Of a stretch of 64,000 nucleotides of DNA, positions 1 to 64,000 are shown one piece after another. The DNA is taken from NCBI RefSeq assembly GCF_002224265.1, contig NZ_CP012882.1, forward strand, positions 372,001 through 436,000, written 5' to 3'. Under the pieces are notes generated by a model. The model saw nothing but the letters and a program-made list of their open reading frames with translations, was not told the DNA's origin and ran no database searches. How positions within the stretch are numbered: position 1 is the first letter of the stretch; the number at the start of each line of letters is the position of its first letter. Source of the stretch: Vibrio vulnificus NBRC 15645 = ATCC 27562 (GTDB taxonomy: Bacteria; Pseudomonadota; Gammaproteobacteria; Enterobacterales; Vibrionaceae). The position numbers and the translations under genes were made by a program.

Positions 1-401
1 TCTTGATTGATGGCGCGACCATTGGCAACTTGTTGGAAAAACTCACCAACCGCCATGAGCTGGGTGACTTAGAACGCCACCGCGCACTGCAATTGATGAA
101 AGACATCTCTTCTAATCAGCGCAGCCGATCGGTTCACTTTGACGAAGAATTTGTCGAGAAACTGGTCACCCACCCGAATGTACCTGAGTTAGTGCGCACC
201 AGCCCACTGACACAAAGAGAGTGGCAAGTGCTGGGCTTGATCTATTCTGGCTTTAGTAACGAGCAGATCGCCCAAGAGCTCGATGTCGCGGGCACCACCA
301 TCAAAACCCACATCCGCAACTTGTATCAAAAACTCAATATCGCCAACCGTAAAGAAGCGGTCACCACCGCAGAGAACCTCTTGCAGTTGATGGGGTATTA
401 A
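1..401 (+). CDS. malT: MalT, maltose regulon activator, C-terminal part (5' end outside window)
   Basis: This is the C-terminal ~132 residues of a LuxR-type regulator; the frame is open to the window edge, so the gene starts upstream. The last ~65 residues form a GerE/LuxR helix-turn-helix: [20 protein letters not shown], then the recognition helix region [15 protein letters not shown]. MalT is the ATP- and maltotriose-dependent activator of maltodextrin genes, and the many mal-type genes in this window are its expected targets. The reading as MalT rather than another LuxR protein rests on the sequence style and on context, because the ATPase and sensor domains lie outside the window. A hairpin terminator follows about 35 bases after the stop. 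Confidence 0.85.
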
Positions 402-435
402 ATACTCCCGATATCAGATAATAGTTACAACACTC

Positions 436-463
436 AAAAGCCGATCAATCGATCGGCTTTTTT
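436..463 (+). terminator. Terminator of malT
   Basis: An 11-bp stem (AAAAGCCGATC paired with GATCGGCTTTT) with a four-base loop is followed by further T residues. It lies just after the malT stop and has the form of a Rho-independent terminator. Confidence 0.85.
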
Positions 464-721
464 CTTTCATCAGTCAAATCCGTTACGAACGTTCAACTCT
501 GTTTATCGCGCTATCGAATCCCCAACAAAATTGAATATAACCGATTGATATTGTTTACTATCTAGTCAAATTTATAAAAAATCACATCAAAATCACACTT
601 AGATAAATTATTTAGGTGAATTCGACTCGGTTTGATTATTATCGAGAAATAATGAGTTTCATTCTCATTTGATCAGTAAGACAGCAAAGCGACATAGAAT
701 AGGTATCCGAAAAACTAAATC
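464..721 (+). promoter_or_regulatory. AT-rich upstream region of the immunity-like gene pair
   Basis: This non-coding stretch between the malT terminator and the first Imm49-like gene is AT-rich and must contain the promoter of the tandem pair. I see no palindromic operator and no convincing single -35/-10 pair. Confidence 0.4.
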
Positions 722-1759
722 ATGAACATACGAACAAAACCGCACCATAAATTTTCGCTGTACATGGGTGACAATCGTTCAGATTATTCCGAGTGTGAAA
801 TCGACAGTATACAATTTAATATTCATAATTTTGACATGTATACCTCAAACTCTACTTACATACAGAACTATGCCGCTTCCGACGATATTTTCTATCGAAT
901 AGCAAGCGCTATTCTTTTGCATTGGTCTCGGCCCGCAATTCAATATTTGATTGGTTCGGCGTCAGAGCTGGCTAAGATGCATTGGGCGATTCACTGCCAG
1001 CCGAACCAGACCATTGAGGTGGACTATTTTACCCAGCGCTTGCAAGTCACCACAGTAGAAAAGCAGCACGATTACAACAGCTACGACTCTTTGATTCATT
1101 GGTTGGATGGCGCAAGCATGGCGATTTTAGCTGATAACCCACAGGCGAAAGCGCAGATCAACGCCGTTCCCGCTCATGAAATCTCACGGAAAACAGACCT
1201 CACCGATTTTCGTCCGATTGAACAAGATTTCTTTCACTTGTTTAAGGCGTTTTTGTTTGGTGAGCAAAACAAGGAGCAACAGGCCGCACTGCTGCAAGCG
1301 GTGGTTCCCTACCTCACCAGTGAGTTAATTGCGGAAAAAGGCCACCCTTACTGGATGGATTATTATGAGTTTCTTATTTTTCCGCTCTACAGCCTGATTG
1401 CGATTAGCTGGGGATTTGAAGCAACACCGCTAGACCAAGCGGTGGAAGCGTCTATCGAGGCCAACTATCAATGGTATGCCTATTTTGCCGAACAAAATGG
1501 CGGCAAAACCGGAGAAGAGAGCTTGCACCTTAATGACCGTAGCTGCTTGTTTCACAACATTCTCACCGCGTTTTTAAAGGTGCACTACCAACAAACGGGT
1601 GAAACGCCAAGCTTCGATTCGCTCTACACGCCGATGTGGTTGATCAAAGGCGAAGGCCCAAGCTTTGAAGCGCTCAAGGCCAACCCGCCCGAGTTCACCG
1701 TTGAATCCGTGTTAGCCGAATCCTTGGGTTGCAAGGGCAACAAGCACTCATCTCTTTGA
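722..1759 (+). CDS. Imm49-like immunity protein, copy 1
   Basis: A 345-residue soluble protein without signal peptide or membrane segments, rich in helix-forming and aromatic residues. The C-terminal part (a LFHNILTAFL helix, then SFDSLYTPMWL) resembles the Imm49 family of polymorphic-toxin immunity proteins; this is recalled family knowledge and tentative. From about residue 64 to near the end it is almost identical to the next gene, while the first ~63 residues differ clearly. Its C-terminus is 12 residues longer than that of copy 2 because copy 2 has a TAG where this copy has TCC. No toxin gene adjoins, so it would be an orphan immunity gene. Start ATG with no strong ribosome binding site. 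Confidence 0.55.
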   Translation: MNIRTKPHHKFSLYMGDNRSDYSECEIDSIQFNIHNFDMYTSNSTYIQNYAASDDIFYRIASAILLHWSRPAIQYLIGSASELAKMHWAIHCQPNQTIEVDYFTQRLQVTTVEKQHDYNSYDSLIHWLDGASMAILADNPQAKAQINAVPAHEISRKTDLTDFRPIEQDFFHLFKAFLFGEQNKEQQAALLQAVVPYLTSELIAEKGHPYWMDYYEFLIFPLYSLIAISWGFEATPLDQAVEASIEANYQWYAYFAEQNGGKTGEESLHLNDRSCLFHNILTAFLKVHYQQTGETPSFDSLYTPMWLIKGEGPSFEALKANPPEFTVESVLAESLGCKGNKHSSL

Positions 1760-1778
1760 CTATAAGCAAGGCTGAACC

Positions 1779-2786
1779 ATGAATACACTCCTAAAACCAC
1801 ACCACAAGTTCACGTATTACATGATTGAGAATCGTACTGATTACACCATCTGGGGAATTGAAGATATTCACTTTTATCGTGCTTCTTTTGAAAAGAATTC
1901 ATCAAACTCAACCTACATCCAGAATCATGCAGCGTCAGCGACAGTTTATCATGCAATAGCGCGCGCAATTCTTTTGCATTGGTCTCGGCCCGCGATTCAA
2001 TATTTGATTGGTTCGGCGTCAGAGCTGGCTAAGATGCATTGGGCGATTCACTGCCAGCCGAACCAGACCATAGAAGTGGACTATTTTACCCAGCGCTTGC
2101 AAGTCACCACAGTAGAAAAGCAGCACGATTACAACAGCTACGACTCTTTGGTTCATTGGTTGGATGGCGCAAGCATGGCGATTTTGGCTGATAATCCACA
2201 GGCGAAAGCGCAGCTCAACGCCGTTCCCGCTCATGAAATCTCACGGAAAACAGACCTCACCGATTTTCGTCCGATTGAACAAGATTTCTTTCACTTGTTT
2301 AAGGCGTTTTTGTTTGGTGAGCAAAACAAGGAGCAACAAGCCGCACTGCTGCAAACAGTGGTTCCCTACCTCACCAGTGAGTTAATTGCTGAAGCTGAAA
2401 AAGGCGAACCTTACTGGATGAATTACTATGAGTTTCTTATTTTTCCGCTCTACAGCCTGATTGCGATTAGCTGGGGATTTGAAGCAACACCGCTAGACCA
2501 AGCGGTGGAAGCGTCTATCGAGGCCAACTATCAATGGTATGCCTATTTTGCCGAACAAAATGGCGGAAAAACCGGAGAAGAGAGCTTGCACCTTAATGAC
2601 CGTAGCTGCTTGTTTCACAACATTCTCACCGCATTTTTAAAGGTGCACTACCAACAAACGGGTGAAACACCAAGCTTCGATTCGCTCTACGCGCCGATGT
2701 GGTTGATCAAAGGCGAAGGCCTAAGCTTTGAAGCGCTCAAGGCCAACCCGCCCGAGTTCACCGTTGAATCCGTGTTAGCCGAATAG
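1779..2786 (+). CDS. Imm49-like immunity protein, copy 2
   Basis: A 335-residue paralogue of the preceding gene, 19 bases downstream and probably co-transcribed. The first ~63 residues are diverged (but still alignable, e.g. KPHHKF near the start and SNSTYIQN), whereas the remainder differs by only a handful of residues plus a two-residue insertion (EAEKGEPY against EKGHPY). This mosaic pattern suggests a recent tandem duplication or gene conversion that spared the N-terminal region. A bidirectional terminator lies directly after it, separating it from the convergent glucanotransferase gene. The immunity function is inferred from family resemblance only. Confidence 0.55.
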   Translation: MNTLLKPHHKFTYYMIENRTDYTIWGIEDIHFYRASFEKNSSNSTYIQNHAASATVYHAIARAILLHWSRPAIQYLIGSASELAKMHWAIHCQPNQTIEVDYFTQRLQVTTVEKQHDYNSYDSLVHWLDGASMAILADNPQAKAQLNAVPAHEISRKTDLTDFRPIEQDFFHLFKAFLFGEQNKEQQAALLQTVVPYLTSELIAEAEKGEPYWMNYYEFLIFPLYSLIAISWGFEATPLDQAVEASIEANYQWYAYFAEQNGGKTGEESLHLNDRSCLFHNILTAFLKVHYQQTGETPSFDSLYAPMWLIKGEGLSFEALKANPPEFTVESVLAE

Positions 2787-2800
2787 TTGGGTTGCAAGGT

Positions 2801-2832
2801 AAAAATCCGATAGCCATCGCTATCGGATTTTT
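2801..2832. terminator. Bidirectional terminator between immunity pair and cgt
   Basis: A perfect 14-bp stem (AAAAATCCGATAGC with its complement) around the loop CATC. It starts with an A-run and ends with a T-run, so it can stop transcription arriving from either side of this convergent gene pair. Confidence 0.9.
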
Positions 2833-2875
2833 CTTAAGTAAATGTTTATCCAAGCATTAATAGCGTAGCTTAAGG

Positions 2876-4846
2876 CTAGAAAGCACCTTGGGTGGCATTG
2901 CTACTGCTGCTCAGTTTATTGTTTGCACCAGATTGCCAAACCACGTTCAACGCCGGATTAGTTTCATCCCGTTTTAGGCACTTCCACTCAATATTTTGCG
3001 CCGCTGGTACGCTAATCGTTGCACCCCACGTTGGGTACTGAGCTGGGTCAAGCTTCACTGCACCTGAGGCAGCCCAGTTACCAAGCTGCGCAACACTGCC
3101 GACCGCGTAAACGCTTTGACCAAGATTAGTGTAGCCGTTGTAGCAAGTGAAAGTGACACTTTTCAACGTTGGATCTATGCTACCACTGCCTGTGGCATGC
3201 AGTACTACTGCTTGGTTCTGTGCTAAATGGAACGTTGCCTGTCCACCACTCACGTTGATACTTTCGTCACCAATCAAACTGATGTGGCTACCGTCTTTTA
3301 GTGACAAGTTACTGACCGTGATAGAGGTTGCTGGCCCTCTGTTGAGTGCCACCGTCACCACATCATCACCTTCTTGACGCTCATACACCAATACGTCGTC
3401 ATTGACCCAGCGTTGAGTATAGCTACCACGTTGGATGGCCAAGCTTTTTTTGCGCAGTGCCGTCAACGCCTGAATGATCTTAAAGGCGTCAGTATCCTGG
3501 TTGAAGCTTGGCATTTTTTCTCGGTTGTAAGGATCGCTTCCCACCTGACCAAACGCGTTTTGCGTAAAGTTGGCGGTGTAATGTTCGGTGCCATAGTAAA
3601 TCGCAGGAATACCTCGAACCGTCATAGTGGCCACCAAACCTAAGTTCACTCTTTGTTTCGCGAATGCTTCAGTTTGATTACCACCCGATTCGTTATTGCC
3701 TGGGCCAAAGGTTGAAGCATCTGACCGAAGTGCTGTGGAAATTCGTGCCATATCATGATTATCCATAAACACCACTTGCCAATCGTCACTGGTGAAAACA
3801 GATTTACGCGTTTCCAGATAGTTGTTCAGCGTTTTCATGCTGTTGCCCGGTCGGTTAGCGAGCACTCGCTCCATCGTATCTCTAAAGCCAAAATCTAGCA
3901 GTGCTGAACCAGAGGAGTTCGCATAGTCAATCGCATAACCATCAATACCTGTAGTTGTATTAGCACTAGCACCAAACCACTCGCCAAAGAAGTAGAACCC
4001 TTCACGGCCAAGAGTTTTACTGTAGTTGTAGATATCAGTAGTCCACTGTTGAATAAAAGACTTATCCATGTGTTTGATCGCATCAATACGAATGGCATCG
4101 ACACCCGCATCAATCCAACATTTTGAGCCATCAAGCAAATACTGATATACACTCTCATCCGATTGATTCAAGTCAGACAAGTTAAACAGGTTGTGATTAC
4201 GAACCTGATACCAGTTATTCCAGTCTGTTACCCCACCGTTATGGTGATACCAGTTGGTACCAGCCGCCACATCGGCATTGTAATCCGTGATGTACTTACC
4301 ATCGCGATACAAGGCGCCATATTCATTTTCATCGTTTCCGTTTGAGTGGTTTGGTGCGTAGTCAAGCACCAACTTCATGTTGTATTCCGCGCTATGCATT
4401 TTAGCGGTCAATTCTTTGAAATCGTCTAACGTCCCGAAGTGCTCATCCACACGGAAAAAATCTTTACCCCAGTATCCATGGTAGGCTGCCCCCCCATTAA
4501 CATCCAGATTGTCCGCATTATCAACTGGCGGAGTAATCCATATAGCTGTCACACCGAGTGACTTAAGATACGGTAATTAATTGATTAACCCACGGAGATC
4601 ACCACCAACATACTTTTTCAAGTTATTTGGATCGTACGTCGCAGGATTGCGACCAGCGTTGTTGCTCGCATCACCGTCACTAAAACGATCAAGGAAAACA
4701 AAATAAATGGTCTCCTGTCGAAAATCGAGAAACGAGCCCGGTTCCGCTTGTGTTGACGTATTAGCAAGTACAGTAGGGCTGCTAAAGAGCCCATTTGCGG
4801 CAATAGCAGCCAGTAGCGCACTGCAAAGCAAGGTGCGTTTTTTCAT
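2876..4846 (-). pseudogene. cgt: Cyclodextrin glucanotransferase gene with one in-frame stop (codon 90)
   Basis: The two open halves join in the same frame across a single TAA at 4577-4579, giving 656 codons, the length I recall for the Klebsiella oxytoca CGTase, which the sequence closely resembles throughout. An N-terminal signal peptide (MKKRTLLCSALLAAIAANGL) is followed by a GH13 barrel: nucleophile Asp in DAIRIDAIKHM (about residue 255), acid/base Glu in FFGEWFG (about 289) and the third Asp in MDNHDMAR (about 365). A C-terminal CBM20-like starch-binding domain starts near SVTFTCYNGY. The enzyme would be secreted and turn starch into cyclodextrins for the neighbouring uptake genes. The homologue has lysine where the stop is, so AAA or CAA to TAA is likely. 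Last gene of the leftward operon. The downstream part could only be made from an internal start without a signal peptide. Confidence 0.88.
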
Positions 4847-4884
4847 TGGAGATTCCCCCGTGGGTTGTGAAAATAATCCGGTGG

Positions 4885-6015
4885 TTATTCCCGGATGTTG
4901 GTTAAGTTCTTTTCACTGTAGAAATCAAAAATATGGCAAAACGCAGTGTTGAGATTAAAGCGCATCGGTTTACCGATATCTGCGGTCGTGATGGTTTGAT
5001 CGTTCACTCTGGCGATCAACTCTTTACCACCCACTTTAAAGTAGAGATATTTCTCATTACCCATATTTTCGACCACCGTTAATATTCCCTCAACGGCGTT
5101 AATTTTGTCACCAGGTGCAGCAACCCGGATATGTTCTGGACGAATACCAAAGCAGACTGGTTTGTCGATGTATTCGCTCAGCAACTTCTGCTTTTCCACT
5201 GGAATAAACATGCGAATCTCATTGCCTATTTCAATGTAAAGTTGGCCATTCTCTTCGCGGATCACGGTATCAATTAGGTTCATGGCAGGAGAGCCAATGA
5301 AGCTCGCTACAAACTTGTTAGCTGGAAAATTGTAAAGGTTCGCAGGCGTATCCACCTGCATGATTTTGCCTTGATTCAATACGCAAATGCGATCTCCTAG
5401 CGTCAACGCTTCTGTTTGATCGTGCGTCACATAGATCATGGTTGCAGGATTGCCTTCTTCTTTGAGCGATTGATGTAGTTGAGCAATTTTTACGCGCATC
5501 GACACACGCAATTTTGCGTCAAGATTGGACAACGGTTCGTCAAAAAGGAAAACATCAGGCTTACGCACTATCGCACGCCCCACAGCTACACGTTGGCGCT
5601 GTCCACCAGACATTTCTTTCGGTTTTCGATAAAGAAGATCGGTAATCTCCAGTTTCTCTGCAGCTTCTTCAACCCGTCGTTTGATCTCATCTTTAGGGCG
5701 CTTTTGCATTTTCAAACCAAAGGCCATGTTATCGAAGACCGTTTTATGTGGGTAAAGCGCGTAATTCTGAAACACCATCGCGATACCACGATCTTTCGGC
5801 GGTAAATCGTTCACCACTTGATTACCGATACGGATTTCACCACCTGAGATACTTTCAAGGCCCGCAATCATTCTCAACGTGGTAGATTTGGCACAACCCG
5901 ATGGGCCGACAAACACCATAAACTCACCTTCATGAATCTCTAAATCTATGCCATGGACAGCTTTGAAGCCGTTCTCATATTTTTTTTCTACTTTACGTAG
6001 GCTTACCGTTGCCAT
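4885..6015 (-). CDS. cymD: CymD/MalK-type ABC transporter ATPase
   Basis: A 376-residue sugar-import ATPase. Start chosen at [16 protein letters not shown] because GGAGAG lies about seven bases upstream; a longer frame exists but lacks a site. Visible motifs: Walker A region [13 protein letters not shown] (the invariant Gly before Lys is Ala), Q-loop FQNYALYPH, signature [14 protein letters not shown], Walker [11 protein letters not shown], and H-loop [17 protein letters not shown]-terminal TOBE/OB regulatory region follows (FGIRPEHIR). It would energise the CymF/CymG permease pair encoded in the divergent operon. Fourth gene of the leftward operon, preceded by two hairpins. A MalK role cannot be excluded, because these ATPases are often shared. 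Confidence 0.85.
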
Positions 6016-6057
6016 GAATCTCTCCACATACCTCAGGGTATTCAAACAGGTTTTTCA

Positions 6058-6098
6058 TTTACCCAGACAGACTGAAAGCACCAATCTATCTGGGTAAA
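6058..6098 (-). other. Long intercistronic hairpin upstream of cymD
   Basis: On the leftward transcript TTTACCCAGATAGATTG can pair with CAGTCTGTCTGGGTAAA, a 17-bp stem with only G-U wobbles as imperfections, around a seven-base loop. No T-run follows, so it looks like an mRNA processing or stability element rather than a terminator. Confidence 0.7.
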
Positions 6099-6100
6099 TG

Positions 6101-6126
6101 TGACCACTCACCTTGATGAGCGGTCA
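6101..6126 (-). other. Second intercistronic hairpin upstream of cymD
   Basis: TGACCACTCA and TGAGCGGTCA form a 10-bp stem with one mismatch around a six-base loop. It sits next to the longer hairpin, between the lipoprotein stop and cymD. Confidence 0.6.
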
Positions 6127-6136
6127 AATCAACTCG

Positions 6137-6625
6137 CTATTGGCACTCCATCACCATCGCCCATTGCGGCTTCTTATCCGGCGACAGTTGAATCGTCCAC
6201 AAATACTTAGCATCTTTGGGCAAATACACGACGGTGTTTTTAGCAAAACCACCGCGTTTAAGCTCTTTAAGTTGCCCAACGGCCATTTCCATACCAGAAA
6301 CCGTGAACTGAGGTGTCCAACTCATGGTGGCAAATTGCAAGCTAACGTTACCTGCTTTTTCTTCGCTCACTACTTGGTAAATGCCATCTCCTTTGTAACC
6401 CATTTTACGGTTATCCATGTGAATCCACTGACCATCGGGGAAGGTACCCACAACAAATAACGACGGTTTAATTGGGCCACGCTCGCTTTCCAATGTTGGT
6501 AAACGGCAATCTGAAAAACGAGCATCCACATTGGTGAGTTCAGGAGCAGCTTGCTCTGGAGAAGTACTGGCACAACCGGCGAGAACCGTCGCTGTCACGG
6601 CGGCAATCAAAAAAGTACGTTTCAT
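6137..6625 (-). CDS. Small lipoprotein of the cyclodextrin operon
   Basis: A 162-residue protein whose start is set at MKRTFLIAAVTATVLAGCAS, a type II signal peptide with lipobox LAGC; an upstream in-frame ATG adds seven residues but spoils the signal. The mature part is a compact, probably beta-rich domain (SLFVVGTFPDGQWIHMDNRK, then ...GIYQVVSEEKAG) that reads like an early-set or carbohydrate-binding fold, which is only an impression. Residue +2 after the lipid Cys is Ala, so sorting to the outer membrane is expected. Third gene of the leftward operon. It may assist the porin or hold dextrins at the surface; function unknown. Confidence 0.75.
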   Translation of the reverse strand: MKRTFLIAAVTATVLAGCASTSPEQAAPELTNVDARFSDCRLPTLESERGPIKPSLFVVGTFPDGQWIHMDNRKMGYKGDGIYQVVSEEKAGNVSLQFATMSWTPQFTVSGMEMAVGQLKELKRGGFAKNTVVYLPKDAKYLWTIQLSPDKKPQWAMVMECQ

Positions 6626-6712
6626 AACAAATCCTTGAAAAATCAATTTTTACTCGATAACTGCTGAGCCCAACCCCTTGAGATCTCAGCGATGGTTGGT
6701 CCTCACCAGCCA

Positions 6713-7723
6713 TTAGGCTGATTTCTTGTCAAACAGCCGAGCAAACCAGCGTTTTTGCTCTGGCCGAGAAGCTTTCATGTGTTCGTATTGCTGGGTGATT
6801 TTGTTGAGTACCGCTAAGTTACGGTAATACGCTTTGGACTCTTTGGCGGGATAACCAAACAAATCGCTACCAGCAGGAAAGGAATGACTCACGCCAGATT
6901 TGGCTTTAATAACGGAGTGGCTCCCGATAATAATATGCCCCGCAGTGCCCACTTGCCCGTGAGCCACGACGTGATCTCCCATGATAGTGTGTCCCGCAAA
7001 ACCACACTGAGAGACTATCAGGCAGTGTTTGCCAAGACGACAGTCGTGACCAATCTGCACTTGATTATCGATTTTGCTACCTTGGCCGATTATCGTATCG
7101 CCTAATGTGCCACGGTCTATGGTGTTGTTACAGCCGATCTCAACATCATCTTCAATGACTACTCTACCGACACTTTCTACTCTTTGATATTGCCCGTCTT
7201 TGCCCGACATATATTCAAAGCTGTAGTTGCCAATAGAGTTGTTTGAATCAATGGTGACATTGTTACCAATAACCGTTCCTTCTTTAATCACTGTATTCGC
7301 GTGAATTGCCACGTTGTTACCAATGGTGACACCATTCATGATGCGAACACCGGGCATGAAGTGACAACCTTGACCAATATGGCAATGTTTTCCTATGTAG
7401 ACCCCTTCAATTGTTGAGGTATTTTCTTGATCAAAGAGCTGATATTTATGCACTTTGTAATATCGAAGCAACTGATTGAGCTTGTCGACTTCAAGCTGTT
7501 CAATGACCACATGAGCTTTGGCTGAACTCTGAAGAATGGCTTCAGGTCCAACCAATACGTCCGCTTGCGATTTAGATACCCACTTGAGATCTGACCGTGC
7601 AAAGACCACTGCAAGGCCACCCGTTTGCTGACTTTGTATCGGTCGAATGGTATCCACAATGATGGAACGATCTCCTTCAATACGGCCAGACAAACATTGT
7701 GCGATTTCTAAAACGGTTAGCAT
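6713..7723 (-). CDS. lpxD: LpxD-type UDP-3-O-acyl-glucosamine N-acyltransferase paralogue
   Basis: A 336-residue protein with the LpxD layout: an N-terminal UDP-sugar-binding domain (to about residue 100), a left-handed beta-helix of hexapeptide repeats (for example VTIGNNVAIHANTVI, VVIEDDVEIGCNNTI), and a C-terminal helix. The segment NQVQIGHDCRLGKHC carries the histidine expected at the active site. Family enzymes add the second acyl chain in lipid A synthesis. The housekeeping lpxD normally sits in the bamA-skp-lpxD-fabZ-lpxA cluster, so this is probably a second copy. It is the second gene of the leftward operon, between the porin and the lipoprotein, 33 bases from the porin. Whether it modifies lipid A or another sugar nucleotide is unknown. 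Confidence 0.85.
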   Translation of the reverse strand: MLTVLEIAQCLSGRIEGDRSIIVDTIRPIQSQQTGGLAVVFARSDLKWVSKSQADVLVGPEAILQSSAKAHVVIEQLEVDKLNQLLRYYKVHKYQLFDQENTSTIEGVYIGKHCHIGQGCHFMPGVRIMNGVTIGNNVAIHANTVIKEGTVIGNNVTIDSNNSIGNYSFEYMSGKDGQYQRVESVGRVVIEDDVEIGCNNTIDRGTLGDTIIGQGSKIDNQVQIGHDCRLGKHCLIVSQCGFAGHTIMGDHVVAHGQVGTAGHIIIGSHSVIKAKSGVSHSFPAGSDLFGYPAKESKAYYRNLAVLNKITQQYEHMKASRPEQKRWFARLFDKKSA

Positions 7724-7756
7724 GACGCCCCCTCATGAATTTGGTTGAACGCTGAG

Positions 7757-8794
7757 TTAAAAGCGGTACAAAGCTTGAAGATAGAGAGTATGCTGCTTTA
7801 GCTCACTCTCATTTTTAGCTTCCCATCCAGCCAGTTTACTTTTTTCTTCAATTTCATTCGCATACTCATATTCACCTTTTAGCAACCAGTTATCACCGAC
7901 TGCCTGTTCATAACCAAGCGTGGCTTTACGAATATCTTTAAAGTAATCAACATTGGCGTTGCCACCACCGCTGTTGGCAGCATTATTGGTTTCATTTTCA
8001 CCAACACGAACACGTGCGTAAAGAACACCCGCATCATCAAAACTGTATTGCACAATAGGTTCGATATACTTCTCAGTGAAGTCACTGATTTCATTTATGC
8101 CGCCACTAGCTTGGCGATCTTCGTTGTCTTTAATTTGGTAGTAAAATTCAACACCGAGCTCCCAACTCCCCAAGCGCTTGTATGGCTTAAATAGAATGCT
8201 GTAGCCTTCTTCGATGCGTTCCCCCCAAGCACTTTTATCTTCTTTGCTATAGAGATACTCAAGGTTCGAATAGAAACCCCAGTTGTAATCGTTGTTAAAG
8301 TAAGTGAGATAAGGACGTAAGCTGTGCTCGGCGAGCTCTTTACGCAAGCCCGTCACATAGGGTGAATACACTTTGCTCTTCGTGAACTCTAGATCGTAAA
8401 TCACCCCAGTCGCCCAACCATTGCTGAGGTCGAAGCCTTTGTTCAACGACACAAGATGTTTCATACCATCTTCGTTCTCGTGATACCCAGGCTCGACTTG
8501 AGAACGATCTTGTGTTTTCAGTGAATACAACGCGGTTAAGTTCCAACGCGCATTGTTGTAGTAGATACCAAAGACTTCGTTGGTGGTGGTTTTTTCTTTC
8601 TTCTTGTTGCCATTGAAACCATCCGTGACTTTATCTTCGTACTCGATAGAAGTACCAATATGGCCACCGAACTGTAAGGCTTCATCGAAGAAGCTGTTTT
8701 CTGCATCCAACCCACGACCACTGGCCGCAACTACGGATGAAGAAGAAAGAGCAAGCGCCGTTGCCACGGAGACAGAAATTAACGTTCTTTTCAC
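7757..8794 (-). CDS. OmpG-like outer membrane porin of the cyclodextrin locus
   Basis: A 345-residue outer-membrane protein. A signal peptide ([20 protein letters not shown], cleavage near VVAA) is followed by alternating aromatic/polar beta strands and a C-terminal strand ending in LYLQALYRF with the terminal Phe typical of outer-membrane barrels. It resembles monomeric OmpG porins, and by position it is the counterpart of CymA, the cyclodextrin channel of the Klebsiella cym cluster. It is the promoter-proximal gene of the leftward operon, and its promoter region is shared with the divergent binding-protein gene. The assignment to OmpG or CymA type is by resemblance; a channel for bulky glucans is the inferred role. 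Confidence 0.8.
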
Positions 8795-8956
8795 GATAGG
8801 TCCTTATCAACCATTCAGGTTGTAAATCGTCTGTATTGTTTAGTTGAATTTTTAGTAGTTCACTGTGAACGCCTACTCATTCTTCAGCATGTAATTCTGT
8901 TTTTCCTCAATACTTTTCTTCAAATGAGATACCCATCACTTTCATCACCGAACTTA

Positions 8957-8972
8957 AGTGACATCAATCACA
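8957..8972. promoter_or_regulatory. CRP-like site
   Basis: AGTGA-CATCAA-TCACA matches nine of ten positions of the TGTGA-N6-TCACA consensus. It lies mid-way in the divergent promoter region and fits catabolite control of sugar uptake. Confidence 0.65.
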
Positions 8973-9088
8973 AAAATACACAAATATGCGTAAAGTAAAA
9001 TCAAATTGTGCGCACTTCTTGCCCACCAAAGTTACACCTATACACACATACCCATCCAGTAAGGCAATTACTTACCACAACAACCTTT

Positions 9089-9104
9089 GTTGAGAAAGAT
9101 CACA
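9089..9104. promoter_or_regulatory. Weaker CRP-like site
   Basis: GTTGA-GAAAGA-TCACA has a perfect right half and a three-of-five left half of the CRP consensus. It lies about 90 bases before the binding-protein start. Confidence 0.4.
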
Positions 9105-9159
9105 TTTAGACAGTATGAGCCGTGAATATTAATTGACTTAAAAATCGCCGCATCTAACC

Positions 9160-9182
9160 TAGTAGTATATTCTGAACTACTA
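9160..9182. promoter_or_regulatory. Inverted repeat TAGTAGT-N9-ACTACTA, candidate operator
   Basis: A perfect 7-bp inverted repeat with a nine-base spacer ends 13 bases before the cymE-like start. A matching half-site occurs on the porin side. It is a candidate binding site for the TrmB-family regulator encoded at the end of this operon; the link is inference. Confidence 0.5.
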
Positions 9183-9195
9183 CAGAGCTATCACT

Positions 9196-10425
9196 ATGAA
9201 TAAGACATGGATTAAAGCTGCACTGATCACTTCACTGTTTGGGTTACCCGTCGTTTCACATGCTCAAGAAATTGCCCCAGAGTCTGGTGCCGATTTATTG
9301 GTGTGGACAGATACGACAACACTCGACTACATGAAATACGCTGCGGAGTCGTTCAACCAAGATTTTGGCTACAACGTTAAATTCTCATTCCGTGGGCTAG
9401 CCCCCATTGATGCGGCATCGAGAATGATTCAAGACGGTGGTTCTGCTCGAGTGGCAGATATTGCAGAGATTGAGCACGACTTGCTCGGTCGCCTCGTTGT
9501 CGCAGGTGGCGCAATGGAGAATTTAGTTTCTGCAGCGAGAATAAAATCCACCTTTTTACCTAATGCCACTTCTGCAGCAGAATACGCAGGAGCAAGTTAT
9601 GGCTTCCCTGTCAGTTACGCCACTTTAGCGCTGTTTTACAATAAAGAGCTTCTGCCAAATGCACCGAAAACATTTGAAGAAATCATCGCGTTTGGCAAAG
9701 CATTCAACAACGCCAAAGAGAACAAGTATGCGTTGCTTTGGGATATTCAAAATTACTACGAATCGAGAATGTTCTTAACCTTGTATGGGGCTTACGAATT
9801 CGGTCAAAACGGCACTGATGCTAAAGATCTGGGCATCAATTCACCGCTTGCACTGCAAGGAATGGAAGCAATGAAAAGCTTGAAAGCGGCGAATAATTCC
9901 AACCCTGTTGATATGCGCAATCCTCAAGTGAGACGCGGGCTCTTTGGCGAAGGAAAAGTTGCAGCGATCATTGATGGCCCTTGGGCAATCCAAAGCTATG
10001 ACAGCAGTAACGTCAATTATGGCGTCGTTCCTATTCCAACATTTGAAGGCCAGCAACCACGTACCTTTTCGACGGTAAGATTGGCGGTCGTCTCTTCGTA
10101 CAGCGAATACCCACAAGCGGCTCAGCTATTTGCCGACTATCTCAGCTCGGACAAAATGTTGATGAAACGCTATGAGATGACAAAATCAATCCCACCCGTT
10201 CAGGCTCTAATGGAAAAAATCATCGTCGATGCTAACGAAGCAACCTACGCCATCATTGCACAAGGCTTCTATTCCGATGCAATGCCATCTATCCCTGAAA
10301 TGGGCTACTTATGGTCACCGATGGCAAGTGCGATCACCGCCATGTGGGTCAACGATCAATCCCCTAAGAAAGTGCTTGATCATGCTAAAGCGATCATCGA
10401 AGAGCAGATCGCATTTCAGGAGTAA
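9196..10425 (+). CDS. cymE: CymE-like periplasmic cyclodextrin/maltodextrin-binding protein
   Basis: A 409-residue solute-binding protein of the family-1 maltose type. Signal peptide MNKTWIKAALITSLFGLPVV ends near SHAQE; the mature protein shows the alternating lobes of this fold (LALFYNKELLPNAPKTFEEI; GKVAAIIDGPWAIQSY; IPEMGYLWSPMASAI). It should capture cyclodextrins or maltodextrins in the periplasm for the CymF/CymG/CymD importer. First gene of the rightward operon, three bases before the first permease. Cyclodextrin specificity is inferred from the neighbouring glucanotransferase and cyclomaltodextrinase genes; a second MalE-type protein is encoded elsewhere in the window. Confidence 0.85.
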   Translation: MNKTWIKAALITSLFGLPVVSHAQEIAPESGADLLVWTDTTTLDYMKYAAESFNQDFGYNVKFSFRGLAPIDAASRMIQDGGSARVADIAEIEHDLLGRLVVAGGAMENLVSAARIKSTFLPNATSAAEYAGASYGFPVSYATLALFYNKELLPNAPKTFEEIIAFGKAFNNAKENKYALLWDIQNYYESRMFLTLYGAYEFGQNGTDAKDLGINSPLALQGMEAMKSLKAANNSNPVDMRNPQVRRGLFGEGKVAAIIDGPWAIQSYDSSNVNYGVVPIPTFEGQQPRTFSTVRLAVVSSYSEYPQAAQLFADYLSSDKMLMKRYEMTKSIPPVQALMEKIIVDANEATYAIIAQGFYSDAMPSIPEMGYLWSPMASAITAMWVNDQSPKKVLDHAKAIIEEQIAFQE

Positions 10426-10427
10426 TC

Positions 10428-11711
10428 ATGCTGTTGTCTCAAAACATCAAAATCCCCACGTTGCATTCCTCTTGGTTGATCATGGGCGCAACCCAGCTGG
10501 CTAACAGACATTGGGTGAAAGGGGCAATATTGCTGACTATCCAATGCACGTTCATTGTCTATTTACCTGACATGGCCAGCGCACTGAAAGGATTGATCAC
10601 ACTAGGTGACGTTGCCCAAACTCGTCAGGGCTTCAAGGTCATCCAAGGTGACAATTCGATCTTTATGCTGGTAGAGGGGGTCATTGCCACACTCTTCCTC
10701 TTCCTCTTCCTTGTGATTTATTTCATGAACGTGAGAGACGCCAAGCAATGTCGCGTCTCTCACCTAAGCGTTGCGCAACAAGCGAAATCAATTTATGAAG
10801 AAAAATTCGCGTTCATCGTGCTGTCACCAGCCTTTGTTGCCAGTATTGCTTTCATTATCATGCCGATCGCTATTACGGTCTTGGTTTCATTTACCAACTA
10901 CTCATCACCACACCATATTCCTCCGAGAAACTTGGTGGATTGGGTCGGATTTAAGAACTTCCTCACCTTATTTGAGTTGAAAATCTGGTCGAGCACGTTC
11001 GTCGGCGTGGCTACGTGGACGGTAATATGGGCCATCGCTGCCACAGTGTGCACCTGTGGTTTTGGTTTTGTCTTAGCTCTGGCACTGGAGAATCGCAACA
11101 TCAAAGCGAAAAAACTGTGGCGCTTTATCTTTATTCTGCCTTATGCCATTCCAGCCTTTGTCACCTTATTGATGTTCCGCTTGTTGTTGAATGGCATCGG
11201 CCCAATCAACGCCACACTGAATTCTTGGGGATTCGAATCGGTCGCTTTTCTCTCCGACCCATTTTTGGCAAAACTGACGGTGATCGCCGTGAGCGTTTGG
11301 GTAGGAGCCCCCTATTTTATGTTGCTGATTGCTGGCGCATTAACCAACATTCCACGCGATATTTATGAAGCGAGCGAAGTGGATGGAGCCAGTAAGTTTC
11401 AGCAATTTCGAGAAGTCACGCTACCAATGGTACTTCATCAAGTTGCTCCATCATTGGTGATGACCTTTGCGCATAACTTCAATAACTTCGGTGCAATTTT
11501 CTTGCTGACAGAAGGTGGCCCTATCAACCCGGAATATCGCTTTGCTGGTCACACTGACATCTTAATCACATGGATTTACAAACTCACCTTAGACTTCCAG
11601 CAGTACCAAATTGCGTCGGTGATTTCGATCGTCATCTTCCTCTTCCTATCCGTCATCGCGATATGGCAGTTCCGTCGTATGAAATCCTTTAAAGACGATG
11701 TGGGGATGTAA
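10428..11711 (+). CDS. cymF: CymF/MalF-type ABC permease
   Basis: A 427-residue inner-membrane permease with about eight hydrophobic segments and the cytoplasmic EAA loop (YEASEVDGASKFQQFREVTL) that docks on the ATPase. An N-terminal region with extra membrane segments, as in MalF-like subunits, precedes the core. An AGGAG site lies eight bases before the ATG and only two bases separate it from the binding-protein stop, so coupled translation is likely. It forms the channel with the next gene product for cyclodextrin/maltodextrin import. Confidence 0.87.
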   Translation: MLLSQNIKIPTLHSSWLIMGATQLANRHWVKGAILLTIQCTFIVYLPDMASALKGLITLGDVAQTRQGFKVIQGDNSIFMLVEGVIATLFLFLFLVIYFMNVRDAKQCRVSHLSVAQQAKSIYEEKFAFIVLSPAFVASIAFIIMPIAITVLVSFTNYSSPHHIPPRNLVDWVGFKNFLTLFELKIWSSTFVGVATWTVIWAIAATVCTCGFGFVLALALENRNIKAKKLWRFIFILPYAIPAFVTLLMFRLLLNGIGPINATLNSWGFESVAFLSDPFLAKLTVIAVSVWVGAPYFMLLIAGALTNIPRDIYEASEVDGASKFQQFREVTLPMVLHQVAPSLVMTFAHNFNNFGAIFLLTEGGPINPEYRFAGHTDILITWIYKLTLDFQQYQIASVISIVIFLFLSVIAIWQFRRMKSFKDDVGM

Positions 11712-11713
11712 CT

Positions 11714-12547
11714 ATGAGTCGTGTATTAGAAAAACTGGGGACCGTGATCGTCTATCTTTTTTTGACGTTAAATGCCCTTTTGGTTTTAGGCCCGGTGCTA
11801 TGGACCATCCTCGCGTCATTTAAACCCGGCAATAACCTGTTCAGTTCATCGTTTGGTGAATGGGCCTTCACTTTAGACCACTACCAAACACTGTTTACCG
11901 ACACACCATATTTAGATTGGTACAAAAACACTTTTATGCTCGCAACAGCCAATATGTTGATCTCTTTAGTGATTGTCACTATGACGGCATTTGTGTTCTC
12001 TCGATACCGTTTTCAGGGAAAACGAAACGTACTCATGAGCATCTTAGTGTTACAGATGTTCCCTGCGTTTCTCTCGATGACCGCAATTTACATTTTGCTG
12101 TCTAAGATGGGGTTGATTGATACCTATCTCGGTTTGTTGTTCGTTTACGTAACGGGCTCCCTGCCTTTCATGACCTGGTTGGTAAAAGGTTACTTTGATG
12201 CAATACCTACCTCACTTGATGAAGCGGCAAAAATCGACGGTGCTGGCCATATGACCATCTTCCTCGAAATCATCTTGCCTCTTGCCAAGCCCATACTGGT
12301 ATTTGTCGCACTCGTCTCCTTCACAGGCCCATGGATGGATTTCATTTTGCCAACACTGATTCTGCGTAGCGAAGAGAAAATGACCTTGGCAATTGGTATC
12401 TTCAGTTGGATCTCTTCTAACTCAGCAGAAAACTTCACTTTATTCGCGGCAGGTTCGTTGCTGGTCGCTGTACCGATCACCTTGCTGTTTGTTGCCACAC
12501 AAAAACACATTACAACTGGCTTAGTCAGTGGCGCAGTAAAAGAATAA
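11714..12547 (+). CDS. cymG: CymG/MalG-type ABC permease
   Basis: A 277-residue permease with six hydrophobic segments and an EAA loop (LDEAAKIDGAGHMTIFLEII), the usual size and form of MalG-type subunits. It begins two bases after the CymF-type stop, so the two are translationally coupled partners. Together they would form the inner-membrane pore energised by the CymD-type ATPase of the divergent operon. The mature family has no signal cleavage; the first hydrophobic segment starts near residue 12. Confidence 0.87.
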   Translation: MSRVLEKLGTVIVYLFLTLNALLVLGPVLWTILASFKPGNNLFSSSFGEWAFTLDHYQTLFTDTPYLDWYKNTFMLATANMLISLVIVTMTAFVFSRYRFQGKRNVLMSILVLQMFPAFLSMTAIYILLSKMGLIDTYLGLLFVYVTGSLPFMTWLVKGYFDAIPTSLDEAAKIDGAGHMTIFLEIILPLAKPILVFVALVSFTGPWMDFILPTLILRSEEKMTLAIGIFSWISSNSAENFTLFAAGSLLVAVPITLLFVATQKHITTGLVSGAVKE

Positions 12548-12561
12548 CTTTAGGAATAATT

Positions 12562-14340
12562 ATGATTACTAGAAGCTCACTAACTCACTTGGCAAAAAGT
12601 GCGGACAGCTACGCCTATAACAATGAGACGTTGCACATCCGTTTTCGCAGTGCAAAAAACGAAATTGATCGCGTCACCCTATGGATTGGCGATCCTTACC
12701 AATGGGCCGAAGGTGGCTTAGATGGCGGTAACCTAGGTGGCAGCGATGCACATGGCTGGATTGGAGGTACGGAGGTTAACATGGTGCTTGAGGGACAAAC
12801 GGAGCACCACGACCATTGGTTTGCCGAATTCTCTCCACCCAAAAAACGCGCTCGTTATGGGTTTATCCTGTACGGGAAACACGGAGAAAAACTGCTCTTT
12901 GGTGAAAAACGCTGTGTGGATATTCACGCTCCGCGTGACGCAGAAAGAGAGTTGAGTAATTTAAGTAATTTTTTCTGCTTTCCGTTTATCAACCCCAAAG
13001 ACGTATTGAAAACACCAGATTGGGTACGTAACACCATCTGGTATCAAATATTCCCAGAACGCTTTTGCAATGGCCGCCCAGAGGTTTCACCTTCGGATGT
13101 ACAACCCTGGGGAAGCGAGCCCAAAAGCGATAACTTCATGGGAGGAGATCTTTGGGGAGTGATTGATAAACTCGATTATTTACAAGAGTTGGGGGTCAAT
13201 GGACTCTACTTTTGTCCTATTTTTACAGCTAACGCAAATCACAAATACGATACCGTCGACTATTACAATGTGGATCCTCATTTTGGTGGTAACGAAGCTT
13301 TTAGAGCCTTAGTAAAACAAGCGCATTCTCGCGGTATGAAAGTGATGTTGGACGCAGTTTTTAACCACATTGGCGATCAATCTCCTTTGTGGTTAGACGT
13401 GGTGAAAAAAGGCCAACAATCCGCTTACGCAGACTGGTTCTGGATTAAACAGTTCCCCGTTTATCCTGATAAGCCAAAGTCTCAGTGGGACTACAGCAAT
13501 CTCAACTACGAAACGTTTGGTAACGTGGCAGAAATGCCAAAACTGAATACCGAAAACCCAGACTGTCGCGCCTATCTATTAGATGTAGCCCGCCATTGGG
13601 TGGAAGAATTTGATATTGATGGCTGGCGTTTGGACGTGGCGAATGAAGTTGATCACGCATTTTGGCGCGATTTTCGTCAGGTCGTGAAAGAGATCAAACC
13701 AAATTGTTACATACTCGGAGAAATCTGGCACGAAGGAATGCCTTGGCTAAGAGGCGATCAATACGACTCGCTGATGAATTATCCCCTCACTCAAGCCATT
13801 ACCGATTTTTTTGCTCTGGGTGCCGACGACAAAACCACATTTATGAACGCGGTGACTCGCGCCTACTTGGCGTATCCGCGTAACGTAAACGAAGCAATGT
13901 TTAACTTGCTTGAAAGCCATGACACTACACGCTTATTGAGTTTATGTGGGAATGACAAGCGTAAAGCCAAACTCGCTTATCTATTCATGTTCAGCCAGGT
14001 TGGCTCTCCTTGTCTTTACTATGGCGGCGAAATTGGCATGGATGGAAAACGTGGAATGGGGCTTGAACTCAACCGAAAATGCATGACTTGGGATAACAAC
14101 GAGCAAGATCTGGAGTTCAAAGCGTTCATCCAACAACTGATCACTTGGCGTAAAACGAACCCCGAGTGGAATGCCCCTGACCTTTGCTGGTTAAATATTA
14201 ACCACCCCGACATCATTAGCTACCAAAGAGGAGACTCTCAATTTTTCCTCAACAATAGTGACTGTTATGTTGAGGTGATGTTTGAAGAGCAAACAATCTC
14301 GTTAAGCCCATACGGCTACCTGCTATTAACGGTGTCATAA
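12562..14340 (+). CDS. cymH: Cyclomaltodextrinase / neopullulanase (GH13), CymH-type
   Basis: A 592-residue cytoplasmic GH13 enzyme without a signal peptide. The first ~120 residues form the N-terminal domain typical of cyclomaltodextrinases, maltogenic amylases and neopullulanases; the barrel carries the nucleophile in DIDGWRLDVANEVDH, the acid/base in YILGEIWHEG and the third Asp in LLESHDTTR. It opens and cuts imported cyclodextrins to maltose and glucose units. Fourteen bases after the permease gene, within the rightward operon. Neopullulanase activity cannot be separated from cyclomaltodextrinase by sequence, but the transporter context favours cyclodextrins. Confidence 0.88.
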   Translation: MITRSSLTHLAKSADSYAYNNETLHIRFRSAKNEIDRVTLWIGDPYQWAEGGLDGGNLGGSDAHGWIGGTEVNMVLEGQTEHHDHWFAEFSPPKKRARYGFILYGKHGEKLLFGEKRCVDIHAPRDAERELSNLSNFFCFPFINPKDVLKTPDWVRNTIWYQIFPERFCNGRPEVSPSDVQPWGSEPKSDNFMGGDLWGVIDKLDYLQELGVNGLYFCPIFTANANHKYDTVDYYNVDPHFGGNEAFRALVKQAHSRGMKVMLDAVFNHIGDQSPLWLDVVKKGQQSAYADWFWIKQFPVYPDKPKSQWDYSNLNYETFGNVAEMPKLNTENPDCRAYLLDVARHWVEEFDIDGWRLDVANEVDHAFWRDFRQVVKEIKPNCYILGEIWHEGMPWLRGDQYDSLMNYPLTQAITDFFALGADDKTTFMNAVTRAYLAYPRNVNEAMFNLLESHDTTRLLSLCGNDKRKAKLAYLFMFSQVGSPCLYYGGEIGMDGKRGMGLELNRKCMTWDNNEQDLEFKAFIQQLITWRKTNPEWNAPDLCWLNINHPDIISYQRGDSQFFLNNSDCYVEVMFEEQTISLSPYGYLLLTVS

Positions 14341-14345
14341 AGCAC

Positions 14346-15239
14346 ATGATCAAACTTGGCTTATCACTTGATTCACACTGGATACGAGGCGTTTTGTTAG
14401 ATAATCAAAACGTTCTCTATCGCACTCAAGTCAGGACTCCAAGCACACCATTGCAAGCAGCAAGCACCCTTAGCTACATGACTGCCAATATGCAACGAAT
14501 GTTTGGGAGCATCTCAATGGCAGGCCTCAATGTGATGGAAGATTGCTGGAAAGACGAATTCACGCTGACAGCAAACAACAACTTGCCTAGAGTCCTTGCA
14601 CAATCATTGCCAGTGCCATGCAGCCAAATGAGTAGTGCTATCATTGCTCTAAGCCAAGTAAGTCATCTTCCTAAAGGGAACATTCTAAGTGCGGTTCTAG
14701 ATGATAGCTGCGAACTTTGCATGACCACCAACCAAAATGACGAGCAGTGGATTGGAAATACGTTGCAATTGTCTTGGGCTCATAAGCCACTTAAAAATTA
14801 TCAAAGCCTCATTGACGGCTTAACGCCTCTCTGCTGCTGTGGTTCAGATGAATGTCATAGACAGTACTTAACTCAAAAAGGCATTGAGCGACAGTATCAT
14901 CAGCTTTCGCTTCGAACTCTGGGTTATCAAGACATTCTACAAAATGTGGCTAATCAACAATCATGGGCCATTCGAATCTATCGAATATGGATTGACCAAC
15001 TGGCGCGCGCACTGACTGAGCCTATTCTGCGTTTCCAGCCAAGCTTGCTGCTGCTAAGTGGTAGCTTAATCCAGAATGACGATCTTGCTCTTAACCTAAA
15101 AAGCACCTTAAGTCGCCATTGCGCGATTGACTACTCACTCAACATACAGTGCTTACCAGTAGACGAGTATCGATTTGCCCATGGAGCAGCGTCAATGTGC
15201 GACATAAATCCAAGACAAGTCTCTACATTCACTGCGTGA
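14346..15239 (+). CDS. ROK-family-like protein (degenerate sugar kinase or regulator)
   Basis: A 297-residue protein with the outline of ROK kinases: an N-terminal strand MIKLGLSLDSHWIRGVLLD where kinases have an ATP-phosphate loop, and CCCGSDECHRQYLT in the place of the zinc-binding CxCGxxGCxE signature. No DNA-binding domain is present. Several kinase motifs are weak (the usual DIGGT-type start is replaced, the signature Gly and Glu are altered), so catalytic activity is doubtful. It starts five bases after the cyclomaltodextrinase stop and belongs to the same operon. It could phosphorylate glucose released inside the cell or act as a sugar-sensing partner of the regulator. Confidence 0.6.
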   Translation: MIKLGLSLDSHWIRGVLLDNQNVLYRTQVRTPSTPLQAASTLSYMTANMQRMFGSISMAGLNVMEDCWKDEFTLTANNNLPRVLAQSLPVPCSQMSSAIIALSQVSHLPKGNILSAVLDDSCELCMTTNQNDEQWIGNTLQLSWAHKPLKNYQSLIDGLTPLCCCGSDECHRQYLTQKGIERQYHQLSLRTLGYQDILQNVANQQSWAIRIYRIWIDQLARALTEPILRFQPSLLLLSGSLIQNDDLALNLKSTLSRHCAIDYSLNIQCLPVDEYRFAHGAASMCDINPRQVSTFTA

Positions 15240-15294
15240 TGAGTGATAACCTACATAGGAATATAAAAGCGTGAATCAGTACCGAGGAGCCCCC

Positions 15295-16101
15295 GTGACA
15301 GAGCTGGTAACAAAATTGATGGATTTCGGTTTTACTAAGACCGACGCCTTGGTTTACATCAATTTGCTAAAAAATGGCCGAGCAAGCGGATACAAAATTG
15401 CCAAAGAGATCGGTTTATCACGATCCTCTGTTTATTCTTCCATCGATAATCTTTACAAAAATGGCTGCATTTTTATGTCTGATGGAGAAACAAAAGAATA
15501 TGAAGCGAAGTCGCCCGATTTAATCTTCAACCAAATTGAAAAAAAGACGATTGAAAACATTCAAATTTTGAAGAAAGAGCTCTCTCGCATGATGCTGCAA
15601 GAAGAGAAAGAGTTCATCTACAACGTGACTGGGTTTGAAAACCTTCTGCAAAAAGCCAGAGAGATGCTAAACCTCGCTCAGGTGGAAATTTACCTCAATA
15701 CCGATTTTCATCTAGAGTTACTCTCAGAAGAGATCAGCCAAGCGATTGAGCGCGGCGTCAGAGTGATTGTTTTCTCCTTTAACCGACTCGCTATCCCTCA
15801 CCCTAAAGTGGAGTTGTACTCGCGCTCAGAGCAAAGCGAAAAACGCTATCCTTCACACCGATTTATGCTCGTGGTGGATATGAAGCAAGCGATGATGTTT
15901 TCACACCGCCAGGAAACTCAAGGGCTGTATTCTAACAATCGCTTGATTGTGAAAATGATGGCCGAGCACATCCACAGCGACATTTATCTCACTGAGTATG
16001 AAAAGTTAGACCCTGAGAAACGTTGCCGTATCGCGACCATTCACGAGCTCGAAAATGACATGGTTGTGGATGATCGTCAGCAAGTCCACATACCTTCTTG
16101 A
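15295..16101 (+). CDS. TrmB-family transcriptional regulator
   Basis: A 268-residue regulator with an N-terminal TrmB winged helix (LVTKLMDFGFTKTDALVYIN, then KNGRASGYKIAKEIGLSRSS) followed by a coiled region and a C-terminal sensor domain (about residues 115-240). The GTG start is chosen for its GAGGAG site five bases upstream; an in-frame GTG 24 bases earlier is possible. TrmB proteins control sugar transport genes, commonly maltose/trehalose systems, and bind the sugar themselves. As the last gene of the rightward operon it is the probable local regulator; the TAGTAGT repeat ahead of the first gene is a candidate target. Confidence 0.8.
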   Translation: MTELVTKLMDFGFTKTDALVYINLLKNGRASGYKIAKEIGLSRSSVYSSIDNLYKNGCIFMSDGETKEYEAKSPDLIFNQIEKKTIENIQILKKELSRMMLQEEKEFIYNVTGFENLLQKAREMLNLAQVEIYLNTDFHLELLSEEISQAIERGVRVIVFSFNRLAIPHPKVELYSRSEQSEKRYPSHRFMLVVDMKQAMMFSHRQETQGLYSNNRLIVKMMAEHIHSDIYLTEYEKLDPEKRCRIATIHELENDMVVDDRQQVHIPS

Positions 16102-16164
16102 GCCTTCCGCTTTTTACAGGCAGAGCAAACGTCCTGCCTGTCATCCATCTCCCAAATCACAAGC

Positions 16165-16198
16165 AAAAAAAAACCAACCGCAAAATGAGTGCGATTGG
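16165..16198 (-). terminator. Leftward terminator without an obvious gene
   Basis: On the minus strand CCAATCGCA pairs with TGCGGTTGG (one U-G pair), followed by nine T residues. On the plus strand the same pair becomes an A-C mismatch and no T-run follows, so the element is built for leftward transcription. Confidence 0.7.
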
Positions 16199-16363
16199 CT
16201 TATGTATGATGTGAACAATGTGTATTCACTAACAACGTCAGTTGGCTAGGTGACCCTCGGCTTAATAAGGGTCGACAAGTATTATGCATTAATCATGCCA
16301 ACTTTAAAAGGGCTATTTTTGGGCTGAATATCCCATATATTAACTCTTGCTAAAATAATTTTT

Positions 16364-16389
16364 GCATTTTGCAAAAGCATTTTGCAAAT
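16364..16389. repeat. Tandem 13-base repeat GCATTTTGCAAA(A/T)
   Basis: Two head-to-tail copies of a 13-mer differing only at the last base, overlapped by the inverted repeat TTTTGCA-N3-TGCAAAA. Related ATGCAAAT and ATTTTGCA motifs follow within 50 bases. It resembles a regulator-binding array. Confidence 0.6.
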
Positions 16390-16566
16390 GACTATGCAAA
16401 TAGCCATTGTGAATACAGTTGCGCTTAAATTTTGCACGATGAATATAAAAGATAAGAATCGTGACCATTGTTCGAAGGCAAGGAGCGTTATGTCCACGTA
16501 ATTTCATACTTTTTTGACATGAATCTGGGTATACTCGCTGCACTGCTTTTTTACGATTTCTACGAC

Positions 16567-17487
16567 ATGAATTATTTGTTTACTTTCTTAAAAGGTTTAG
16601 CGATGGGCGCCGCCGACGTGGTGCCAGGTGTCTCTGGTGGCACCATCGCGTTTATTACCGGTATCTATGACACCTTGCTCGAAAGCATTCGTCGCATTAA
16701 CCCTGGCGTGATAAAAATCTGGCGTGCAGAAGGCTTTAAGGCGGCGTTCAACCACATTAACGGCTTTTTCTTAATCGCTTTGTTTGGTGGCGTACTGACC
16801 AGCATCGCAACGCTTGCCAAACTGATCACTTGGCTTTTGGCCAATCACCCTATTCCAATTTGGTCGTTTTTCTTTGGCCTCATCTTGGTGTCGGTTTATC
16901 ACATCCTCAAACAGGTTGAGAAAAAAGACCTCACTCGTTTCGCTCTGTTGTTTCTCGGCATCGCGTTTGCCTACAGCATTACCGTGCTTAAACCACTTCA
17001 TTTAGAACCCACGTCCATCAATGTCTTGATTGCGGGGGCGATTGCGATTTGCGCGATGATTCTGCCGGGTATTTCGGGCAGCTTTATTCTGCTGCTTATC
17101 GGTATGTACGCGCCGGTTCTTGGCGCGGTTAAGAGCTTCCAAGTCGATATTCTGGCGCTGTTCTTAGTGGGCTGTGTGACAGGGCTGCTGACTTTCTCTC
17201 ACGTGTTGTCATGGCTGCTGCGCAAGTTCCGCGATTTCACTCTGATGTTCTTAACGGGATTGATGATCGGCACACTGCCGAAAATTTGGCCTTGGAAAGA
17301 GACCATTAGCTGGCGTTTGAATTCTAAAGGTGAGCAAGTGCCATTAGTGCAACACAACCTGTCACCTTTTGAGTTCGAAGCGCTGACCTCGCAACCTTCG
17401 CAATGGGTGATGGCGATTATCATGGCGCTGGTCGCCATTGCTTTGGTGCTGGGCTTAGAGAAGTTTGCCGAAGCCAACGCAAAATAA
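16567..17487 (+). CDS. DUF368 family membrane protein
   Basis: A 306-residue inner-membrane protein with about eight to nine hydrophobic segments. The start is set at MNYLFTFLKGLAMGAADVVP, where homologues begin; a longer frame exists upstream without support. The family signature GAADVVPGVSGGTIAFITGIY is near the N-terminus and a second VPG-like segment (MILPGISGSFILLLIGMY) lies mid-protein, an internal repeat typical of this family. Members have been connected with polyprenyl-phosphate translocation in other bacteria; whether that applies here is unknown. Single gene followed by its own terminator. Confidence 0.85.
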   Translation: MNYLFTFLKGLAMGAADVVPGVSGGTIAFITGIYDTLLESIRRINPGVIKIWRAEGFKAAFNHINGFFLIALFGGVLTSIATLAKLITWLLANHPIPIWSFFFGLILVSVYHILKQVEKKDLTRFALLFLGIAFAYSITVLKPLHLEPTSINVLIAGAIAICAMILPGISGSFILLLIGMYAPVLGAVKSFQVDILALFLVGCVTGLLTFSHVLSWLLRKFRDFTLMFLTGLMIGTLPKIWPWKETISWRLNSKGEQVPLVQHNLSPFEFEALTSQPSQWVMAIIMALVAIALVLGLEKFAEANAK

Positions 17488-17506
17488 CCCCAACCTAAAT
17501 CAGTTC

Positions 17507-17533
17507 AAAGCGGAGAATCCTCTCCGCTTTTTT
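17507..17533 (+). terminator. Terminator of the DUF368 gene
   Basis: A 10-bp stem AAAGCGGAGA/TCTCCGCTTT with a four-base loop, followed by more T residues. Confidence 0.9.
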
Positions 17534-17622
17534 ATTGCTAACGCACAATTTTCAACGGCTGTCGCAGTGTTTCAAATGGAATGTGGTAGGATCGCCTCAC
17601 GCTTCTTCCTGCTTCAAAAACA

Positions 17623-18066
17623 ATGAACAACATACTGAAAATTATCGCGTTTATCCTCGCTCTCTCGGGCGGATTCTTTGCTAAAGATATCGTCCAGCTG
17701 TTTTCATCCGACACAACCGCTGTGACTCAATCTGCGCCTAAGTTAGAGGACTATTGCATGCTCTCAACCCAAGCTTGCACGCAGCAAGCAGTGAGCATGA
17801 CGCTAAGCAACGATACCGCGCAACCGTTGGTGGCCAGTGAAGTTCGTGTCGAATGGCCCTCTAGCAAAGAACCGCAATTAGTGCTCACTCTTAGTGGCTT
17901 AGAGATGGACATGGGCAAGCCAAAGTTTGTGCTTAAACAAACTTCGCCAGGCCACTATTCCGGTGAAGTGATTCTGCCTGTTTGCACTACCGACGCCATG
18001 ACGTGGTTAGGCGAGCTTACCGACGGTACTACCACGGTTTACCCTGCAATAAGGATGCAACGATGA
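17623..18066 (+). CDS. Membrane-anchored FixH/YtkA-like protein of a copper-delivery operon
   Basis: A 147-residue protein with one N-terminal membrane segment (IIAFILALSGGFFAKDIVQLF) and a periplasmic beta-sandwich-like domain. The core LSGLEMDMGKPKFVLKQTSP and later HYSGEVILPVC resemble YtkA/FixH domains found with cytochrome oxidase assembly factors; this is a resemblance, not proof. Two Met residues (MDMG) and Cys residues could bind copper. The stop overlaps the start of the SCO gene (ATGA), so the two are translationally coupled. Confidence 0.7.
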   Translation: MNNILKIIAFILALSGGFFAKDIVQLFSSDTTAVTQSAPKLEDYCMLSTQACTQQAVSMTLSNDTAQPLVASEVRVEWPSSKEPQLVLTLSGLEMDMGKPKFVLKQTSPGHYSGEVILPVCTTDAMTWLGELTDGTTTVYPAIRMQR

Positions 18067-18662
18067 GTAAAAATTGGTCTCTCTTTCTGGTGGTCGCTTT
18101 TGTGCTTGGATTTGCACTCAAAAGCTATTTGGATCTGCAAGGTAAAGTGGAAAACGAAGCCACACCACCAACGCACTCAGCCGCAATGCTCTATGGTCAA
18201 GACGGGCAAGCGGTGAACATTTTTGACACGGAAGATACACGCATCCGCGTAGTCTATTTTGGTTTTACGCGCTGCCCAGATGTGTGCCCGACGTCTTTGG
18301 CGATGCTCTCTGGCGCTTTAAACGAGTTGGACGATGCTACCAAGGCGAAGCTGCGCCCTCTGTTTATTTCGCTCGATCCAGAGCGTGATGACGCAAAGCT
18401 TTCTGCGCAGTACGCCCACTATTTCCACCCAATGATTGAAGGGCTCTCTTCTTCACTGGAGGTCACCACGGAACTGGCCAAACGCTACGGAGTCATTTTC
18501 CGCAAAACAGAATTGAAAGACTCAGAGTTGAAGTACACGCTCGATCACAGCTCTTACTTCTACTTTTTGCAGCCCGATGGCACCTTGATCACCAAAGTGC
18601 CACACACCTTAACTCCCGCTCCGATTGTCGAAGCAATAAAAACGATAACCCAAGGAAATTAG
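18063..18662 (+). CDS. SCO1/SenC/PrrC family copper chaperone
   Basis: A 199-residue thioredoxin-fold protein anchored by an N-terminal membrane segment (SLFLVVAFVLGFALKSYLDL). It has the copper-binding motif CPDVC in YFGFTRCPDVCPTS and the distal conserved His in TLDHSSYFYFL. SCO proteins insert copper into the CuA site of cytochrome oxidase or act as thiol reductants. Start chosen at the ATG overlapping the upstream stop; the longer frame is not supported. Middle gene of a three-gene operon with the PCuAC chaperone two bases downstream. Confidence 0.9.
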   Translation: MSKNWSLFLVVAFVLGFALKSYLDLQGKVENEATPPTHSAAMLYGQDGQAVNIFDTEDTRIRVVYFGFTRCPDVCPTSLAMLSGALNELDDATKAKLRPLFISLDPERDDAKLSAQYAHYFHPMIEGLSSSLEVTTELAKRYGVIFRKTELKDSELKYTLDHSSYFYFLQPDGTLITKVPHTLTPAPIVEAIKTITQGN

Positions 18663-18663
18663 G

Positions 18664-19113
18664 ATGAAACTTAAAGCTCTCGCGCTTGCCGCACTACTTG
18701 TCAGCCCGTTGGTTAGCGCGCAAATGGATCTCATGGCTCACCACCCTTATGCCCGAGCGATGGCCCCGGGTGCCGTGAACAGTGCGGTCTTTGTGGAACT
18801 GATGAACCGCAGTGACAACGTGCGTACGATTGTTGCCGCAGAAACGCCAGCAGCAGGCAAAGTGGAACTGCATGACGTCATCAAAGAAGGCGATGTGATG
18901 AAGATGCGTCAAGTTGAATCGATTGAAATCCCAGCGAAAGGCAAAACCGTGCTCAAACCGGGCAGCCTTCACATCATGCTGTTTGATCTCAAAGCGCCAT
19001 TGAATGAAGGTGAGCAGATCGATGTCACAGTGACTTTCGCCAACGGTGAAAAGATGACCTTCCAAGCGCCAGTGAAAAAAGTGATGAAAGGCATGCAGCA
19101 CTCAGGCCATTAA
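18664..19113 (+). CDS. PCuAC-type periplasmic copper chaperone
   Basis: A 149-residue secreted protein. Signal peptide MKLKALALAALLVSPLVSAQ precedes a domain with the PCuAC copper-binding residues: Met/His in VELHDVIKEGDVMKMR and HIM in GSLHIMLFDL. A His/Met-rich tail (MKGMQHSGH) may add a metal site. It delivers Cu(I) to SCO proteins or directly to oxidase subunits, which fits the neighbouring SCO gene. The operon ends in a terminator 35 bases later. Confidence 0.9.
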   Translation: MKLKALALAALLVSPLVSAQMDLMAHHPYARAMAPGAVNSAVFVELMNRSDNVRTIVAAETPAAGKVELHDVIKEGDVMKMRQVESIEIPAKGKTVLKPGSLHIMLFDLKAPLNEGEQIDVTVTFANGEKMTFQAPVKKVMKGMQHSGH

Positions 19114-19148
19114 GCCCTCGCCAGCCGCAACCAAAAAGCAAAGTGCAA

Positions 19149-19180
19149 AAAAGGAGCAACTCAGTTTGCTCCTTTTCTTT
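19149..19180 (+). terminator. Terminator of the copper-delivery operon
   Basis: A 10-bp stem AAAAGGAGCA/TGCTCCTTTT with an eight-base loop and a pyrimidine tail. Confidence 0.85.
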
Positions 19181-19228
19181 ATGCAACGTATACTCATGCG
19201 GTTTCTATCACTAACTGGAGGAATTCTG

Positions 19229-19270
19229 ATGATTGTAACAAACCAAACTCAAAGGGCATGGTTGGGTTAA
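19229..19270 (+). CDS. Putative 13-residue leader peptide upstream of the rsgA paralogue
   Basis: A tiny ORF, MIVTNQTQRAWLG, starts seven bases after a perfect GGAGG site, one of the best ribosome binding sites in this region. Its stop codon runs into a short hairpin (ACGGA-AAG-TCCGT) followed by T-rich sequence. It lies in a structured ~245-base leader before an RsgA-type gene. The strong site and position suggest a regulatory leader ORF; translation is not proven. Confidence 0.5.
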   Translation: MIVTNQTQRAWLG

Positions 19271-19425
19271 CGGAAAGTCCGTTTTCAATTTTATTATCGC
19301 ATTACGCGACTTCTCCCTTCCCTTCTCAATTTGCCCGGTCAAACCGGGGTGATTCTATTTGATTTACGAATGAAACCCTGAAGCTATTACTTAGTGGGTG
19401 CTTTTGCGCACCGGGAAAATTCGCA
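19271..19425 (+). promoter_or_regulatory. Structured leader of the rsgA paralogue
   Basis: CCCGGT (19334-19339) can pair with ACCGGG at 19343-19348 in a tight hairpin or with ACCGGG at 19410-19415, which is 10 bases before the rsgA start. A third hairpin GGTGC/GCACC (19397-19412) overlaps the latter. The mutually exclusive pairings would allow control of translation start. Confidence 0.45.
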
Positions 19426-20487
19426 ATGAACAACACAATGACGTCTTCTCAGCCTTACACTTTGACTCAACTAGGCTGGAAACCATTTTTTCAACAACAA
19501 CTGACGCTTGAAGATTATGAAAATACGCAAATCTGCCGAGTGATCGCCCATCATCGCAGTGGTTATCAGCTTTGCAGTGAACAAGGACGCTTTCACCTTG
19601 CCATTCACCATGCACAACCGAAAATGACGGTTGGCGATTGGGTTTTGCTCGATGATCAGCAACAGTTTAAACGTCTACTTGAACGCCAAAGCGAACTCAG
19701 TCGCAAAGCGGCTGGCAGTAAAATCGCGGAGCAGTTGATTGCCACCAATGTCGATACACTGTTTATCGTCTGCTCGCTCAATGATGACTTTAACCTCAGC
19801 CGCATTGAGCGCTATTTGAGCATTGCAAAAGAAGCGCACATCGAGCCTGTGGTGGTCCTCACCAAAGCCGATTTATCTCAGCAGGCAGAGCAAAACATCA
19901 CGCAGGTTAAGCAACTCAGTGCAGCGCTATGGGTAGAGGCAGTGAATGCGCTCGACCCTGCTAGCGTCGCGGCATTACAACCTTGGTGTGCCAAAGGCAG
20001 AACAGTGGCCTTTATTGGTTCTTCCGGTGTGGGTAAATCCACACTCACCAATACCTTACTTGGTGTAGAAACCCAACAAACCGGTGGGATTCGTGAAGAT
20101 GACAGCAAAGGCCGCCATACCACCACGGCTCGCTCTGTTCATATGATCCCTGACGGCGCATTGATCATCGATACACCGGGAATGCGTGAACTTCAGCTTG
20201 CCGATTGTCGTGAGGGCGTCAGCGAGACGTTTGCTGAGATCGAAACGCTCGCGCAGCACTGTCGCTTTAAAGATTGCCAGCATCAGCAAGAGCCAGGATG
20301 CGCAGTTCAACAAGCGATTGACTGTGGCACACTAGAAGCCCGACGTTTACAAAACTACTTTAAGCTGCAACGAGAACAGGCCTACAACGCTTCAACGTTT
20401 GCAGAGCAAAGGAGCCGAATGAAGCAATTTGGCAAAATGTGTCGTCATATTCAAAGTGACAAGCAAAAACTCAAAACCACCTATTAA
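19426..20487 (+). CDS. rsgA: RsgA/YjeQ-family ribosome small-subunit GTPase (paralogue)
   Basis: A 353-residue circularly permuted GTPase. An N-terminal OB-fold (about residues 40-100) is followed by the G4 motif (VVLTKADL) before the P-loop ([12 protein letters not shown]), G2 region ([17 protein letters not shown]) and G3 ([10 protein letters not shown]), the order diagnostic of the family. A C-terminal zinc-binding segment carries C-x4-C, H, C spacing ([15 protein letters not shown]). RsgA matures the 30S subunit. Vibrios usually have the main rsgA next to orn/psd genes, so this is probably a second copy. Preceded by an unusual leader. Confidence 0.85.
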
Positions 20488-20510
20488 CCTCAACGGTTAG
20501 TAACTTTTTC

Positions 20511-20550
20511 ATAACCAAAGTGGGCAATCATTCACTTTGGTTATGCTTTC
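20511..20550 (+). terminator. Terminator-like hairpin after the rsgA paralogue
   Basis: A perfect 12-bp stem ATAACCAAAGTG/CACTTTGGTTAT with a ten-base loop; the tail after it is pyrimidine-rich but not a clean T-run. Confidence 0.7.
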
Positions 20551-20813
20551 CTCTTACCAATCGTCGCGGCAAATTTACCTCGCATCAACATTTTTAACCA
20601 TGCATCACAACATTGAACAAACAATAACCCCAAAAACAAACTAAAACTAGACACAAAATATTACCAAGCTACTATAGGTTCCATTCAGCATAAAAATGGC
20701 TGAATTTTTATTACTTTTATAAAACGATTATTCAAATATCCTCACGCAACTTGATGTTTCTGCTTCAAGTAGCAAGGGGATAACTATAATTCTGATAAAT
20801 GCAGGAATGATGT
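20551..20813 (+). promoter_or_regulatory. Upstream region of sstT
   Basis: AT-rich non-coding sequence holding the sstT promoter. Apart from an AGGA ribosome binding site about eight bases before the ATG I see no clear operator, small ORF or folded leader. Confidence 0.4.
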
Positions 20814-22034
20814 ATGCAACATAACAGTCTTATCGCCCGATTTGCCCGAGGCAATCTGGTGATCCAAATTTTAGTCGGTATCATCCTCGGTATCTCGCTG
20901 GCCTTAGTTTCACCAAGCTCAGCGGAAAGTGTCGGCATGCTGGGCAGCTTGTTTGTCGGCGCACTGAAAGCGATCGCTCCAATTCTTGTTTTCATTTTGG
21001 TCGCCGCGTCTATCGCTAATCAAAAGAAAAACCAACACACCCATATGCGTCCTATCATTGTGATGTACCTAGCGGGCACCTTCTTTGCAGCTCTGACAGC
21101 CGTTGTTTTGAGCTTCATGTTCCCGACGACATTAACCTTGGTCACTGGCGCTGAAGGGGCAAATCCTCCTCAAGGCATTATGGAAGTGATCAAAACCTTG
21201 CTGTTCAAGTTGGTTGATAACCCAGTTAATGCACTAATGAGCGCGAACTACATTGGTATTTTGGCATGGGGTGTCGGCCTTGGTTTGGCACTTCACCACG
21301 CATCAGACACCACCAAAGCGGTATTTGAAGACCTGAGCCACAGTGTTTCTCACATCGTGCGCTTCATTATTCGTCTTGCGCCATTTGGTATCTTTGGCTT
21401 AGTGGCGTCTACATTCGCTACTACAGGTTTCGATGCCTTAGCTGGCTACGCTCACCTATTGGTGGTATTGCTGAGCGCTATGGCGATCATTGCGTTGATC
21501 GTTAACCCAGCTATGGTTTACGCGAAAACCAAGCAAAACCCATATCCATTGGTGTTCCAATGCCTACGTGAAAGTGGTGTAACGGCCTTCTTCACCCGTT
21601 CGAGCGCGGCAAACATCCCTGTGAACATGTCATTGTGTGAAAAACTGAAGTTAGACGAAGATACTTACTCTGTCTCTATCCCACTGGGTGCAACCATCAA
21701 CATGGCGGGTGCGGCCATCACTATCACCACACTGACGCTGGCTGCCGTTCATACCATGGGTATCGAAGTAGACTTGATGACAGCGCTTCTACTGAGCGTC
21801 GTTGCCGCAGTGTCTGCTTGTGGTGCATCTGGTGTTGCTGGCGGTTCTTTGCTCCTGATCCCACTTGCGTGTGGCCTGTTTGGTATTTCAAACGACATCG
21901 CGATGCAAGTGGTCGCGGTTGGCTTCATCATCGGTGTGATTCAAGATTCTGCTGAAACGGCGCTAAACAGCTCAACGGACGTGGTATTTACTGCTGCTGT
22001 CTGCGAGTCAGAAGCGCAGAAAGCAAAAGGTTAA
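20814..22034 (+). CDS. sstT: SstT sodium/serine-threonine symporter
   Basis: A 406-residue dicarboxylate/amino-acid:cation symporter (DAACS family) with eight predicted membrane segments and re-entrant loops. Serine-rich loop [14 protein letters not shown] and the later [17 protein letters not shown] and [13 protein letters not shown] segments match the substrate- and sodium-binding regions of SstT. It imports serine and threonine with Na+. Single-gene unit ending in a shared terminator with the convergent pdxY. Confidence 0.93.
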
Positions 22035-22061
22035 CTGTGACTCTCCGTTAGTCTCAAAAAA

Positions 22062-22088
22062 AAAGGAGCCCTACATGGCTCCTTTTTC
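22062..22088. terminator. Bidirectional terminator between sstT and pdxY
   Basis: The stem AAAAGGAGCC/GGCTCCTTTT with a six-base loop is bracketed by A- and T-runs, serving two convergent genes. The T-run touches the pdxY stop region. Confidence 0.85.
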
Positions 22089-22960
22089 TATTCAACCGTT
22101 TTCAACGTAACTTCTTCCAGCGGAAAGTGCTTGCTAGGCTCAACAAATTCTTGCTGCGCAGCGATGGTTTGCAGTTCCCATTCGCCCGCTTGGTAAGTCG
22201 CGTTCAGCACGCCGTAGCACGCATCGTGACAGTGCTGGAAGGCTTGTTTTGGCGTCCAACCTTTCAATAGACCCGCAGTGAAAATCGCCGAAATCAAATC
22301 GCCCGCGCCAACCGGGGCTTTAGCAAATTCAAAATGAGGGCGCTTCGCTAGGTAAGTACCTTCTTGCGTCGCAAGTAGCATATTGAAGCTATCATCCGAC
22401 AAACAGTAAAGGTGTTTCACCAACACCACTTTAGGACCTTTTACTAGTGCACGCTGGCAAGCGTTGAACGCATCATCCAACGTGTGAATTTCCATTTCGG
22501 CAAATTGGCTTAACTCGAACTGGTTAGGCACAATCACGTCCGCCATTGGCATGAGGCGGTTTAATAAGTTTTCCGCAATCCCCGGCGCGACAATACAGCC
22601 TTTGTCTGGCGCGCCCATCACGGGGTCACACACATAAAGCGCTTCAGGATTTGCTTGTTTGACTTTGGTGACGGTTTCTTCGACTGCCAGACATTGCTCA
22701 GCACTGCCTTGATAGCCAGTCAGTACCGCTTGGCACTTCTCAAGTGCACCAATATTGTTAAGGCCACGAACCAGTTCGCTGATGTCATCAGCCGAAAACG
22801 CACGACCGGTCCAACCTTCTTGGTACTGGGTGTGGTTAGAAAATTGAACCGTGTGGATCGGCCACACTTCAAAGCCCATGCGTTGCATTGGGAAGACAGC
22901 ACTGCTGTTACCGGCATGGCCATAAGCAACGTGTGACTGGATGGAGAGGATACCTTGCAT
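22088..22960 (-). CDS. pdxY: PdxY pyridoxal kinase
   Basis: A 290-residue ribokinase-fold kinase that phosphorylates pyridoxal in vitamin B6 salvage. Typical features: N-terminal [20 protein letters not shown] substrate-binding strand, [26 protein letters not shown], and the anion-hole/catalytic motif [13 protein letters not shown] near the C-terminus. Length and motifs fit PdxY (pyridoxal-specific) better than PdxK. Start ATG. Upstream genes point elsewhere, so it is a monocistronic unit. Confidence 0.93.
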
Positions 22961-23270
22961 AGTACCAGACCTCTTCTTGTTGTTATCAATAGTTCAAAGA
23001 CAGCGGCAAGCGCTCAATTTACGAAACCAGTAGTGTATTCGACAAACCAAGATTCTCGAACTCAATTCTGAAGCGAATGGGCTGAGAGTTGGTCATCCAT
23101 ACCTGACTCTTGATTTCTCTCTGTCTTTTCAAGCGGGAGGGCAAACACTCGTCAACTCGCTCAAGCAACTACAAAGGTATCGGCGTCGAGTGTAACAGCC
23201 GCTTGAGGGATTGGCGTCTGCTAATTGTTGAAAATCAGTTTTCACCGTGTCGTCAATGGTCACGCATAAA
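22961..23270. other. Non-coding gap upstream of pdxY
   Basis: About 310 bases between pdxY and the potE terminator. It should contain the pdxY promoter; I see no ORF with a ribosome binding site, no strong repeat and no recognisable riboswitch. Confidence 0.4.
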
Positions 23271-23274
23271 ATGA

Positions 23275-23316
23275 AAAAACGAGCCTTCCACATTAAGTTG
23301 GGGAAGGCTCTTTCTC
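23275..23316 (-). terminator. Terminator of potE
   Basis: GAGCCTTCC/GGAAGGCTC stem (23281-23310) followed on the minus strand by a T-run (the A-run at 23275-23279). Confidence 0.85.
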
Positions 23317-23324
23317 GATGATGT

Positions 23325-24635
23325 TTAATTGGCTAAAGGTTCGTGCTTGGCCGCGATCAAGCCATAAGCACTCCAACCTAGGAAGGTAACGATTGAACCC
23401 CACATCATGGCTTCGTAGCCCGAACCATACAACGCGTAGAAGCTGTAGAGAGAACCAACCAAAGCGATGATGTTGGTGGTTTTCATTTCGCGCTCAGGCA
23501 CGTGCGCTACTTGCTGCATGATGAAGATTGCGCCCATACAGAGAATGTAAGGAATCACGTTGGTTACTACCGCAAGGTTCACCAGCGCTTCAAACTGCTC
23601 GTTCAATGTGGGTGAGATAGTCATTAAAGACAACACCGATTGGATAACCGTGATGGCCACCATCCCTTTGATGGGCGTGCCGCGTTTATCAACTTCTGAG
23701 AACAGTTTTGGGAAGAAGCCAGCATCCGAAGAGGATTTGAATACCGACGCGATAGTGAACTGCCAACCCAGTAGTGAACCGGCGCAAGCCAGTACCGCCA
23801 TACCCGCGACCATTTTGCCAGCGGTTGAGCCTAGCATCACTGTCCATACGGTTGAGAATGGCGCTGTCGATGCCGCAAGATCAGCATTCGCCACAATGCC
23901 AGAACAGATGTTGGTTGAAACAATGTAAACCACCGCCGCAATCAGCGTACCGCCCAATACTGCAATCGGCACGTTCTTTTCTGGGTTGTCCACCGCATCG
24001 GAGTTGGCGCAAGCCGATTCCAAACCTAAGAACGCCCAAAGAGTCATCGCAATGGATGCACTCACCGCTTCACCAAATGGCAGATGATGTGGGTTCCACG
24101 CTTCTACGTACATGGTTGGGTTAAACCAGAACCAACCCACAATTCCCAAAGAACACACAGGAAGGATAACGCCCCAAACCGTAAACGAGCCGATTTGACC
24201 CGTGATCTTCGCACCACCAAAGTTAGCGAAGGTACAGATCCAAAGGATAGCGATGGTGTACAGACAGGTTTCGACTGGCGACAAAGTCACTTCGAAGAAA
24301 GCCGAGCCATAACCGACACAGGTAATCGCAATCGCAATGTTGGCAATCAACAATGACAAGCCGTAGGTCCAACCCGCCATAAACGCACCCGATTTACCAA
24401 ACGCGTACGAGGCATAACCGTTCATCCCACCATCACGCTTACTAAAACGACCACACTTTGCAAAGACATAAGCAAGAGCCAATGAGCCCGCCGCGGTGAT
24501 CAGCCAAGATAGAATCGAAATCGTGCCTACTTGCGCTAACTTACTTGGCAACATGATGATGCCCGAGCCAGCCATGTTAATGAACGTCAGAATGGTCAAT
24601 TGCACCACCGACATTTTTTTGGTTTCAGTACTCAT
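23325..24635 (-). CDS. potE: PotE-type putrescine/ornithine antiporter
   Basis: A 436-residue APC-superfamily transporter with 12 hydrophobic segments, beginning with the family-typical MAGSGIIMLPSKLAQVG. The segment MTLWAFLGLESACANSDAVDNPEKN matches basic amino-acid/polyamine antiporters. It lies 65 bases downstream of the ornithine decarboxylase gene on the same strand, the classic speF-potE pairing, so it should exchange extracellular ornithine for putrescine. The antiporter group also contains CadB and ArcD types; the decarboxylase partner decides for PotE. Confidence 0.9.
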   Translation of the reverse strand: MSTETKKMSVVQLTILTFINMAGSGIIMLPSKLAQVGTISILSWLITAAGSLALAYVFAKCGRFSKRDGGMNGYASYAFGKSGAFMAGWTYGLSLLIANIAIAITCVGYGSAFFEVTLSPVETCLYTIAILWICTFANFGGAKITGQIGSFTVWGVILPVCSLGIVGWFWFNPTMYVEAWNPHHLPFGEAVSASIAMTLWAFLGLESACANSDAVDNPEKNVPIAVLGGTLIAAVVYIVSTNICSGIVANADLAASTAPFSTVWTVMLGSTAGKMVAGMAVLACAGSLLGWQFTIASVFKSSSDAGFFPKLFSEVDKRGTPIKGMVAITVIQSVLSLMTISPTLNEQFEALVNLAVVTNVIPYILCMGAIFIMQQVAHVPEREMKTTNIIALVGSLYSFYALYGSGYEAMMWGSIVTFLGWSAYGLIAAKHEPLAN

Positions 24636-24700
24636 AAATTATTCTCCACGAATAAACGGTTCGCACCGCGACAACCAAGTCACGATGCGAACGGGGTAGA

Positions 24701-26881
24701 TTAATCTTTAAGGGCGTAACAATGGGCGGTGGTGCGGCCATTGACGTCTTCTAGGTAGACACCTTGAATCTCTGGTGCGAAGCCTGGGAATCGGTTGATG
24801 CCTTCTTCTAGAGATAAGAAGTAATCGACCACTTGTTGTGTCCAGATTTCGCCCGTGATCACACAGATAATGCCTGGAGGGTAAGGAAGCGCACCTTCTG
24901 CAGCGACACGACCTACCGCTTCTTTCAGCGGCAAGTAATCACACTCGCCGCGGAAGTATTTGCGTGTTGCCACATCCGGTTTGTGCACCATGGTTGGGAA
25001 GTATTCGCTGCGGAACATCGCTTTTTGTAGCTGTTTCACGTTCAGCTCTTTGTACATGTCATGCATTTCCTGACAGAGCTGACGAATGGTGTAGCCGCGG
25101 TAGCGCTCTTTGTTCGCTTCGTAAACGCGAGGCAGCACGATGTTTAGCGGCGCATCATCACGAATGAATTTCTCGAAGCGGTTAATTTGCGCCACAAGAT
25201 GACGGATCTTACCCATGTCCTCTGCTGGTGTGAGAAGGAACAAGATAGAGTTCAAGTCACACTTCTCTGGGATGATGCCGTTTTCACGTAGGAAGTTCGC
25301 CAATAACGTGGCAGGAATACCAAAGTCTGCGTAACTGCCATCTTCCGCAATACCGGCGGTGGTTAAGAGCAATTTACATGGGTCAACGAAGTATTGGCCT
25401 TCGCCGTAACCTTCGAATTTGTGCCAGCTTGCGTTTGGCTCAAACATAAAGAATTTCTTGTTGGTGGCGATGACATCCGTATCGTAGCTGCCCCATGGCT
25501 GACCATCGACTTGGTCAGGAATGAACGGACGGATCAGCTCACAGCTTTTGAGGATTTCTTTACGCGCTTCGATACCCGTCTTCACCGCATCACGCCATAG
25601 GCGCAGACCCGCTTCACCATCGTGGATCTTCGCGTTGACATCCAATGCCGAGAACAGCGCGTAGAACGGTGAGGTTGACGCATGCATCATAAACGCGTTG
25701 TTGAAGCGTTTGTGGTTACAGTATCGAGCCTGACCTTTGATGTGGTGGTCTTTTTTGTGGATTTGCGAGGTTTGAGAAAAGCCAGCTTGTTGCTTGTGAA
25801 CAGACTGAGTCACGATCACACCCGCATCTTCTGGTTTCAGATCCAGTAGCAGTGGCGAACAGTCTTTCATCATAGGAATGAACTGCTCGTAGCCCACCCA
25901 TGCCGAGTCGAATAGGATGTAGTCACATAGGTGACCAATCTTATCCATCACGTAGCGTGCGTTGTAGATCGTACCGTCGTAAGTACCCAATTGGATGATG
26001 GCAAGACGGAATGGACGCGTATCACGCGCACGTTCGGGCGACACTTTGGCGATTTGGGCGCGGATGTACTCTTCATCAAAGCAGTGCTCATCCATACCAC
26101 CGATAAAGCCCCAAGGGTTACGCGCTGTCTCTAGGTAAACAGGCGTGCCACCCGCTTGGATTAATGCGCCGTGGTGGTTTGATTTGTGGTTGTTACGGTC
26201 AAACATCACCAAGTCGCCCTCGGTCACTAACGCGTTACACACCACTTTGTTTGAAGCCGAAGTGCCGTTGAGGACGAAGTAGGTTTTGTCTGAGTTGAAC
26301 ACTTTTGCGGCGTGCGCTTGAGCTTGGTGTGCAGAACCTTCGTGGATCAACAAGTCACCTAAATCCACGTCCGCGTTACACAAGTCACTACGGAATAGGT
26401 TTTCACCGAAAAAATCGTAGAACTGCTTGCCCGCCGGGTGTTTTTTGAAGAACTGACCGCCTTGGTGTCCTGGACAGTCAAAGGCGGAGTTGCCCATTTC
26501 CACGTAGTGCGTCAGTTGTTTGAAGAAAGGCGGCAATAGGCGGCATTCGTATTTGGTTACCGCTTCATTGATTTGGCGGCTGTAGTATTCGATGGATTGT
26601 CTTTCTAAATCGATAACGCCGGTTAACCATACGTAATCTTCAGCTGACACTGGGGTGGCGTCCGTCACCAAAAATACCGGAATACCATAACCTGTTTCGG
26701 AAATGACTTTGTGCAGGCCCGCTTTAATATCTGCCGACGTAATAATGGCAGCACCAACATCGGTTAATTCTACTTGCTCTAAAGGATGAAGATGACGATT
26801 AAATTGTTCATCTAAAGATTCAGCTAATAAACTAAAATCTTCTGGCATGTAATTACTAACACCAATAACTAAACGCTTCAT
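24701..26881 (-). CDS. speF: Ornithine decarboxylase, inducible (SpeF-type)
   Basis: A 726-residue PLP-dependent fold-I decarboxylase of the large bacterial Orn/Lys/Arg class. The N-terminal wing domain (to about residue 110) precedes the catalytic core with NGTSASNKVV, DSAWVGYEQF and the PLP lysine in SVHKQQAGFSQTSQIHKKDH; the C-terminal domain ends in VNGRTTAHCYALKD. It converts ornithine to putrescine with proton uptake, which with the PotE antiporter gives acid resistance and polyamine output. Pairing with potE indicates SpeF rather than the biosynthetic SpeC. A 412-base AT-rich leader precedes it. Confidence 0.92.
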   Translation of the reverse strand: MKRLVIGVSNYMPEDFSLLAESLDEQFNRHLHPLEQVELTDVGAAIITSADIKAGLHKVISETGYGIPVFLVTDATPVSAEDYVWLTGVIDLERQSIEYYSRQINEAVTKYECRLLPPFFKQLTHYVEMGNSAFDCPGHQGGQFFKKHPAGKQFYDFFGENLFRSDLCNADVDLGDLLIHEGSAHQAQAHAAKVFNSDKTYFVLNGTSASNKVVCNALVTEGDLVMFDRNNHKSNHHGALIQAGGTPVYLETARNPWGFIGGMDEHCFDEEYIRAQIAKVSPERARDTRPFRLAIIQLGTYDGTIYNARYVMDKIGHLCDYILFDSAWVGYEQFIPMMKDCSPLLLDLKPEDAGVIVTQSVHKQQAGFSQTSQIHKKDHHIKGQARYCNHKRFNNAFMMHASTSPFYALFSALDVNAKIHDGEAGLRLWRDAVKTGIEARKEILKSCELIRPFIPDQVDGQPWGSYDTDVIATNKKFFMFEPNASWHKFEGYGEGQYFVDPCKLLLTTAGIAEDGSYADFGIPATLLANFLRENGIIPEKCDLNSILFLLTPAEDMGKIRHLVAQINRFEKFIRDDAPLNIVLPRVYEANKERYRGYTIRQLCQEMHDMYKELNVKQLQKAMFRSEYFPTMVHKPDVATRKYFRGECDYLPLKEAVGRVAAEGALPYPPGIICVITGEIWTQQVVDYFLSLEEGINRFPGFAPEIQGVYLEDVNGRTTAHCYALKD

Positions 26882-27091
26882 TTGAAATATCTCTTATTTG
26901 TTCTTTAAAAACGACAAGCACAGATATTACAAATGGAATTTAGATTTAAAATTTAAAAAACAAATTTCGTGATTATTCGTTCATAATTAAAAACCTTATT
27001 TACTCGAAATAAAATTTCGAGATCTTTATCACTTTCCTTTTGATAAGCCAATGATATTGGATTGAGATTAAATTTAAATTCAGATAAAAAA

Positions 27092-27157
27092 TTATGTGAC
27101 CAAACCAGTGACAAATAGAAACAGAATCAAAAGAAAATAAAATTTTGCGATTTTCAT
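27092..27157 (-). CDS. Possible 21-residue hydrophobic peptide in the speF leader
   Basis: An ATG-started ORF (MKIAKFYFLLILFLFVTGLV then T) has a short basic start and a single hydrophobic stretch, like a small membrane peptide. The ribosome binding site is weak (AGAG close to the ATG) and the surrounding sequence is AT-rich, which makes chance ORFs of this kind common. Confidence 0.2.
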   Translation of the reverse strand: MKIAKFYFLLILFLFVTGLVT

Positions 27158-27233
27158 CACTCTATATTGTTCGTTTTTGATTTATTAGCGAGAAATAAAA
27201 ACATACCATTTAACATTTTATAAACCGCAAACA

Positions 27234-27267
27234 AAAAAGCCATCAACATTTCTGCTAATGGCTTTTC
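27234..27267 (-). terminator. Terminator of the XRE/zinc-ribbon gene
   Basis: AAAAGCCAT/ATGGCTTTT stem with a 14-base loop followed by T residues on the minus strand. Confidence 0.8.
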
Positions 27268-27293
27268 ATTTATTGTAGGGAAAAGAAACAAGA

Positions 27294-27740
27294 TCAGTTA
27301 AATAGATGACTATCCAGCTTAACGCCATTGTTCGACCACTGTAGATACCGTTTCACAGCGATACCCGATGAGTACATCGTATGCTTGCAGTCCATACATT
27401 CAACAAAGTACAACCCACTCATGCCTGCCATAACGTGCAACCGACGGCTATCGCAACGCTTACAAGACAACCTTTGGACCTTGTTATTAGTGTCTATACG
27501 GCGAGCAAAATTAAGTGTTTCATGGGAGCATAACGCTTCCATGGCACTCTCCTTAAAAGGATGTTCACTGAGTAGATAATTGATGGCGTAGTCGTAAACA
27601 GGGGGAATTGAAGATTTTCCACTCTCTATATTGGTTATTTTGGCAACAGAGACTCCCAACAAAGAGGCAAATTCCACTTTGCTGTATTCCAAGATAAACC
27701 GAGAAGAGATGAACTTATCTGCACTTATAATTCTCAACAT
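27294..27740 (-). CDS. XRE-type HTH protein with C-terminal zinc-ribbon
   Basis: A 148-residue protein when started at MLRIISADKFISS, which has a GAGA site and places the start just before the helix-turn-helix; in-frame upstream starts (ATG at 27788, TTG at 27803) would add residues but have no good site. The HTH is SKVEFASLLGVSVAKITNIE. The C-terminal half carries four Cys in CKRCDS and CMDCKH spaced like a zinc ribbon. The neighbourhood is AT-rich and the codon use differs from flanking genes, hinting at transfer. It resembles phage or mobile-element regulators; the target is unknown. Confidence 0.65.
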   Translation of the reverse strand: MLRIISADKFISSRFILEYSKVEFASLLGVSVAKITNIESGKSSIPPVYDYAINYLLSEHPFKESAMEALCSHETLNFARRIDTNNKVQRLSCKRCDSRRLHVMAGMSGLYFVECMDCKHTMYSSGIAVKRYLQWSNNGVKLDSHLFN

Positions 27741-28582
27741 ACACAAATCTCTAATAATAATAAACCGAGTACGTTGTACTCTGTTCATTGTTGAAACATG
27801 CAATAAAAGTCACTTCCAATTGTATTTATTCGAACAGTATGTTCTATTTGTTTTTTATTATCATGCTACTAATTGATTTTAAAATCAACAAGCACAATTT
27901 AGTAAAATCATTATTTACATTAAACATGATTAAATATTTTCACTTATACAAATAAAGAAAAACCATAGAATGGTTAAATACTTCCACTTATTGAGCATTA
28001 AACATTGCATTTTATAAAGAGGGAATCCCCCCCTTTTTACATAGTTTTCACCATCATCAATCACTCGTAACCAATGCTGTTGACGATGCGAATAAATAAC
28101 CAGCAAACTCGTCAAAAAATGGCGTGCTATTGTCTGCCAGCATTCAGCAACCATAGCCATCTGTATCGCTCCCATGCAACCATCATGAACCATTCAGCCG
28201 CATCCAATCTGCCCCCATGCGGCGCATTTCCTCAATAACAGACTGTAAGCGCTTTTTGGTGATTACGTTGATCTTAATTTTCAATAAAAAACAACTCGGA
28301 TAAAAATCGTGAACTGCTCCGCATTGAGCGGAGAGGGTGACTTAGCTTCCGGCACATCTTCCTCCGTGCATCGCTCACAAAATCGCCTCATCCTCCCCCT
28401 TTCTACGCCCTAAATTTGTGCATCATTTCACGCCTTCTCCTTCTACCATTCGTGATCCCCATACCTGCATTGCGTTATTTATCAATAACAAAAATCTTTG
28501 CTGATTTTTCTCACATTTTGCTGGCAAACGAAATTCATAGCATATCTGGGCTTTTTTATAATTACGCATATGGATATAGAAC
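27741..28582 (+). promoter_or_regulatory. 842-base gap upstream of the pullulanase gene
   Basis: The left half is very AT-rich. The right half should hold the pulA promoter and contains a MalT-box-like site. Two minus-strand ORFs (27930-28193; 28423-28713) lack ribosome binding sites and family resemblance, so I do not call them genes. Confidence 0.5.
28386..28395 (-). promoter_or_regulatory. MalT-box-like site upstream of pulA
   Basis: On the minus strand GAGGATGAGG matches nine of ten positions of the MalT box GGGGATGAGG. It lies about 190 bases before the pullulanase start; MalT is encoded in the same window. Confidence 0.55.
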
Positions 28583-31500
28583 GTGAACAAACAACCTTTC
28601 AACTTATCTCTGCTGGCGAAAGCCATCATGCCTATAATGGCAACCTCACTGCTCATTGGCTGTAACTCTTCTAACGATGGAGAGACGGCGAATCCACAAC
28701 CAGACACTGGCAAAGTGGCTCGTGTCTATTTCAAAGCGAGCGAAACTGCAACTCGAGCAGCAGCTGACAGCAGCGCTTACGACAAAGCGACGTTATACGT
28801 TTGGAATAACGACACCTGTGGTGGCTACGCCGAAACCGACGAAGGCCATGATGATTGGGGCACAGGTATTAAACCCACTGGCGTAGACGATAAGTTTGGT
28901 GCCTACTGGGATCTGCAAGTGCGCAGCGAAGCGACCCAGTGCATCAACTTTATTCCTCGCGTTGGCAACGATAAGCCCCTTGGCGAGTTCGATGCCAAAC
29001 TCGATCTGACCCAAACAGGCAAAAATAACGCCGTCTACACCCAACAAGGTGTGGCCGCCGTTTACCCAGAGCTGATCTCAACTTCTGACATCCCGGCCAA
29101 CACGGCACGCGTTTACATGAACACGCCAGATGGTGATGAAGGGCACTTCACCTTACATGTTTGGAACAACGACACCTGTGGCGCTTTTGATGGCAACGAC
29201 ACTTCATGGCCAGGTATGGAACCCACCGGCTTTAGTGATGTGTACGGACCCTATTGGGATCTGCCAGTGAAAGGCGCAGAGGGTTGCATCAACATCATTC
29301 CAAACAACAAATCCAACGGCGACTACCAAACTTCAGACCTTAAGTTTGAGTTTGATAAAACCACCGCGATTGGCAATGTCGCGTTTGTGTTTAAAGGCAC
29401 CAACAAGGTGTACTACACCGCATTGGCACAAAAGCCTGTGGCACAAGTGGAGCTAGCGGGCGCAAGCGCGATTTTTGCCGATGACAGCGTGATTCTAGTC
29501 AACGCCAAAGACGCCACCAGCGTCACACTCTACTACTCAGAAAGCGGTGAACTGGCTTTCGATAGCGCCAGCAAAAAAGTCACGGGTGCAACCAAACAAA
29601 TCACTTCAAGCAAAGCAGCGAGCGCCGATTGGAACAAAACCAAGCCACATCTGAGCAACGATTTTATCGGTTTTGAAATGGACTTCAGTGGCGAAGGTAA
29701 CACGCTGAAAGATCTGCTGAAAGGTCAATTGATCTTGGTGGCCAGCGATGCGACAGGCGTCATTAAAGCAACCGAAGTCCAACCTGCCAGCGCATTAGAT
29801 GCACTCTACGCCGCGGCCGCGACCAAGCTCAGTTATGGTGCGGTGATTAACCCAGACAGCACCACCACATTCCGCCTTTGGGCACCAACGGCGCAGAGCG
29901 TCAAGCTGATCCCGTACAATGCTGAAAAGCAAGCGCAAACCGCCATCACAATGACATTTGATGCCACCAGCGGAGCCTGGGTAGCAGAAAACACCGCACT
30001 CAAACACGGTGATTTCTACCGCTACGAAGTGACGGTTTACCACCCGGCTACAGACAAGGTCGAAACCTACCAAGTGACCGACCCCTATTCCTTGAGCCTC
30101 TCGATGAACTCGGAATACAGTCAAGTGGTGGATCTGGCCAACGCGGAGCTGAAACCGTCGGGATGGGACGCACTTTCTGCACCACACAACCAAGCAAACC
30201 CAGCCGAGTTTGTCTTGTATGAAGCGCACATTCGTGACTTCTCAGCACTGGATGACTCAACGGCCGAAGCCAATCGTGGCAAGTACAAAGCCTTTACTCA
30301 AGCAGGTGCTGCGCCTGTCGAGCATCTCAAAAAACTGGCTCAATCGGGCGTTACACACTTACATCTACTGCCGACCTTTGATATTGCGACCATCAATGAA
30401 GACCCAACCAAAGTGGCGAACATCAATCAGCCATTTGCTAAGTTGTGTGAACTGGATGCAAGCGTGAAAAACGATGCCGATTTCGGCAACTACTGCGACA
30501 GCAATGAAACGCTGAGCACCGTGTTTGAAACACTGGCAAAAAAAGACAGCAAAGAGAGCGCGGTAGTACAACGTTTGAACAGCCATGTGCGCAACCTAGA
30601 CTCATTTAACTGGGGTTACGATCCATTCCACTACACGGTGCCAGAAGGTTCTTATTCATCGGATGCTGAAGGTATGGTGAGAATCAAAGAGTTCCGTGAA
30701 ATGGTGATGTCGGTGAAAAAAGAGATCGGCATGAACGTGGTGATGGATGTGGTCTACAACCACACCAACGAATCAGGGGTATCGTCCAAATCGGTCTTGG
30801 ATCGCATTGTGCCTTGGTACTACCAACGCCTCAACGAGTTCTCAGGTGCGGTGGAGCAATCGACCTGTTGCTCTAACACGGCGCCGGAAAACCAAATGTT
30901 TGCCAAGCTGATTGACGATTCCATTAGCACTTGGGTGAAAGAGTACAAGATCGATGCGTTCCGCTGGGATCTGATGGGCCACCACCCACTGGCGCAAATG
31001 AAGCAAACCTTGGCTGCTGCCAAAGCCGTCGATCCAAATGTCTACTTCTACGGTGAAGGTTGGAACTTCGGTGAAGTGGGTAACGATCGCATGTTCAAAC
31101 AAGCCACTCAGTTAAACCTTGCAGGTACGGGCATTGGTTCATTCTCGGATCGTCTTCGTGACGCAGTCCGCGGCGGTGGCCCATTCGACAGCCAAGATTC
31201 GCTTCGTTCAAATCAAGGCTTTGGTAACGGTATTTACGTTCAAGTGAATGAGAAGAACGAGCAAAACGCGGCGCTGAAGACAACCGCGCTGCACCTTGCC
31301 GATCTGACTCGTTTGGGCATGGCAGGCAACTTAAAAGCCTTCCCATTCACCGATAGCAAAGGCAAAGCGATCACTGGTGCTGAGTTGGATTACAACGGTC
31401 AACCCGCGGGTTACGCGCAAGATGCGTGGGAAATCCAGAACTACGTCTCCAAACATGACAACCAAACCCTGTGGGACAACAACCAGTACAAGATTGCCTA

Positions 31501-32194
31501 TGCGACCACGGCCGCAGAGCGCACACGTATGCAAGCGGTTGGTTTGTCTACCGCGATGCTTGGCCAAGGCGTACCATTTATCCATATGGGCAGCGAGTTA
31601 CTGCGTTCTAAATCGATGCAGCGCGACTCGTATGACTCAGGCGATTGGTACAACCGCGTTGACTTCACTAAGCAAGACAACAACTGGAATGTTGGCCTGC
31701 CACGCGAAGACAAAGACGGCAGCAACTGGGCGATCATCGATGCCGTGATCACTGGCTCAAGCGATCACGCCATGCCAAGTGCCACAGACATCGATAACAT
31801 GGATAAGTTCTTCAACGAACTGGCCGCACTACGTGCTTCTTCTGGTCTGTTTACCCTAGGCAAAGGCAGTGAAATCATCAAACGCGTTGCGTTCCACAAC
31901 ACAGGCGCAGAGCAAACACCAGGGCTTATCGTGATGAGCATCGACAACAGCGGTGATAAGCACGATGCCACCATTGATGCTAAACGCGATGGCATGGTGA
32001 TTGTGGTGAACGCGTCGCCAAGCATGGTCAGTGACTTTGCCAAGTTTGATGCAGCGGGCTACACGCTCCATGCAGTGCAAACCAATGCGGGCAATGACTC
32101 ACTGGCGAAGAACCAAGATAAAGTGGCTCAAGTCGTGAATGGCAAACTCACGGTTCCCGCTTGGTCTGTCGCGGTCTTTGAGAAGCTGCGTTAA
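28583..32194 (+). CDS. pulA: Pullulanase, secreted lipoprotein (GH13 with tandem CBM41)
   Basis: A 1203-residue lipoprotein starting at GTG (MNKQPFNLSLLAKAIMPIMA, lipobox LIGC). Two repeated CBM41-like modules follow (ARVYFKASETATRA... and ARVYMNTPDGDEG..., each with a YVWNNDTCG-type core), then an early-set domain, the CBM48 region (TTFRLWAPTAQSVKLIPY) and the GH13 barrel with FNWGYDPFHYTVPEGSYSSD, nucleophile in DAFRWDLMGHH, acid/base in FYGEGWNFGE and the third Asp in VSKHDNQTLWDN. It hydrolyses alpha-1,6 links of pullulan and branched starch at the cell surface. Probably MalT-controlled. Confidence 0.93.
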   Translation: MNKQPFNLSLLAKAIMPIMATSLLIGCNSSNDGETANPQPDTGKVARVYFKASETATRAAADSSAYDKATLYVWNNDTCGGYAETDEGHDDWGTGIKPTGVDDKFGAYWDLQVRSEATQCINFIPRVGNDKPLGEFDAKLDLTQTGKNNAVYTQQGVAAVYPELISTSDIPANTARVYMNTPDGDEGHFTLHVWNNDTCGAFDGNDTSWPGMEPTGFSDVYGPYWDLPVKGAEGCINIIPNNKSNGDYQTSDLKFEFDKTTAIGNVAFVFKGTNKVYYTALAQKPVAQVELAGASAIFADDSVILVNAKDATSVTLYYSESGELAFDSASKKVTGATKQITSSKAASADWNKTKPHLSNDFIGFEMDFSGEGNTLKDLLKGQLILVASDATGVIKATEVQPASALDALYAAAATKLSYGAVINPDSTTTFRLWAPTAQSVKLIPYNAEKQAQTAITMTFDATSGAWVAENTALKHGDFYRYEVTVYHPATDKVETYQVTDPYSLSLSMNSEYSQVVDLANAELKPSGWDALSAPHNQANPAEFVLYEAHIRDFSALDDSTAEANRGKYKAFTQAGAAPVEHLKKLAQSGVTHLHLLPTFDIATINEDPTKVANINQPFAKLCELDASVKNDADFGNYCDSNETLSTVFETLAKKDSKESAVVQRLNSHVRNLDSFNWGYDPFHYTVPEGSYSSDAEGMVRIKEFREMVMSVKKEIGMNVVMDVVYNHTNESGVSSKSVLDRIVPWYYQRLNEFSGAVEQSTCCSNTAPENQMFAKLIDDSISTWVKEYKIDAFRWDLMGHHPLAQMKQTLAAAKAVDPNVYFYGEGWNFGEVGNDRMFKQATQLNLAGTGIGSFSDRLRDAVRGGGPFDSQDSLRSNQGFGNGIYVQVNEKNEQNAALKTTALHLADLTRLGMAGNLKAFPFTDSKGKAITGAELDYNGQPAGYAQDAWEIQNYVSKHDNQTLWDNNQYKIAYATTAAERTRMQAVGLSTAMLGQGVPFIHMGSELLRSKSMQRDSYDSGDWYNRVDFTKQDNNWNVGLPREDKDGSNWAIIDAVITGSSDHAMPSATDIDNMDKFFNELAALRASSGLFTLGKGSEIIKRVAFHNTGAEQTPGLIVMSIDNSGDKHDATIDAKRDGMVIVVNASPSMVSDFAKFDAAGYTLHAVQTNAGNDSLAKNQDKVAQVVNGKLTVPAWSVAVFEKLR

Positions 32195-32231
32195 GTTCTA
32201 GTAGTAGAAAACGCAACCAGTAAGAAAAGAC

Positions 32232-32258
32232 AACGCCCGCATCATGCGGGCGTTTGTT
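32232..32258. terminator. Bidirectional terminator between pulA and the Sel1-repeat gene
   Basis: AACGCCCGC/GCGGGCGTT stem around ATCAT with a T-rich tail on the plus side; the two genes converge here. Confidence 0.85.
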
Positions 32259-33439
32259 TAGGGTTTGTGTTGGGAGGAAAACAGGTCTTGAGTGAAATCG
32301 AGCTCGCTGCCAGCAGAGGAATCTGCACCAGCACTTGGTGGCTGAGGCTCTTGGTTAATGGTGTCAGCCAGTAGCCCCTCATCTATCTCTTCAAACACCA
32401 ATGGCTCATCACTGCGATCCAAATTGGCCTCAAGCGGAGGGAAATAACTCGGGCGCTTATACACTTTATTGAGCGCTTTAATGATGGCGTGCTTACCCAC
32501 TTTGCCCGCTTCAAGCTTTTTCAACAAAGGTTTTGCCACCGCTTGCAAACCCACCACGATGTCGACCCCAATTTTCGTCGCCACTTGATCACGCATTGCG
32601 CGCGCTTTTTCATAACCAAAATGAGACGCCAAGAACAGCCACACGTAAGCCAACGCATTGCCGGTTTTGCCATAATCACGCCAAGCTTCGCCCGCATGGA
32701 ACATGGCTTCGGCGCTGCCTCTTTCGGCTGCGCGTTCAAGCCAATAGGTACCTTTGGCATGATCCGTCTTGGTTCCGACTCCCGCTAAATAACTGAGGCC
32801 AAGGTGAATTTGCCCATCGACACTGCCTTTACTTGCCGCTTTGTGATACCACTGGTAAGCATTATCGTTCGAGCGCTCGGGATTCTCACCCGATTGGCTC
32901 CACTCCCCCATAAACAGCATCGCATCCAAGTTGCCTTGAACCGCCGCTTCTTCAATTAAGCGATAGCCTTTGGGTAAGTTTTTTTCAATGCCACGACCAT
33001 GAACAAGGGCTTTGCCCGCTTCAAATTTCGCATCCAGACTGCCTTCCAGCCCTGCAATGGCCAAACGCCAGAAGTTCGCTTGTTCTTTGAGGATCAAGTC
33101 TTCACGCATGCGGTCACTCATGCGCACAATGCCATACATCGAGTTCACATTGTCTAAACGTGCCCCTTTGTTATACCAATAGAGCGCTTCCTTTAAATTA
33201 GTTCGCTCCGCTTCTTTGGCTAAAAACAGGATCGTCGGAATATGACCGCCTTCGGCCTTGAAAAGTCGTTCTTGTCTTTCTTGCTCTCGCGCTTTTTCGA
33301 TTGCTTTGCGGTTGGCAATTTCCCTTGCTTTTCGCTCTTGTTCGAGTCGTTGCTTCCTTAACGATAAGGAGAACATCCAAACAAACACCAGCAGCAAAGA
33401 CAGCCCCGTAGCGCCAATGGCGACGGCCATCATACTCAT
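32258..33439 (-). CDS. Membrane-anchored Sel1-like repeat protein
   Basis: A 393-residue protein with one N-terminal membrane segment (VAIGATGLSLLLVFVWMFSL), a charged coiled-coil-like stretch rich in Arg/Glu (about residues 28-60), and then a run of Sel1/TPR-like repeats (for example ALYWYNKGARLDNVNSMYGI, AYQWYHKAASKGSVDGQIHL, GTYWLERAAERGSAEAMFHA). The acidic C-terminus is probably disordered. Such proteins act as scaffolds for complexes at the inner membrane; the partner is unknown. It is convergent with pulA and divergent from the GH13 gene, so it probably does not belong to the mal functions. Confidence 0.85.
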   Translation of the reverse strand: MSMMAVAIGATGLSLLLVFVWMFSLSLRKQRLEQERKAREIANRKAIEKAREQERQERLFKAEGGHIPTILFLAKEAERTNLKEALYWYNKGARLDNVNSMYGIVRMSDRMREDLILKEQANFWRLAIAGLEGSLDAKFEAGKALVHGRGIEKNLPKGYRLIEEAAVQGNLDAMLFMGEWSQSGENPERSNDNAYQWYHKAASKGSVDGQIHLGLSYLAGVGTKTDHAKGTYWLERAAERGSAEAMFHAGEAWRDYGKTGNALAYVWLFLASHFGYEKARAMRDQVATKIGVDIVVGLQAVAKPLLKKLEAGKVGKHAIIKALNKVYKRPSYFPPLEANLDRSDEPLVFEEIDEGLLADTINQEPQPPSAGADSSAGSELDFTQDLFSSQHKP

Positions 33440-33583
33440 AATGTCATTTCTTTATTGAACAGCTCACTCTGAGCCTAATTAAAACACGCTTCTTGCTAAG
33501 TTTAACGGCATATTTGTTAAATTCTTGAGCTAAGGTTACTTAAGTATACACATAGCCTCAGAGAATCCGCTCTACGCCCCCGA

Positions 33584-33593
33584 TAAGGATGAG
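33584..33593 (+). promoter_or_regulatory. Weak MalT-box-like site upstream of the cytoplasmic GH13 gene
   Basis: AAGGATGAGT shares only the GGATGAG core with the MalT box (seven of ten positions). It lies about 70 bases before the chosen start. Confidence 0.35.
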
Positions 33594-33662
33594 TTCAAGC
33601 CGTCGCATATCCGTTAACTTGCCCCAATAATAATGACCCTACAAACATGGGATAAATGTGAA

Positions 33663-35453
33663 ATGAAAAAACAAAAATTCACCGTTTACCAAGTATTTAC
33701 TCGTTTATTTGGCAACAAAGTTCAGCACAGCCGACCTTGGGGAAGCAAAGAGGAAAATGGCGTGGGTAAGTTCAGTGATTTTACCGACCTCGCACTCAAA
33801 GAGATTCGTCAACTTGGCATTAGCCATATTTGGTACACGGGCGTGCCACATCATGCGTTGGTGGCGGATTATCAACACCATGGTATTGGGCACGATCACC
33901 CTGCCGTCGTGAAAGGGCGTGCCGGCTCGCCCTATGCCGTCAAAGATTACTACTCGGTGAATCCCGATCTGGCCGACAATCCGGCAGAACGATTGTCAGA
34001 GTTTGCCGCGCTAATTGAGCGTACCCATCGCCACGGCATGAAAGTGATCATCGATATCGTACCCAACCACGTTGCGCGCAAGTATCACGGATTAAACAAC
34101 CCTGAAGGGGTGCGTGACTTTGGTGCTGATGACGACACCTCTGTCGAATATCACCGAGACAACAACTTTTACTATATTCCAGGGCAAGCCTTTCAACTGC
34201 CTGACTTTCCAACGCCCTTTACCCCACTCGGCGGCGAGGCGCACCCACAATTGCAGTGGCCTTACGAAGAGTTCCCTGCCAAATGGACCGGCAACGGCTC
34301 GCGCTTAGCCAAACCTCAGTTTGATGATTGGTATGAAACGGTCAAAGTCAATTACGGTGTACGACCCGATGGCAGCAAAGACTTTGCCGAATTGCCAGCG
34401 GATTTTGCACAGAAAACCGCAGCAGCGCACTTTGCCTTTTGGCAGCAGCAAGACGTACCTGACTCGTGGAAGAAATTTCGCGACATCGCTCTGTATTGGC
34501 TCGAATTCGGCGTCGATGGTTTCCGTTACGACATGGCCGAGATGGTCCCTGTCGAGTTTTGGAGCTATCTCAACTCACACATCAAAATGCGCAATCCTGA
34601 TGCGTTTTTGATGGCCGAAGTGTATCAGCCTCATCTATACCGCGATTACATTCACTTGGGCAAAATGGATTATCTGTACGACAAAGTGGATTTGTACGAC
34701 GGGCTCAAAGCGGTGATACAAAACCGCGCTTCGACCGCAATCATCGGCGAGATCCAAGCGCAAATGATGGACATCGAACACCATATGCTGCACTTCCTCG
34801 ATAACCATGACGAGCAGCGCCTCGCCTCGCCTCAGTTTGCTGGGGATGCGGAGTTTGGTCGCCCTGCAATGTTGGTCTCGGCTTTACTCAGTAGCTCACC
34901 CACCATGATTTATTTTGGTCAGGAAGTGGGCGAAGCAGGGGCAGAATTGGGCGGCTTTGGCCTGCCTAGCCGCACGTCGATTTTTGACTATGTGGGCGTG
35001 CCCGAGCATCAAAAATGGATGAATGAAGGCCAGTTTGATGGCGGCCAACTAAATGAGAAACAACGCGCGCTGCGGGCGTTCTATATACGTTTACTCAACT
35101 TCACCTTAACCCACTCAGCAATGAGCGGTGAGTATTGCGATTTGTACTCCACCAACCAACAAGCATTGAGTCACTTCTGCCATCTGTTTGCTCGTTTCGA
35201 TTCTCAGCAGTTGGTGCTGGCTGCCAGCAACTTTTCAGCACACCACAGCAATACATGCCAAGTGGTGTTGCCTGAGGCGTTGATCGCGCAACTTGGACTT
35301 GCGGATGGGCAATATACCTTAGTGGATAAACTCAGTGACCAATCCAGTCATCATGCCAGTGAAACCCTGCAACTGAACGTCAATCACGGTCAAGGTCGAG
35401 CTTGGCTCACCCTACCCCCTTTTGCCGCCAGTGCATGGGTACTTGAGCTATAA
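33663..35453 (+). CDS. Cytoplasmic GH13 alpha-amylase-family enzyme
   Basis: A 596-residue GH13 enzyme without signal peptide, started at MKKQKFTVYQVFTRLFGNK; an ATG ten codons earlier is possible. Catalytic features: HGMKVIIDIVPNHVARKY, nucleophile in DGFRYDMAEMV, acid/base in AFLMAEVYQ and the third Asp in FLDNHDEQRL. A C-terminal beta domain follows from about residue 490. It probably breaks down maltodextrins in the cytosol, but substrate (alpha-amylase, oligo-1,6-glucosidase or transglycosylase) cannot be read from the sequence. It stands alone between the Sel1 gene and malE, all mal-type neighbours. Confidence 0.85.
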   Translation: MKKQKFTVYQVFTRLFGNKVQHSRPWGSKEENGVGKFSDFTDLALKEIRQLGISHIWYTGVPHHALVADYQHHGIGHDHPAVVKGRAGSPYAVKDYYSVNPDLADNPAERLSEFAALIERTHRHGMKVIIDIVPNHVARKYHGLNNPEGVRDFGADDDTSVEYHRDNNFYYIPGQAFQLPDFPTPFTPLGGEAHPQLQWPYEEFPAKWTGNGSRLAKPQFDDWYETVKVNYGVRPDGSKDFAELPADFAQKTAAAHFAFWQQQDVPDSWKKFRDIALYWLEFGVDGFRYDMAEMVPVEFWSYLNSHIKMRNPDAFLMAEVYQPHLYRDYIHLGKMDYLYDKVDLYDGLKAVIQNRASTAIIGEIQAQMMDIEHHMLHFLDNHDEQRLASPQFAGDAEFGRPAMLVSALLSSSPTMIYFGQEVGEAGAELGGFGLPSRTSIFDYVGVPEHQKWMNEGQFDGGQLNEKQRALRAFYIRLLNFTLTHSAMSGEYCDLYSTNQQALSHFCHLFARFDSQQLVLAASNFSAHHSNTCQVVLPEALIAQLGLADGQYTLVDKLSDQSSHHASETLQLNVNHGQGRAWLTLPPFAASAWVLEL

Positions 35454-35679
35454 CAGTGGAAAAAACGGCCATTAGAAAAGACCCATAAAAACAGTTCTTG
35501 GGCTTGTTCACAGTTTGGCACTCTGGGGACAAGCCTCTTCCTTTCTTTCTGCACCTTGTGACCGCTTTACTCCGCACTGATATAAAAACTTTCTATATCA
35601 CTGTTTGTGTTAACTATTTCTCTGCGGGTTCTGTCAGGGGTAATATTCCACTTAGAACATATTACGCGAGACAATAACA

Positions 35680-36858
35680 ATGAAACCGATTATCAAAACA
35701 CTTTCTGTTTGTACGCTTGCCTCCTTAATGACGGCGCCAGTTATGGCGATGCAAGAAGGGGAAATCACCATCTGGATCAACGGCGACAAGAGCTACCAAG
35801 GCTTAACCGAAATAGGTCGTCAATTTGAACAAGATACGGGCGTGAAAGTGATCGTCCAGCATCCTGAGTCACTGGAAGCCAAATTCCAACAACATGCCGC
35901 TACGGGCGGTGGTCCAGACATCATTTTCTGGGCCCACGATCGTTTTGGTGGTTATGCCGAAGCGGGTTTGCTTTACGAAGTGAAACCGAGCAAAGAGTTC
36001 AAAGAAAAACTGGTCGATTTCAGCTGGGATGCCGTTACGGTTAACGGCAAAATTGTCGGCTACCCATTGGCCATTGAAGCCCCTTCTCTTATCTACAACA
36101 AAGACTTACTGCCAGAGCCACCTAAAACGTGGGAAGAGCTGCCACAGATCCAAAAGCAGATGCAAAAACAAGGTAAGCAAGCGATCATGTGGGACATCAA
36201 AAATGCCTATTTCACTTGGCCAGTCATCTCCTCTGGTGGCGCATTTGCCTTTGAAAAAATCGACGGCGGATACAATGCCAAGAGCACAGGGGTAAACAAC
36301 CAAGCAGGCATCCATGGCCTTCAATATCTGGTGGATATGGTCAACCAAGGTGTCCTCAACCCTGATATGGATTACTCCGTTGCGGAAGCGGCTTTCACCA
36401 AAGGCGAAGCGGCGATGACCATTAACGGCCCTTGGTCTTGGGGGAACTTAGATAAACTCAACGTCAATTACGGTGTTGCCGTTCTGCCTACTCTTAACGG
36501 TGGCAAAGGCAATCCGTTTGTCGGCATTCTCAGTGCCGGCATTAACGCCGCTAGCCCAAATACCGATTTGGCGGTCGAGTTTTTGGAAAACTATCTATTC
36601 CAAGATGAGGCGCTAAAAATCATGAACAACGACAAACCACTTGGCGCTGTGACATTGAAATCGTTCCAAACCATCTTAGAAAGTGATGAGCGCATTAAAT
36701 CCACTATGATTAATGCTGAGAATGGCGAAATTATGCCAAACATTCCACAGATGACGGCTTACTGGTTTGCCGAAGGCGCAGCCATTGACAACGCAATGCA
36801 AGGTAAGCAGAGCGTGAAAGACGCCCTCGACATGGCCGCGAAGCAAATCACCAAATAA
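35680..36858 (+). CDS. malE: MalE maltose/maltodextrin-binding protein
   Basis: A 392-residue periplasmic protein. Signal peptide [20 protein letters not shown], cleavage near VMAMQEG; the mature start [17 protein letters not shown] and [35 protein letters not shown] and [16 protein letters not shown] are very close to enterobacterial MalE, including aromatic sugar-stacking residues. It delivers maltodextrins to MalFGK. The malF/malG genes do not follow it in this window. It is separated from the downstream debranching enzyme gene by a strong hairpin, which would keep MalE in excess. Confidence 0.95.
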
Positions 36859-36876
36859 AGATTTCATCGTATCCTT

Positions 36877-36900
36877 GGCACAGTTCGCTGTGCCTTTTTT
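36877..36900 (+). terminator. Strong terminator/attenuator between malE and the debranching gene
   Basis: GGCACAG-TTCG-CTGTGCC followed by six T residues. The TTCG tetraloop makes an unusually stable hairpin. The next gene begins only 20 bases later, so part of its expression may depend on read-through. Confidence 0.9.
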
Positions 36901-36919
36901 CGTTTTAGGAACCTAAACC

Positions 36920-39700
36920 ATGCACACGCTTCCCACCCTGTATCTTAAAGGGACTTTCAATGGTTGGGGATTAGATACCCCGTTTGTGCCCGCTTCACCG
37001 CAGCAACTTCAAGCTTGCGTTGTCCTTTCTGCTGATCGCCATCAGTTTAAAATTGCCGATAAAGATGGCACGGCGCAATGGACCTTTTCCGCCCACCCAA
37101 CCCAAGCGATTGAACTGAATGAAGCGATCACGCAGCCGTTGATCGCCACTCAAGGCATCGGCAATGATCTTGTTTACATTCCGCAAAAAACCGAACGATT
37201 CACCTTAACCCTCGACTGCTCACAACCGCAGCCCAGCTTGACGATCACCAAAGGGGCGAACAATGCGGAAGTCGAGGTTGAACGAGCGCAGCTGCATAGC
37301 CAGTTGATCCCTACCTGTGGCCCCACACCAAACGCGCCCCATCGTGAACATGCTCTTGCTATCGACACTCTGTTTGACACATTGGCCATTGAAGAAAACC
37401 GCCGTTTCCCGTTTGTATTTGGTGATAATGTCGACGGCTACTATGAAGGTCAAACGCACTGCTTTGTTGGCGCGGGTCGCTATCGACATCATCAAGGTTG
37501 GTATCTCGGCGGTTTTGCGGCCTTTGTCGACGGCCAGCTCCTCAACAAACCAGAAGCCTGCCGTGCTCGCTTACTGCCTTATGGCATTGAACATCACTAC
37601 ACCTGCCACAGTCGCGATCGTTTGAGCGTTCATTCAGGGCAACGGCAAGTGGCACTAAGCGTGCAAAGCGTTGAGCCCACCACTTTAGCCATCGTGCCTG
37701 AGCTCAACATTGCCCTCAACGATTGCCAAATAAAAACCTATGGCCAATGTGTGTTGATTGAGATCAACCCCGAACGAGTGCCCGAAGGCGCGCCAAGATT
37801 CCTTGCTCTGAGTGCCAACCAAGCCGTAGAAGCGCAAGAGGTGACGTTTGAGCAATGCCCTGCATTGGATTATGCCGTTCATCTTGATGGTGGGAACTGC
37901 AAGCTGCGCATCACCACCAGTCAACCGAGCACGTTATTGACCCTTTACCTCTGCTTTGAACACGATAAAGACGCCGCGATACAGCAGGCGCAAAATGCGG
38001 CTTACCAGCATGCTGACTTACAACATCAACATCAGCTCTACCACTTCCTCACGGACAACGATTTCTACTGCGATGACCAAGAATATAACCGCGCTGTGAT
38101 GTGGGCGAGATTGGCCAGTCGAACGTTCGTCAGCCACGAATTTGGTTTAGGCATTTGGGCGGGCTTGCCATGGTTTAAAGATTGTTGGGGGCGCGATACC
38201 TTCATCGCTCTGTCCGGCACGTCATTGATTAACGGCCTGTTTGATGAAGCCAAAGCGATCATCAGTAACTTTGCCTCCATGCAAAAATCCGACCTCGATA
38301 ATGTCAATCATGGTCGTATCCCTAACCGAGTCACCAGCAAAACCAACATCATCTACAACACCACCGATGGCACGCCTTGGATGATTCGTGAAATCATGGA
38401 GTACCTTCACTACAGTGGTGATATGGCCTTTGCACAGCAGATCTACCCCGTGGTGCAGCGCTTTATCCAAGGCGTTGAAAAACACTATCTGGATGAAGAT
38501 GGATTGATGTCGCATCGCGATCCGGATACTTGGATGGACGCCAAAATTAACGGGCAGATCCCGTGGTCACCTCGCGGCCCGAAAGCCAATGACATTCAAG
38601 CGTTGTGGTTTGAGAGCCTACAAATCGCCGAGCAACTGGCGCTTTGGCAAGGTGATGAGGCGTTTGCTCAACACTGCCACCAGCTCGCCACCAAAGCGCA
38701 AGAGAGCTTTGTCGCCAAGTTTTGGCAGCCAGAGAGTCGCTGTTTAGCCGATTGTCTGCGTCATGGTGACGAGGCTGATCTCAGCCAGCGCCCCAATCAG
38801 TTGATGGCATTAACCATCCCGATGAAACGTAACTTGCTTGCTGCCGAGATTGGCCAGCATTTAGTGAAAAACTGCGTTGAACAATTGTTGTTTCCATGGG
38901 GGATCTGCTCTCTGACTCAAAGCCATCAAGATTTTCACCCGTATCACGATAACCGCAGCGAATACCATAAGGACGCCGCCTACCACAACGGCACCATTTG
39001 GGGCTGGAATGCTGGCTTTACCGTGAGCGCATTGTGTCAATTTGGCCAACAAGATTTCGCTTACCAGCTCAGCAAGAATCTCGCTAAGCAAATTTTGACC
39101 CAAGGTCATCGTGGCGCCATGAGTGAAAACCTCGACGCCTTCCAGCAAGACGAAAACGCGTTAGTGATGACAGGCACCTACGCACAAGCGTGGTCCGTTT
39201 CTGAGTTTGCACGTAATGCTCAGCAAGATTATTTGGGCTTTATGCCAAGATTGGCTGAAAAGCGAATGCTCCTGCATCCACAGTTACCCTCACGCTGGCA
39301 CAAGGTGAAGGCGCGCTTGCCTTTTGGCCAACACAACGCTTTGCTGTTCACGGTTACGCGCCCGGGCAACACAGGGCAAAACAACACGCTTATTTACAGT
39401 GTAAAACCAGAACGCGTGGAGCCCGAGGTTCAGCTCACCTTGGTGCTTGAACTGGAAGACACGCAGTTGCACTTAACCTTCCCACTGAATGAAGCGCACT
39501 CGTTTATTGTTCGTGACGGCCAACTCAAACCGCTGGCACCGGAGGTAATGCTCACCGTGGTAGACAAACCCCACTACGCTCTGTTGGAAAATCTCTCCTT
39601 TGCTCAGCCTGATTGGCAAAGAAAGCACCATGCCTTGCAGCAGCAAGATTACTTACGCCAAAAACGCATGGCTGACAATCTTGCCCTTGCTGAGGATTAA
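36920..39700 (+). CDS. Glycogen debranching enzyme (amylo-alpha-1,6-glucosidase type)
   Basis: A 926-residue cytoplasmic protein. The N-terminus (LYLKGTFNGWGLDTPF) is a starch-binding-like module; residues around 115-350 form a beta-rich domain, and the C-terminal half is an (alpha/alpha)6 glucosidase of the glycogen debranching family with GLPWFKDCWGRDTFIALSGT, IPNRVTSKTNIIYNTTDGTP and DPDTWMDAKINGQIPWSPRG. It removes alpha-1,6 branch glucose from glycogen or limit dextrins. It is distinct from the GH13 debrancher GlgX encoded 2.7 kb away. Probably transcribed partly from the malE promoter through an attenuator. Confidence 0.85.
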   Translation: MHTLPTLYLKGTFNGWGLDTPFVPASPQQLQACVVLSADRHQFKIADKDGTAQWTFSAHPTQAIELNEAITQPLIATQGIGNDLVYIPQKTERFTLTLDCSQPQPSLTITKGANNAEVEVERAQLHSQLIPTCGPTPNAPHREHALAIDTLFDTLAIEENRRFPFVFGDNVDGYYEGQTHCFVGAGRYRHHQGWYLGGFAAFVDGQLLNKPEACRARLLPYGIEHHYTCHSRDRLSVHSGQRQVALSVQSVEPTTLAIVPELNIALNDCQIKTYGQCVLIEINPERVPEGAPRFLALSANQAVEAQEVTFEQCPALDYAVHLDGGNCKLRITTSQPSTLLTLYLCFEHDKDAAIQQAQNAAYQHADLQHQHQLYHFLTDNDFYCDDQEYNRAVMWARLASRTFVSHEFGLGIWAGLPWFKDCWGRDTFIALSGTSLINGLFDEAKAIISNFASMQKSDLDNVNHGRIPNRVTSKTNIIYNTTDGTPWMIREIMEYLHYSGDMAFAQQIYPVVQRFIQGVEKHYLDEDGLMSHRDPDTWMDAKINGQIPWSPRGPKANDIQALWFESLQIAEQLALWQGDEAFAQHCHQLATKAQESFVAKFWQPESRCLADCLRHGDEADLSQRPNQLMALTIPMKRNLLAAEIGQHLVKNCVEQLLFPWGICSLTQSHQDFHPYHDNRSEYHKDAAYHNGTIWGWNAGFTVSALCQFGQQDFAYQLSKNLAKQILTQGHRGAMSENLDAFQQDENALVMTGTYAQAWSVSEFARNAQQDYLGFMPRLAEKRMLLHPQLPSRWHKVKARLPFGQHNALLFTVTRPGNTGQNNTLIYSVKPERVEPEVQLTLVLELEDTQLHLTFPLNEAHSFIVRDGQLKPLAPEVMLTVVDKPHYALLENLSFAQPDWQRKHHALQQQDYLRQKRMADNLALAED

Positions 39701-39755
39701 CCCATTCCAGACCATCGATCCAGATCATAGCTCCAGATCATAGGTTGCAAAGCAA

Positions 39756-39787
39756 AAAGGCGCTCCAGATGGAACGCCTTTGTTTTT
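39756..39787. terminator. Bidirectional terminator between the debranching gene and malM
   Basis: AAGGCG-c-TCC pairs with GGA-a-CGCCTT around AGAT, with flanking A- and T-runs. The stretch before it holds an imperfect direct repeat of TCCAGATCATAG. Confidence 0.8.
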
Positions 39788-39815
39788 GATGATGTTTTTA
39801 TCGAATCAAAAATCG

Positions 39816-40667
39816 TTATTTTTTACTGTTCACCGCTTTCACAAACGCTTCTTGTGCACCCGGAATGTTCAGCGCTTTGGCTTCATCCAGTAGGCTCAAA
39901 GCTTTCGGGATGTCTCCCTTCGCGACCGCTTGTTCAATCGCCGATAAATAGAATTTTTGCGATTCTGGCTGCGCTTTGATGGCTTTTTCGACCACTGGGG
40001 CGGGTGCCACGTCAGCGGGTTTCACAGGGTCAATCGCACGGAATGGGCGCAATTTCAGCGTCTCCACTTGCACTTCAACACGGCCGCCCAAGCGATGGGT
40101 ATAAACCGGATCGGTCACCATCGGCATCACTTCACCAAACTCTTTGGCGCGTACCTTCGCAGGATGGTCAACCGTGACCTGTTTGCCCAACTGATCGGCT
40201 GGGGTGTAAATCACAAAGTAAGGGGTTTGTTCTGCATTGGTTGTGAAACGTTCAATGTAACGCGTTCTGGTGAACGCATCCGAAGGCAAAATTTGAAAAT
40301 CCGCCAGCTTGAAGGTTTCTACGACTTTAAACTGGTTGTCGAGCAGCAGCACTTCTGGCGCAAAAACGCTGTCATCGATCATTAAACTCGAGACCGTAAC
40401 GGTCACATCACCACTACGATCGCTAAAACGGAACGCAGCAAAATGGCTATTGCCTTGGCTAAACGTACCCACGGGCGACGCCAGATCAACGTCAAACTTG
40501 ATGTCTTCCTTATCGTTTAATTGCGCGTAAGGAAATTGAGAGAATTCGGTACAGCAAACTTCTGCATTCGTTGGGGGAGCCAACTCGGTTTGCACTTGCG
40601 CATCCGAGGCACAACCGGCAAGCAAGGCACCCAGAACGACAGCTAACAAAGAGTGTTTGTTTTTCAT
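39816..40667 (-). CDS. malM: MalM-family maltose operon protein
   Basis: A 283-residue protein with a type II-like signal peptide (start at MKNKHSLLAVVLGALLAGCA; lipobox LAGC), so probably a lipoprotein here. The middle part (FDVDLASPVGTFSQGNSHFA; VYTHRLGGRVEVQVE) matches MalM, a periplasmic protein of unknown biochemical role co-regulated with lamB. The C-terminal ~50 residues are helical. It follows lamB on the same strand with an attenuator hairpin in between, as in the enteric lamB-malM arrangement. Confidence 0.88.
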   Translation of the reverse strand: MKNKHSLLAVVLGALLAGCASDAQVQTELAPPTNAEVCCTEFSQFPYAQLNDKEDIKFDVDLASPVGTFSQGNSHFAAFRFSDRSGDVTVTVSSLMIDDSVFAPEVLLLDNQFKVVETFKLADFQILPSDAFTRTRYIERFTTNAEQTPYFVIYTPADQLGKQVTVDHPAKVRAKEFGEVMPMVTDPVYTHRLGGRVEVQVETLKLRPFRAIDPVKPADVAPAPVVEKAIKAQPESQKFYLSAIEQAVAKGDIPKALSLLDEAKALNIPGAQEAFVKAVNSKK

Positions 40668-40705
40668 TATATTTCTCACTATGTGGTTGTAGGATACAAA
40701 GTCAA

Positions 40706-40732
40706 AAAGGCAGCCTTCTGGCTGCCTTTAAT
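40706..40732 (-). terminator. Attenuator hairpin between lamB and malM
   Basis: AAAGGCAGCC/GGCTGCCTTT perfect 10-bp stem with a four-base loop and, on the minus strand, T residues after it. It would limit read-through from lamB into malM. Confidence 0.85.
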
Positions 40733-40742
40733 ACTAATCGGT

Positions 40743-42014
40743 TTAGAACCAAATTTCAGTGTGAACACCGAAGACAAATTGGTCTTTACCGTTTTCGATA
40801 CCAATGATTTTAGCACTAGCTTCATCGTCGGCTTTGATGTAGCTGATGTAAGGTTTGATTTGTGGGCGACCGAAGTAGTCAGAGTTTGCAGTAAACGCAG
40901 TTGCTACTTCTAGGTTTAGAATGTTGCTTTCTACGTCATCACCTGTACGGCCCCAGTAACCTTTGTCACCTTCTTCGTGACCGTAAGATGCGGTTGCTTC
41001 TAGACGCACGTTTTCGTTCAGTTTGTATGAAGGACGCGCAGCTACGATGTAGCGAGTCAAACCTTTCGCACCAAACAGTTGGTCAAGAGCTGTCATGTAG
41101 GTTGCTTCTGTACCCAACTGAACTTTATCAGAGATGTTCCAAACACCGTAAGAGGTCAGGAATAGAGATTCAGCGTTGTCATCACCGCCTGACCAGCTAC
41201 CAAAGTTCACACCACGGTTTTGCATTACACCTTTGCCGTAAGCGATCGCCGTTTGAGTCCAACCGTCTAGGCCGTAGTAGCTGGTGTTCAACGTCACAGA
41301 CGCACCGAAGCCATCGTCGTCCTTACCTGGTTTAGATTGGTGGCCAATTTTCAGATCGAAGTCTAGGCTACCGATACCTGCATCTACACCATAGTAGTAC
41401 AGATCAAGTGACGACAAAGTAGTACGAGGATCTGTTTTATGCTTGTCACCAAAAGTATTGATTGGGTCAGCCATGACGTAAGCGATACCCGCAGTGTTAC
41501 CACCCAATTTAGTCTGTAGACCTGCACCGATACCAGAAGATTGCTTCCAGAACTCGCCAGATAGGATACCCGCTGCGCGGTTTAGGTAACGTTGACCACC
41601 CCAAATTGACGTGTCTTCACCTAGAATGCCACCTAGCTCAACAAACGCTTCTTTTACTGCGAAGCCATCTTCATCACGAACAGCTTCATCACCATCTGAA
41701 GAGTATGCATAAGAGTTACCGTTACCGAATTCGGTACGTACTACGTAGTCCGCCCACACACCGTTTTCGTACTCAGAGTGTTTTTTAACAACGAATTCAA
41801 CTTGGTTGGTGCTCTTACCGTGAGTACCTGCTGTTTTGTAATCTGGGCGACCAAATTCTGTGTCTGTTGTCGTGCCGTCTACAACACGTACGTTAGAAGA
41901 CATGTAACCGTGAACTTCCCAACCATCAGTTACCACATCAGTACCCGCAGCAAACGCAGTACCCGCTGCTAAAGTAGAAGCCACTGCGGCAGCGATCAAA
42001 CTTACTTTTTTCAT
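40743..42014 (-). CDS. lamB: LamB maltoporin
   Basis: A 423-residue outer-membrane maltoporin. Start at MKKVSLIAAAVASTLAAGTA because GGAG lies six bases upstream; signal cleavage near AFAAG. The mature barrel shows the LamB pattern: DGWEVHGYMSSNVRVVDG at the start, SIWGGQRYLNRAAG, the aromatic slide residues, and a C-terminal strand ending GVHTEIWF with terminal Phe. It admits maltodextrins through the outer membrane. Its promoter region is shared with divergent glgX and contains two tandem MalT-box-like sites. Confidence 0.95.
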   Translation of the reverse strand: MKKVSLIAAAVASTLAAGTAFAAGTDVVTDGWEVHGYMSSNVRVVDGTTTDTEFGRPDYKTAGTHGKSTNQVEFVVKKHSEYENGVWADYVVRTEFGNGNSYAYSSDGDEAVRDEDGFAVKEAFVELGGILGEDTSIWGGQRYLNRAAGILSGEFWKQSSGIGAGLQTKLGGNTAGIAYVMADPINTFGDKHKTDPRTTLSSLDLYYYGVDAGIGSLDFDLKIGHQSKPGKDDDGFGASVTLNTSYYGLDGWTQTAIAYGKGVMQNRGVNFGSWSGGDDNAESLFLTSYGVWNISDKVQLGTEATYMTALDQLFGAKGLTRYIVAARPSYKLNENVRLEATASYGHEEGDKGYWGRTGDDVESNILNLEVATAFTANSDYFGRPQIKPYISYIKADDEASAKIIGIENGKDQFVFGVHTEIWF

Positions 42015-42447
42015 TCTTAACTCCATTAAGGACTATTCTTATATATCTCTCCATGAAGTCACTCACCAGGCAGTAGAGTTTGTGTTTTCAAGAAGAGAGG
42101 TAAGACGGGACTAGGTCCCCAGTTGTTTCAACAGTGACTATCCTATGAAAGGCGGAGAAGAATGACGTCCTCCACCCCGAAAAAAAACAGGGGGGATGAG
42201 AAGGGATGAGAATTTTTATGGCATGATGTTTTATAGAGCAAGATCACTGATTTAGGGTGGAGTTGGTAACTTTGTTAGTGATTTGCTGGCTACAAAATGA
42301 GGGCTGATTCATATTTTTGCCAAATATGAACGTTAGAAAGAAAGTTTATTACATTTATATTAATCGCTGGGGGGCGCTTGACCTCAGTAGGACAAAGTTT
42401 TTTACTAGTGGTTCCGAAAGATGGAAACTGAACTAAGAAAAATAACT
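42015..42447. promoter_or_regulatory. Divergent lamB/glgX regulatory region
   Basis: About 430 non-coding bases with two tandem MalT-box-like sites near the middle and a GGGGTGGAGGAC-type sequence on the minus strand just beside them. No ORF or terminator was recognised. Confidence 0.7.
42191..42210 (+). promoter_or_regulatory. Two tandem MalT-box-like sites
   Basis: GGGGGATGAG directly followed by AAGGGATGAG: two copies of the GGGATGAG core spaced ten bases apart in the same orientation, as expected for cooperative MalT binding. They could serve lamB, glgX or both. Confidence 0.65.
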
Positions 42448-44433
42448 ATGACAACATCGCTCGCTCGCCCCTATCCATTGGGTGTAACGTTACACGATAA
42501 AGGCTGCAATTTTGCCGTCCATTCTCCGGATTGCGCGTCTATTCGCCTCGCTCTGTTTGATGACAACAACGAATTTAAAACTTTTGAACTCAGTGAAGAA
42601 TACGCCGGCATCCGTTATACCTTTGTAGAGAATGTCCAGCATGGACAAAAGTATGGCTTCATTATCGACACTGACAACGGCCCACTGCTTCTCTCCGATC
42701 CTTATGCTAAAGCCTTGGATGGCCCTCTCCACTACCAAACACCTTACAGTGCAGAGAAAAGCTTCTCCATGCCAAAATGTGTGGTATATCAAGATGATTT
42801 TGATTGGCAGGGTATCGAATCTCCACGCATTCCTCGTGAAGAGATTGTGCTGTTTGAAACACATGTGAAAGGCTTAAGCAAACTGAATCCGGAAGTGGCA
42901 CCTGCGGCACAAGGTCGTTACCTTGGCTTAGTCAGTGATGCCATGTTGGCGTTTTACAAACAACAAAACATCAACACGCTGCAACTGCTGCCCGTCGCAG
43001 CGTGTATGCACGAACCGCACTTGCTCGACATGGGTAAAGTCAACTATTGGGGTTACAACCCATATCTTTTCATGGTGCCAGACCCTCGCTATGCCGACAC
43101 AGACGCCATTTTGGAATTGAAAACAGCGATTCGAGAACTGCACCGCAACGGCATCCAGGTGATTTTAGATGTGGTCTACAACCACACAGCGGAAGGGGGA
43201 GCAGGCCCGACAATCTTTAATCTCAAAGGGCTCGATTCGCGCTGCTACTTCAAGCATGGCAGCCATTTCGCCAATTTCACTGGCTGTGGTAATACCGTCG
43301 ATCTCACCTATCAGCCAGCGCTAAATTTAGTGATGGATACGTTGCGCTATTGGGTCAGCGAATTCAAAGTTGATGGTTTCCGCTTTGATTTAGCGGCAAC
43401 CTTGGGCCGCCAAGGGGATGACTACAGCCGAGATGCGGCCTTTTTCAAAGCCGTCGCGCAAGATCCTGTCCTAAAAGAAACCAAGCTGATTGCCGAACCG
43501 TGGGACATCGGGCCCAACGGCTATCAAGTGGGCAATTTCCCATTTGGGTGGAACGAGTGTAACGACAAGTTGCGCGACATCACCCGCAGCTTCTGGCGTG
43601 GCGATCAAGGCTATCTCAAAGAGTTTGCTACCCGTTTGATGGGGTCACGCGATATCTACAGTGCGGCCAACTGGCCATACAAGCTAACGGTCAACTACAT
43701 CACCTATCATGATGGCTTTACCATGCAAGATTTGGTGTCGTACAAGCACAAACACAACGAAGATAACGGCGAACAGAATCGCGACGGACATGGTGACAAC
43801 CGCTCAGAAAACTACGGGGCCGAAGGGCCAACGGAAAATCTGATGATCATCGCCACTCGTGAGAAACAAAAGCGCAACTTTATGGCCAGTTTGCTGTTTG
43901 CGTTTGGTATCCCACACATTCTCACCGCCGATGTGCTGTCTCATAGCCAAAAAGGCAATAACAACGCCTACTGCCAAGACAACGAAACCAGTTGGTTGAA
44001 CTGGGAGTACTCTGAGCGTAAGCATGATTTTCGTCACTGGCTGGCGCAAATGGTGGAAAATCGCCAACGCTATATGGTGCCGTTTATTCGCGCCTTCAGT
44101 GGCCCAAGCCGCAATCTCAACCGCATCTACTGGCGTCGGGTTGACGGCGTTCATATGGAGCACGATGATTGGAACCGTTTGAGCGCGGTTTCTCTGCACA
44201 TTGGCATTGGTGAAAAAGGCGATGAAATGGTCTATTTAATTAACCAAACCAGTGCGCCAGCACGCTTTACGCTGCCTGATGACAATCAGCAGCAGTGGAC
44301 CTACATCTGCGACACCAATGTACGTAATGTCTCTCCCGAGGTAGCACAAGGAGAAGTGTTACTTTCGCCTGTTTCTATGGCTATCCTGCATTACCAGCCG
44401 CCAGAAAGCGCGCCTTCAACAGCGGCTGTTTAG
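42448..44433 (+). CDS. glgX: GlgX/isoamylase-type glycogen debranching enzyme
   Basis: A 661-residue GH13 enzyme, started at MTTSLARPYPLGVTLHDKG where family members begin; an ATG nine codons upstream is possible. An N-terminal CBM48 (NFAVHSPDCASIRLALFDD) precedes the barrel with VILDVVYNHTAEG, nucleophile in DGFRFDLAATLGR, acid/base in LIAEPWDIG and YITYHDGFTMQDLVSYK. It hydrolyses alpha-1,6 links of phosphorylase-limited dextrins. Position opposite lamB with MalT-type sites suggests induction by maltodextrins rather than membership of a glg biosynthesis operon. Confidence 0.92.
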   Translation: MTTSLARPYPLGVTLHDKGCNFAVHSPDCASIRLALFDDNNEFKTFELSEEYAGIRYTFVENVQHGQKYGFIIDTDNGPLLLSDPYAKALDGPLHYQTPYSAEKSFSMPKCVVYQDDFDWQGIESPRIPREEIVLFETHVKGLSKLNPEVAPAAQGRYLGLVSDAMLAFYKQQNINTLQLLPVAACMHEPHLLDMGKVNYWGYNPYLFMVPDPRYADTDAILELKTAIRELHRNGIQVILDVVYNHTAEGGAGPTIFNLKGLDSRCYFKHGSHFANFTGCGNTVDLTYQPALNLVMDTLRYWVSEFKVDGFRFDLAATLGRQGDDYSRDAAFFKAVAQDPVLKETKLIAEPWDIGPNGYQVGNFPFGWNECNDKLRDITRSFWRGDQGYLKEFATRLMGSRDIYSAANWPYKLTVNYITYHDGFTMQDLVSYKHKHNEDNGEQNRDGHGDNRSENYGAEGPTENLMIIATREKQKRNFMASLLFAFGIPHILTADVLSHSQKGNNNAYCQDNETSWLNWEYSERKHDFRHWLAQMVENRQRYMVPFIRAFSGPSRNLNRIYWRRVDGVHMEHDDWNRLSAVSLHIGIGEKGDEMVYLINQTSAPARFTLPDDNQQQWTYICDTNVRNVSPEVAQGEVLLSPVSMAILHYQPPESAPSTAAV

Positions 44434-44460
44434 CGGTTTACTTTTTCACCCAAACTTCAT

Positions 44461-44488
44461 CAAAAGGCCAGCAATACGCTGGTCTTTT
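44461..44488 (+). terminator. Terminator of glgX
   Basis: AAAAGGCCAGC/GCTGGTCTTTT stem with one G-U pair and a five-base loop. Confidence 0.75.
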
Positions 44489-44587
44489 CATCACTTAGGC
44501 TTTCTTCAGGTAATACGCATTGAAGTGCACATAAGAACTCTCTAATATTGCGAGCCACATAACACTATAAATAACGTCATTGGCAAA

Positions 44588-46396
44588 ATGGAATTACCTA
44601 AAACGCTTATCCGGCTTTTACGTCCTTATCTCATCGCATTAACCTGCACGATGATTTATCTGGCTTATCATCAGTTCAAACAGTCCGAGGAAGCTGTCTA
44701 CCAACAATCTCAGTCACATATTATTACCGCCAGCAGTCTTATCCATGCGCAGATCGAAGCGGTTTACAGTAAATTTTATCTGTTAGAAAAATCGCTACTG
44801 GCCGCTCACCTTGACCCGAGTAACGCAGACAGTCAGACGATTGCACAGCACATTCTTTCTCACTCCAATAACTACTCAAACATCCTGTTTTGGCGCAAAA
44901 ATAGCCCCACTTTGCTAGACATGTCGGGAAAACAACAAGCCATCAATCCTTACAAACTCTACTGGCACCCACTCAAGACAGTGCGCGATAAGTTCGAAAT
45001 TTCCTCTCTCTATCAAAATAACAAGAATCGCTGGGTATTTGCCGTCCGCCATATCAATCCGAATATTGATGGGCAGCTGTGGATTGAGTTTGATCTCCTT
45101 TTTACCACTCAATACCTCAAGGGGCTTAAGATCCTCGACAAAGGCTATGTGTTCGTGGTGGAGAAATCGACAGGCAAACTGGTATTCCATCCCGATCCTC
45201 ATCGAATCGGCACCTTATCCATCAGCTTTAACAGCGGCATTGCTCAACAAATCGCAACCGGACACCCATTTGGGAAATACGAGTATTACTACCGCGACAA
45301 CTTTAAGTTGGCCGTCTTCAATACGGACAACGATCTAGATTGGGTCTTTATCTCCGGCACCGACCGAGCAGACATACTCTCAAGCAGCGACCAATTTAGC
45401 CTCACGGCGGTGGTGATCGCCTCACTACTTGGCCTGGCGATCATCATTAATTATTTAAGCTATCGACTCAGCGATCAGCTAGCGCAATTGGGTCAATGCC
45501 GCTCGTTGCTCGACTTCAAACAACAGCTCAAAATCTTACTCAACCGTTTTTACTTCAACTCCGGGGTTCAGTTTTGCCTCTATGATCCCATCAACCAGAT
45601 GTTTTCCACCTTGGACTATCACGGCAATAAAAAACCTTTGCTACAAAACGATGACTTGGTTGCGCAATTATCGGCAAATGCTCTGAGCTTTCACCACCAG
45701 CACGATGCCGATCCACTGGCAGTCAAACTGCAAATCAACGGCAATCACTATCGTATGGCGCTGTATGACGGAGAGCGTTTAAATGGTGTGATCTACCTGC
45801 GAAAACGCTTTCCAACACAAAAAGCGGTGATCAGCATAGTGCAAAACTATGCTCAAACAACGTTAGCCAATCTGCTGTTGCATGAGCAGTTACGCCATCA
45901 AGACCCGATGACGCAACTGGAAAACAAAGCCAGCTTGGCCAATACCGTCCAGCGAGAGCTCGGTAAAGAAGCCCTCTATTTAGCGATGATCAACATCGAC
46001 AACTTCCAACGCATTAATGACTCTTTTGGCCATCCTGTTGGGGATATGGTGATCCGAAAAACCGCTCAGATGATTCGCGATGCCTTTCCTAAACCCAATG
46101 GGCTGTGTTTAGCTCGTTATGGCAGTGAAGAGTTTGCCGTATTATTTCAATCCAGCGACGCCCATGAAGCGCAAACGCAGCTTAACGAGCTCAAGCACGC
46201 CATCAGTAACACGCGATTGCTTGAAGCGGGATTGCCCGTGGGATACTCGATTAGTGTCGGCTTGACGAAACTTGCACCGAGCTACCACGAGACCATCGAA
46301 AACGCAGAACGTGCTCTGCAACGTGCGAAAAACTTAGGGAAAAACAGAGTGGTGACTCACTTCTCTGAGAGCTCAGCCAAAACCAGTTGCGCATAA
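44588..46396 (+). CDS. Diguanylate cyclase with periplasmic dCache-like sensor
   Basis: A 602-residue inner-membrane protein. Two membrane segments (near residues 15-30 and 270-290) bracket a periplasmic sensor of the Cache type (for example GYVFVVEKSTGKLVFHPDP). A GAF-like region (about 310-430) is followed by a GGDEF domain from about residue 440. The signature is YGSEEF instead of GGDEF/GGEEF; such variants can still be active. It would make cyclic di-GMP in response to an external ligand. Monocistronic, with a large hairpin after it. Confidence 0.85.
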   Translation: MELPKTLIRLLRPYLIALTCTMIYLAYHQFKQSEEAVYQQSQSHIITASSLIHAQIEAVYSKFYLLEKSLLAAHLDPSNADSQTIAQHILSHSNNYSNILFWRKNSPTLLDMSGKQQAINPYKLYWHPLKTVRDKFEISSLYQNNKNRWVFAVRHINPNIDGQLWIEFDLLFTTQYLKGLKILDKGYVFVVEKSTGKLVFHPDPHRIGTLSISFNSGIAQQIATGHPFGKYEYYYRDNFKLAVFNTDNDLDWVFISGTDRADILSSSDQFSLTAVVIASLLGLAIIINYLSYRLSDQLAQLGQCRSLLDFKQQLKILLNRFYFNSGVQFCLYDPINQMFSTLDYHGNKKPLLQNDDLVAQLSANALSFHHQHDADPLAVKLQINGNHYRMALYDGERLNGVIYLRKRFPTQKAVISIVQNYAQTTLANLLLHEQLRHQDPMTQLENKASLANTVQRELGKEALYLAMINIDNFQRINDSFGHPVGDMVIRKTAQMIRDAFPKPNGLCLARYGSEEFAVLFQSSDAHEAQTQLNELKHAISNTRLLEAGLPVGYSISVGLTKLAPSYHETIENAERALQRAKNLGKNRVVTHFSESSAKTSCA

Positions 46397-46849
46397 AACT
46401 AGCTCAACTTTCCACCCAACCAGCCACTACTCTTAGCAAAACGCGCCGAGAGTAGTGGCTCAAAAACAAATTAATACACTGTTATTTAAAGAATAAAACT
46501 CCAATTTACTTTAAAGCTCACTCTTTTTTCATTAGCTCAAAACCCTACCTTTTCTCTTAGATTTTTTACGCATTAAAAGCAAGAAACCATAACTACCAGT
46601 TATATCTAGTTGCAGTCTCTTAGCAGCCTCGCTCGCTCGCCAATGGCTTGAAACACATGGCTAGTAAGGCTTTGTGAACCTGTTCTTTGTCACTCTTTCC
46701 CCTTTCAGTAATTACACAATGAGCAATAAAATTCATATAAAACATGGCTCTTATCACATTAAAAGTAACGTGATATTCCTTCAAACTTCTATTTCTCACC
46801 TAGAATTAAGTGGCGGGAAAGCGACGAAAGAACAACGTAAAGGACAAAA
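46397..46849 (+). promoter_or_regulatory. Gap between two diguanylate cyclase genes
   Basis: Apart from the terminator-like hairpin at its start, this 450-base stretch is AT-rich and holds the promoter of the next gene. No ORF with a ribosome binding site and no clear repeat was found. Confidence 0.4.
46422..46460. terminator. Strong hairpin after the first diguanylate cyclase gene
   Basis: A perfect 12-bp stem AGCCACTACTCT/AGAGTAGTGGCT with a 15-base loop; the tail is A-rich rather than T-rich, so it may be a 3'-end stabiliser as much as a terminator. Confidence 0.65.
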
Positions 46850-48046
46850 ATGACTAAATTAGTAGGGCAACATCTTGAAGAAATGGCAGACATTCGATCA
46901 ACAAGAAAGAAGAAAATTGTTGGTCTGTGTTCTGTTGCCGCTTCCGTGATGTTTTTCTACTGTGCAATCGAACAATTTGCGCAATCGGACTTGGCTTTAG
47001 GCGCATTAAATGGCTTAGCGGCCATGATTTGTTTGGGCAATTTCTTGTACATCAAGTCGGTAGAAAATCCACTCTACGCGGATTTAGTCCTCAGCTGTTT
47101 GATGTTATTGGATGCGCTGTTGCTGTTTTTATATGGCGATGCTACTGCTGACAAAATGTTGGTCCTTTTCCCACTGTTAGCTACCGTCATTCTGATCAAC
47201 AGCTTCAATATTGGCTTGCTGCTGAGTGGTTCTTTCTGTTTTATCGTCGCCTATTCACTGTTTTTTGCCAAAACAGTGGTGCTGACAGGGCTACTCGATA
47301 CAACCCAGTTTTTTATCGCCCTCATCGCAACCTGTATTGTCTGTCACACATCAACCTACTACTACAGCAAAGTGGTTCACTATATTCAGAGCCTATACCA
47401 AGAAGGGATTGAGGATCTTGCCTACCTCGATCAACTGACGGGTTTAGCCAACCGTTGGAGTTTTGAAAACTGGGCAAAAGATAAACTGCGGGAGATAGAT
47501 GCCACACCGAGCACGTGCATCACTGCATTGGTTTTTCTCGATATCGATAACTTTAAACACATCAACGATGCGTATGGCCACGACGTGGGAGATCGCGTCT
47601 TGCAACACTTTGCCAACCGTTTGAAGAACAACGTCCGCAACAAAAATCGCAGAACAGATAAGCACGATTATTCAATCGCACGTTTTGCCGGAGATGAGTT
47701 TGTGCTGATGCTTTACGATGTGAAAACCAAGCAAGACCTCGACAACATTCTGCAACGCATTGTCGGCTTATTTACTACGGGTTACTTAGCGCATGAAAGA
47801 ATCAATGAACTGACACTCAGTGTCGGCGCGGCAATTTATCAGCAAGACGCTTTTGAACTTTCGGAGTTAACACGTTGTGCGGACAAAGCGATGTATTCCG
47901 CCAAGCATTCAGGCAAAAACCAGTACGCCTATTACGAAAACTGCACGCCGCCTCTACCACAAAAAAAAATGACGTACAGTGAGCCCTTGCCACCCACGGG
48001 CAATGTGTCACTCTTTATCAAAAAAGCGAACTCATCGTCAGAATAA
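46850..48046 (+). CDS. Membrane diguanylate cyclase (AGDEF type)
   Basis: A 398-residue protein with about six N-terminal membrane segments (residues 25-185) of a MASE-like sensor and a C-terminal GGDEF domain (DQLTGLANRWSFENWAKDKL ... FLDIDNFKHINDAYGHDVGD). The signature reads FAGDEF, a variant known to be active in other vibrio cyclases. Two Asp/Asn residues for metal and base binding are present in the LDIDNFKHIND strand. It would raise cyclic di-GMP and affect motility/biofilm. No EAL domain is present. Confidence 0.87.
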   Translation: MTKLVGQHLEEMADIRSTRKKKIVGLCSVAASVMFFYCAIEQFAQSDLALGALNGLAAMICLGNFLYIKSVENPLYADLVLSCLMLLDALLLFLYGDATADKMLVLFPLLATVILINSFNIGLLLSGSFCFIVAYSLFFAKTVVLTGLLDTTQFFIALIATCIVCHTSTYYYSKVVHYIQSLYQEGIEDLAYLDQLTGLANRWSFENWAKDKLREIDATPSTCITALVFLDIDNFKHINDAYGHDVGDRVLQHFANRLKNNVRNKNRRTDKHDYSIARFAGDEFVLMLYDVKTKQDLDNILQRIVGLFTTGYLAHERINELTLSVGAAIYQQDAFELSELTRCADKAMYSAKHSGKNQYAYYENCTPPLPQKKMTYSEPLPPTGNVSLFIKKANSSSE

Positions 48047-48067
48047 GCGGCAGAATCGCAAGCCTCA

Positions 48068-48343
48068 TCAGCCAGACATATACATCAGCCAGAGACAGAC
48101 CAACAAAAATGTACACAACCAGATGGCGTAGCGAACGCGGTTCGGCTTATCAGGTCGCGGTTTAACCACTGGCTTCAATGCCGCACGTCTTGCTGTTTCA
48201 ATGATGGTCGGCTCTTCTTCCAATCGTTCCCTACGGGCCTGAGCCTGATTGGCCACCGAAGTAAAGCGATGGCGCTGTTCAGACGTTAAATCTGGCGCGT
48301 CATATCTAGGGGGTCGGTCTCCATGCTTTGGTTGAACAGACAA
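48068..48343 (-). CDS. Small tail-anchored hypothetical protein (TTG start)
   Basis: A 91-residue protein starting at TTG (MSVQPKHGDRPPRYD), six bases after a perfect AGGAGG; the longer frame has no site. The basic, Arg-rich N-terminal part (LTSEQRHRFTSVANQAQARR) ends in a single C-terminal membrane helix (YAIWLCTFLLVCLWLMYMSG). No family is recognised. It is convergent with the cyclase gene and divergent from pirin. The strong ribosome binding site argues for a real gene. Confidence 0.65.
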   Translation of the reverse strand: MSVQPKHGDRPPRYDAPDLTSEQRHRFTSVANQAQARRERLEEEPTIIETARRAALKPVVKPRPDKPNRVRYAIWLCTFLLVCLWLMYMSG

Positions 48344-48522
48344 AGGGCACCTCCTATCTTTCTCTTTCAAGTATAGACAAAAGCGTTTTCAACCATTCGA
48401 ATCACCTCTCATAATTCAAAACTTTCGAATAGGGTGAACAAATTTTTCACCTGCTCTTGCTGCGAATCGCCACTAAACTGATACAAAACACACCGTATTT
48501 TCTACATTCACTGGAGCACGTA

Positions 48523-49368
48523 ATGGCCAAAGTTCGAGCACTCAAACAGATCCGCGAATCGATTGCGACCAAAGATGGCGATGGTGTCAACATCACCCGT
48601 TTAGCTGGCTTTGAATGCCCAGATTTTTCACCCTTCCTGATGATTGATGAGCTGAAATCTGAAGACTCTGCAGACTATATTGGTGGCTTTCCGCCGCACC
48701 CACATCGCGGCATTGAAACCTTAACCTATATGCTTAATGGGCACTTTCAGCACAAAGATCATATGGGTAATGTGGGTGAACTGAGAAGTGGTGGTGCTCA
48801 ATGGATGGCCGCAGGTCGAGGAGTCATTCACAGTGAAATGCCCATCATGACGGAAGGGCAACTGCATGGTTTTCAGATTTGGATCAATCAACCCGCAGCG
48901 AAAAAGATGACGCCAGCTCGCTATCATGATTTTCAGCCTGAGAGCATTACCGAGTATCGCAGTGAGCAGCATGATTTACTTCGTGTTATTGCGGGTAACC
49001 TTGAGGTCAACGGCAGAATATTGTCTGGGCCATTGACCGAGACCGGAGTCCCTCTCACTGTCGCCGATTGGCGCTCCGATACTCCAACAACCTTGATCGC
49101 CAAAGTGAGTAAGCACTTTCAATGCATGGTCTTTGTCTATCAAGGGACTCTCTCTATTGATGGCCAGAAACTCACTCAAGGCCACCTTGGCTTGATGGGC
49201 GAGGGTGACGTGCTCAAACTGACCGCCAGCCCCAACTGTGGCGTGCTGATTTTTGCAGGAGAGCCCATTCGTGAGCCCATCGTCCACTATGGCCCATTTG
49301 TGATGAACAGTGTCGATGAAATTAACCAAGCGATTAATGACTACAATTCTGGCCATTTTGTCGACTAA
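48523..49368 (+). CDS. Pirin family protein
   Basis: A 281-residue bicupin. Start at MAKVRALKQIRESIATKDGD, eight bases after GGAG; the longer frame is not supported. The N-terminal cupin has the metal-binding pattern FPPHPHRGIETLTYML ... GVIHSEMP with conserved His residues and Glu. Bacterial pirins act as quercetinases or bind partner enzymes such as pyruvate dehydrogenase; the role here is open. Its natural terminator has been split by an insertion sequence. Confidence 0.9.
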   Translation: MAKVRALKQIRESIATKDGDGVNITRLAGFECPDFSPFLMIDELKSEDSADYIGGFPPHPHRGIETLTYMLNGHFQHKDHMGNVGELRSGGAQWMAAGRGVIHSEMPIMTEGQLHGFQIWINQPAAKKMTPARYHDFQPESITEYRSEQHDLLRVIAGNLEVNGRILSGPLTETGVPLTVADWRSDTPTTLIAKVSKHFQCMVFVYQGTLSIDGQKLTQGHLGLMGEGDVLKLTASPNCGVLIFAGEPIREPIVHYGPFVMNSVDEINQAINDYNSGHFVD

Positions 49369-49405
49369 ACGCAGCCAACGCTCCGTTTCACGGCGCACAA
49401 ACAAC

Positions 49406-49423
49406 AAAGCTCGGCCAATGCCG
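49406..49423 (+). terminator. Left half of the pirin terminator, split by the IS
   Basis: AAAGCT followed by CGGCCAATGCCG; joined to AGCTTTTT after the IS it would rebuild a 10-bp stem (AAAGCTCGGC/GCCGAGCTTT) with loop CAAT. The insertion leaves only a 4-bp stem here. Confidence 0.75.
49412..49423 (+). repeat. Target-site duplication, left
   Basis: The 12-mer CGGCCAATGCCG recurs immediately on the right of the IS. A 12-bp duplication is in the range for IS4-family elements. Confidence 0.85.
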
Positions 49424-49438
49424 CAATGTAGATCAGAT

Positions 49439-49502
49439 AAGGATCGGTTGACCGATCCTTCTGATGAGAGACAATCGGAAACCTGTTTATAGATTTCCGA
49501 TT
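49439..49502 (+). promoter_or_regulatory. Two hairpins ahead of the transposase start
   Basis: AAGGATCGGT/ACCGATCCTT (49439-49460) is followed by AATCGGAAA/TTTCCGATT (49473-49502), and the T-run of the second touches the transposase ATG. They would block read-through transcription or translation from outside promoters. Confidence 0.7.
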
Positions 49503-49506
49503 TTTT

Positions 49507-50844
49507 ATGTCTATCCAAAACTATTTTGCTGACTTTCTTGAAGAGAGTCCTGTTGATGTCGCTCAGCTAACCACCTTCTCCGAGCATATTCCTGATGAGT
49601 GGGTTGCTAAAGCGGCAACACTTTCCGATAAAGCGACAATTCGTCGACGTCGTTTACCTAGTGATATGGTTCTTTGGCTTATTGTTGGAATGGCGTTTTT
49701 CCGCAATGAGTCTATTGCAGAAGTCGCACGGCGAATGAATGTCTGTGCCGAGGGCTTAGCCGATGAGGAACTGCTAGCTAAAAGTGCTTTAACGCAAGCA
49801 AGGCAACGCCTTGGTAAAGCTGCTCCAGAATGGTTGTTTAGACAATGCAGTCACACATGGGGTCTAGAGCGTTACCCCGAGGATACTTGGCAAGGCTTAC
49901 AAGTCTTCGCTATTGATGGGGCTCTTTTTCGAACCGCTGATACATCAGAACTAAGAGAACATTTTGGGTCAGGTAATACATCCAGCGAGAGGCAGACACC
50001 TCATCCAGTACTTAGGGTGGTGACCATGATGAATATTCGCTCACATGTCATTGTAGACGCAGCTATAAGCCCCTATCGTCGTGGTGAAATACCGCTTGCA
50101 ATGCCCTTTATTGACTCTCTACCTGATAACTCAGTGACTTTACTAGATAAGGGGTTTTATGGCGCAGACTTACTTCTTTCTCTCCAAAATAGTGGCTCCA
50201 ACAGGCATTGGTTGTTACCAGCGAAGAAAGGGGTGAAATTCAGACTTCTGGACGATGAAGAGAGCGACGACATGTTGGTAGAAATGAAAGTCTCTCCACA
50301 GGCTCGCAAGAAAAATCCTAACCTACCTGAAAAATGGCAAGTCAGAGCCGTTACTTATCAAGTACAAGGTAAGCACAAAACAGTGTTTACGTCTTTGCCT
50401 AGGGAAGAGTACGATGCGGAATCAGTAGCCGAGCTTTACCATGAGAGATGGGAAATTGAGTTAGGGTACAGAGACATAAAAAGTTCGATGCAGCACAACG
50501 CGTTAGTGCTGAGGAGTAAGACGGTCGAGCTTGTCTATCAAGAGTTATGGGGGCTGTTGCTTGGTTATAACTTGGTAAGACGAGAAGCCAGTCAAGCGGC
50601 CGTAGCACATGGTCGAATGGCCAATGAAATCAGTTTTAAATACGCTTGTCAGTTCATCGCTAGTCAACTGAAAGTAATGAGCAAAGCGGTATCTCCAGGT
50701 AATACACCGAAGCGTCTAAAAAGTCTGCGCGGAGACTTATCCATCCTTTTTATAGACAAACGCCCTAAGCCAAATCGGCCTAGGGCGGTAAAAATATCAA
50801 AGACCCGATATCCTGTTAATCGCAAGGCAGCTCCTCTTAAGTGA
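49507..50844 (+). CDS. IS4-family transposase
   Basis: A 445-residue DDE transposase. The N-terminal IS4-type domain (HIPDEWVAKAATLSDKATIR) is followed by the catalytic core: first Asp in VFAIDGALFRTAD, second in VTLLDKGFYGADLL, and Glu in the Y-x2-R-WEIELGYRDIK motif (YHERWEIELGYRDIKSSMQH), the YREK signature of the IS4 family. Full length and open, so probably functional. The start codon has no ribosome binding site and follows directly on a terminator-like hairpin, consistent with very low expression. Confidence 0.92.
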   Translation: MSIQNYFADFLEESPVDVAQLTTFSEHIPDEWVAKAATLSDKATIRRRRLPSDMVLWLIVGMAFFRNESIAEVARRMNVCAEGLADEELLAKSALTQARQRLGKAAPEWLFRQCSHTWGLERYPEDTWQGLQVFAIDGALFRTADTSELREHFGSGNTSSERQTPHPVLRVVTMMNIRSHVIVDAAISPYRRGEIPLAMPFIDSLPDNSVTLLDKGFYGADLLLSLQNSGSNRHWLLPAKKGVKFRLLDDEESDDMLVEMKVSPQARKKNPNLPEKWQVRAVTYQVQGKHKTVFTSLPREEYDAESVAELYHERWEIELGYRDIKSSMQHNALVLRSKTVELVYQELWGLLLGYNLVRREASQAAVAHGRMANEISFKYACQFIASQLKVMSKAVSPGNTPKRLKSLRGDLSILFIDKRPKPNRPRAVKISKTRYPVNRKAAPLK

Positions 50845-50853
50845 ACTACATTG

Positions 50854-50865
50854 CGGCCAATGCCG
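50854..50865 (+). repeat. Target-site duplication, right
   Basis: Second copy of CGGCCAATGCCG directly after the right inverted repeat, followed by AGCTTTTT, the remainder of the pirin terminator. Confidence 0.85.
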
Positions 50866-50905
50866 AGCTTTTTCATTCGATGAATCTATTGAGCCAAGTG
50901 TGCGC

Positions 50906-51187
50906 TTACAAATACTCACATAGGTAAGCAGTCGCGACTTCAACTTGCAGATCAAAAGAAGATTTTCCAGCAACTTCAAACGCTTCGCCCGCTTGATACG
51001 TGCTCCACTCTTCATCGCCTTCGCGTTTAATCACGAGCGCCCCTTTCACCACCGTCATACGCTCTGGAGCATCAGTACCAAAGGTGTAATTACCAGGGAG
51101 CATCACACCCACACTGCTGTCCTCACCTTGCTGATTGAACCCAAGAGACTTTACATTTCCGGCAAAATAGCTGTTTTCTTTAATCAT
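50906..51187 (-). CDS. ppnP: PpnP pyrimidine/purine nucleoside phosphorylase
   Basis: A 93-residue cupin-like protein of the DUF1255/YaiE family, now known as the broad-specificity nucleoside phosphorylase PpnP. Features: SLGFNQQGEDSSVGVMLPGN, TFGTDAPERMTVVKGALVIK and AGEAFEVAGKSSFDLQV, which match the family almost throughout. It cleaves nucleosides with phosphate. Single gene, leftward; the IS lies downstream of it. Confidence 0.92.
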   Translation of the reverse strand: MIKENSYFAGNVKSLGFNQQGEDSSVGVMLPGNYTFGTDAPERMTVVKGALVIKREGDEEWSTYQAGEAFEVAGKSSFDLQVEVATAYLCEYL

Positions 51188-51402
51188 TGTTTATCCTTAA
51201 ACAGAGTGCTCTCTTTATTCCAGCACCCAAAATTACGACGATAGGCACTCTTTGTAACCTGTTTTTTCCCACTCCTCAAGCATTCATTGTGCGCAGCTTC
51301 ACCGCCCTTTCTCTTGGCTATGCGCTTGGTTCAAAGTTTGACACTGAAAATTTGCCAAATAGCCCCTTAAAAACCACTATTAACAAGACAAGGAAGCGCA
51401 AT

Positions 51403-51912
51403 ATGGTTAAGAAATCCACGCAAAACAGCAAAAACAATCGTATCGAACAACAAGCCGAAAAACGCATTAACAACAAGCTGGCGATGTTTCGAGGGTTATT
51501 TGTGGTTTTTTTTCTGCTGTTGACGGGTTATTTTTCCTTCCGCATCTACTCAGAATACCAACTCTATGTTGATCCCGTGAATGTCTATGGTGAATGGATT
51601 GAGATCGGCGCACCGCCCTATCTGACGGAGCGTTTGACGCTTTCCGAGCAGGGCGTTTTTCGCAACAATCGCTTGGTGGCCACTCAATATCAGTTTGATG
51701 GCAAACGCATCATTGTCGAAACTGGCAATGGCCTCACCATTTATCAAGTCGCTGGTAGCGAATCCTCTCCGCAACTACGGCGCTTGCAACCCGCCACTCC
51801 CGTGCAACGTTTTGTCAAAAAAGGCTATGAAGACACCATCACGGAGAGTGCCTCAGGAGGCGCACAAAATCGCCGTGCTGCACTCAGCGAGCATTTCAAT
51901 TCGTCCAACTAA
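51403..51912 (+). CDS. DUF2850-like membrane-anchored protein
   Basis: A 169-residue protein started at MVKKSTQNSKNNRIEQQAEK, seven bases after AAGGAAG; a much longer frame upstream overlaps ppnP's promoter and is unlikely. A basic N-terminus precedes one membrane segment (GLFVVFFLLLTGYFSFRIYS), then a small extracytoplasmic beta domain (VYGEWIEIGAPPYLTERLTL, VFRNNRLVATQYQFDGKRII). This looks like the vibrio DUF2850 family; function unknown. Confidence 0.75.
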   Translation: MVKKSTQNSKNNRIEQQAEKRINNKLAMFRGLFVVFFLLLTGYFSFRIYSEYQLYVDPVNVYGEWIEIGAPPYLTERLTLSEQGVFRNNRLVATQYQFDGKRIIVETGNGLTIYQVAGSESSPQLRRLQPATPVQRFVKKGYEDTITESASGGAQNRRAALSEHFNSSN

Positions 51913-52231
51913 TTAGTATAAGTTTCTGAGTTGCATACTTTTTTGTTAAGTTAATTCCACTTATTTTCTCTTCCCCCAAATAGTATGCTATTTGATATTT
52001 TTCCATAAAACGCCAAACAATTAATAAAACTCTCAAGCACGGTTCCATTTTTTATGTAACACGCTGTTTCTTTCGCTCAGATTCTCCTCGGTCACTCGAA
52101 AAGCGTTTTAATTTTTTTTGCCGAAAAAAAAGACTCTTTAATACTGATATCGATGCTTTGTGCCTACCTTCGCAAAGCAGCTTATGCCTTCGCAATTGGT
52201 GGCATATATACAAAGGAATGAGAGAAAAATT
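51913..52231 (+). promoter_or_regulatory. Upstream region of the chitinase gene
   Basis: About 320 AT-rich bases with poly-T and poly-A tracts and the chitinase promoter. An AGAGAAAAATT stretch precedes the ATG. No palindromic operator stands out. Confidence 0.4.
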
Positions 52232-54769
52232 ATGACGAAACTAAACCTGTGTGCAGCGAGTATTGCGCTGGCTCTTTCCGGAGCAGCGCTTGCCGCACCT
52301 ACAGCACCAAGTATTGACCTGTACGGTTCAAACAATCTTCAGTTTTCTAAGATTGAACTCGCGATGGAAACCACCGCGGGCTACAACCAAATGGTGAAAT
52401 ACCATGATCAGGCAACCATCTCTGTGAAGTTCAATCAATGGAGTGGCAATACTGGTGATACTTATAATATCTATTTTGACGGCGTAAAAGTGGCCTCTGG
52501 TCCTATTTCTGGCAGCCAAACAGCGGCCAATTTCCAATACGGTAAAGGCGGCCTTTATCAAATGGAAATCGAAGCGTGTGATGCAACTGGCTGTGCGAAA
52601 AGCGCACCTGCGGAGATCACCATCGCCGATACCGATGGATCGCATCTTAAGCCGCTTACCATGAATGTTGACCCGAACAATAAGTCTTACAACACGGATC
52701 CAAGCCTTGTCGTCGGTACTTACTTTGTTGAATGGGGCATTTATGGCCGTAACTACACCGTTGACAACATCCCAGCACAGAACCTTACTCATATTCTTTA
52801 CGGCTTTATTCCTATCTGTGGTCCAAATGAGTCGGTGAAATCGGTTGGCGGTAACAGCTTTAATGCGCTTCAAACCGCGTGTCAGGGTGTGCCAGATTAC
52901 GAAGTCGTGATTCATGACCCATGGGCAGCGTATCAAAAGAGCTTCCCACAAGCAGGTCACCAATACAGCACGCCAATCAAAGGCAACTACGCCATGATGA
53001 TGGCGATGAAACAGCGTTACCCAGATCTCAAAATCATTCCATCTATCGGCGGTTGGACGCTTTCTGACCCATTCTTTGACTTCGTTGATAAGAAAAACCG
53101 CGATACGTTTGTGGCGTCAGTCAAACGCTTCCTAACAACGTGGAAATTCTATGACGGTGTGGATATCGACTGGGAATTCCCTGGTGGTGACGGCGCTGCG
53201 CCAAACCTAGGCGATCCTGCACGTGATGGCCAAGCCTACGTTGATCTGATGCGCGAACTGCGCACCATGCTAAACGAGTTGGAAGCGGAAACAGGTCGCA
53301 CTTATGAACTGACCTCGGCTATCGGTGTGGGCCACGACAAGATTGAAGACGTGAACTACGCAGATGCTATTCAGTACATGGATTACATCTTTGCCATGAC
53401 GTACGACTTCTACGGCGGCTGGAACAACGTCCCTGGTCACCAAACCGCGCTTTACTGTGGTAACTTCATGCGCCCTGGTCAGTGTGATGGTACAGGTGTA
53501 GATGAAAATGGCGTGCCTTACAAAGGCCCGGCTTACACCTCTGATCACGGTATTCAACTCCTGCTCGCGCAAGGTGTGCCTGCCAACAAGCTGGTGCTTG
53601 GTACTGCCATGTACGGCCGTGGTTGGGAAGGCGTAATGCCAAGCACTCTACGTGATCCAAATGATCCAATGACTGGCACTGCAACGGGTAAACTGAAAGG
53701 CAGCACCGCTCAAGGCGTTTGGGAAGATGGCGTGATTGATTACAAAGGCATTAAGTCATTCATGTTGGGTCCAAACAGCACAGGCATCAACGGTTATGAG
53801 TATGGCTACGATGAACAGGCAGAAGCACCATACGTGTGGAACCGCACTACGGGTGAGTTGATCACGTTTGACGATCATCGCTCTGTTCTTGCAAAAGGCG
53901 CATACGCGAAGAACCTTGGTCTAGCCGGCCTGTTCTCATGGGAAATCGATGCCGATAACGGTGACATCCTCAATGCTATGCATGAAGGTTTGGCGGGCGG
54001 TGTGGTGATCCCACCAAACAAAAAACCAACGGCAAATGCGGGTGCCGATGTCGTCGTGGTTGGCCCAGCTGCCGTGACATTGGATGGCAGTGCATCGAAA
54101 GATGCAGAAGGCCCGATCGCTAGCTACGCTTGGACTCAAGTAAGTGGCCCAGCAGTCACACTGACGGGCGCAAACACAGCTTCTGCAAGCTTTGATGCAC
54201 CAGAAGTAACTGCCGCGCAGCAATTCACTTTCCAACTCACGGTAACGGATGCAGATGGTGCAAGCGCGTCTGACACTGTGGTTGTGACGGTGAATGCGAA
54301 AGACACGGGTCCTGTGAACACAGCCCCAGTGGCGAAAGTAACAGCACCTGCCACGGCAAATGCAGGAGACGTGGTCGTGGTTGATGCGTCTGCTTCAACA
54401 GACGCAGACAACGATACACTGACTTACACTTGGCAGCTTCCAGCTGGTCTTGTGGCACAAACCAATGGCGCACAAGTGACCTTCACAGCGGCAGAATACA
54501 CGGCAGATACTAGTCTAACGTTCACCGTAACCGTGAGCGATGGTCAAGCATCGTCTGTGGCATCCACAACGGTTGTTGTTGCGAAAAAAGTGGATAACGG
54601 CGGCACATGTAGCAATGCATGGGATGCGAGCGCGGTTTACACAGGTGGCCAACAAGTAACTCATGCGGGCAAAACATGGGAAGCGAAGTGGTGGACAACT
54701 GGTGAAGATCCATCGAAAGCAGGTCAATGGGGTGTTTGGAAAGAGATCGGCCCTGCGAACTGTAACTAA
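52232..54769 (+). CDS. chiA: Secreted multidomain chitinase (GH18), ChiA-2-like
   Basis: An 845-residue enzyme started at MTKLNLCAASIALALSGAAL, a clear signal peptide (cleavage near LAAP). Domains: ChitinaseA-type N-terminal beta domain (to about residue 140), GH18 barrel with SIGGWTLSDPFF and the catalytic DGVDIDWEFPGG, then two PKD/Ig-like modules (KKPTANAGADVVVVGPAAV...; APVAKVTAPATANAGDVVVV...), and a C-terminal CBM5/12 chitin-binding module (AWDASAVYTGGQQVTHAGKT). It degrades chitin outside the cell. Its size and architecture match the vibrio ChiA-2 type. Single gene with its own terminator. Confidence 0.93.
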   Translation: MTKLNLCAASIALALSGAALAAPTAPSIDLYGSNNLQFSKIELAMETTAGYNQMVKYHDQATISVKFNQWSGNTGDTYNIYFDGVKVASGPISGSQTAANFQYGKGGLYQMEIEACDATGCAKSAPAEITIADTDGSHLKPLTMNVDPNNKSYNTDPSLVVGTYFVEWGIYGRNYTVDNIPAQNLTHILYGFIPICGPNESVKSVGGNSFNALQTACQGVPDYEVVIHDPWAAYQKSFPQAGHQYSTPIKGNYAMMMAMKQRYPDLKIIPSIGGWTLSDPFFDFVDKKNRDTFVASVKRFLTTWKFYDGVDIDWEFPGGDGAAPNLGDPARDGQAYVDLMRELRTMLNELEAETGRTYELTSAIGVGHDKIEDVNYADAIQYMDYIFAMTYDFYGGWNNVPGHQTALYCGNFMRPGQCDGTGVDENGVPYKGPAYTSDHGIQLLLAQGVPANKLVLGTAMYGRGWEGVMPSTLRDPNDPMTGTATGKLKGSTAQGVWEDGVIDYKGIKSFMLGPNSTGINGYEYGYDEQAEAPYVWNRTTGELITFDDHRSVLAKGAYAKNLGLAGLFSWEIDADNGDILNAMHEGLAGGVVIPPNKKPTANAGADVVVVGPAAVTLDGSASKDAEGPIASYAWTQVSGPAVTLTGANTASASFDAPEVTAAQQFTFQLTVTDADGASASDTVVVTVNAKDTGPVNTAPVAKVTAPATANAGDVVVVDASASTDADNDTLTYTWQLPAGLVAQTNGAQVTFTAAEYTADTSLTFTVTVSDGQASSVASTTVVVAKKVDNGGTCSNAWDASAVYTGGQQVTHAGKTWEAKWWTTGEDPSKAGQWGVWKEIGPANCN

Positions 54770-54792
54770 TCATTGCTGTTCCTAGCAATTCT

Positions 54793-54821
54793 GGCCAGAT
54801 GCTTTGCATCTGGCCTTTTTT
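54793..54821 (+). terminator. Terminator of the chitinase gene
   Basis: A perfect 10-bp stem GGCCAGATGC/GCATCTGGCC with loop TTT and six T residues. Confidence 0.92.
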
Positions 54822-54875
54822 ATCTTGTGCGCTTACACCATCAACAAAACAAGACAAGAGATGAAAACCTGCCCT

Positions 54876-55724
54876 CTACGCAATCAGGCGATCAAAACTG
54901 TCGAGCACCTGCTGACACTTCATCACGCGTCCATGCCCTTGTCCTTGCGTGCTGATTAATTCAACATTCTCCATTTCTTGAGCCGCAGAGGCAGAAACCG
55001 CATAGCTCGTAAACTTGTCTTGTTCATCATGCACTATCAGGGTTTGCACGCGACGTTGCGCCAATCGACGATACGGATCAACCGATTGAATGGGATAATT
55101 AAACTGCTCTTCCACCTCAGACACCACGGCTCTAAACAGTTTCATGCTGTAACCCGAGCGCTCAATGCTCGAAAACAGGTTTTCCACGTAGTTCAATACT
55201 GGCGCAATCAGCAACATGGGCTTGTCCTCAAGCTTTTGGTGGCGACATTCTAAAGCCGATGCAGTGCCCATACTGTGACCAATAAGCCCTGCGACCTCAT
55301 CCAGTGAATCCAACACCGCATCAAGCCCTTCAACAAACGCAGGGATATGGCCAACATCGCCAGAGCTTTCGCCATGTGCTGGATGATCGTAGGCCAACGC
55401 GGTGAAACCTCGTGAAGCAATGTGCGCCATCAAAGGAAAAAACTGACTTGCCGTGCCCGACCAACCGTGCGTCAGCACCCATACCGCCCCTTCTCCCAAA
55501 GCGTACGTGGTCAAGGTGCCATGGGCCGTGTCTACCTGGCCTTTACGCAAGCCTTGTGGTGGCAGGTTTTTACTCTGGGTACGAGCAGGCGTTAGCAGTA
55601 ACTTTCGCGCCGTTCTTTTCGCATGGGAAGGGGCCAGAGTATGGTGTAGGCGTGTCGTCCAGTTCACTAAACTGCGTTTAAGGCTAAACTTCTGCGACGT
55701 ATTAAAGTAAATCTTCTCACTCAT
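54876..55724 (-). CDS. Alpha/beta hydrolase
   Basis: A 282-residue alpha/beta-hydrolase. Start at the second of two adjacent ATGs (MSEKIYFNTSQKF), six bases after GGAG. Motifs: HGWSGTASQFFPL (oxyanion region), nucleophile elbow GLIGHSMGTAS, Asp in LIVHDEQDKFTSY and catalytic His in STQGQGHGRVMK. It is probably an esterase or lipase-like enzyme; substrate unknown. It lies 80 bases after a TetR-family gene on the same strand, which likely controls it. Confidence 0.85.
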   Translation of the reverse strand: MSEKIYFNTSQKFSLKRSLVNWTTRLHHTLAPSHAKRTARKLLLTPARTQSKNLPPQGLRKGQVDTAHGTLTTYALGEGAVWVLTHGWSGTASQFFPLMAHIASRGFTALAYDHPAHGESSGDVGHIPAFVEGLDAVLDSLDEVAGLIGHSMGTASALECRHQKLEDKPMLLIAPVLNYVENLFSSIERSGYSMKLFRAVVSEVEEQFNYPIQSVDPYRRLAQRRVQTLIVHDEQDKFTSYAVSASAAQEMENVELISTQGQGHGRVMKCQQVLDSFDRLIA

Positions 55725-55803
55725 CATATCCTCCGTTCGTTTAAAAAGAACGACCGTGCTATTTATATTGTTTAAAAAGAGCAATACCTTGCTCTTTGCT
55801 CTC

Positions 55804-56397
55804 TTAACCGTTTTTCCATCCTGCCAGCAGTCTATCGACCCCTTGCCAAAAATGCTGCAAACTCACTTCCTCCCCACGTATGGCATAAAACACATGCGCA
55901 CTGAGGTACAAGCCATACAGTTCAAACACCGCTTGTTGGGCATTCAAATCCGCTGAAAAAGCGCCTTGTTCCATCCCTTTTTCAACTTGGATTTGCAGGT
56001 AATCCAGCCACTTAGCAATCGAACCTTGCAGCGCTTTTTGCAGTTCACACTCTTTCGGCGCCGCATCATTCCAAGCGTCTAAAAACATGCAACTTCCTTG
56101 AAACGAGTGGTTCCACGTCATCCAGTTATCCAGTAGCCCTCGGATTTTCTTTTCCATATCCGCATCACCAGACAAACGGGCAGGCGCGATCACACGCTCA
56201 GCGAAGATCAGGTTGGCATACTCCAGCACCGAGAGTTGCAAATTCAGCTTCGCGTTGAAGTGGGCAAACAAACCACTTTTTGACATCCCGCACTGCTTCG
56301 CTAACTCGCCAATGGTGAGGCTTTCTAAGCCATTTTCACTGGCCAGTTGAAAGGCATGCTGCAGGATGTGCTCTTTTGTAATTCGACCTTTACTCAT
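55804..56397 (-). CDS. TetR-family transcriptional regulator
   Basis: A 197-residue regulator with an N-terminal TetR helix-turn-helix (ITKEHILQHAFQLASENGLE, then LTIGELAKQCGMSKSGLFAH) and a helical ligand-binding C-terminal domain. The C-terminal part resembles the TetR_C group often found beside hydrolases. It is transcribed leftward just ahead of the alpha/beta hydrolase gene and probably represses that unit and itself. The ligand cannot be inferred. Confidence 0.88.
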   Translation of the reverse strand: MSKGRITKEHILQHAFQLASENGLESLTIGELAKQCGMSKSGLFAHFNAKLNLQLSVLEYANLIFAERVIAPARLSGDADMEKKIRGLLDNWMTWNHSFQGSCMFLDAWNDAAPKECELQKALQGSIAKWLDYLQIQVEKGMEQGAFSADLNAQQAVFELYGLYLSAHVFYAIRGEEVSLQHFWQGVDRLLAGWKNG

Positions 56398-56615
56398 AAT
56401 GACCTAATTTTTAGCACGATCGTTCCATTTTGCAAATTTTATATTAGAGATCAGACCAGAAAACCAAGATACCATTTGCGACACAAATAATAGATTTAAT
56501 TGTAATGCAATGATTTTAAATATTTTTCTTTTCACATCGCAACTATTGATATTCGCTAGGTTCTCCCTTTGAGAGCAGTGATAGATTGTGGCCAGTTATT
56601 TTTATGGGAGAGAAC

Positions 56616-57635
56616 ATGAAAACCAAAATCGCTAGCCTCGAGCTTGGGCGGATCATCGCGATGCTTGCCATCATAGGCTTACATTGCCAAATGGCATTGA
56701 CCTACTGGCAAATCGATGACATTCCTTGGGTCGGCTACGTGCTCAATCAAATGGCACGCTTTGCCGTACCGCTATTTTTCCTGATTTCTGGTTATTTAAT
56801 TCAGCCAAAGCTGACCAGCGCCCCTTTAGTGACACTGAGAAATTACGCCAAACCCTTGCTTAAGATTTGGTTGGTCTGGAGCGTGCTCAGCCTACTGATG
56901 CCTTTCAATTTCCAAGTCGTCGCGGAACACGGTTACCTAGCCGAGCGACAAGGCTACTGGGGCTACCTTGCTCAAACACCGCTGAATTCCTTGTTGGAAG
57001 GCGGACTGGTGCATTTGTGGTTTCTTCCAGCCTTAATTATCGCCGTGGCTGTGGTGGCACTGTTTGTCCATTTTCAACGTCAGCACTGGTTACTGCCCAT
57101 CGCAGCGCTGTTGTATCTTTATGGGGTCTTAGCTGGCAGCTATCAGCCTTTGACGGATTTAGCCTCCCCTTTCTTTACCCGTAATGGGCCTTTTTTCAGC
57201 ACTTTATTGGTGGCTATTGGTTTTATGATTCGCGAGAAAAACGTGCGTGTCAGCAGTGCGATTGCAGGGGGAATGTTCCTGGTGGGCTTGCTCGTGCACC
57301 TCGGCCAAGCTTATGGATTAATGGGGTACGACATTGCCTTTAACGGTCACGACTTCCTCTTTGGTACTGAACTGTGGGCTACGGGCCTATTTCTACTCTT
57401 GCTCAATTACCCTCAACTTGGCCAACATCCTCTGACCTTTGCACTATCACCGTATGTGCTCGGTGTGTACGTTTGTCACTTATTGGTGATCATCTTGCTC
57501 ATGAACATAGCTGGAATATTGGGTTTCGAAGGGTTAAGCCGTGATCTCTTTATTTACCCGATGACGATTGGGCTTAGCATGACGCTAGTATGGGTGTTGA
57601 ACCACACGCCTTTACAACGCTACCTGCTCAGATAA
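56616..57635 (+). CDS. Acyltransferase family 3 membrane protein
   Basis: A 339-residue protein with ten or so hydrophobic segments, started at MKTKIASLELGRIIAMLAII because GGGAGAG lies just upstream; a longer frame is not supported. Family hallmarks: LELGRIIAMLAIIGLHCQMA with the catalytic-type His, RFAVPLFFLISGYLI, and HLWFLPALIIAVAVVALF. Members O-acetylate polysaccharide or lipopolysaccharide sugars (WecH/OatA-like). The substrate here is unknown. A long hairpin follows the gene. Confidence 0.82.
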   Translation: MKTKIASLELGRIIAMLAIIGLHCQMALTYWQIDDIPWVGYVLNQMARFAVPLFFLISGYLIQPKLTSAPLVTLRNYAKPLLKIWLVWSVLSLLMPFNFQVVAEHGYLAERQGYWGYLAQTPLNSLLEGGLVHLWFLPALIIAVAVVALFVHFQRQHWLLPIAALLYLYGVLAGSYQPLTDLASPFFTRNGPFFSTLLVAIGFMIREKNVRVSSAIAGGMFLVGLLVHLGQAYGLMGYDIAFNGHDFLFGTELWATGLFLLLLNYPQLGQHPLTFALSPYVLGVYVCHLLVIILLMNIAGILGFEGLSRDLFIYPMTIGLSMTLVWVLNHTPLQRYLLR

Positions 57636-57652
57636 AGCCAATATAGCTCTGC

Positions 57653-57689
57653 ATTCCCGGCCGATGACCAGATTATCTGTCGGGAATGG
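57653..57689 (+). terminator. Hairpin after the acyltransferase gene
   Basis: CATTCCCG/CGGGAATG with a 21-base loop and a mixed tail. It is a possible terminator, although there is no clean T-run. Confidence 0.45.
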
Positions 57690-57841
57690 TTCTCATTTAA
57701 TGAGAGCGAAGTCGCAAAGCCAGCGTATTTTATGAAATGCATGGTTAAATATTTGTAATGACTCACAATAATTCATCCCAAATCTGATTAAAGTGTCCCC
57801 TTCATTCCACATGTTGTAGCCATTGCAAAGAAGGAGGGGTT

Positions 57842-57955
57842 ATGTGGAGCACTCAGTTAACACCATTTCTTGAAATTAGCGCTTGGTTATCCCATGGGCT
57901 GATTATTGTTGTCGCCTTATTGAGCATTGCCAGCGTCTACAGCCTCAAAAGATAA
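57842..57955 (+). CDS. 37-residue single-pass membrane protein upstream of nhaD
   Basis: MWSTQLTPFLEISAWLSHGL followed by a hydrophobic stretch (IIVVALLSIASVYSL) and a KR end: one predicted membrane helix. The ATG follows an exceptionally strong AAGGAGGGG site with four bases between GGAGG and ATG. It lies 99 bases before nhaD on the same strand and could be co-transcribed. No family is recognised. The ribosome binding site makes it a likely real small protein. Confidence 0.6.
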   Translation: MWSTQLTPFLEISAWLSHGLIIVVALLSIASVYSLKR

Positions 57956-58054
57956 GCAACTAAATCCATTTCGCTTCAGCGAATACGATAGCTGTCACAT
58001 ATAACTCGTTAATTTGTGTCTAAAATTTCTCCAGATAACAATGGAGAATGGTCT

Positions 58055-59491
58055 ATGGGCATCTATCAACGGATTGTTGTGCTAATTACCCTTTTATTTC
58101 CCACCCTTGCCTTTGGCGCAACAACCTCGAAACTCAATCTCACCACATCTGCAGTCGGGATACTCTGCCTGTTTATTTTTGTCCTCTCCTACATCTTAGT
58201 GATGCTGGAAGAGTACTTAAAAATGCGCAAATCCAAACCCGTACTGCTCGCGGCTGGTTTAATCTGGATTTTGATCGGCTTTAGCTATCAGTCCCATGGG
58301 CAAAGCGAGGTCGCCAAAGCCGCGCTAGAACACAACTTGCTGGAGTACGCTGAGCTACTGTTGTTCTTGCTGGTGGCGATGACCTACATCAATGCGATGG
58401 AAGAGCGACGACTGTTCGATGCGCTACAAGCGTGGATGGTGAGTAAAGGCTTTGATTTTCGTCGGCTATTTTGGCTCACTGGCTTTCTCTCTTTCTTCAT
58501 TTCCCCTATCGCCGATAACCTCACCACGGCGCTTTTGATGTGTGCAGTGGTGATGAAAGTCTCTGGCGATAACCCCAAGTTTGTTAACCTTGCATGCATT
58601 AACATCGTCATCGCGGCCAATGCGGGGGGCGCATTTAGCCCGTTTGGCGACATCACTACTTTGATGGTTTGGCAAGCTGGCCACGTGAGCTTTTCACAGT
58701 TTATGCCACTCTTTCTCCCCTCAGCCATCAACTATCTGTTACCCGCCCTCATCATGTCGTTCTTCATTCCAGAAGAACGTCCGCAAACGGTGCATGTCGA
58801 TGTTGAACTCAAACGCGGCGCTCGACGTATTGTCGGCCTGTTTATTCTCACCATCGCCACCGCGGTGGCGTTTCACGCCGTACTCCACTTCCCTCCCGTC
58901 ATTGGCATGATGATGGGCCTTGCTTATCTGCAATTTTTTGGCTATTTCTTGCGTAAAACCTTGGCGCAATCTTTAGCCAAGAAGACCGCCATTGCCATTG
59001 CCAATGGGGATGAGGATGCACTAAAACGCATCGGCTCTGTGGTGCCATTCGATGTGTTCCATCGCGTCTCTCGGGCAGAATGGGACACCTTGTTGTTCTT
59101 TTATGGCGTTGTTATGTGCGTCGGTGGTTTGAGCTTGCTAGGTTATCTCGAAGTGGTCTCTTTCACCCTCTATACCAAGTGGGACCCTGTTTGGGCCAAT
59201 ATTACCGTCGGCTTCCTATCCGCTATTGTCGATAATATTCCGGTGATGTTCGCGGTGCTTAGCATGGAGCCTTCGATGTCACTTGGCAATTGGCTGCTGG
59301 TCACCTTAACGGCTGGCGTGGGTGGCAGTATGTTGTCGATCGGTTCGGCGGCTGGCGTGGCATTAATGGGAGCCGCTCGCGGTCAATACACTTTCTTTGG
59401 TCACTTAAAATGGAGCCCGGTGATCTTGCTTGGTTACTGCGCCAGCATCGCGGTCCATCTGGTGTATAACACGCAAACCTTCAACTACTGA
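58055..59491 (+). CDS. nhaD: NhaD-type Na+/H+ antiporter
   Basis: A 478-residue membrane protein of the ion transporter superfamily, started at MGIYQRIVVLITLLFPTLAF, where the vibrio NhaD protein begins; a longer frame adds 13 unsupported residues. Around 12 membrane segments include the conserved FFISPIADNLTTALLM and the later AIVDNIPVMFAVLSME with the Asp residues used for ion exchange. It expels Na+ in exchange for protons and helps at high salt and alkaline pH. Terminator follows directly. Confidence 0.93.
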   Translation: MGIYQRIVVLITLLFPTLAFGATTSKLNLTTSAVGILCLFIFVLSYILVMLEEYLKMRKSKPVLLAAGLIWILIGFSYQSHGQSEVAKAALEHNLLEYAELLLFLLVAMTYINAMEERRLFDALQAWMVSKGFDFRRLFWLTGFLSFFISPIADNLTTALLMCAVVMKVSGDNPKFVNLACINIVIAANAGGAFSPFGDITTLMVWQAGHVSFSQFMPLFLPSAINYLLPALIMSFFIPEERPQTVHVDVELKRGARRIVGLFILTIATAVAFHAVLHFPPVIGMMMGLAYLQFFGYFLRKTLAQSLAKKTAIAIANGDEDALKRIGSVVPFDVFHRVSRAEWDTLLFFYGVVMCVGGLSLLGYLEVVSFTLYTKWDPVWANITVGFLSAIVDNIPVMFAVLSMEPSMSLGNWLLVTLTAGVGGSMLSIGSAAGVALMGAARGQYTFFGHLKWSPVILLGYCASIAVHLVYNTQTFNY

Positions 59492-59501
59492 TCTTATTCA
59501 A

Positions 59502-59530
59502 AGAGGGCTATCAACGCTTGGTAGCCCTCT
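59502..59530. terminator. Terminator between nhaD and the GFA-type gene
   Basis: AGAGGGCTA/TAGCCCTCT perfect 9-bp stem with an 11-base loop between convergent genes; T-run weak. Confidence 0.7.
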
Positions 59531-59569
59531 ACTTGTTGCCGATACTTCGATTTTCAACACTTCACTATT

Positions 59570-59965
59570 TTATCGATCAGCGGGATGATTGACCCCATCC
59601 ATCAATGGAACCTCACCAATATCATAAGGATTCACGCCTTCTAAACAGCCCAAATTGAAGCCATATTCATCTGGAGATGAACGACGTTGATGGTGAGTAT
59701 AGATACCGCAGTTGGAGCAAAAATAATGTTTGGCGGTATGAGTATTAAACTGATAGAGCTTCAACAAGGCTTCGCCTTTGATGATGCGGATCCCATCCAA
59801 TTTCACCGACGCCACAATGGCCCCTTTTCTTCGACATAAGGAGCAGTCGCAGCGCCTCGGCTTCTCAATGCCATTGGGTAAATCGAGCTCAAGCTCGACA
59901 CCACCACAGTGACAACTCGCTTTGTGTTTTGCTTGAATAACGGTTGGGCCAACTTGTTTGATCAT
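59570..59965 (-). CDS. GFA-fold (CENP-V/glutathione-dependent) zinc protein
   Basis: A 131-residue protein started at MIKQVGPTVIQAKHKASCHC after AGGAAGC. It carries the GFA-family zinc-binding cysteines: ASCHCGGVELELDLP, RRCDCSLCRRKGA and HYFCSNCGIYTHHQ. The family includes glutathione/formaldehyde adduct enzymes and uncharacterised proteins; the annotation is general. Single leftward gene. Confidence 0.87.
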   Translation of the reverse strand: MIKQVGPTVIQAKHKASCHCGGVELELDLPNGIEKPRRCDCSLCRRKGAIVASVKLDGIRIIKGEALLKLYQFNTHTAKHYFCSNCGIYTHHQRRSSPDEYGFNLGCLEGVNPYDIGEVPLMDGVNHPADR

Positions 59966-60175
59966 CGCTTGCTTCCTGCGTTTACGGGTTTTCTCGCTCA
60001 CCATCAAAGCTGTTAACTTTCAGTGTTCCAACCAGCTTGTGTAAATTTTGTTAAACACTTAACAGTTTCACCAATTCTGTTGCAAACTCGACAAAAGGCT
60101 CAATAATCGACATCTTTAGCGGGTTTTAGTCTGTTTTTACTCTTTAACAGCATTTTTGAAAGGAAGCCCGACGAA

Positions 60176-60784
60176 ATGGATAAAGATCATAGTCTAAGAG
60201 AGAACTTACTGGCGCTGACATTAGGTAGTGCCTTGGTTTCTCTCGGTGTTATCTTTTTTAATCAAGTAGGATTATTGACTGGTGGAACCGCAGGATTGGC
60301 AATTTTCCTAACCAAAGTCACTGACTTTAGTTTCGGCCAAGTGTTTTTTGCGTTGAACCTACCGTTTTACCTACTTTCTGTGATGCGCATGGGATGGCGC
60401 TTTACCATCAATACTTTTATTGCCGTGACAATTGTCTCGTTCGCCGTAGACCATTTGCATCACGTCATTCAAATTGCGCACATTGACCCGTTTTATGCCG
60501 CCCTACTTGGCGGAGGTTTAATTGGTATTGGTATGTTGATCATCTTCCGTCATAAGATGAGCTTAGGCGGCTTCAATATTCTCGCCTTGTTCTTGCAAGA
60601 GCGGTTTGGCATTCGAGCAGGCAAAGTTCAAATGGCGCTCGACTGCACCATCGTCGTTTTTTCGCTCTTTATCGTTGAACCTTATTTGATTGCTTTATCA
60701 GTGCTCGGCGCCGTAGCAACAAACTTGATTCTAGCGATGAACCACAAACCAGGGCGCTATCAGCCACAGATCGCCACTCAATAA
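60176..60784 (+). CDS. YitT family (DUF161) membrane protein
   Basis: A 202-residue inner-membrane protein with about five to six hydrophobic segments. NQVGLLTGGTAGLAIFLTKV and GGGLIGIGMLIIFRHKMSLGG match the YitT family core; the C-terminal DUF2179 domain of longer members is absent. Function unknown. Preceded by AAGGAAG ahead of the ATG and followed by a strong terminator. Confidence 0.83.
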   Translation: MDKDHSLRENLLALTLGSALVSLGVIFFNQVGLLTGGTAGLAIFLTKVTDFSFGQVFFALNLPFYLLSVMRMGWRFTINTFIAVTIVSFAVDHLHHVIQIAHIDPFYAALLGGGLIGIGMLIIFRHKMSLGGFNILALFLQERFGIRAGKVQMALDCTIVVFSLFIVEPYLIALSVLGAVATNLILAMNHKPGRYQPQIATQ

Positions 60785-60810
60785 CCACACCAGAACACGA
60801 GCTAATACAA

Positions 60811-60840
60811 AAACGAGAAGCCTGATGCTTCTCGTTTTTT
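60811..60840 (+). terminator. Terminator of the YitT-family gene
   Basis: A perfect 11-bp stem AAACGAGAAGC/GCTTCTCGTTT with loop CTGAT and further T residues. Confidence 0.92.
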
Positions 60841-60966
60841 GTTACATCCAACGGTATTCACAATATTGAACGAGTTCCGAATCAAGGCAGTGCTTTCTCT
60901 CTTCCGCCAAATGGTAGTAAACATAAGCAAGTTTACACTGTAAACCAAAACGCGAGACGAGATGGA

Positions 60967-61452
60967 TTAGCGTGACATCTCACCACCAGACTCCAACGTC
61001 AGCAATTGCTGTTTACGCTCTAAACCGCCAGCATATCCGGTTAACTTACCGTTTTTGCCTATTACTCGATGGCAAGGGACGACGATAGAAATCGGATTTT
61101 TACCATTCGCCAGCCCCACCGCTCTCACCGCTTTAGGGTTACCAATGGCATTAGCCAAATCTTGATAGCTACAGGTTTGACCATAAGGGATCTGGGTCAG
61201 TGCCTGCCACACTTTTTGTTGAAACTCGGTGCCTTGCGCAGCCAAAGGCAGATCAAATTGTTGTCGCAGGCCAGAAAAGTACTGCTCCAACTGTTGACGA
61301 GTTTCGCTGATCACCGGATGCGAAGCAGCGTCACAGCCTAATTCCGTTGGTAAAGTAGTGTGTTGTTCAAACCAGATCCCGAGCAAACCTTGATCGTTGG
61401 CCTGAACGGTCACAAGACCAAACGGGCTGGAAAATTGAGTGTAGTATTTCAT
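60967..61452 (-). CDS. ogt: Methylated-DNA--[protein]-cysteine S-methyltransferase
   Basis: A 161-residue suicide repair enzyme removing alkyl groups from O6-guanine. The active-site motif IVVPCHRVIG and the helix-turn-helix region VWQALTQIPYGQTCSYQDLA are complete. It begins one base after the Ada/AlkA-type gene stop on the same strand, giving an alkylation-repair operon. Ogt is preferred over an Ada C-terminal domain because the protein is free-standing. Confidence 0.92.
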   Translation of the reverse strand: MKYYTQFSSPFGLVTVQANDQGLLGIWFEQHTTLPTELGCDAASHPVISETRQQLEQYFSGLRQQFDLPLAAQGTEFQQKVWQALTQIPYGQTCSYQDLANAIGNPKAVRAVGLANGKNPISIVVPCHRVIGKNGKLTGYAGGLERKQQLLTLESGGEMSR

Positions 61453-61453
61453 G

Positions 61454-62839
61454 TTATTGATTCCATAAATGAAAAGTTGCGTAACTTCCCCAAGGTGAAG
61501 CGCTTTCTTGGGTCAACGTGGGGAATTGAGTCAACGCTTTTTTCACCACTAAATCCTTCTCGAGCAGTCTGTCAGGCTGCGAAAGCCCTCGCAACTGGGC
61601 ATAACTGACCGTCCACGGCCCAATTCCTTTTAACGCCAACCATTGATTGGGATCGGCATGTTCATTCTCAAGCATCATGGCAACAAAACGTCTTAAGGTT
61701 TCTTTTCGGCTTTGTGGCATTCGTAAGAAATGCAGATCTGCATCAACCACCTGTTGTGGTGAAGGAAAAGTGCGCACTTCAGAATCGGGTTGTAAGGTCG
61801 CGACCAATAGATTCAGATGTCCGATAGCGGCTTTGACCGAGACTTGTTGGCCCAAAATCGCTCGTACACCCGCCTCCCAAACACTCCAGACACCCGGAAT
61901 CCGGATACCAACGCTTTTAACTAACCCAGGCGCTACAGTGTTGAGATGCGCTTCAATCACGCGTGTGTCGCAATCGAGATCAAACATCCGCCTTATTCCA
62001 GCCACCATTGGGCGCAATAACGTCAGATCATCCATCGAAAAATAGACCACTAACTGCCGCTTCTCTGCTGGAAATGTTGTGGGAAATTCCGCGCGAAACC
62101 CAACCGTTTTTCCGTTGATCACGACCTGGCGTTGGTAACTCGTCTCCGTCACCACCTCTACGCCTTCAATCGCCCTCTGCCGATAAAAATCCAGCATGTG
62201 TTTTGCGTTCAAATCACCGCGAAACGCGAGCACGATATGCGACTGTTCGTGACTTGCTCCCTCTTTACTTCGGCGGATTCTCGAAGGGGGCATACCCATC
62301 GACTTTTGAAACGCATCATTAAAACGGCGAGTACTGTTAAAGCCTGAAGCAAAGCCAATTTCGGTAATGCTCAATGAGCTACCATGCAGCAACTGTTTGG
62401 CAAACAGCAACTGCTGAGACTGAGCGTATTGCTTCGGAGAGATCCCCAAATAGCGGCGAAATAATTGACGAATATAGCGATCACTCACTCCTAAACGTTG
62501 CGCCAAAACTGACAATCTCTCCGTTTGTAGCGCCCCTTGTTCAATTAAGGTCAACGCACGTTGAAATGTGGTTTCGACCCCTTTCCACGCCCAAGAATCG
62601 GGCGCGCTGTCAGGGCGACAACGCAAACATGGTCGGTAGCCAGCAGACAAGGCTTGCGCTTTATCGTGGTAATACTCCACGTTCTCTTCTTTGGGTAAAT
62701 TGGCAGGACACACAGGCCGGCAGAAAATCCCAGTGCTTTTAACCGCCACATAAAATAGCCCATCAAAGCGACTATCTCGGGCCATCCTTGCTTGTTGGCA
62801 CTGCTCTGTCGTGAGCGATGAGTAGTTTAAAATGGCCAT
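61454..62839 (-). CDS. Ada-type regulator fused to AlkA 3-methyladenine DNA glycosylase
   Basis: A 461-residue fusion, started at MAILNYSSLTTEQCQQARMA after AAGGA. Domains: Ada zinc domain with four Cys (FCRPVCPA and PCLRCRPD, residues ~34-75), AraC-type double helix-turn-helix (~85-185; SVLAQRLGVSDRYIRQLFRR), AlkA N-terminal domain, and HhH-GPD glycosylase (~280-445) with the hairpin LALKGIGPWTVSYAQLRGL and the catalytic Asp in LLEKDLVVKK. It both senses methyl phosphotriesters and excises alkylated bases. First gene of an operon with ogt. Confidence 0.9.
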   Translation of the reverse strand: MAILNYSSLTTEQCQQARMARDSRFDGLFYVAVKSTGIFCRPVCPANLPKEENVEYYHDKAQALSAGYRPCLRCRPDSAPDSWAWKGVETTFQRALTLIEQGALQTERLSVLAQRLGVSDRYIRQLFRRYLGISPKQYAQSQQLLFAKQLLHGSSLSITEIGFASGFNSTRRFNDAFQKSMGMPPSRIRRSKEGASHEQSHIVLAFRGDLNAKHMLDFYRQRAIEGVEVVTETSYQRQVVINGKTVGFRAEFPTTFPAEKRQLVVYFSMDDLTLLRPMVAGIRRMFDLDCDTRVIEAHLNTVAPGLVKSVGIRIPGVWSVWEAGVRAILGQQVSVKAAIGHLNLLVATLQPDSEVRTFPSPQQVVDADLHFLRMPQSRKETLRRFVAMMLENEHADPNQWLALKGIGPWTVSYAQLRGLSQPDRLLEKDLVVKKALTQFPTLTQESASPWGSYATFHLWNQ

Positions 62840-63207
62840 AGAAAAATCCTTGTTTGGCGGGAAAATGGCGGAACCGCAGCCCTGCACCACCTCAATCATG
62901 TCGCTCTATCAAACGTTAGCGTATCCCCATGCTCCAAACTGGCAATGGCTCGCTGTGTTTGGTCACCAACGCATTGGCAAAGTCAAAACGATGGGAGATA
63001 TGAGTGAAATTGTAACAATAACCTCGATAATAACTCGCCATTTTCGGAACTCAATCCCAATTTCCAGCCTAAACCCAGCCTATGCATCGGATTGCAATAT
63101 TGCGTTGTGTATAATTTTTGGCAATTCTCACAATTTAAACTAATTTAAAAAGTAGCCACTCTTAGCAGTGGTCAACAACGTCAGACATAACGAATAAGGA
63201 AGAGGCT
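62840..63207. promoter_or_regulatory. Divergent gap between the Ada/AlkA gene and a small ORF
   Basis: About 370 bases holding the promoters of the leftward repair operon and the rightward small gene. A GAAGAGG site precedes the latter. No repeat, hairpin or additional convincing ORF was seen. Confidence 0.4.
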
Positions 63208-63411
63208 ATGGATCTGCACTCCTGTATTATCGTGCTGCGCAATCAAGAAGTGATTACCAGCAACTCAGTAGAGGACTCTCTCGGCATTATCGAATCTCAA
63301 GGAGACAATGGAATTTCCACGATTCAAATCAACGCCCGCGATGGTAACGCTATTCACACCTACCATTGCGCCAACATTGAAGACTCGCTCGAAAACCTCA
63401 TGAACCTTTAA
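63208..63411 (+). CDS. Small conserved-type hypothetical protein (67 residues)
   Basis: A soluble, acidic 67-residue protein (start MDLHSCIIVLRNQEVITSNS) with a good GAAGAGG site six bases upstream. It has no signal peptide or membrane helix, and predicted alternating strands and helices. No family is recognised. It is followed by a bidirectional terminator. Confidence 0.7.
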   Translation: MDLHSCIIVLRNQEVITSNSVEDSLGIIESQGDNGISTIQINARDGNAIHTYHCANIEDSLENLMNL

Positions 63412-63474
63412 CGCCTTGTTAATCGCTTTATTTAACAGAGTGAGTAGAGCTTAAAAAAGGCACTGAAAAGCAAC

Positions 63475-63504
63475 AAAAAAGCCTCGTTTTTGACGAGGCT
63501 TTAG
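63475..63504. terminator. Bidirectional terminator between the small gene and the LysR gene
   Basis: AAAGCCTCGT/ACGAGGCTTT stem with a short T-rich loop and A/T-runs on both sides. Confidence 0.88.
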
Positions 63505-63530
63505 AGTATTTCAGCGCGAAAATATGCGGC

Positions 63531-64000
63531 TTAACCGTTTTGAGTTAACGACGAATCCATCGCCTGTTGAACTTGGTAGCTGGCCAGTGGGTCAATCATC
63601 TTAACCAATTCCTCCACCTGACGAATGGCATCAATCGAGGTGCTGGCTTTGCGGTAACTTAAATAAATAGGACGATTCCATTCCTCGACCCCTTCCACTC
63701 GATGCAGCTGACCCGAAGAAAGGTACGGCTGGGCTATCGAAGCCGGTAAGTAAGCACTTCCACCTTTTTCTAAAATGAAATCGAGCGCAATGCGCGCCGT
63801 CGACGTTCTGAGATAAGGCGCTAGGTGTTTCTGGTGACGCTCAGCATGCTCAGAAGCAAACTTGGTTCCCCAATCAATGTAGACGTATTTACCTTCAAAG
63901 ACGCTGTCTTTGCTTGCAGTTTCAGTGGACACCATCACCAACACCAAATCGGCCACTTTCTTGCAAGAAAACTCATCCGCTTTGATTTGGTCAAACGCGA
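63531..64000 (-). CDS. LysR-family regulator, C-terminal part (5' end outside window)
   Basis: The frame stays open to the window edge, so the N-terminal helix-turn-helix is not visible. The last ~155 residues form the second half of a LysR substrate-binding domain: KVADLVLVMVSTE, a YVYIDWGTKFASEHAERH stretch, ALDFILEKGGSAYLPASIA and a terminal helix with REVEEL-like charge. The wording YVYIDWG resembles HdfR-type regulators. Specific target unknown. Confidence 0.8.
   Translation of the reverse strand, partial: AFDQIKADEFSCKKVADLVLVMVSTETASKDSVFEGKYVYIDWGTKFASEHAERHQKHLAPYLRTSTARIALDFILEKGGSAYLPASIAQPYLSSGQLHRVEGVEEWNRPIYLSYRKASTSIDAIRQVEELVKMIDPLASYQVQQAMDSSLTQNG

What the first reader, a model, noticed from the sequence alone, without database searches (positions are those of the whole stretch)
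2876..4846. Cyclodextrin glucanotransferase gene killed by one ochre codon
Two ORFs join in one frame across a single TAA at 4577-4579 (codon 90 of 656). All other parts of the gene, including signal peptide, catalytic residues and starch-binding domain, look intact, so the loss must be recent, the base may be a sequencing error, or the stop may be read through. The rest of the cyclodextrin uptake locus is intact, so the strain could use external cyclodextrins without making them.
Basis: partly seen in the sequence, partly recalled or inferred. Interest (0 to 1): 0.7.

Follow-up and report, generated by a model that had tools for sequence, protein, structure and literature searches.

The report
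Recurrent loss of Vibrio cyclodextrin-making enzyme
One stop codon has recently disabled the secreted enzyme with which this Vibrio would turn starch into cyclodextrins, while its genes for taking up and digesting cyclodextrins look intact, and some other Vibrio strains and species lack or have broken the same enzyme, so it looks like a repeated loss rather than a one-off accident.

Summary
An in-frame TAA at 4577-4579 (minus strand, codon 90 of 656) splits a cym-locus cyclodextrin glucanotransferase gene (cgt). [quoted passage not shown] Full-length copies exist; one differs from the window at only two other residues, and 79 of 79 full-length homologues examined have a sense codon there. So the loss is recent; a lone base-calling error or functional read-through is unlikely.

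It is not isolated. In 33 Vibrio cym loci with the cgt site in view, cgt is intact in 27, broken in two (window; a second species with a truncated remnant) and absent in four. Eight core uptake/catabolic genes are intact in 262 of 264 cases. However, the flanking ROK gene is also missing or split in 4 of 33. No genome of 227 has this CGTase without porin CymA, while six have CymA without it. At least two more frame breaks occur in V. vulnificus proteins. Best reading: repeated loss of a secreted, shareable enzyme with private uptake kept. Whether loss is selected or merely tolerated is open.

The parts
4580..4846 (-). cgt 5' piece, codons 1-89: signal-peptide-like start and first strands of the catalytic domain (motif DRFSDGD at codon 53)
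   Evidence: aligned at 61-87% in 10 of 10 named loci; signal peptide judged by eye
4577..4579 (-). in-frame TAA, codon 90
   Evidence: sense residue at this column in 79 of 79 full-length homologues
2876..4576 (-). cgt 3' piece, codons 91-656 plus TAG: GH13 catalytic domain and CBM20; first in-frame start after the stop is GTG at 4552
   Evidence: Pfam; PDB CGTases
4118..4120 (-). codon 243, Cys where 78 of 79 homologues have Phe and 1 has Tyr: the only window-only residue in 566 codons
   Evidence: coordinates
4489..4495 (-). run of seven G (from codon 118); other V. vulnificus proteins change frame here
   Evidence: P0121, P0029, P0032
4885..6045 (-). cymD-like ABC ATPase (MalK type); a later ATG lies at 6015
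   Evidence: Pfam; synteny
6137..6646 (-). small lipoprotein-like ORF conserved in cym loci
   Evidence: 33 of 33 Vibrio loci; Pfam only weak
6713..7723 (-). LpxD-like hexapeptide acyltransferase within the cym operon
   Evidence: Pfam; NCBIfam TIGR01853 at 242.9 bits, cut-off 242.5; 33 of 33 loci
7757..8794 (-). cymA, cyclodextrin porin
   Evidence: Pfam PF16941 E 1.6e-177, full length
9196..10425 (+). cymE-like periplasmic binding protein
   Evidence: Pfam
10428..11711 (+). cymF-like permease
   Evidence: Pfam
11714..12547 (+). cymG-like permease
   Evidence: Pfam
12562..14340 (+). cymH-like cyclodextrinase
   Evidence: Pfam Alpha-amylase plus Alpha-amylase_N
14346..15239 (+). ROK-family protein, flanking and variable among loci
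   Evidence: Pfam; missing or split in 4 of 33 loci
15271..16101 (+). TrmB-type sugar regulator
   Evidence: Pfam; present in 33 of 33 loci

Best explanation
The window holds a recent null allele of cgt, the gene for a secreted cyclodextrin glucanotransferase at the end of a cym operon of V. vulnificus. Shown from sequence: a TAA at codon 90 ends translation after the signal peptide and about 60 residues; full-length copies exist in the species; the neighbouring cym uptake and cyclodextrinase genes are full length. Inferred: no active CGTase is made, so the strain cannot make cyclodextrins with it but can still import and open cyclodextrins or linear maltodextrins made by other cells or by its own other exported amylases. 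In Vibrio this state has arisen repeatedly: cgt, last gene of its operon and acting outside the cell, is lost while core uptake genes are kept.
For: 79 of 79 full-length homologues have a sense codon at the stop. P0001 differs from the window at 0 residues in the 5' piece and 2 in the 3' piece, so the loss is recent; one of the two, codon 243, is a change at a near-invariant site, as expected once constraint is gone. Eight core cym genes are full length in the window. Over all 227 Vibrio genomes held, CymA is found in 34 and the CGTase in 28; all 28 have CymA, 6 of 34 CymA genomes have no such CGTase. In 33 loci with the cgt site in view: cgt intact 27, broken 2, absent 4, against 2 of 264 non-intact slots for eight core genes (Fisher 2.9e-5). 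G015 (L105) keeps a cgt remnant with TAG at codon 22 and homology ending near codon 123 beside an intact cym locus. On a tree of seven cym proteins the functional/non-functional split needs six changes. In V. vulnificus proteins, at least two other lesions: a frame change at the G run (P0121 with P0029/P0032, 10 contigs) and one near codon 36 (P0123).
Against: The flanking ROK gene is missing or split in 4 of 33 loci, not different from cgt (6 of 33, p 0.73), so a position or edge effect could explain part of the pattern. Only 2 of the 6 non-intact cases show a visible lesion; with the four absences dropped the contrast is marginal (2 of 29 versus 2 of 264, p 0.05). Absences could be non-gain: two CGTase types occupy the site, and their distribution on the cym tree needs several changes. 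Loci were chosen by CymA, which hides losses of CymA itself. The Fisher test ignores kinship. G140 has cymF and cymH split, so breakage is not unique to cgt, though three split genes in one locus suggest assembly errors. Strain-level counts come from clustered protein lists.
Confidence: 0.8

Rival explanations
1. Sequencing or assembly error: the strain's gene is whole.
For: Single base; raw reads could not be seen. Very close full-length relative P0001.
Against: The assembly used 14 million Illumina reads with corrected PacBio reads (PMC5578856), and substitution errors are rare in such data (general knowledge). A second window-only change at a near-invariant codon 243 would need a second error. 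Eight core cym genes show no break.
Confidence: 0.08
2. Read-through or a restart makes a working enzyme from the split gene.
For: The downstream frame is open for 566 codons; a GTG lies nine codons after the stop.
Against: TAA followed by T is a strong stop context (general knowledge) and TAA ends 15 of 22 window ORFs checked. Restart at GTG 4552 would lack the signal peptide and first barrel strands, and no clear ribosome site precedes it (by eye). An open frame after a recent stop is expected without any function.
Confidence: 0.03
3. Neutral decay through redundancy: other exported amylases feed linear maltodextrins into the Cym system, so CGTase is dispensable and its loss is merely tolerated.
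For: The genome has two further GH13 proteins with export-signal-like starts (L002 687 aa, L005 651 aa) and a lipoprotein-like pullulanase at 28583-32194. A cited title on K. oxytoca CymE names both maltodextrin and cyclodextrin transport (reference list seen; paper not held). ROK, also at the edge, is lost as often.
Against: Most V. vulnificus copies stay full length (26 of 30 listed proteins at 97% identity or more), and the gene is under strong constraint between species (dN/dS about 0.03, dS near saturation).
Confidence: 0.5
4. Selected loss of a public good: non-producers save the cost of a secreted enzyme and live on products of producers.
For: One-sided pattern, uptake without enzyme in 6 of 34 and enzyme without uptake in 0 of 28 genomes. 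Precedent in Vibrionaceae for alginate lyases (PMC5036157, passages).
Against: No fitness data. One-sidedness is also expected if the enzyme is useless without uptake. ROK control as above.
Confidence: 0.3

Closest known systems
cym cyclodextrin locus with CGTase of Klebsiella oxytoca group
   Same: Same genes in the same order; K. grimontii and K. michiganensis loci align across cgt and eight cym genes
   Different: cgt is interrupted here; ROK and TrmB genes flank the Vibrio locus and were not found in the two Klebsiella loci
Cyclo-maltodextrin operon of V. paracholerae, V. metoecus and some V. cholerae (PMC8357300, passages)
   Same: Same operon in the same genus; alpha-cyclodextrin use reported for 4 of 4 V. 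paracholerae strains tested
   Different: The passages seen do not treat V. vulnificus or cgt loss
Scavenger Vibrionaceae lacking secreted alginate lyases (PMC5036157, passages)
   Same: Oligomer use kept without the polymer-cutting secreted enzyme
   Different: Other polysaccharide and enzymes; there phenotypes were measured, here only genes were seen
Solved CGTases such as 4cgt, 1cyg, 1cgt
   Same: Catalytic domain and CBM20 align; GEW and DNHD motifs kept
   Different: Shorter protein, 656 codons, no separate D domain reported by Pfam; stop at codon 90 and Cys at 243

Membership tests
CGTase (GH13) | GH13 catalytic domain with nucleophile, acid/base and transition-state residues | tested here: met
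   PF00128 E 2.1e-37; RIDAIKH, FGEWFG and FMDNHDM at codons 253, 287, 360, aligned to 4cgt. Roles of the residues recalled
CGTase (GH13) | C-terminal CBM20 starch-binding domain | tested here: met
   PF00686 E 4.9e-23
CGTase (GH13) | Central aromatic residue typical of cyclising enzymes | tested here: met
   Phe in NLFNLSD aligned to Tyr in NLYDLAD of 4cgt; its meaning is recalled
CGTase (GH13) | One uninterrupted exported polypeptide | tested here: not met
   TAA at codon 90: a broken allele of a CGTase gene
CGTase (GH13) | Forms cyclodextrins from starch | not testable with these tools
   needs an assay of an intact relative
cym cyclodextrin uptake locus | CymA porin, binding protein, two permeases, ATPase and cyclodextrinase together | tested here: met
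Public-good loss (scavenger genotype) | Uptake kept, secreted enzyme lost, repeatedly | tested here: met
   four of six cases are absences that may not be losses
Public-good loss (scavenger genotype) | Loss specific to the secreted gene | tested here: inconclusive
   2 of 264 for core genes but 4 of 33 for ROK
Public-good loss (scavenger genotype) | Fitness benefit in the presence of producers | not testable with these tools
   needs competition experiments

The most novel reading that the evidence does not exclude
Vibrio populations hold producers and non-producers of cyclodextrins: cgt is repeatedly switched off or deleted by selection against making a shared product, and in V. vulnificus a run of seven G inside cgt, absent from the 12 other-species genes in which that site could be read, acts as a mutation-prone off switch, with an out-of-frame form already on 10 listed contigs.
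Probability: 0.2. Interest if true: 0.6.

Novelty: new member of a known kind. Interest (0 to 1): 0.4.

Why it matters
Cyclodextrin use is a simple, genetically compact case for testing loss of public goods: one secreted enzyme and a private import system. If loss is selected, V. vulnificus strains and species such as those behind G015, G059, G083, G184 and G031 offer natural non-producers with uptake intact. Practically, the type strain, a reference for the species, should not be assumed to make cyclodextrins, and annotation of the downstream piece as an alpha-amylase would mislead.

Tried and rejected
A control search with the cyclodextrinase CymH gave one V. vulnificus cluster (P0126) and no shortened V. 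vulnificus form among 120 listed of 6223; the clusters are built so differently from the CGTase list (30 rows at 97% or more) that I give it little weight. dN/dS on the window branch cannot be resolved: DNA of other V. vulnificus strains was not available and dS to the nearest species is 1.6-2.2 or saturated. Shortened proteins P0003, P0053, P0084 and P0097 come only from the source 'lgn' and may be assembly artefacts; P0028 (558 aa) is broken somewhere before codon 99, place unknown; none of these is counted as a proven lesion. Apparent TAA inside matches of G033, G037, G048, G100 and G120: for G033, G037, G048 and G120 the gene is intact in one open frame, so these are overruns at gene ends; G100 is a distant 27% match and was not followed. 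G221 (L135) was left out of the 33-locus count because the contig ends close behind cymD. G082 and G090 porin matches (E about 1e-30) were not counted as CymA. A promoter and terminator scan was uninformative. Literature searches listed no paper on cgt loss in Vibrio; only open-licence full texts are held.

Full report
What is there. On the minus strand an ATG at 4846 starts a frame that meets TAA at 4577-4579, codon 90, and then stays open for 566 codons to a TAG at 2876-2878. The downstream piece matches Alpha-amylase and CBM_20 in Pfam and cyclodextrin glucanotransferases in the PDB, best 4cgt at E 1.3e-86.

Which organism. G000 has two contigs of 3,266,118 and 1,741,042 bases (list). The paper on V. 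vulnificus type strain ATCC 27562 (PMC5578856, whole text read) gives 3,266,104 and 1,741,042. Proteins at 97% identity or more are named V. vulnificus where a name is given. I take the window as that strain. The paper reports 14 million Illumina reads plus corrected PacBio reads.

Is the stop shared? Of 120 proteins listed (155 found), 79 are 640-665 aa long; all 79 have a residue at the stop column. P0001 is identical to the window in the 5' piece and differs at two residues in the 3' piece. Among 30 listed proteins at 97% identity or more, 26 are 656 aa long (119 contigs by the listed counts) and 4 are shorter (12 contigs). So the ochre is young and not fixed in the species.

A second lesion. 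Over 566 downstream codons one residue is found only in the window: Cys at codon 243, against Phe 78 and Tyr 1. It lies ten residues before the RIDAIKH motif. Two independent changes make a lone base-calling error less likely and fit loss of constraint. Between species the downstream part has dN/dS of 0.026-0.031 against five relatives, with dS of 1.6-2.2, near saturation; three further relatives were saturated.

Read-through and restart. The stop is TAA followed by T, and TAA ends 15 of 22 ORFs checked in the window. The next in-frame starts are GTG at codons 99 and 133 without a clear ribosome site, and a restart would lack the signal peptide and first strands. I rate function by these routes at 3%.

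Other breaks in the species. P0121 (127 aa, 10 contigs) follows the cgt sequence to the run of seven G at 4489-4495 and then continues as the window's other frame, GSLPWILG then stop; P0029 and P0032 (6 and 4 contigs) are the matching downstream pieces. In 12 of 14 other-species genes where the site could be read, the longest G run there is 2-4. P0123 (52 aa) shares the window's N terminus and changes frame near codon 36. A V. paracholerae protein, P0124, changes frame near codon 42. Thus at least three distinct lesions occur in V. vulnificus, counting the window.

Across the genus. In all 227 Vibrio genomes held, CymA is found in 34 at E 1e-40 or better and the CGTase in 28 at E 1e-100 or better. 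All 28 have CymA; six CymA genomes (G015, G031, G059, G083, G184, G221) have no such CGTase. I fetched the loci and asked for each gene whether one open frame covers it. G221 was dropped because its contig ends close behind cymD, leaving 33 loci. cgt is intact in 27, broken in the window and G015, absent in G031, G059, G083 and G184. Eight core genes (cymD, lipoprotein, LpxD-like, cymA, E, F, G, H) are intact in 262 of 264; the two exceptions, cymF and cymH, are both in G140, where the ROK gene is split too, which suggests assembly errors. Fisher gives 2.9e-5, without correction for kinship. Against a special role of cgt: ROK, also at the edge, is missing in three loci and split in one, 4 of 33, not different from 6 of 33 (p 0.73), though TrmB beyond it is present in 33 of 33. 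With the four absences dropped, cgt gives 2 of 29 against 2 of 264, p 0.05.

The clearest parallel is G015 (L105). Beside eight full-length cym genes it keeps a cgt remnant from ATG at 12948 with TAG at codon 22; homology ends near codon 123 and the rest is gone.

Loss or non-gain. On a tree of seven cym proteins of 34 Vibrio and 2 Klebsiella loci, having or lacking a whole cgt needs six changes; G031 and G221 share one. Two CGTase types fill the site, one with CBM20 and one 57-64% identical. The CGTase tree keeps the main clades but unites the second type, which the cym tree does not, so replacement has also happened. The two broken genes are certain losses; the absences are probable ones.

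How it works. Inferred from the K. oxytoca pathway (PMC8760340, passages): CGTase outside the cell makes cyclodextrins from starch, CymA lets them through the outer membrane, CymE-FG-D import them, and the cyclodextrinase opens them. Without CGTase the rest can still serve on cyclodextrins or linear maltodextrins from elsewhere. The genome also encodes two more GH13 proteins with export-like N termini and a pullulanase, so redundancy is a serious alternative. In V. paracholerae the same operon goes with growth on alpha-cyclodextrin (PMC8357300, passages). Scavengers without secreted alginate lyases are described in Vibrionaceae (PMC5036157, passages).

Verdict. A real, recent null allele, ordinary on its own, and one instance of a repeated loss of cgt next to conserved uptake genes. 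Selection for loss is possible but not shown.

Noticed in passing
722-1759 and 1779-2786 (+): Tandem pair of 345- and 335-aa proteins, 88% identical overall but divergent in the first ~60 residues; weak match to Immunity protein 49 (E 0.0022 and 0.043, below cut-off). A copy 99% identical to the second lies beside cgt in G140.
   Followed up: partly
6713-7723 (-): An LpxD-like N-acyltransferase paralogue sits inside the cym operon and is full length in 33 of 33 Vibrio loci examined and both Klebsiella loci; its role in cyclodextrin use is unclear.
   Followed up: partly
16164-16274 (-): Qrr small RNA (Rfam RF00378, 108.3 bits) directly beside the cym locus, between the TrmB regulator and the next gene.
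   Followed up: no
L109 (G140): cymF, cymH and the ROK gene are each split in two frames while cgt is whole; probably assembly indels.
   Followed up: partly
L112, L114, L115, L117, L121, L122, L128, L129, L132-L134, L136, L137: A second CGTase type (57-64% identical to the first) occupies the same place at the end of the cym operon in 13 Vibrio genomes.
   Followed up: partly
4489-4495 (-): Run of seven G in the V. vulnificus cgt, not seen in the 12 other-species genes read there, with a frame-changed form on 10 contigs.
   Followed up: partly
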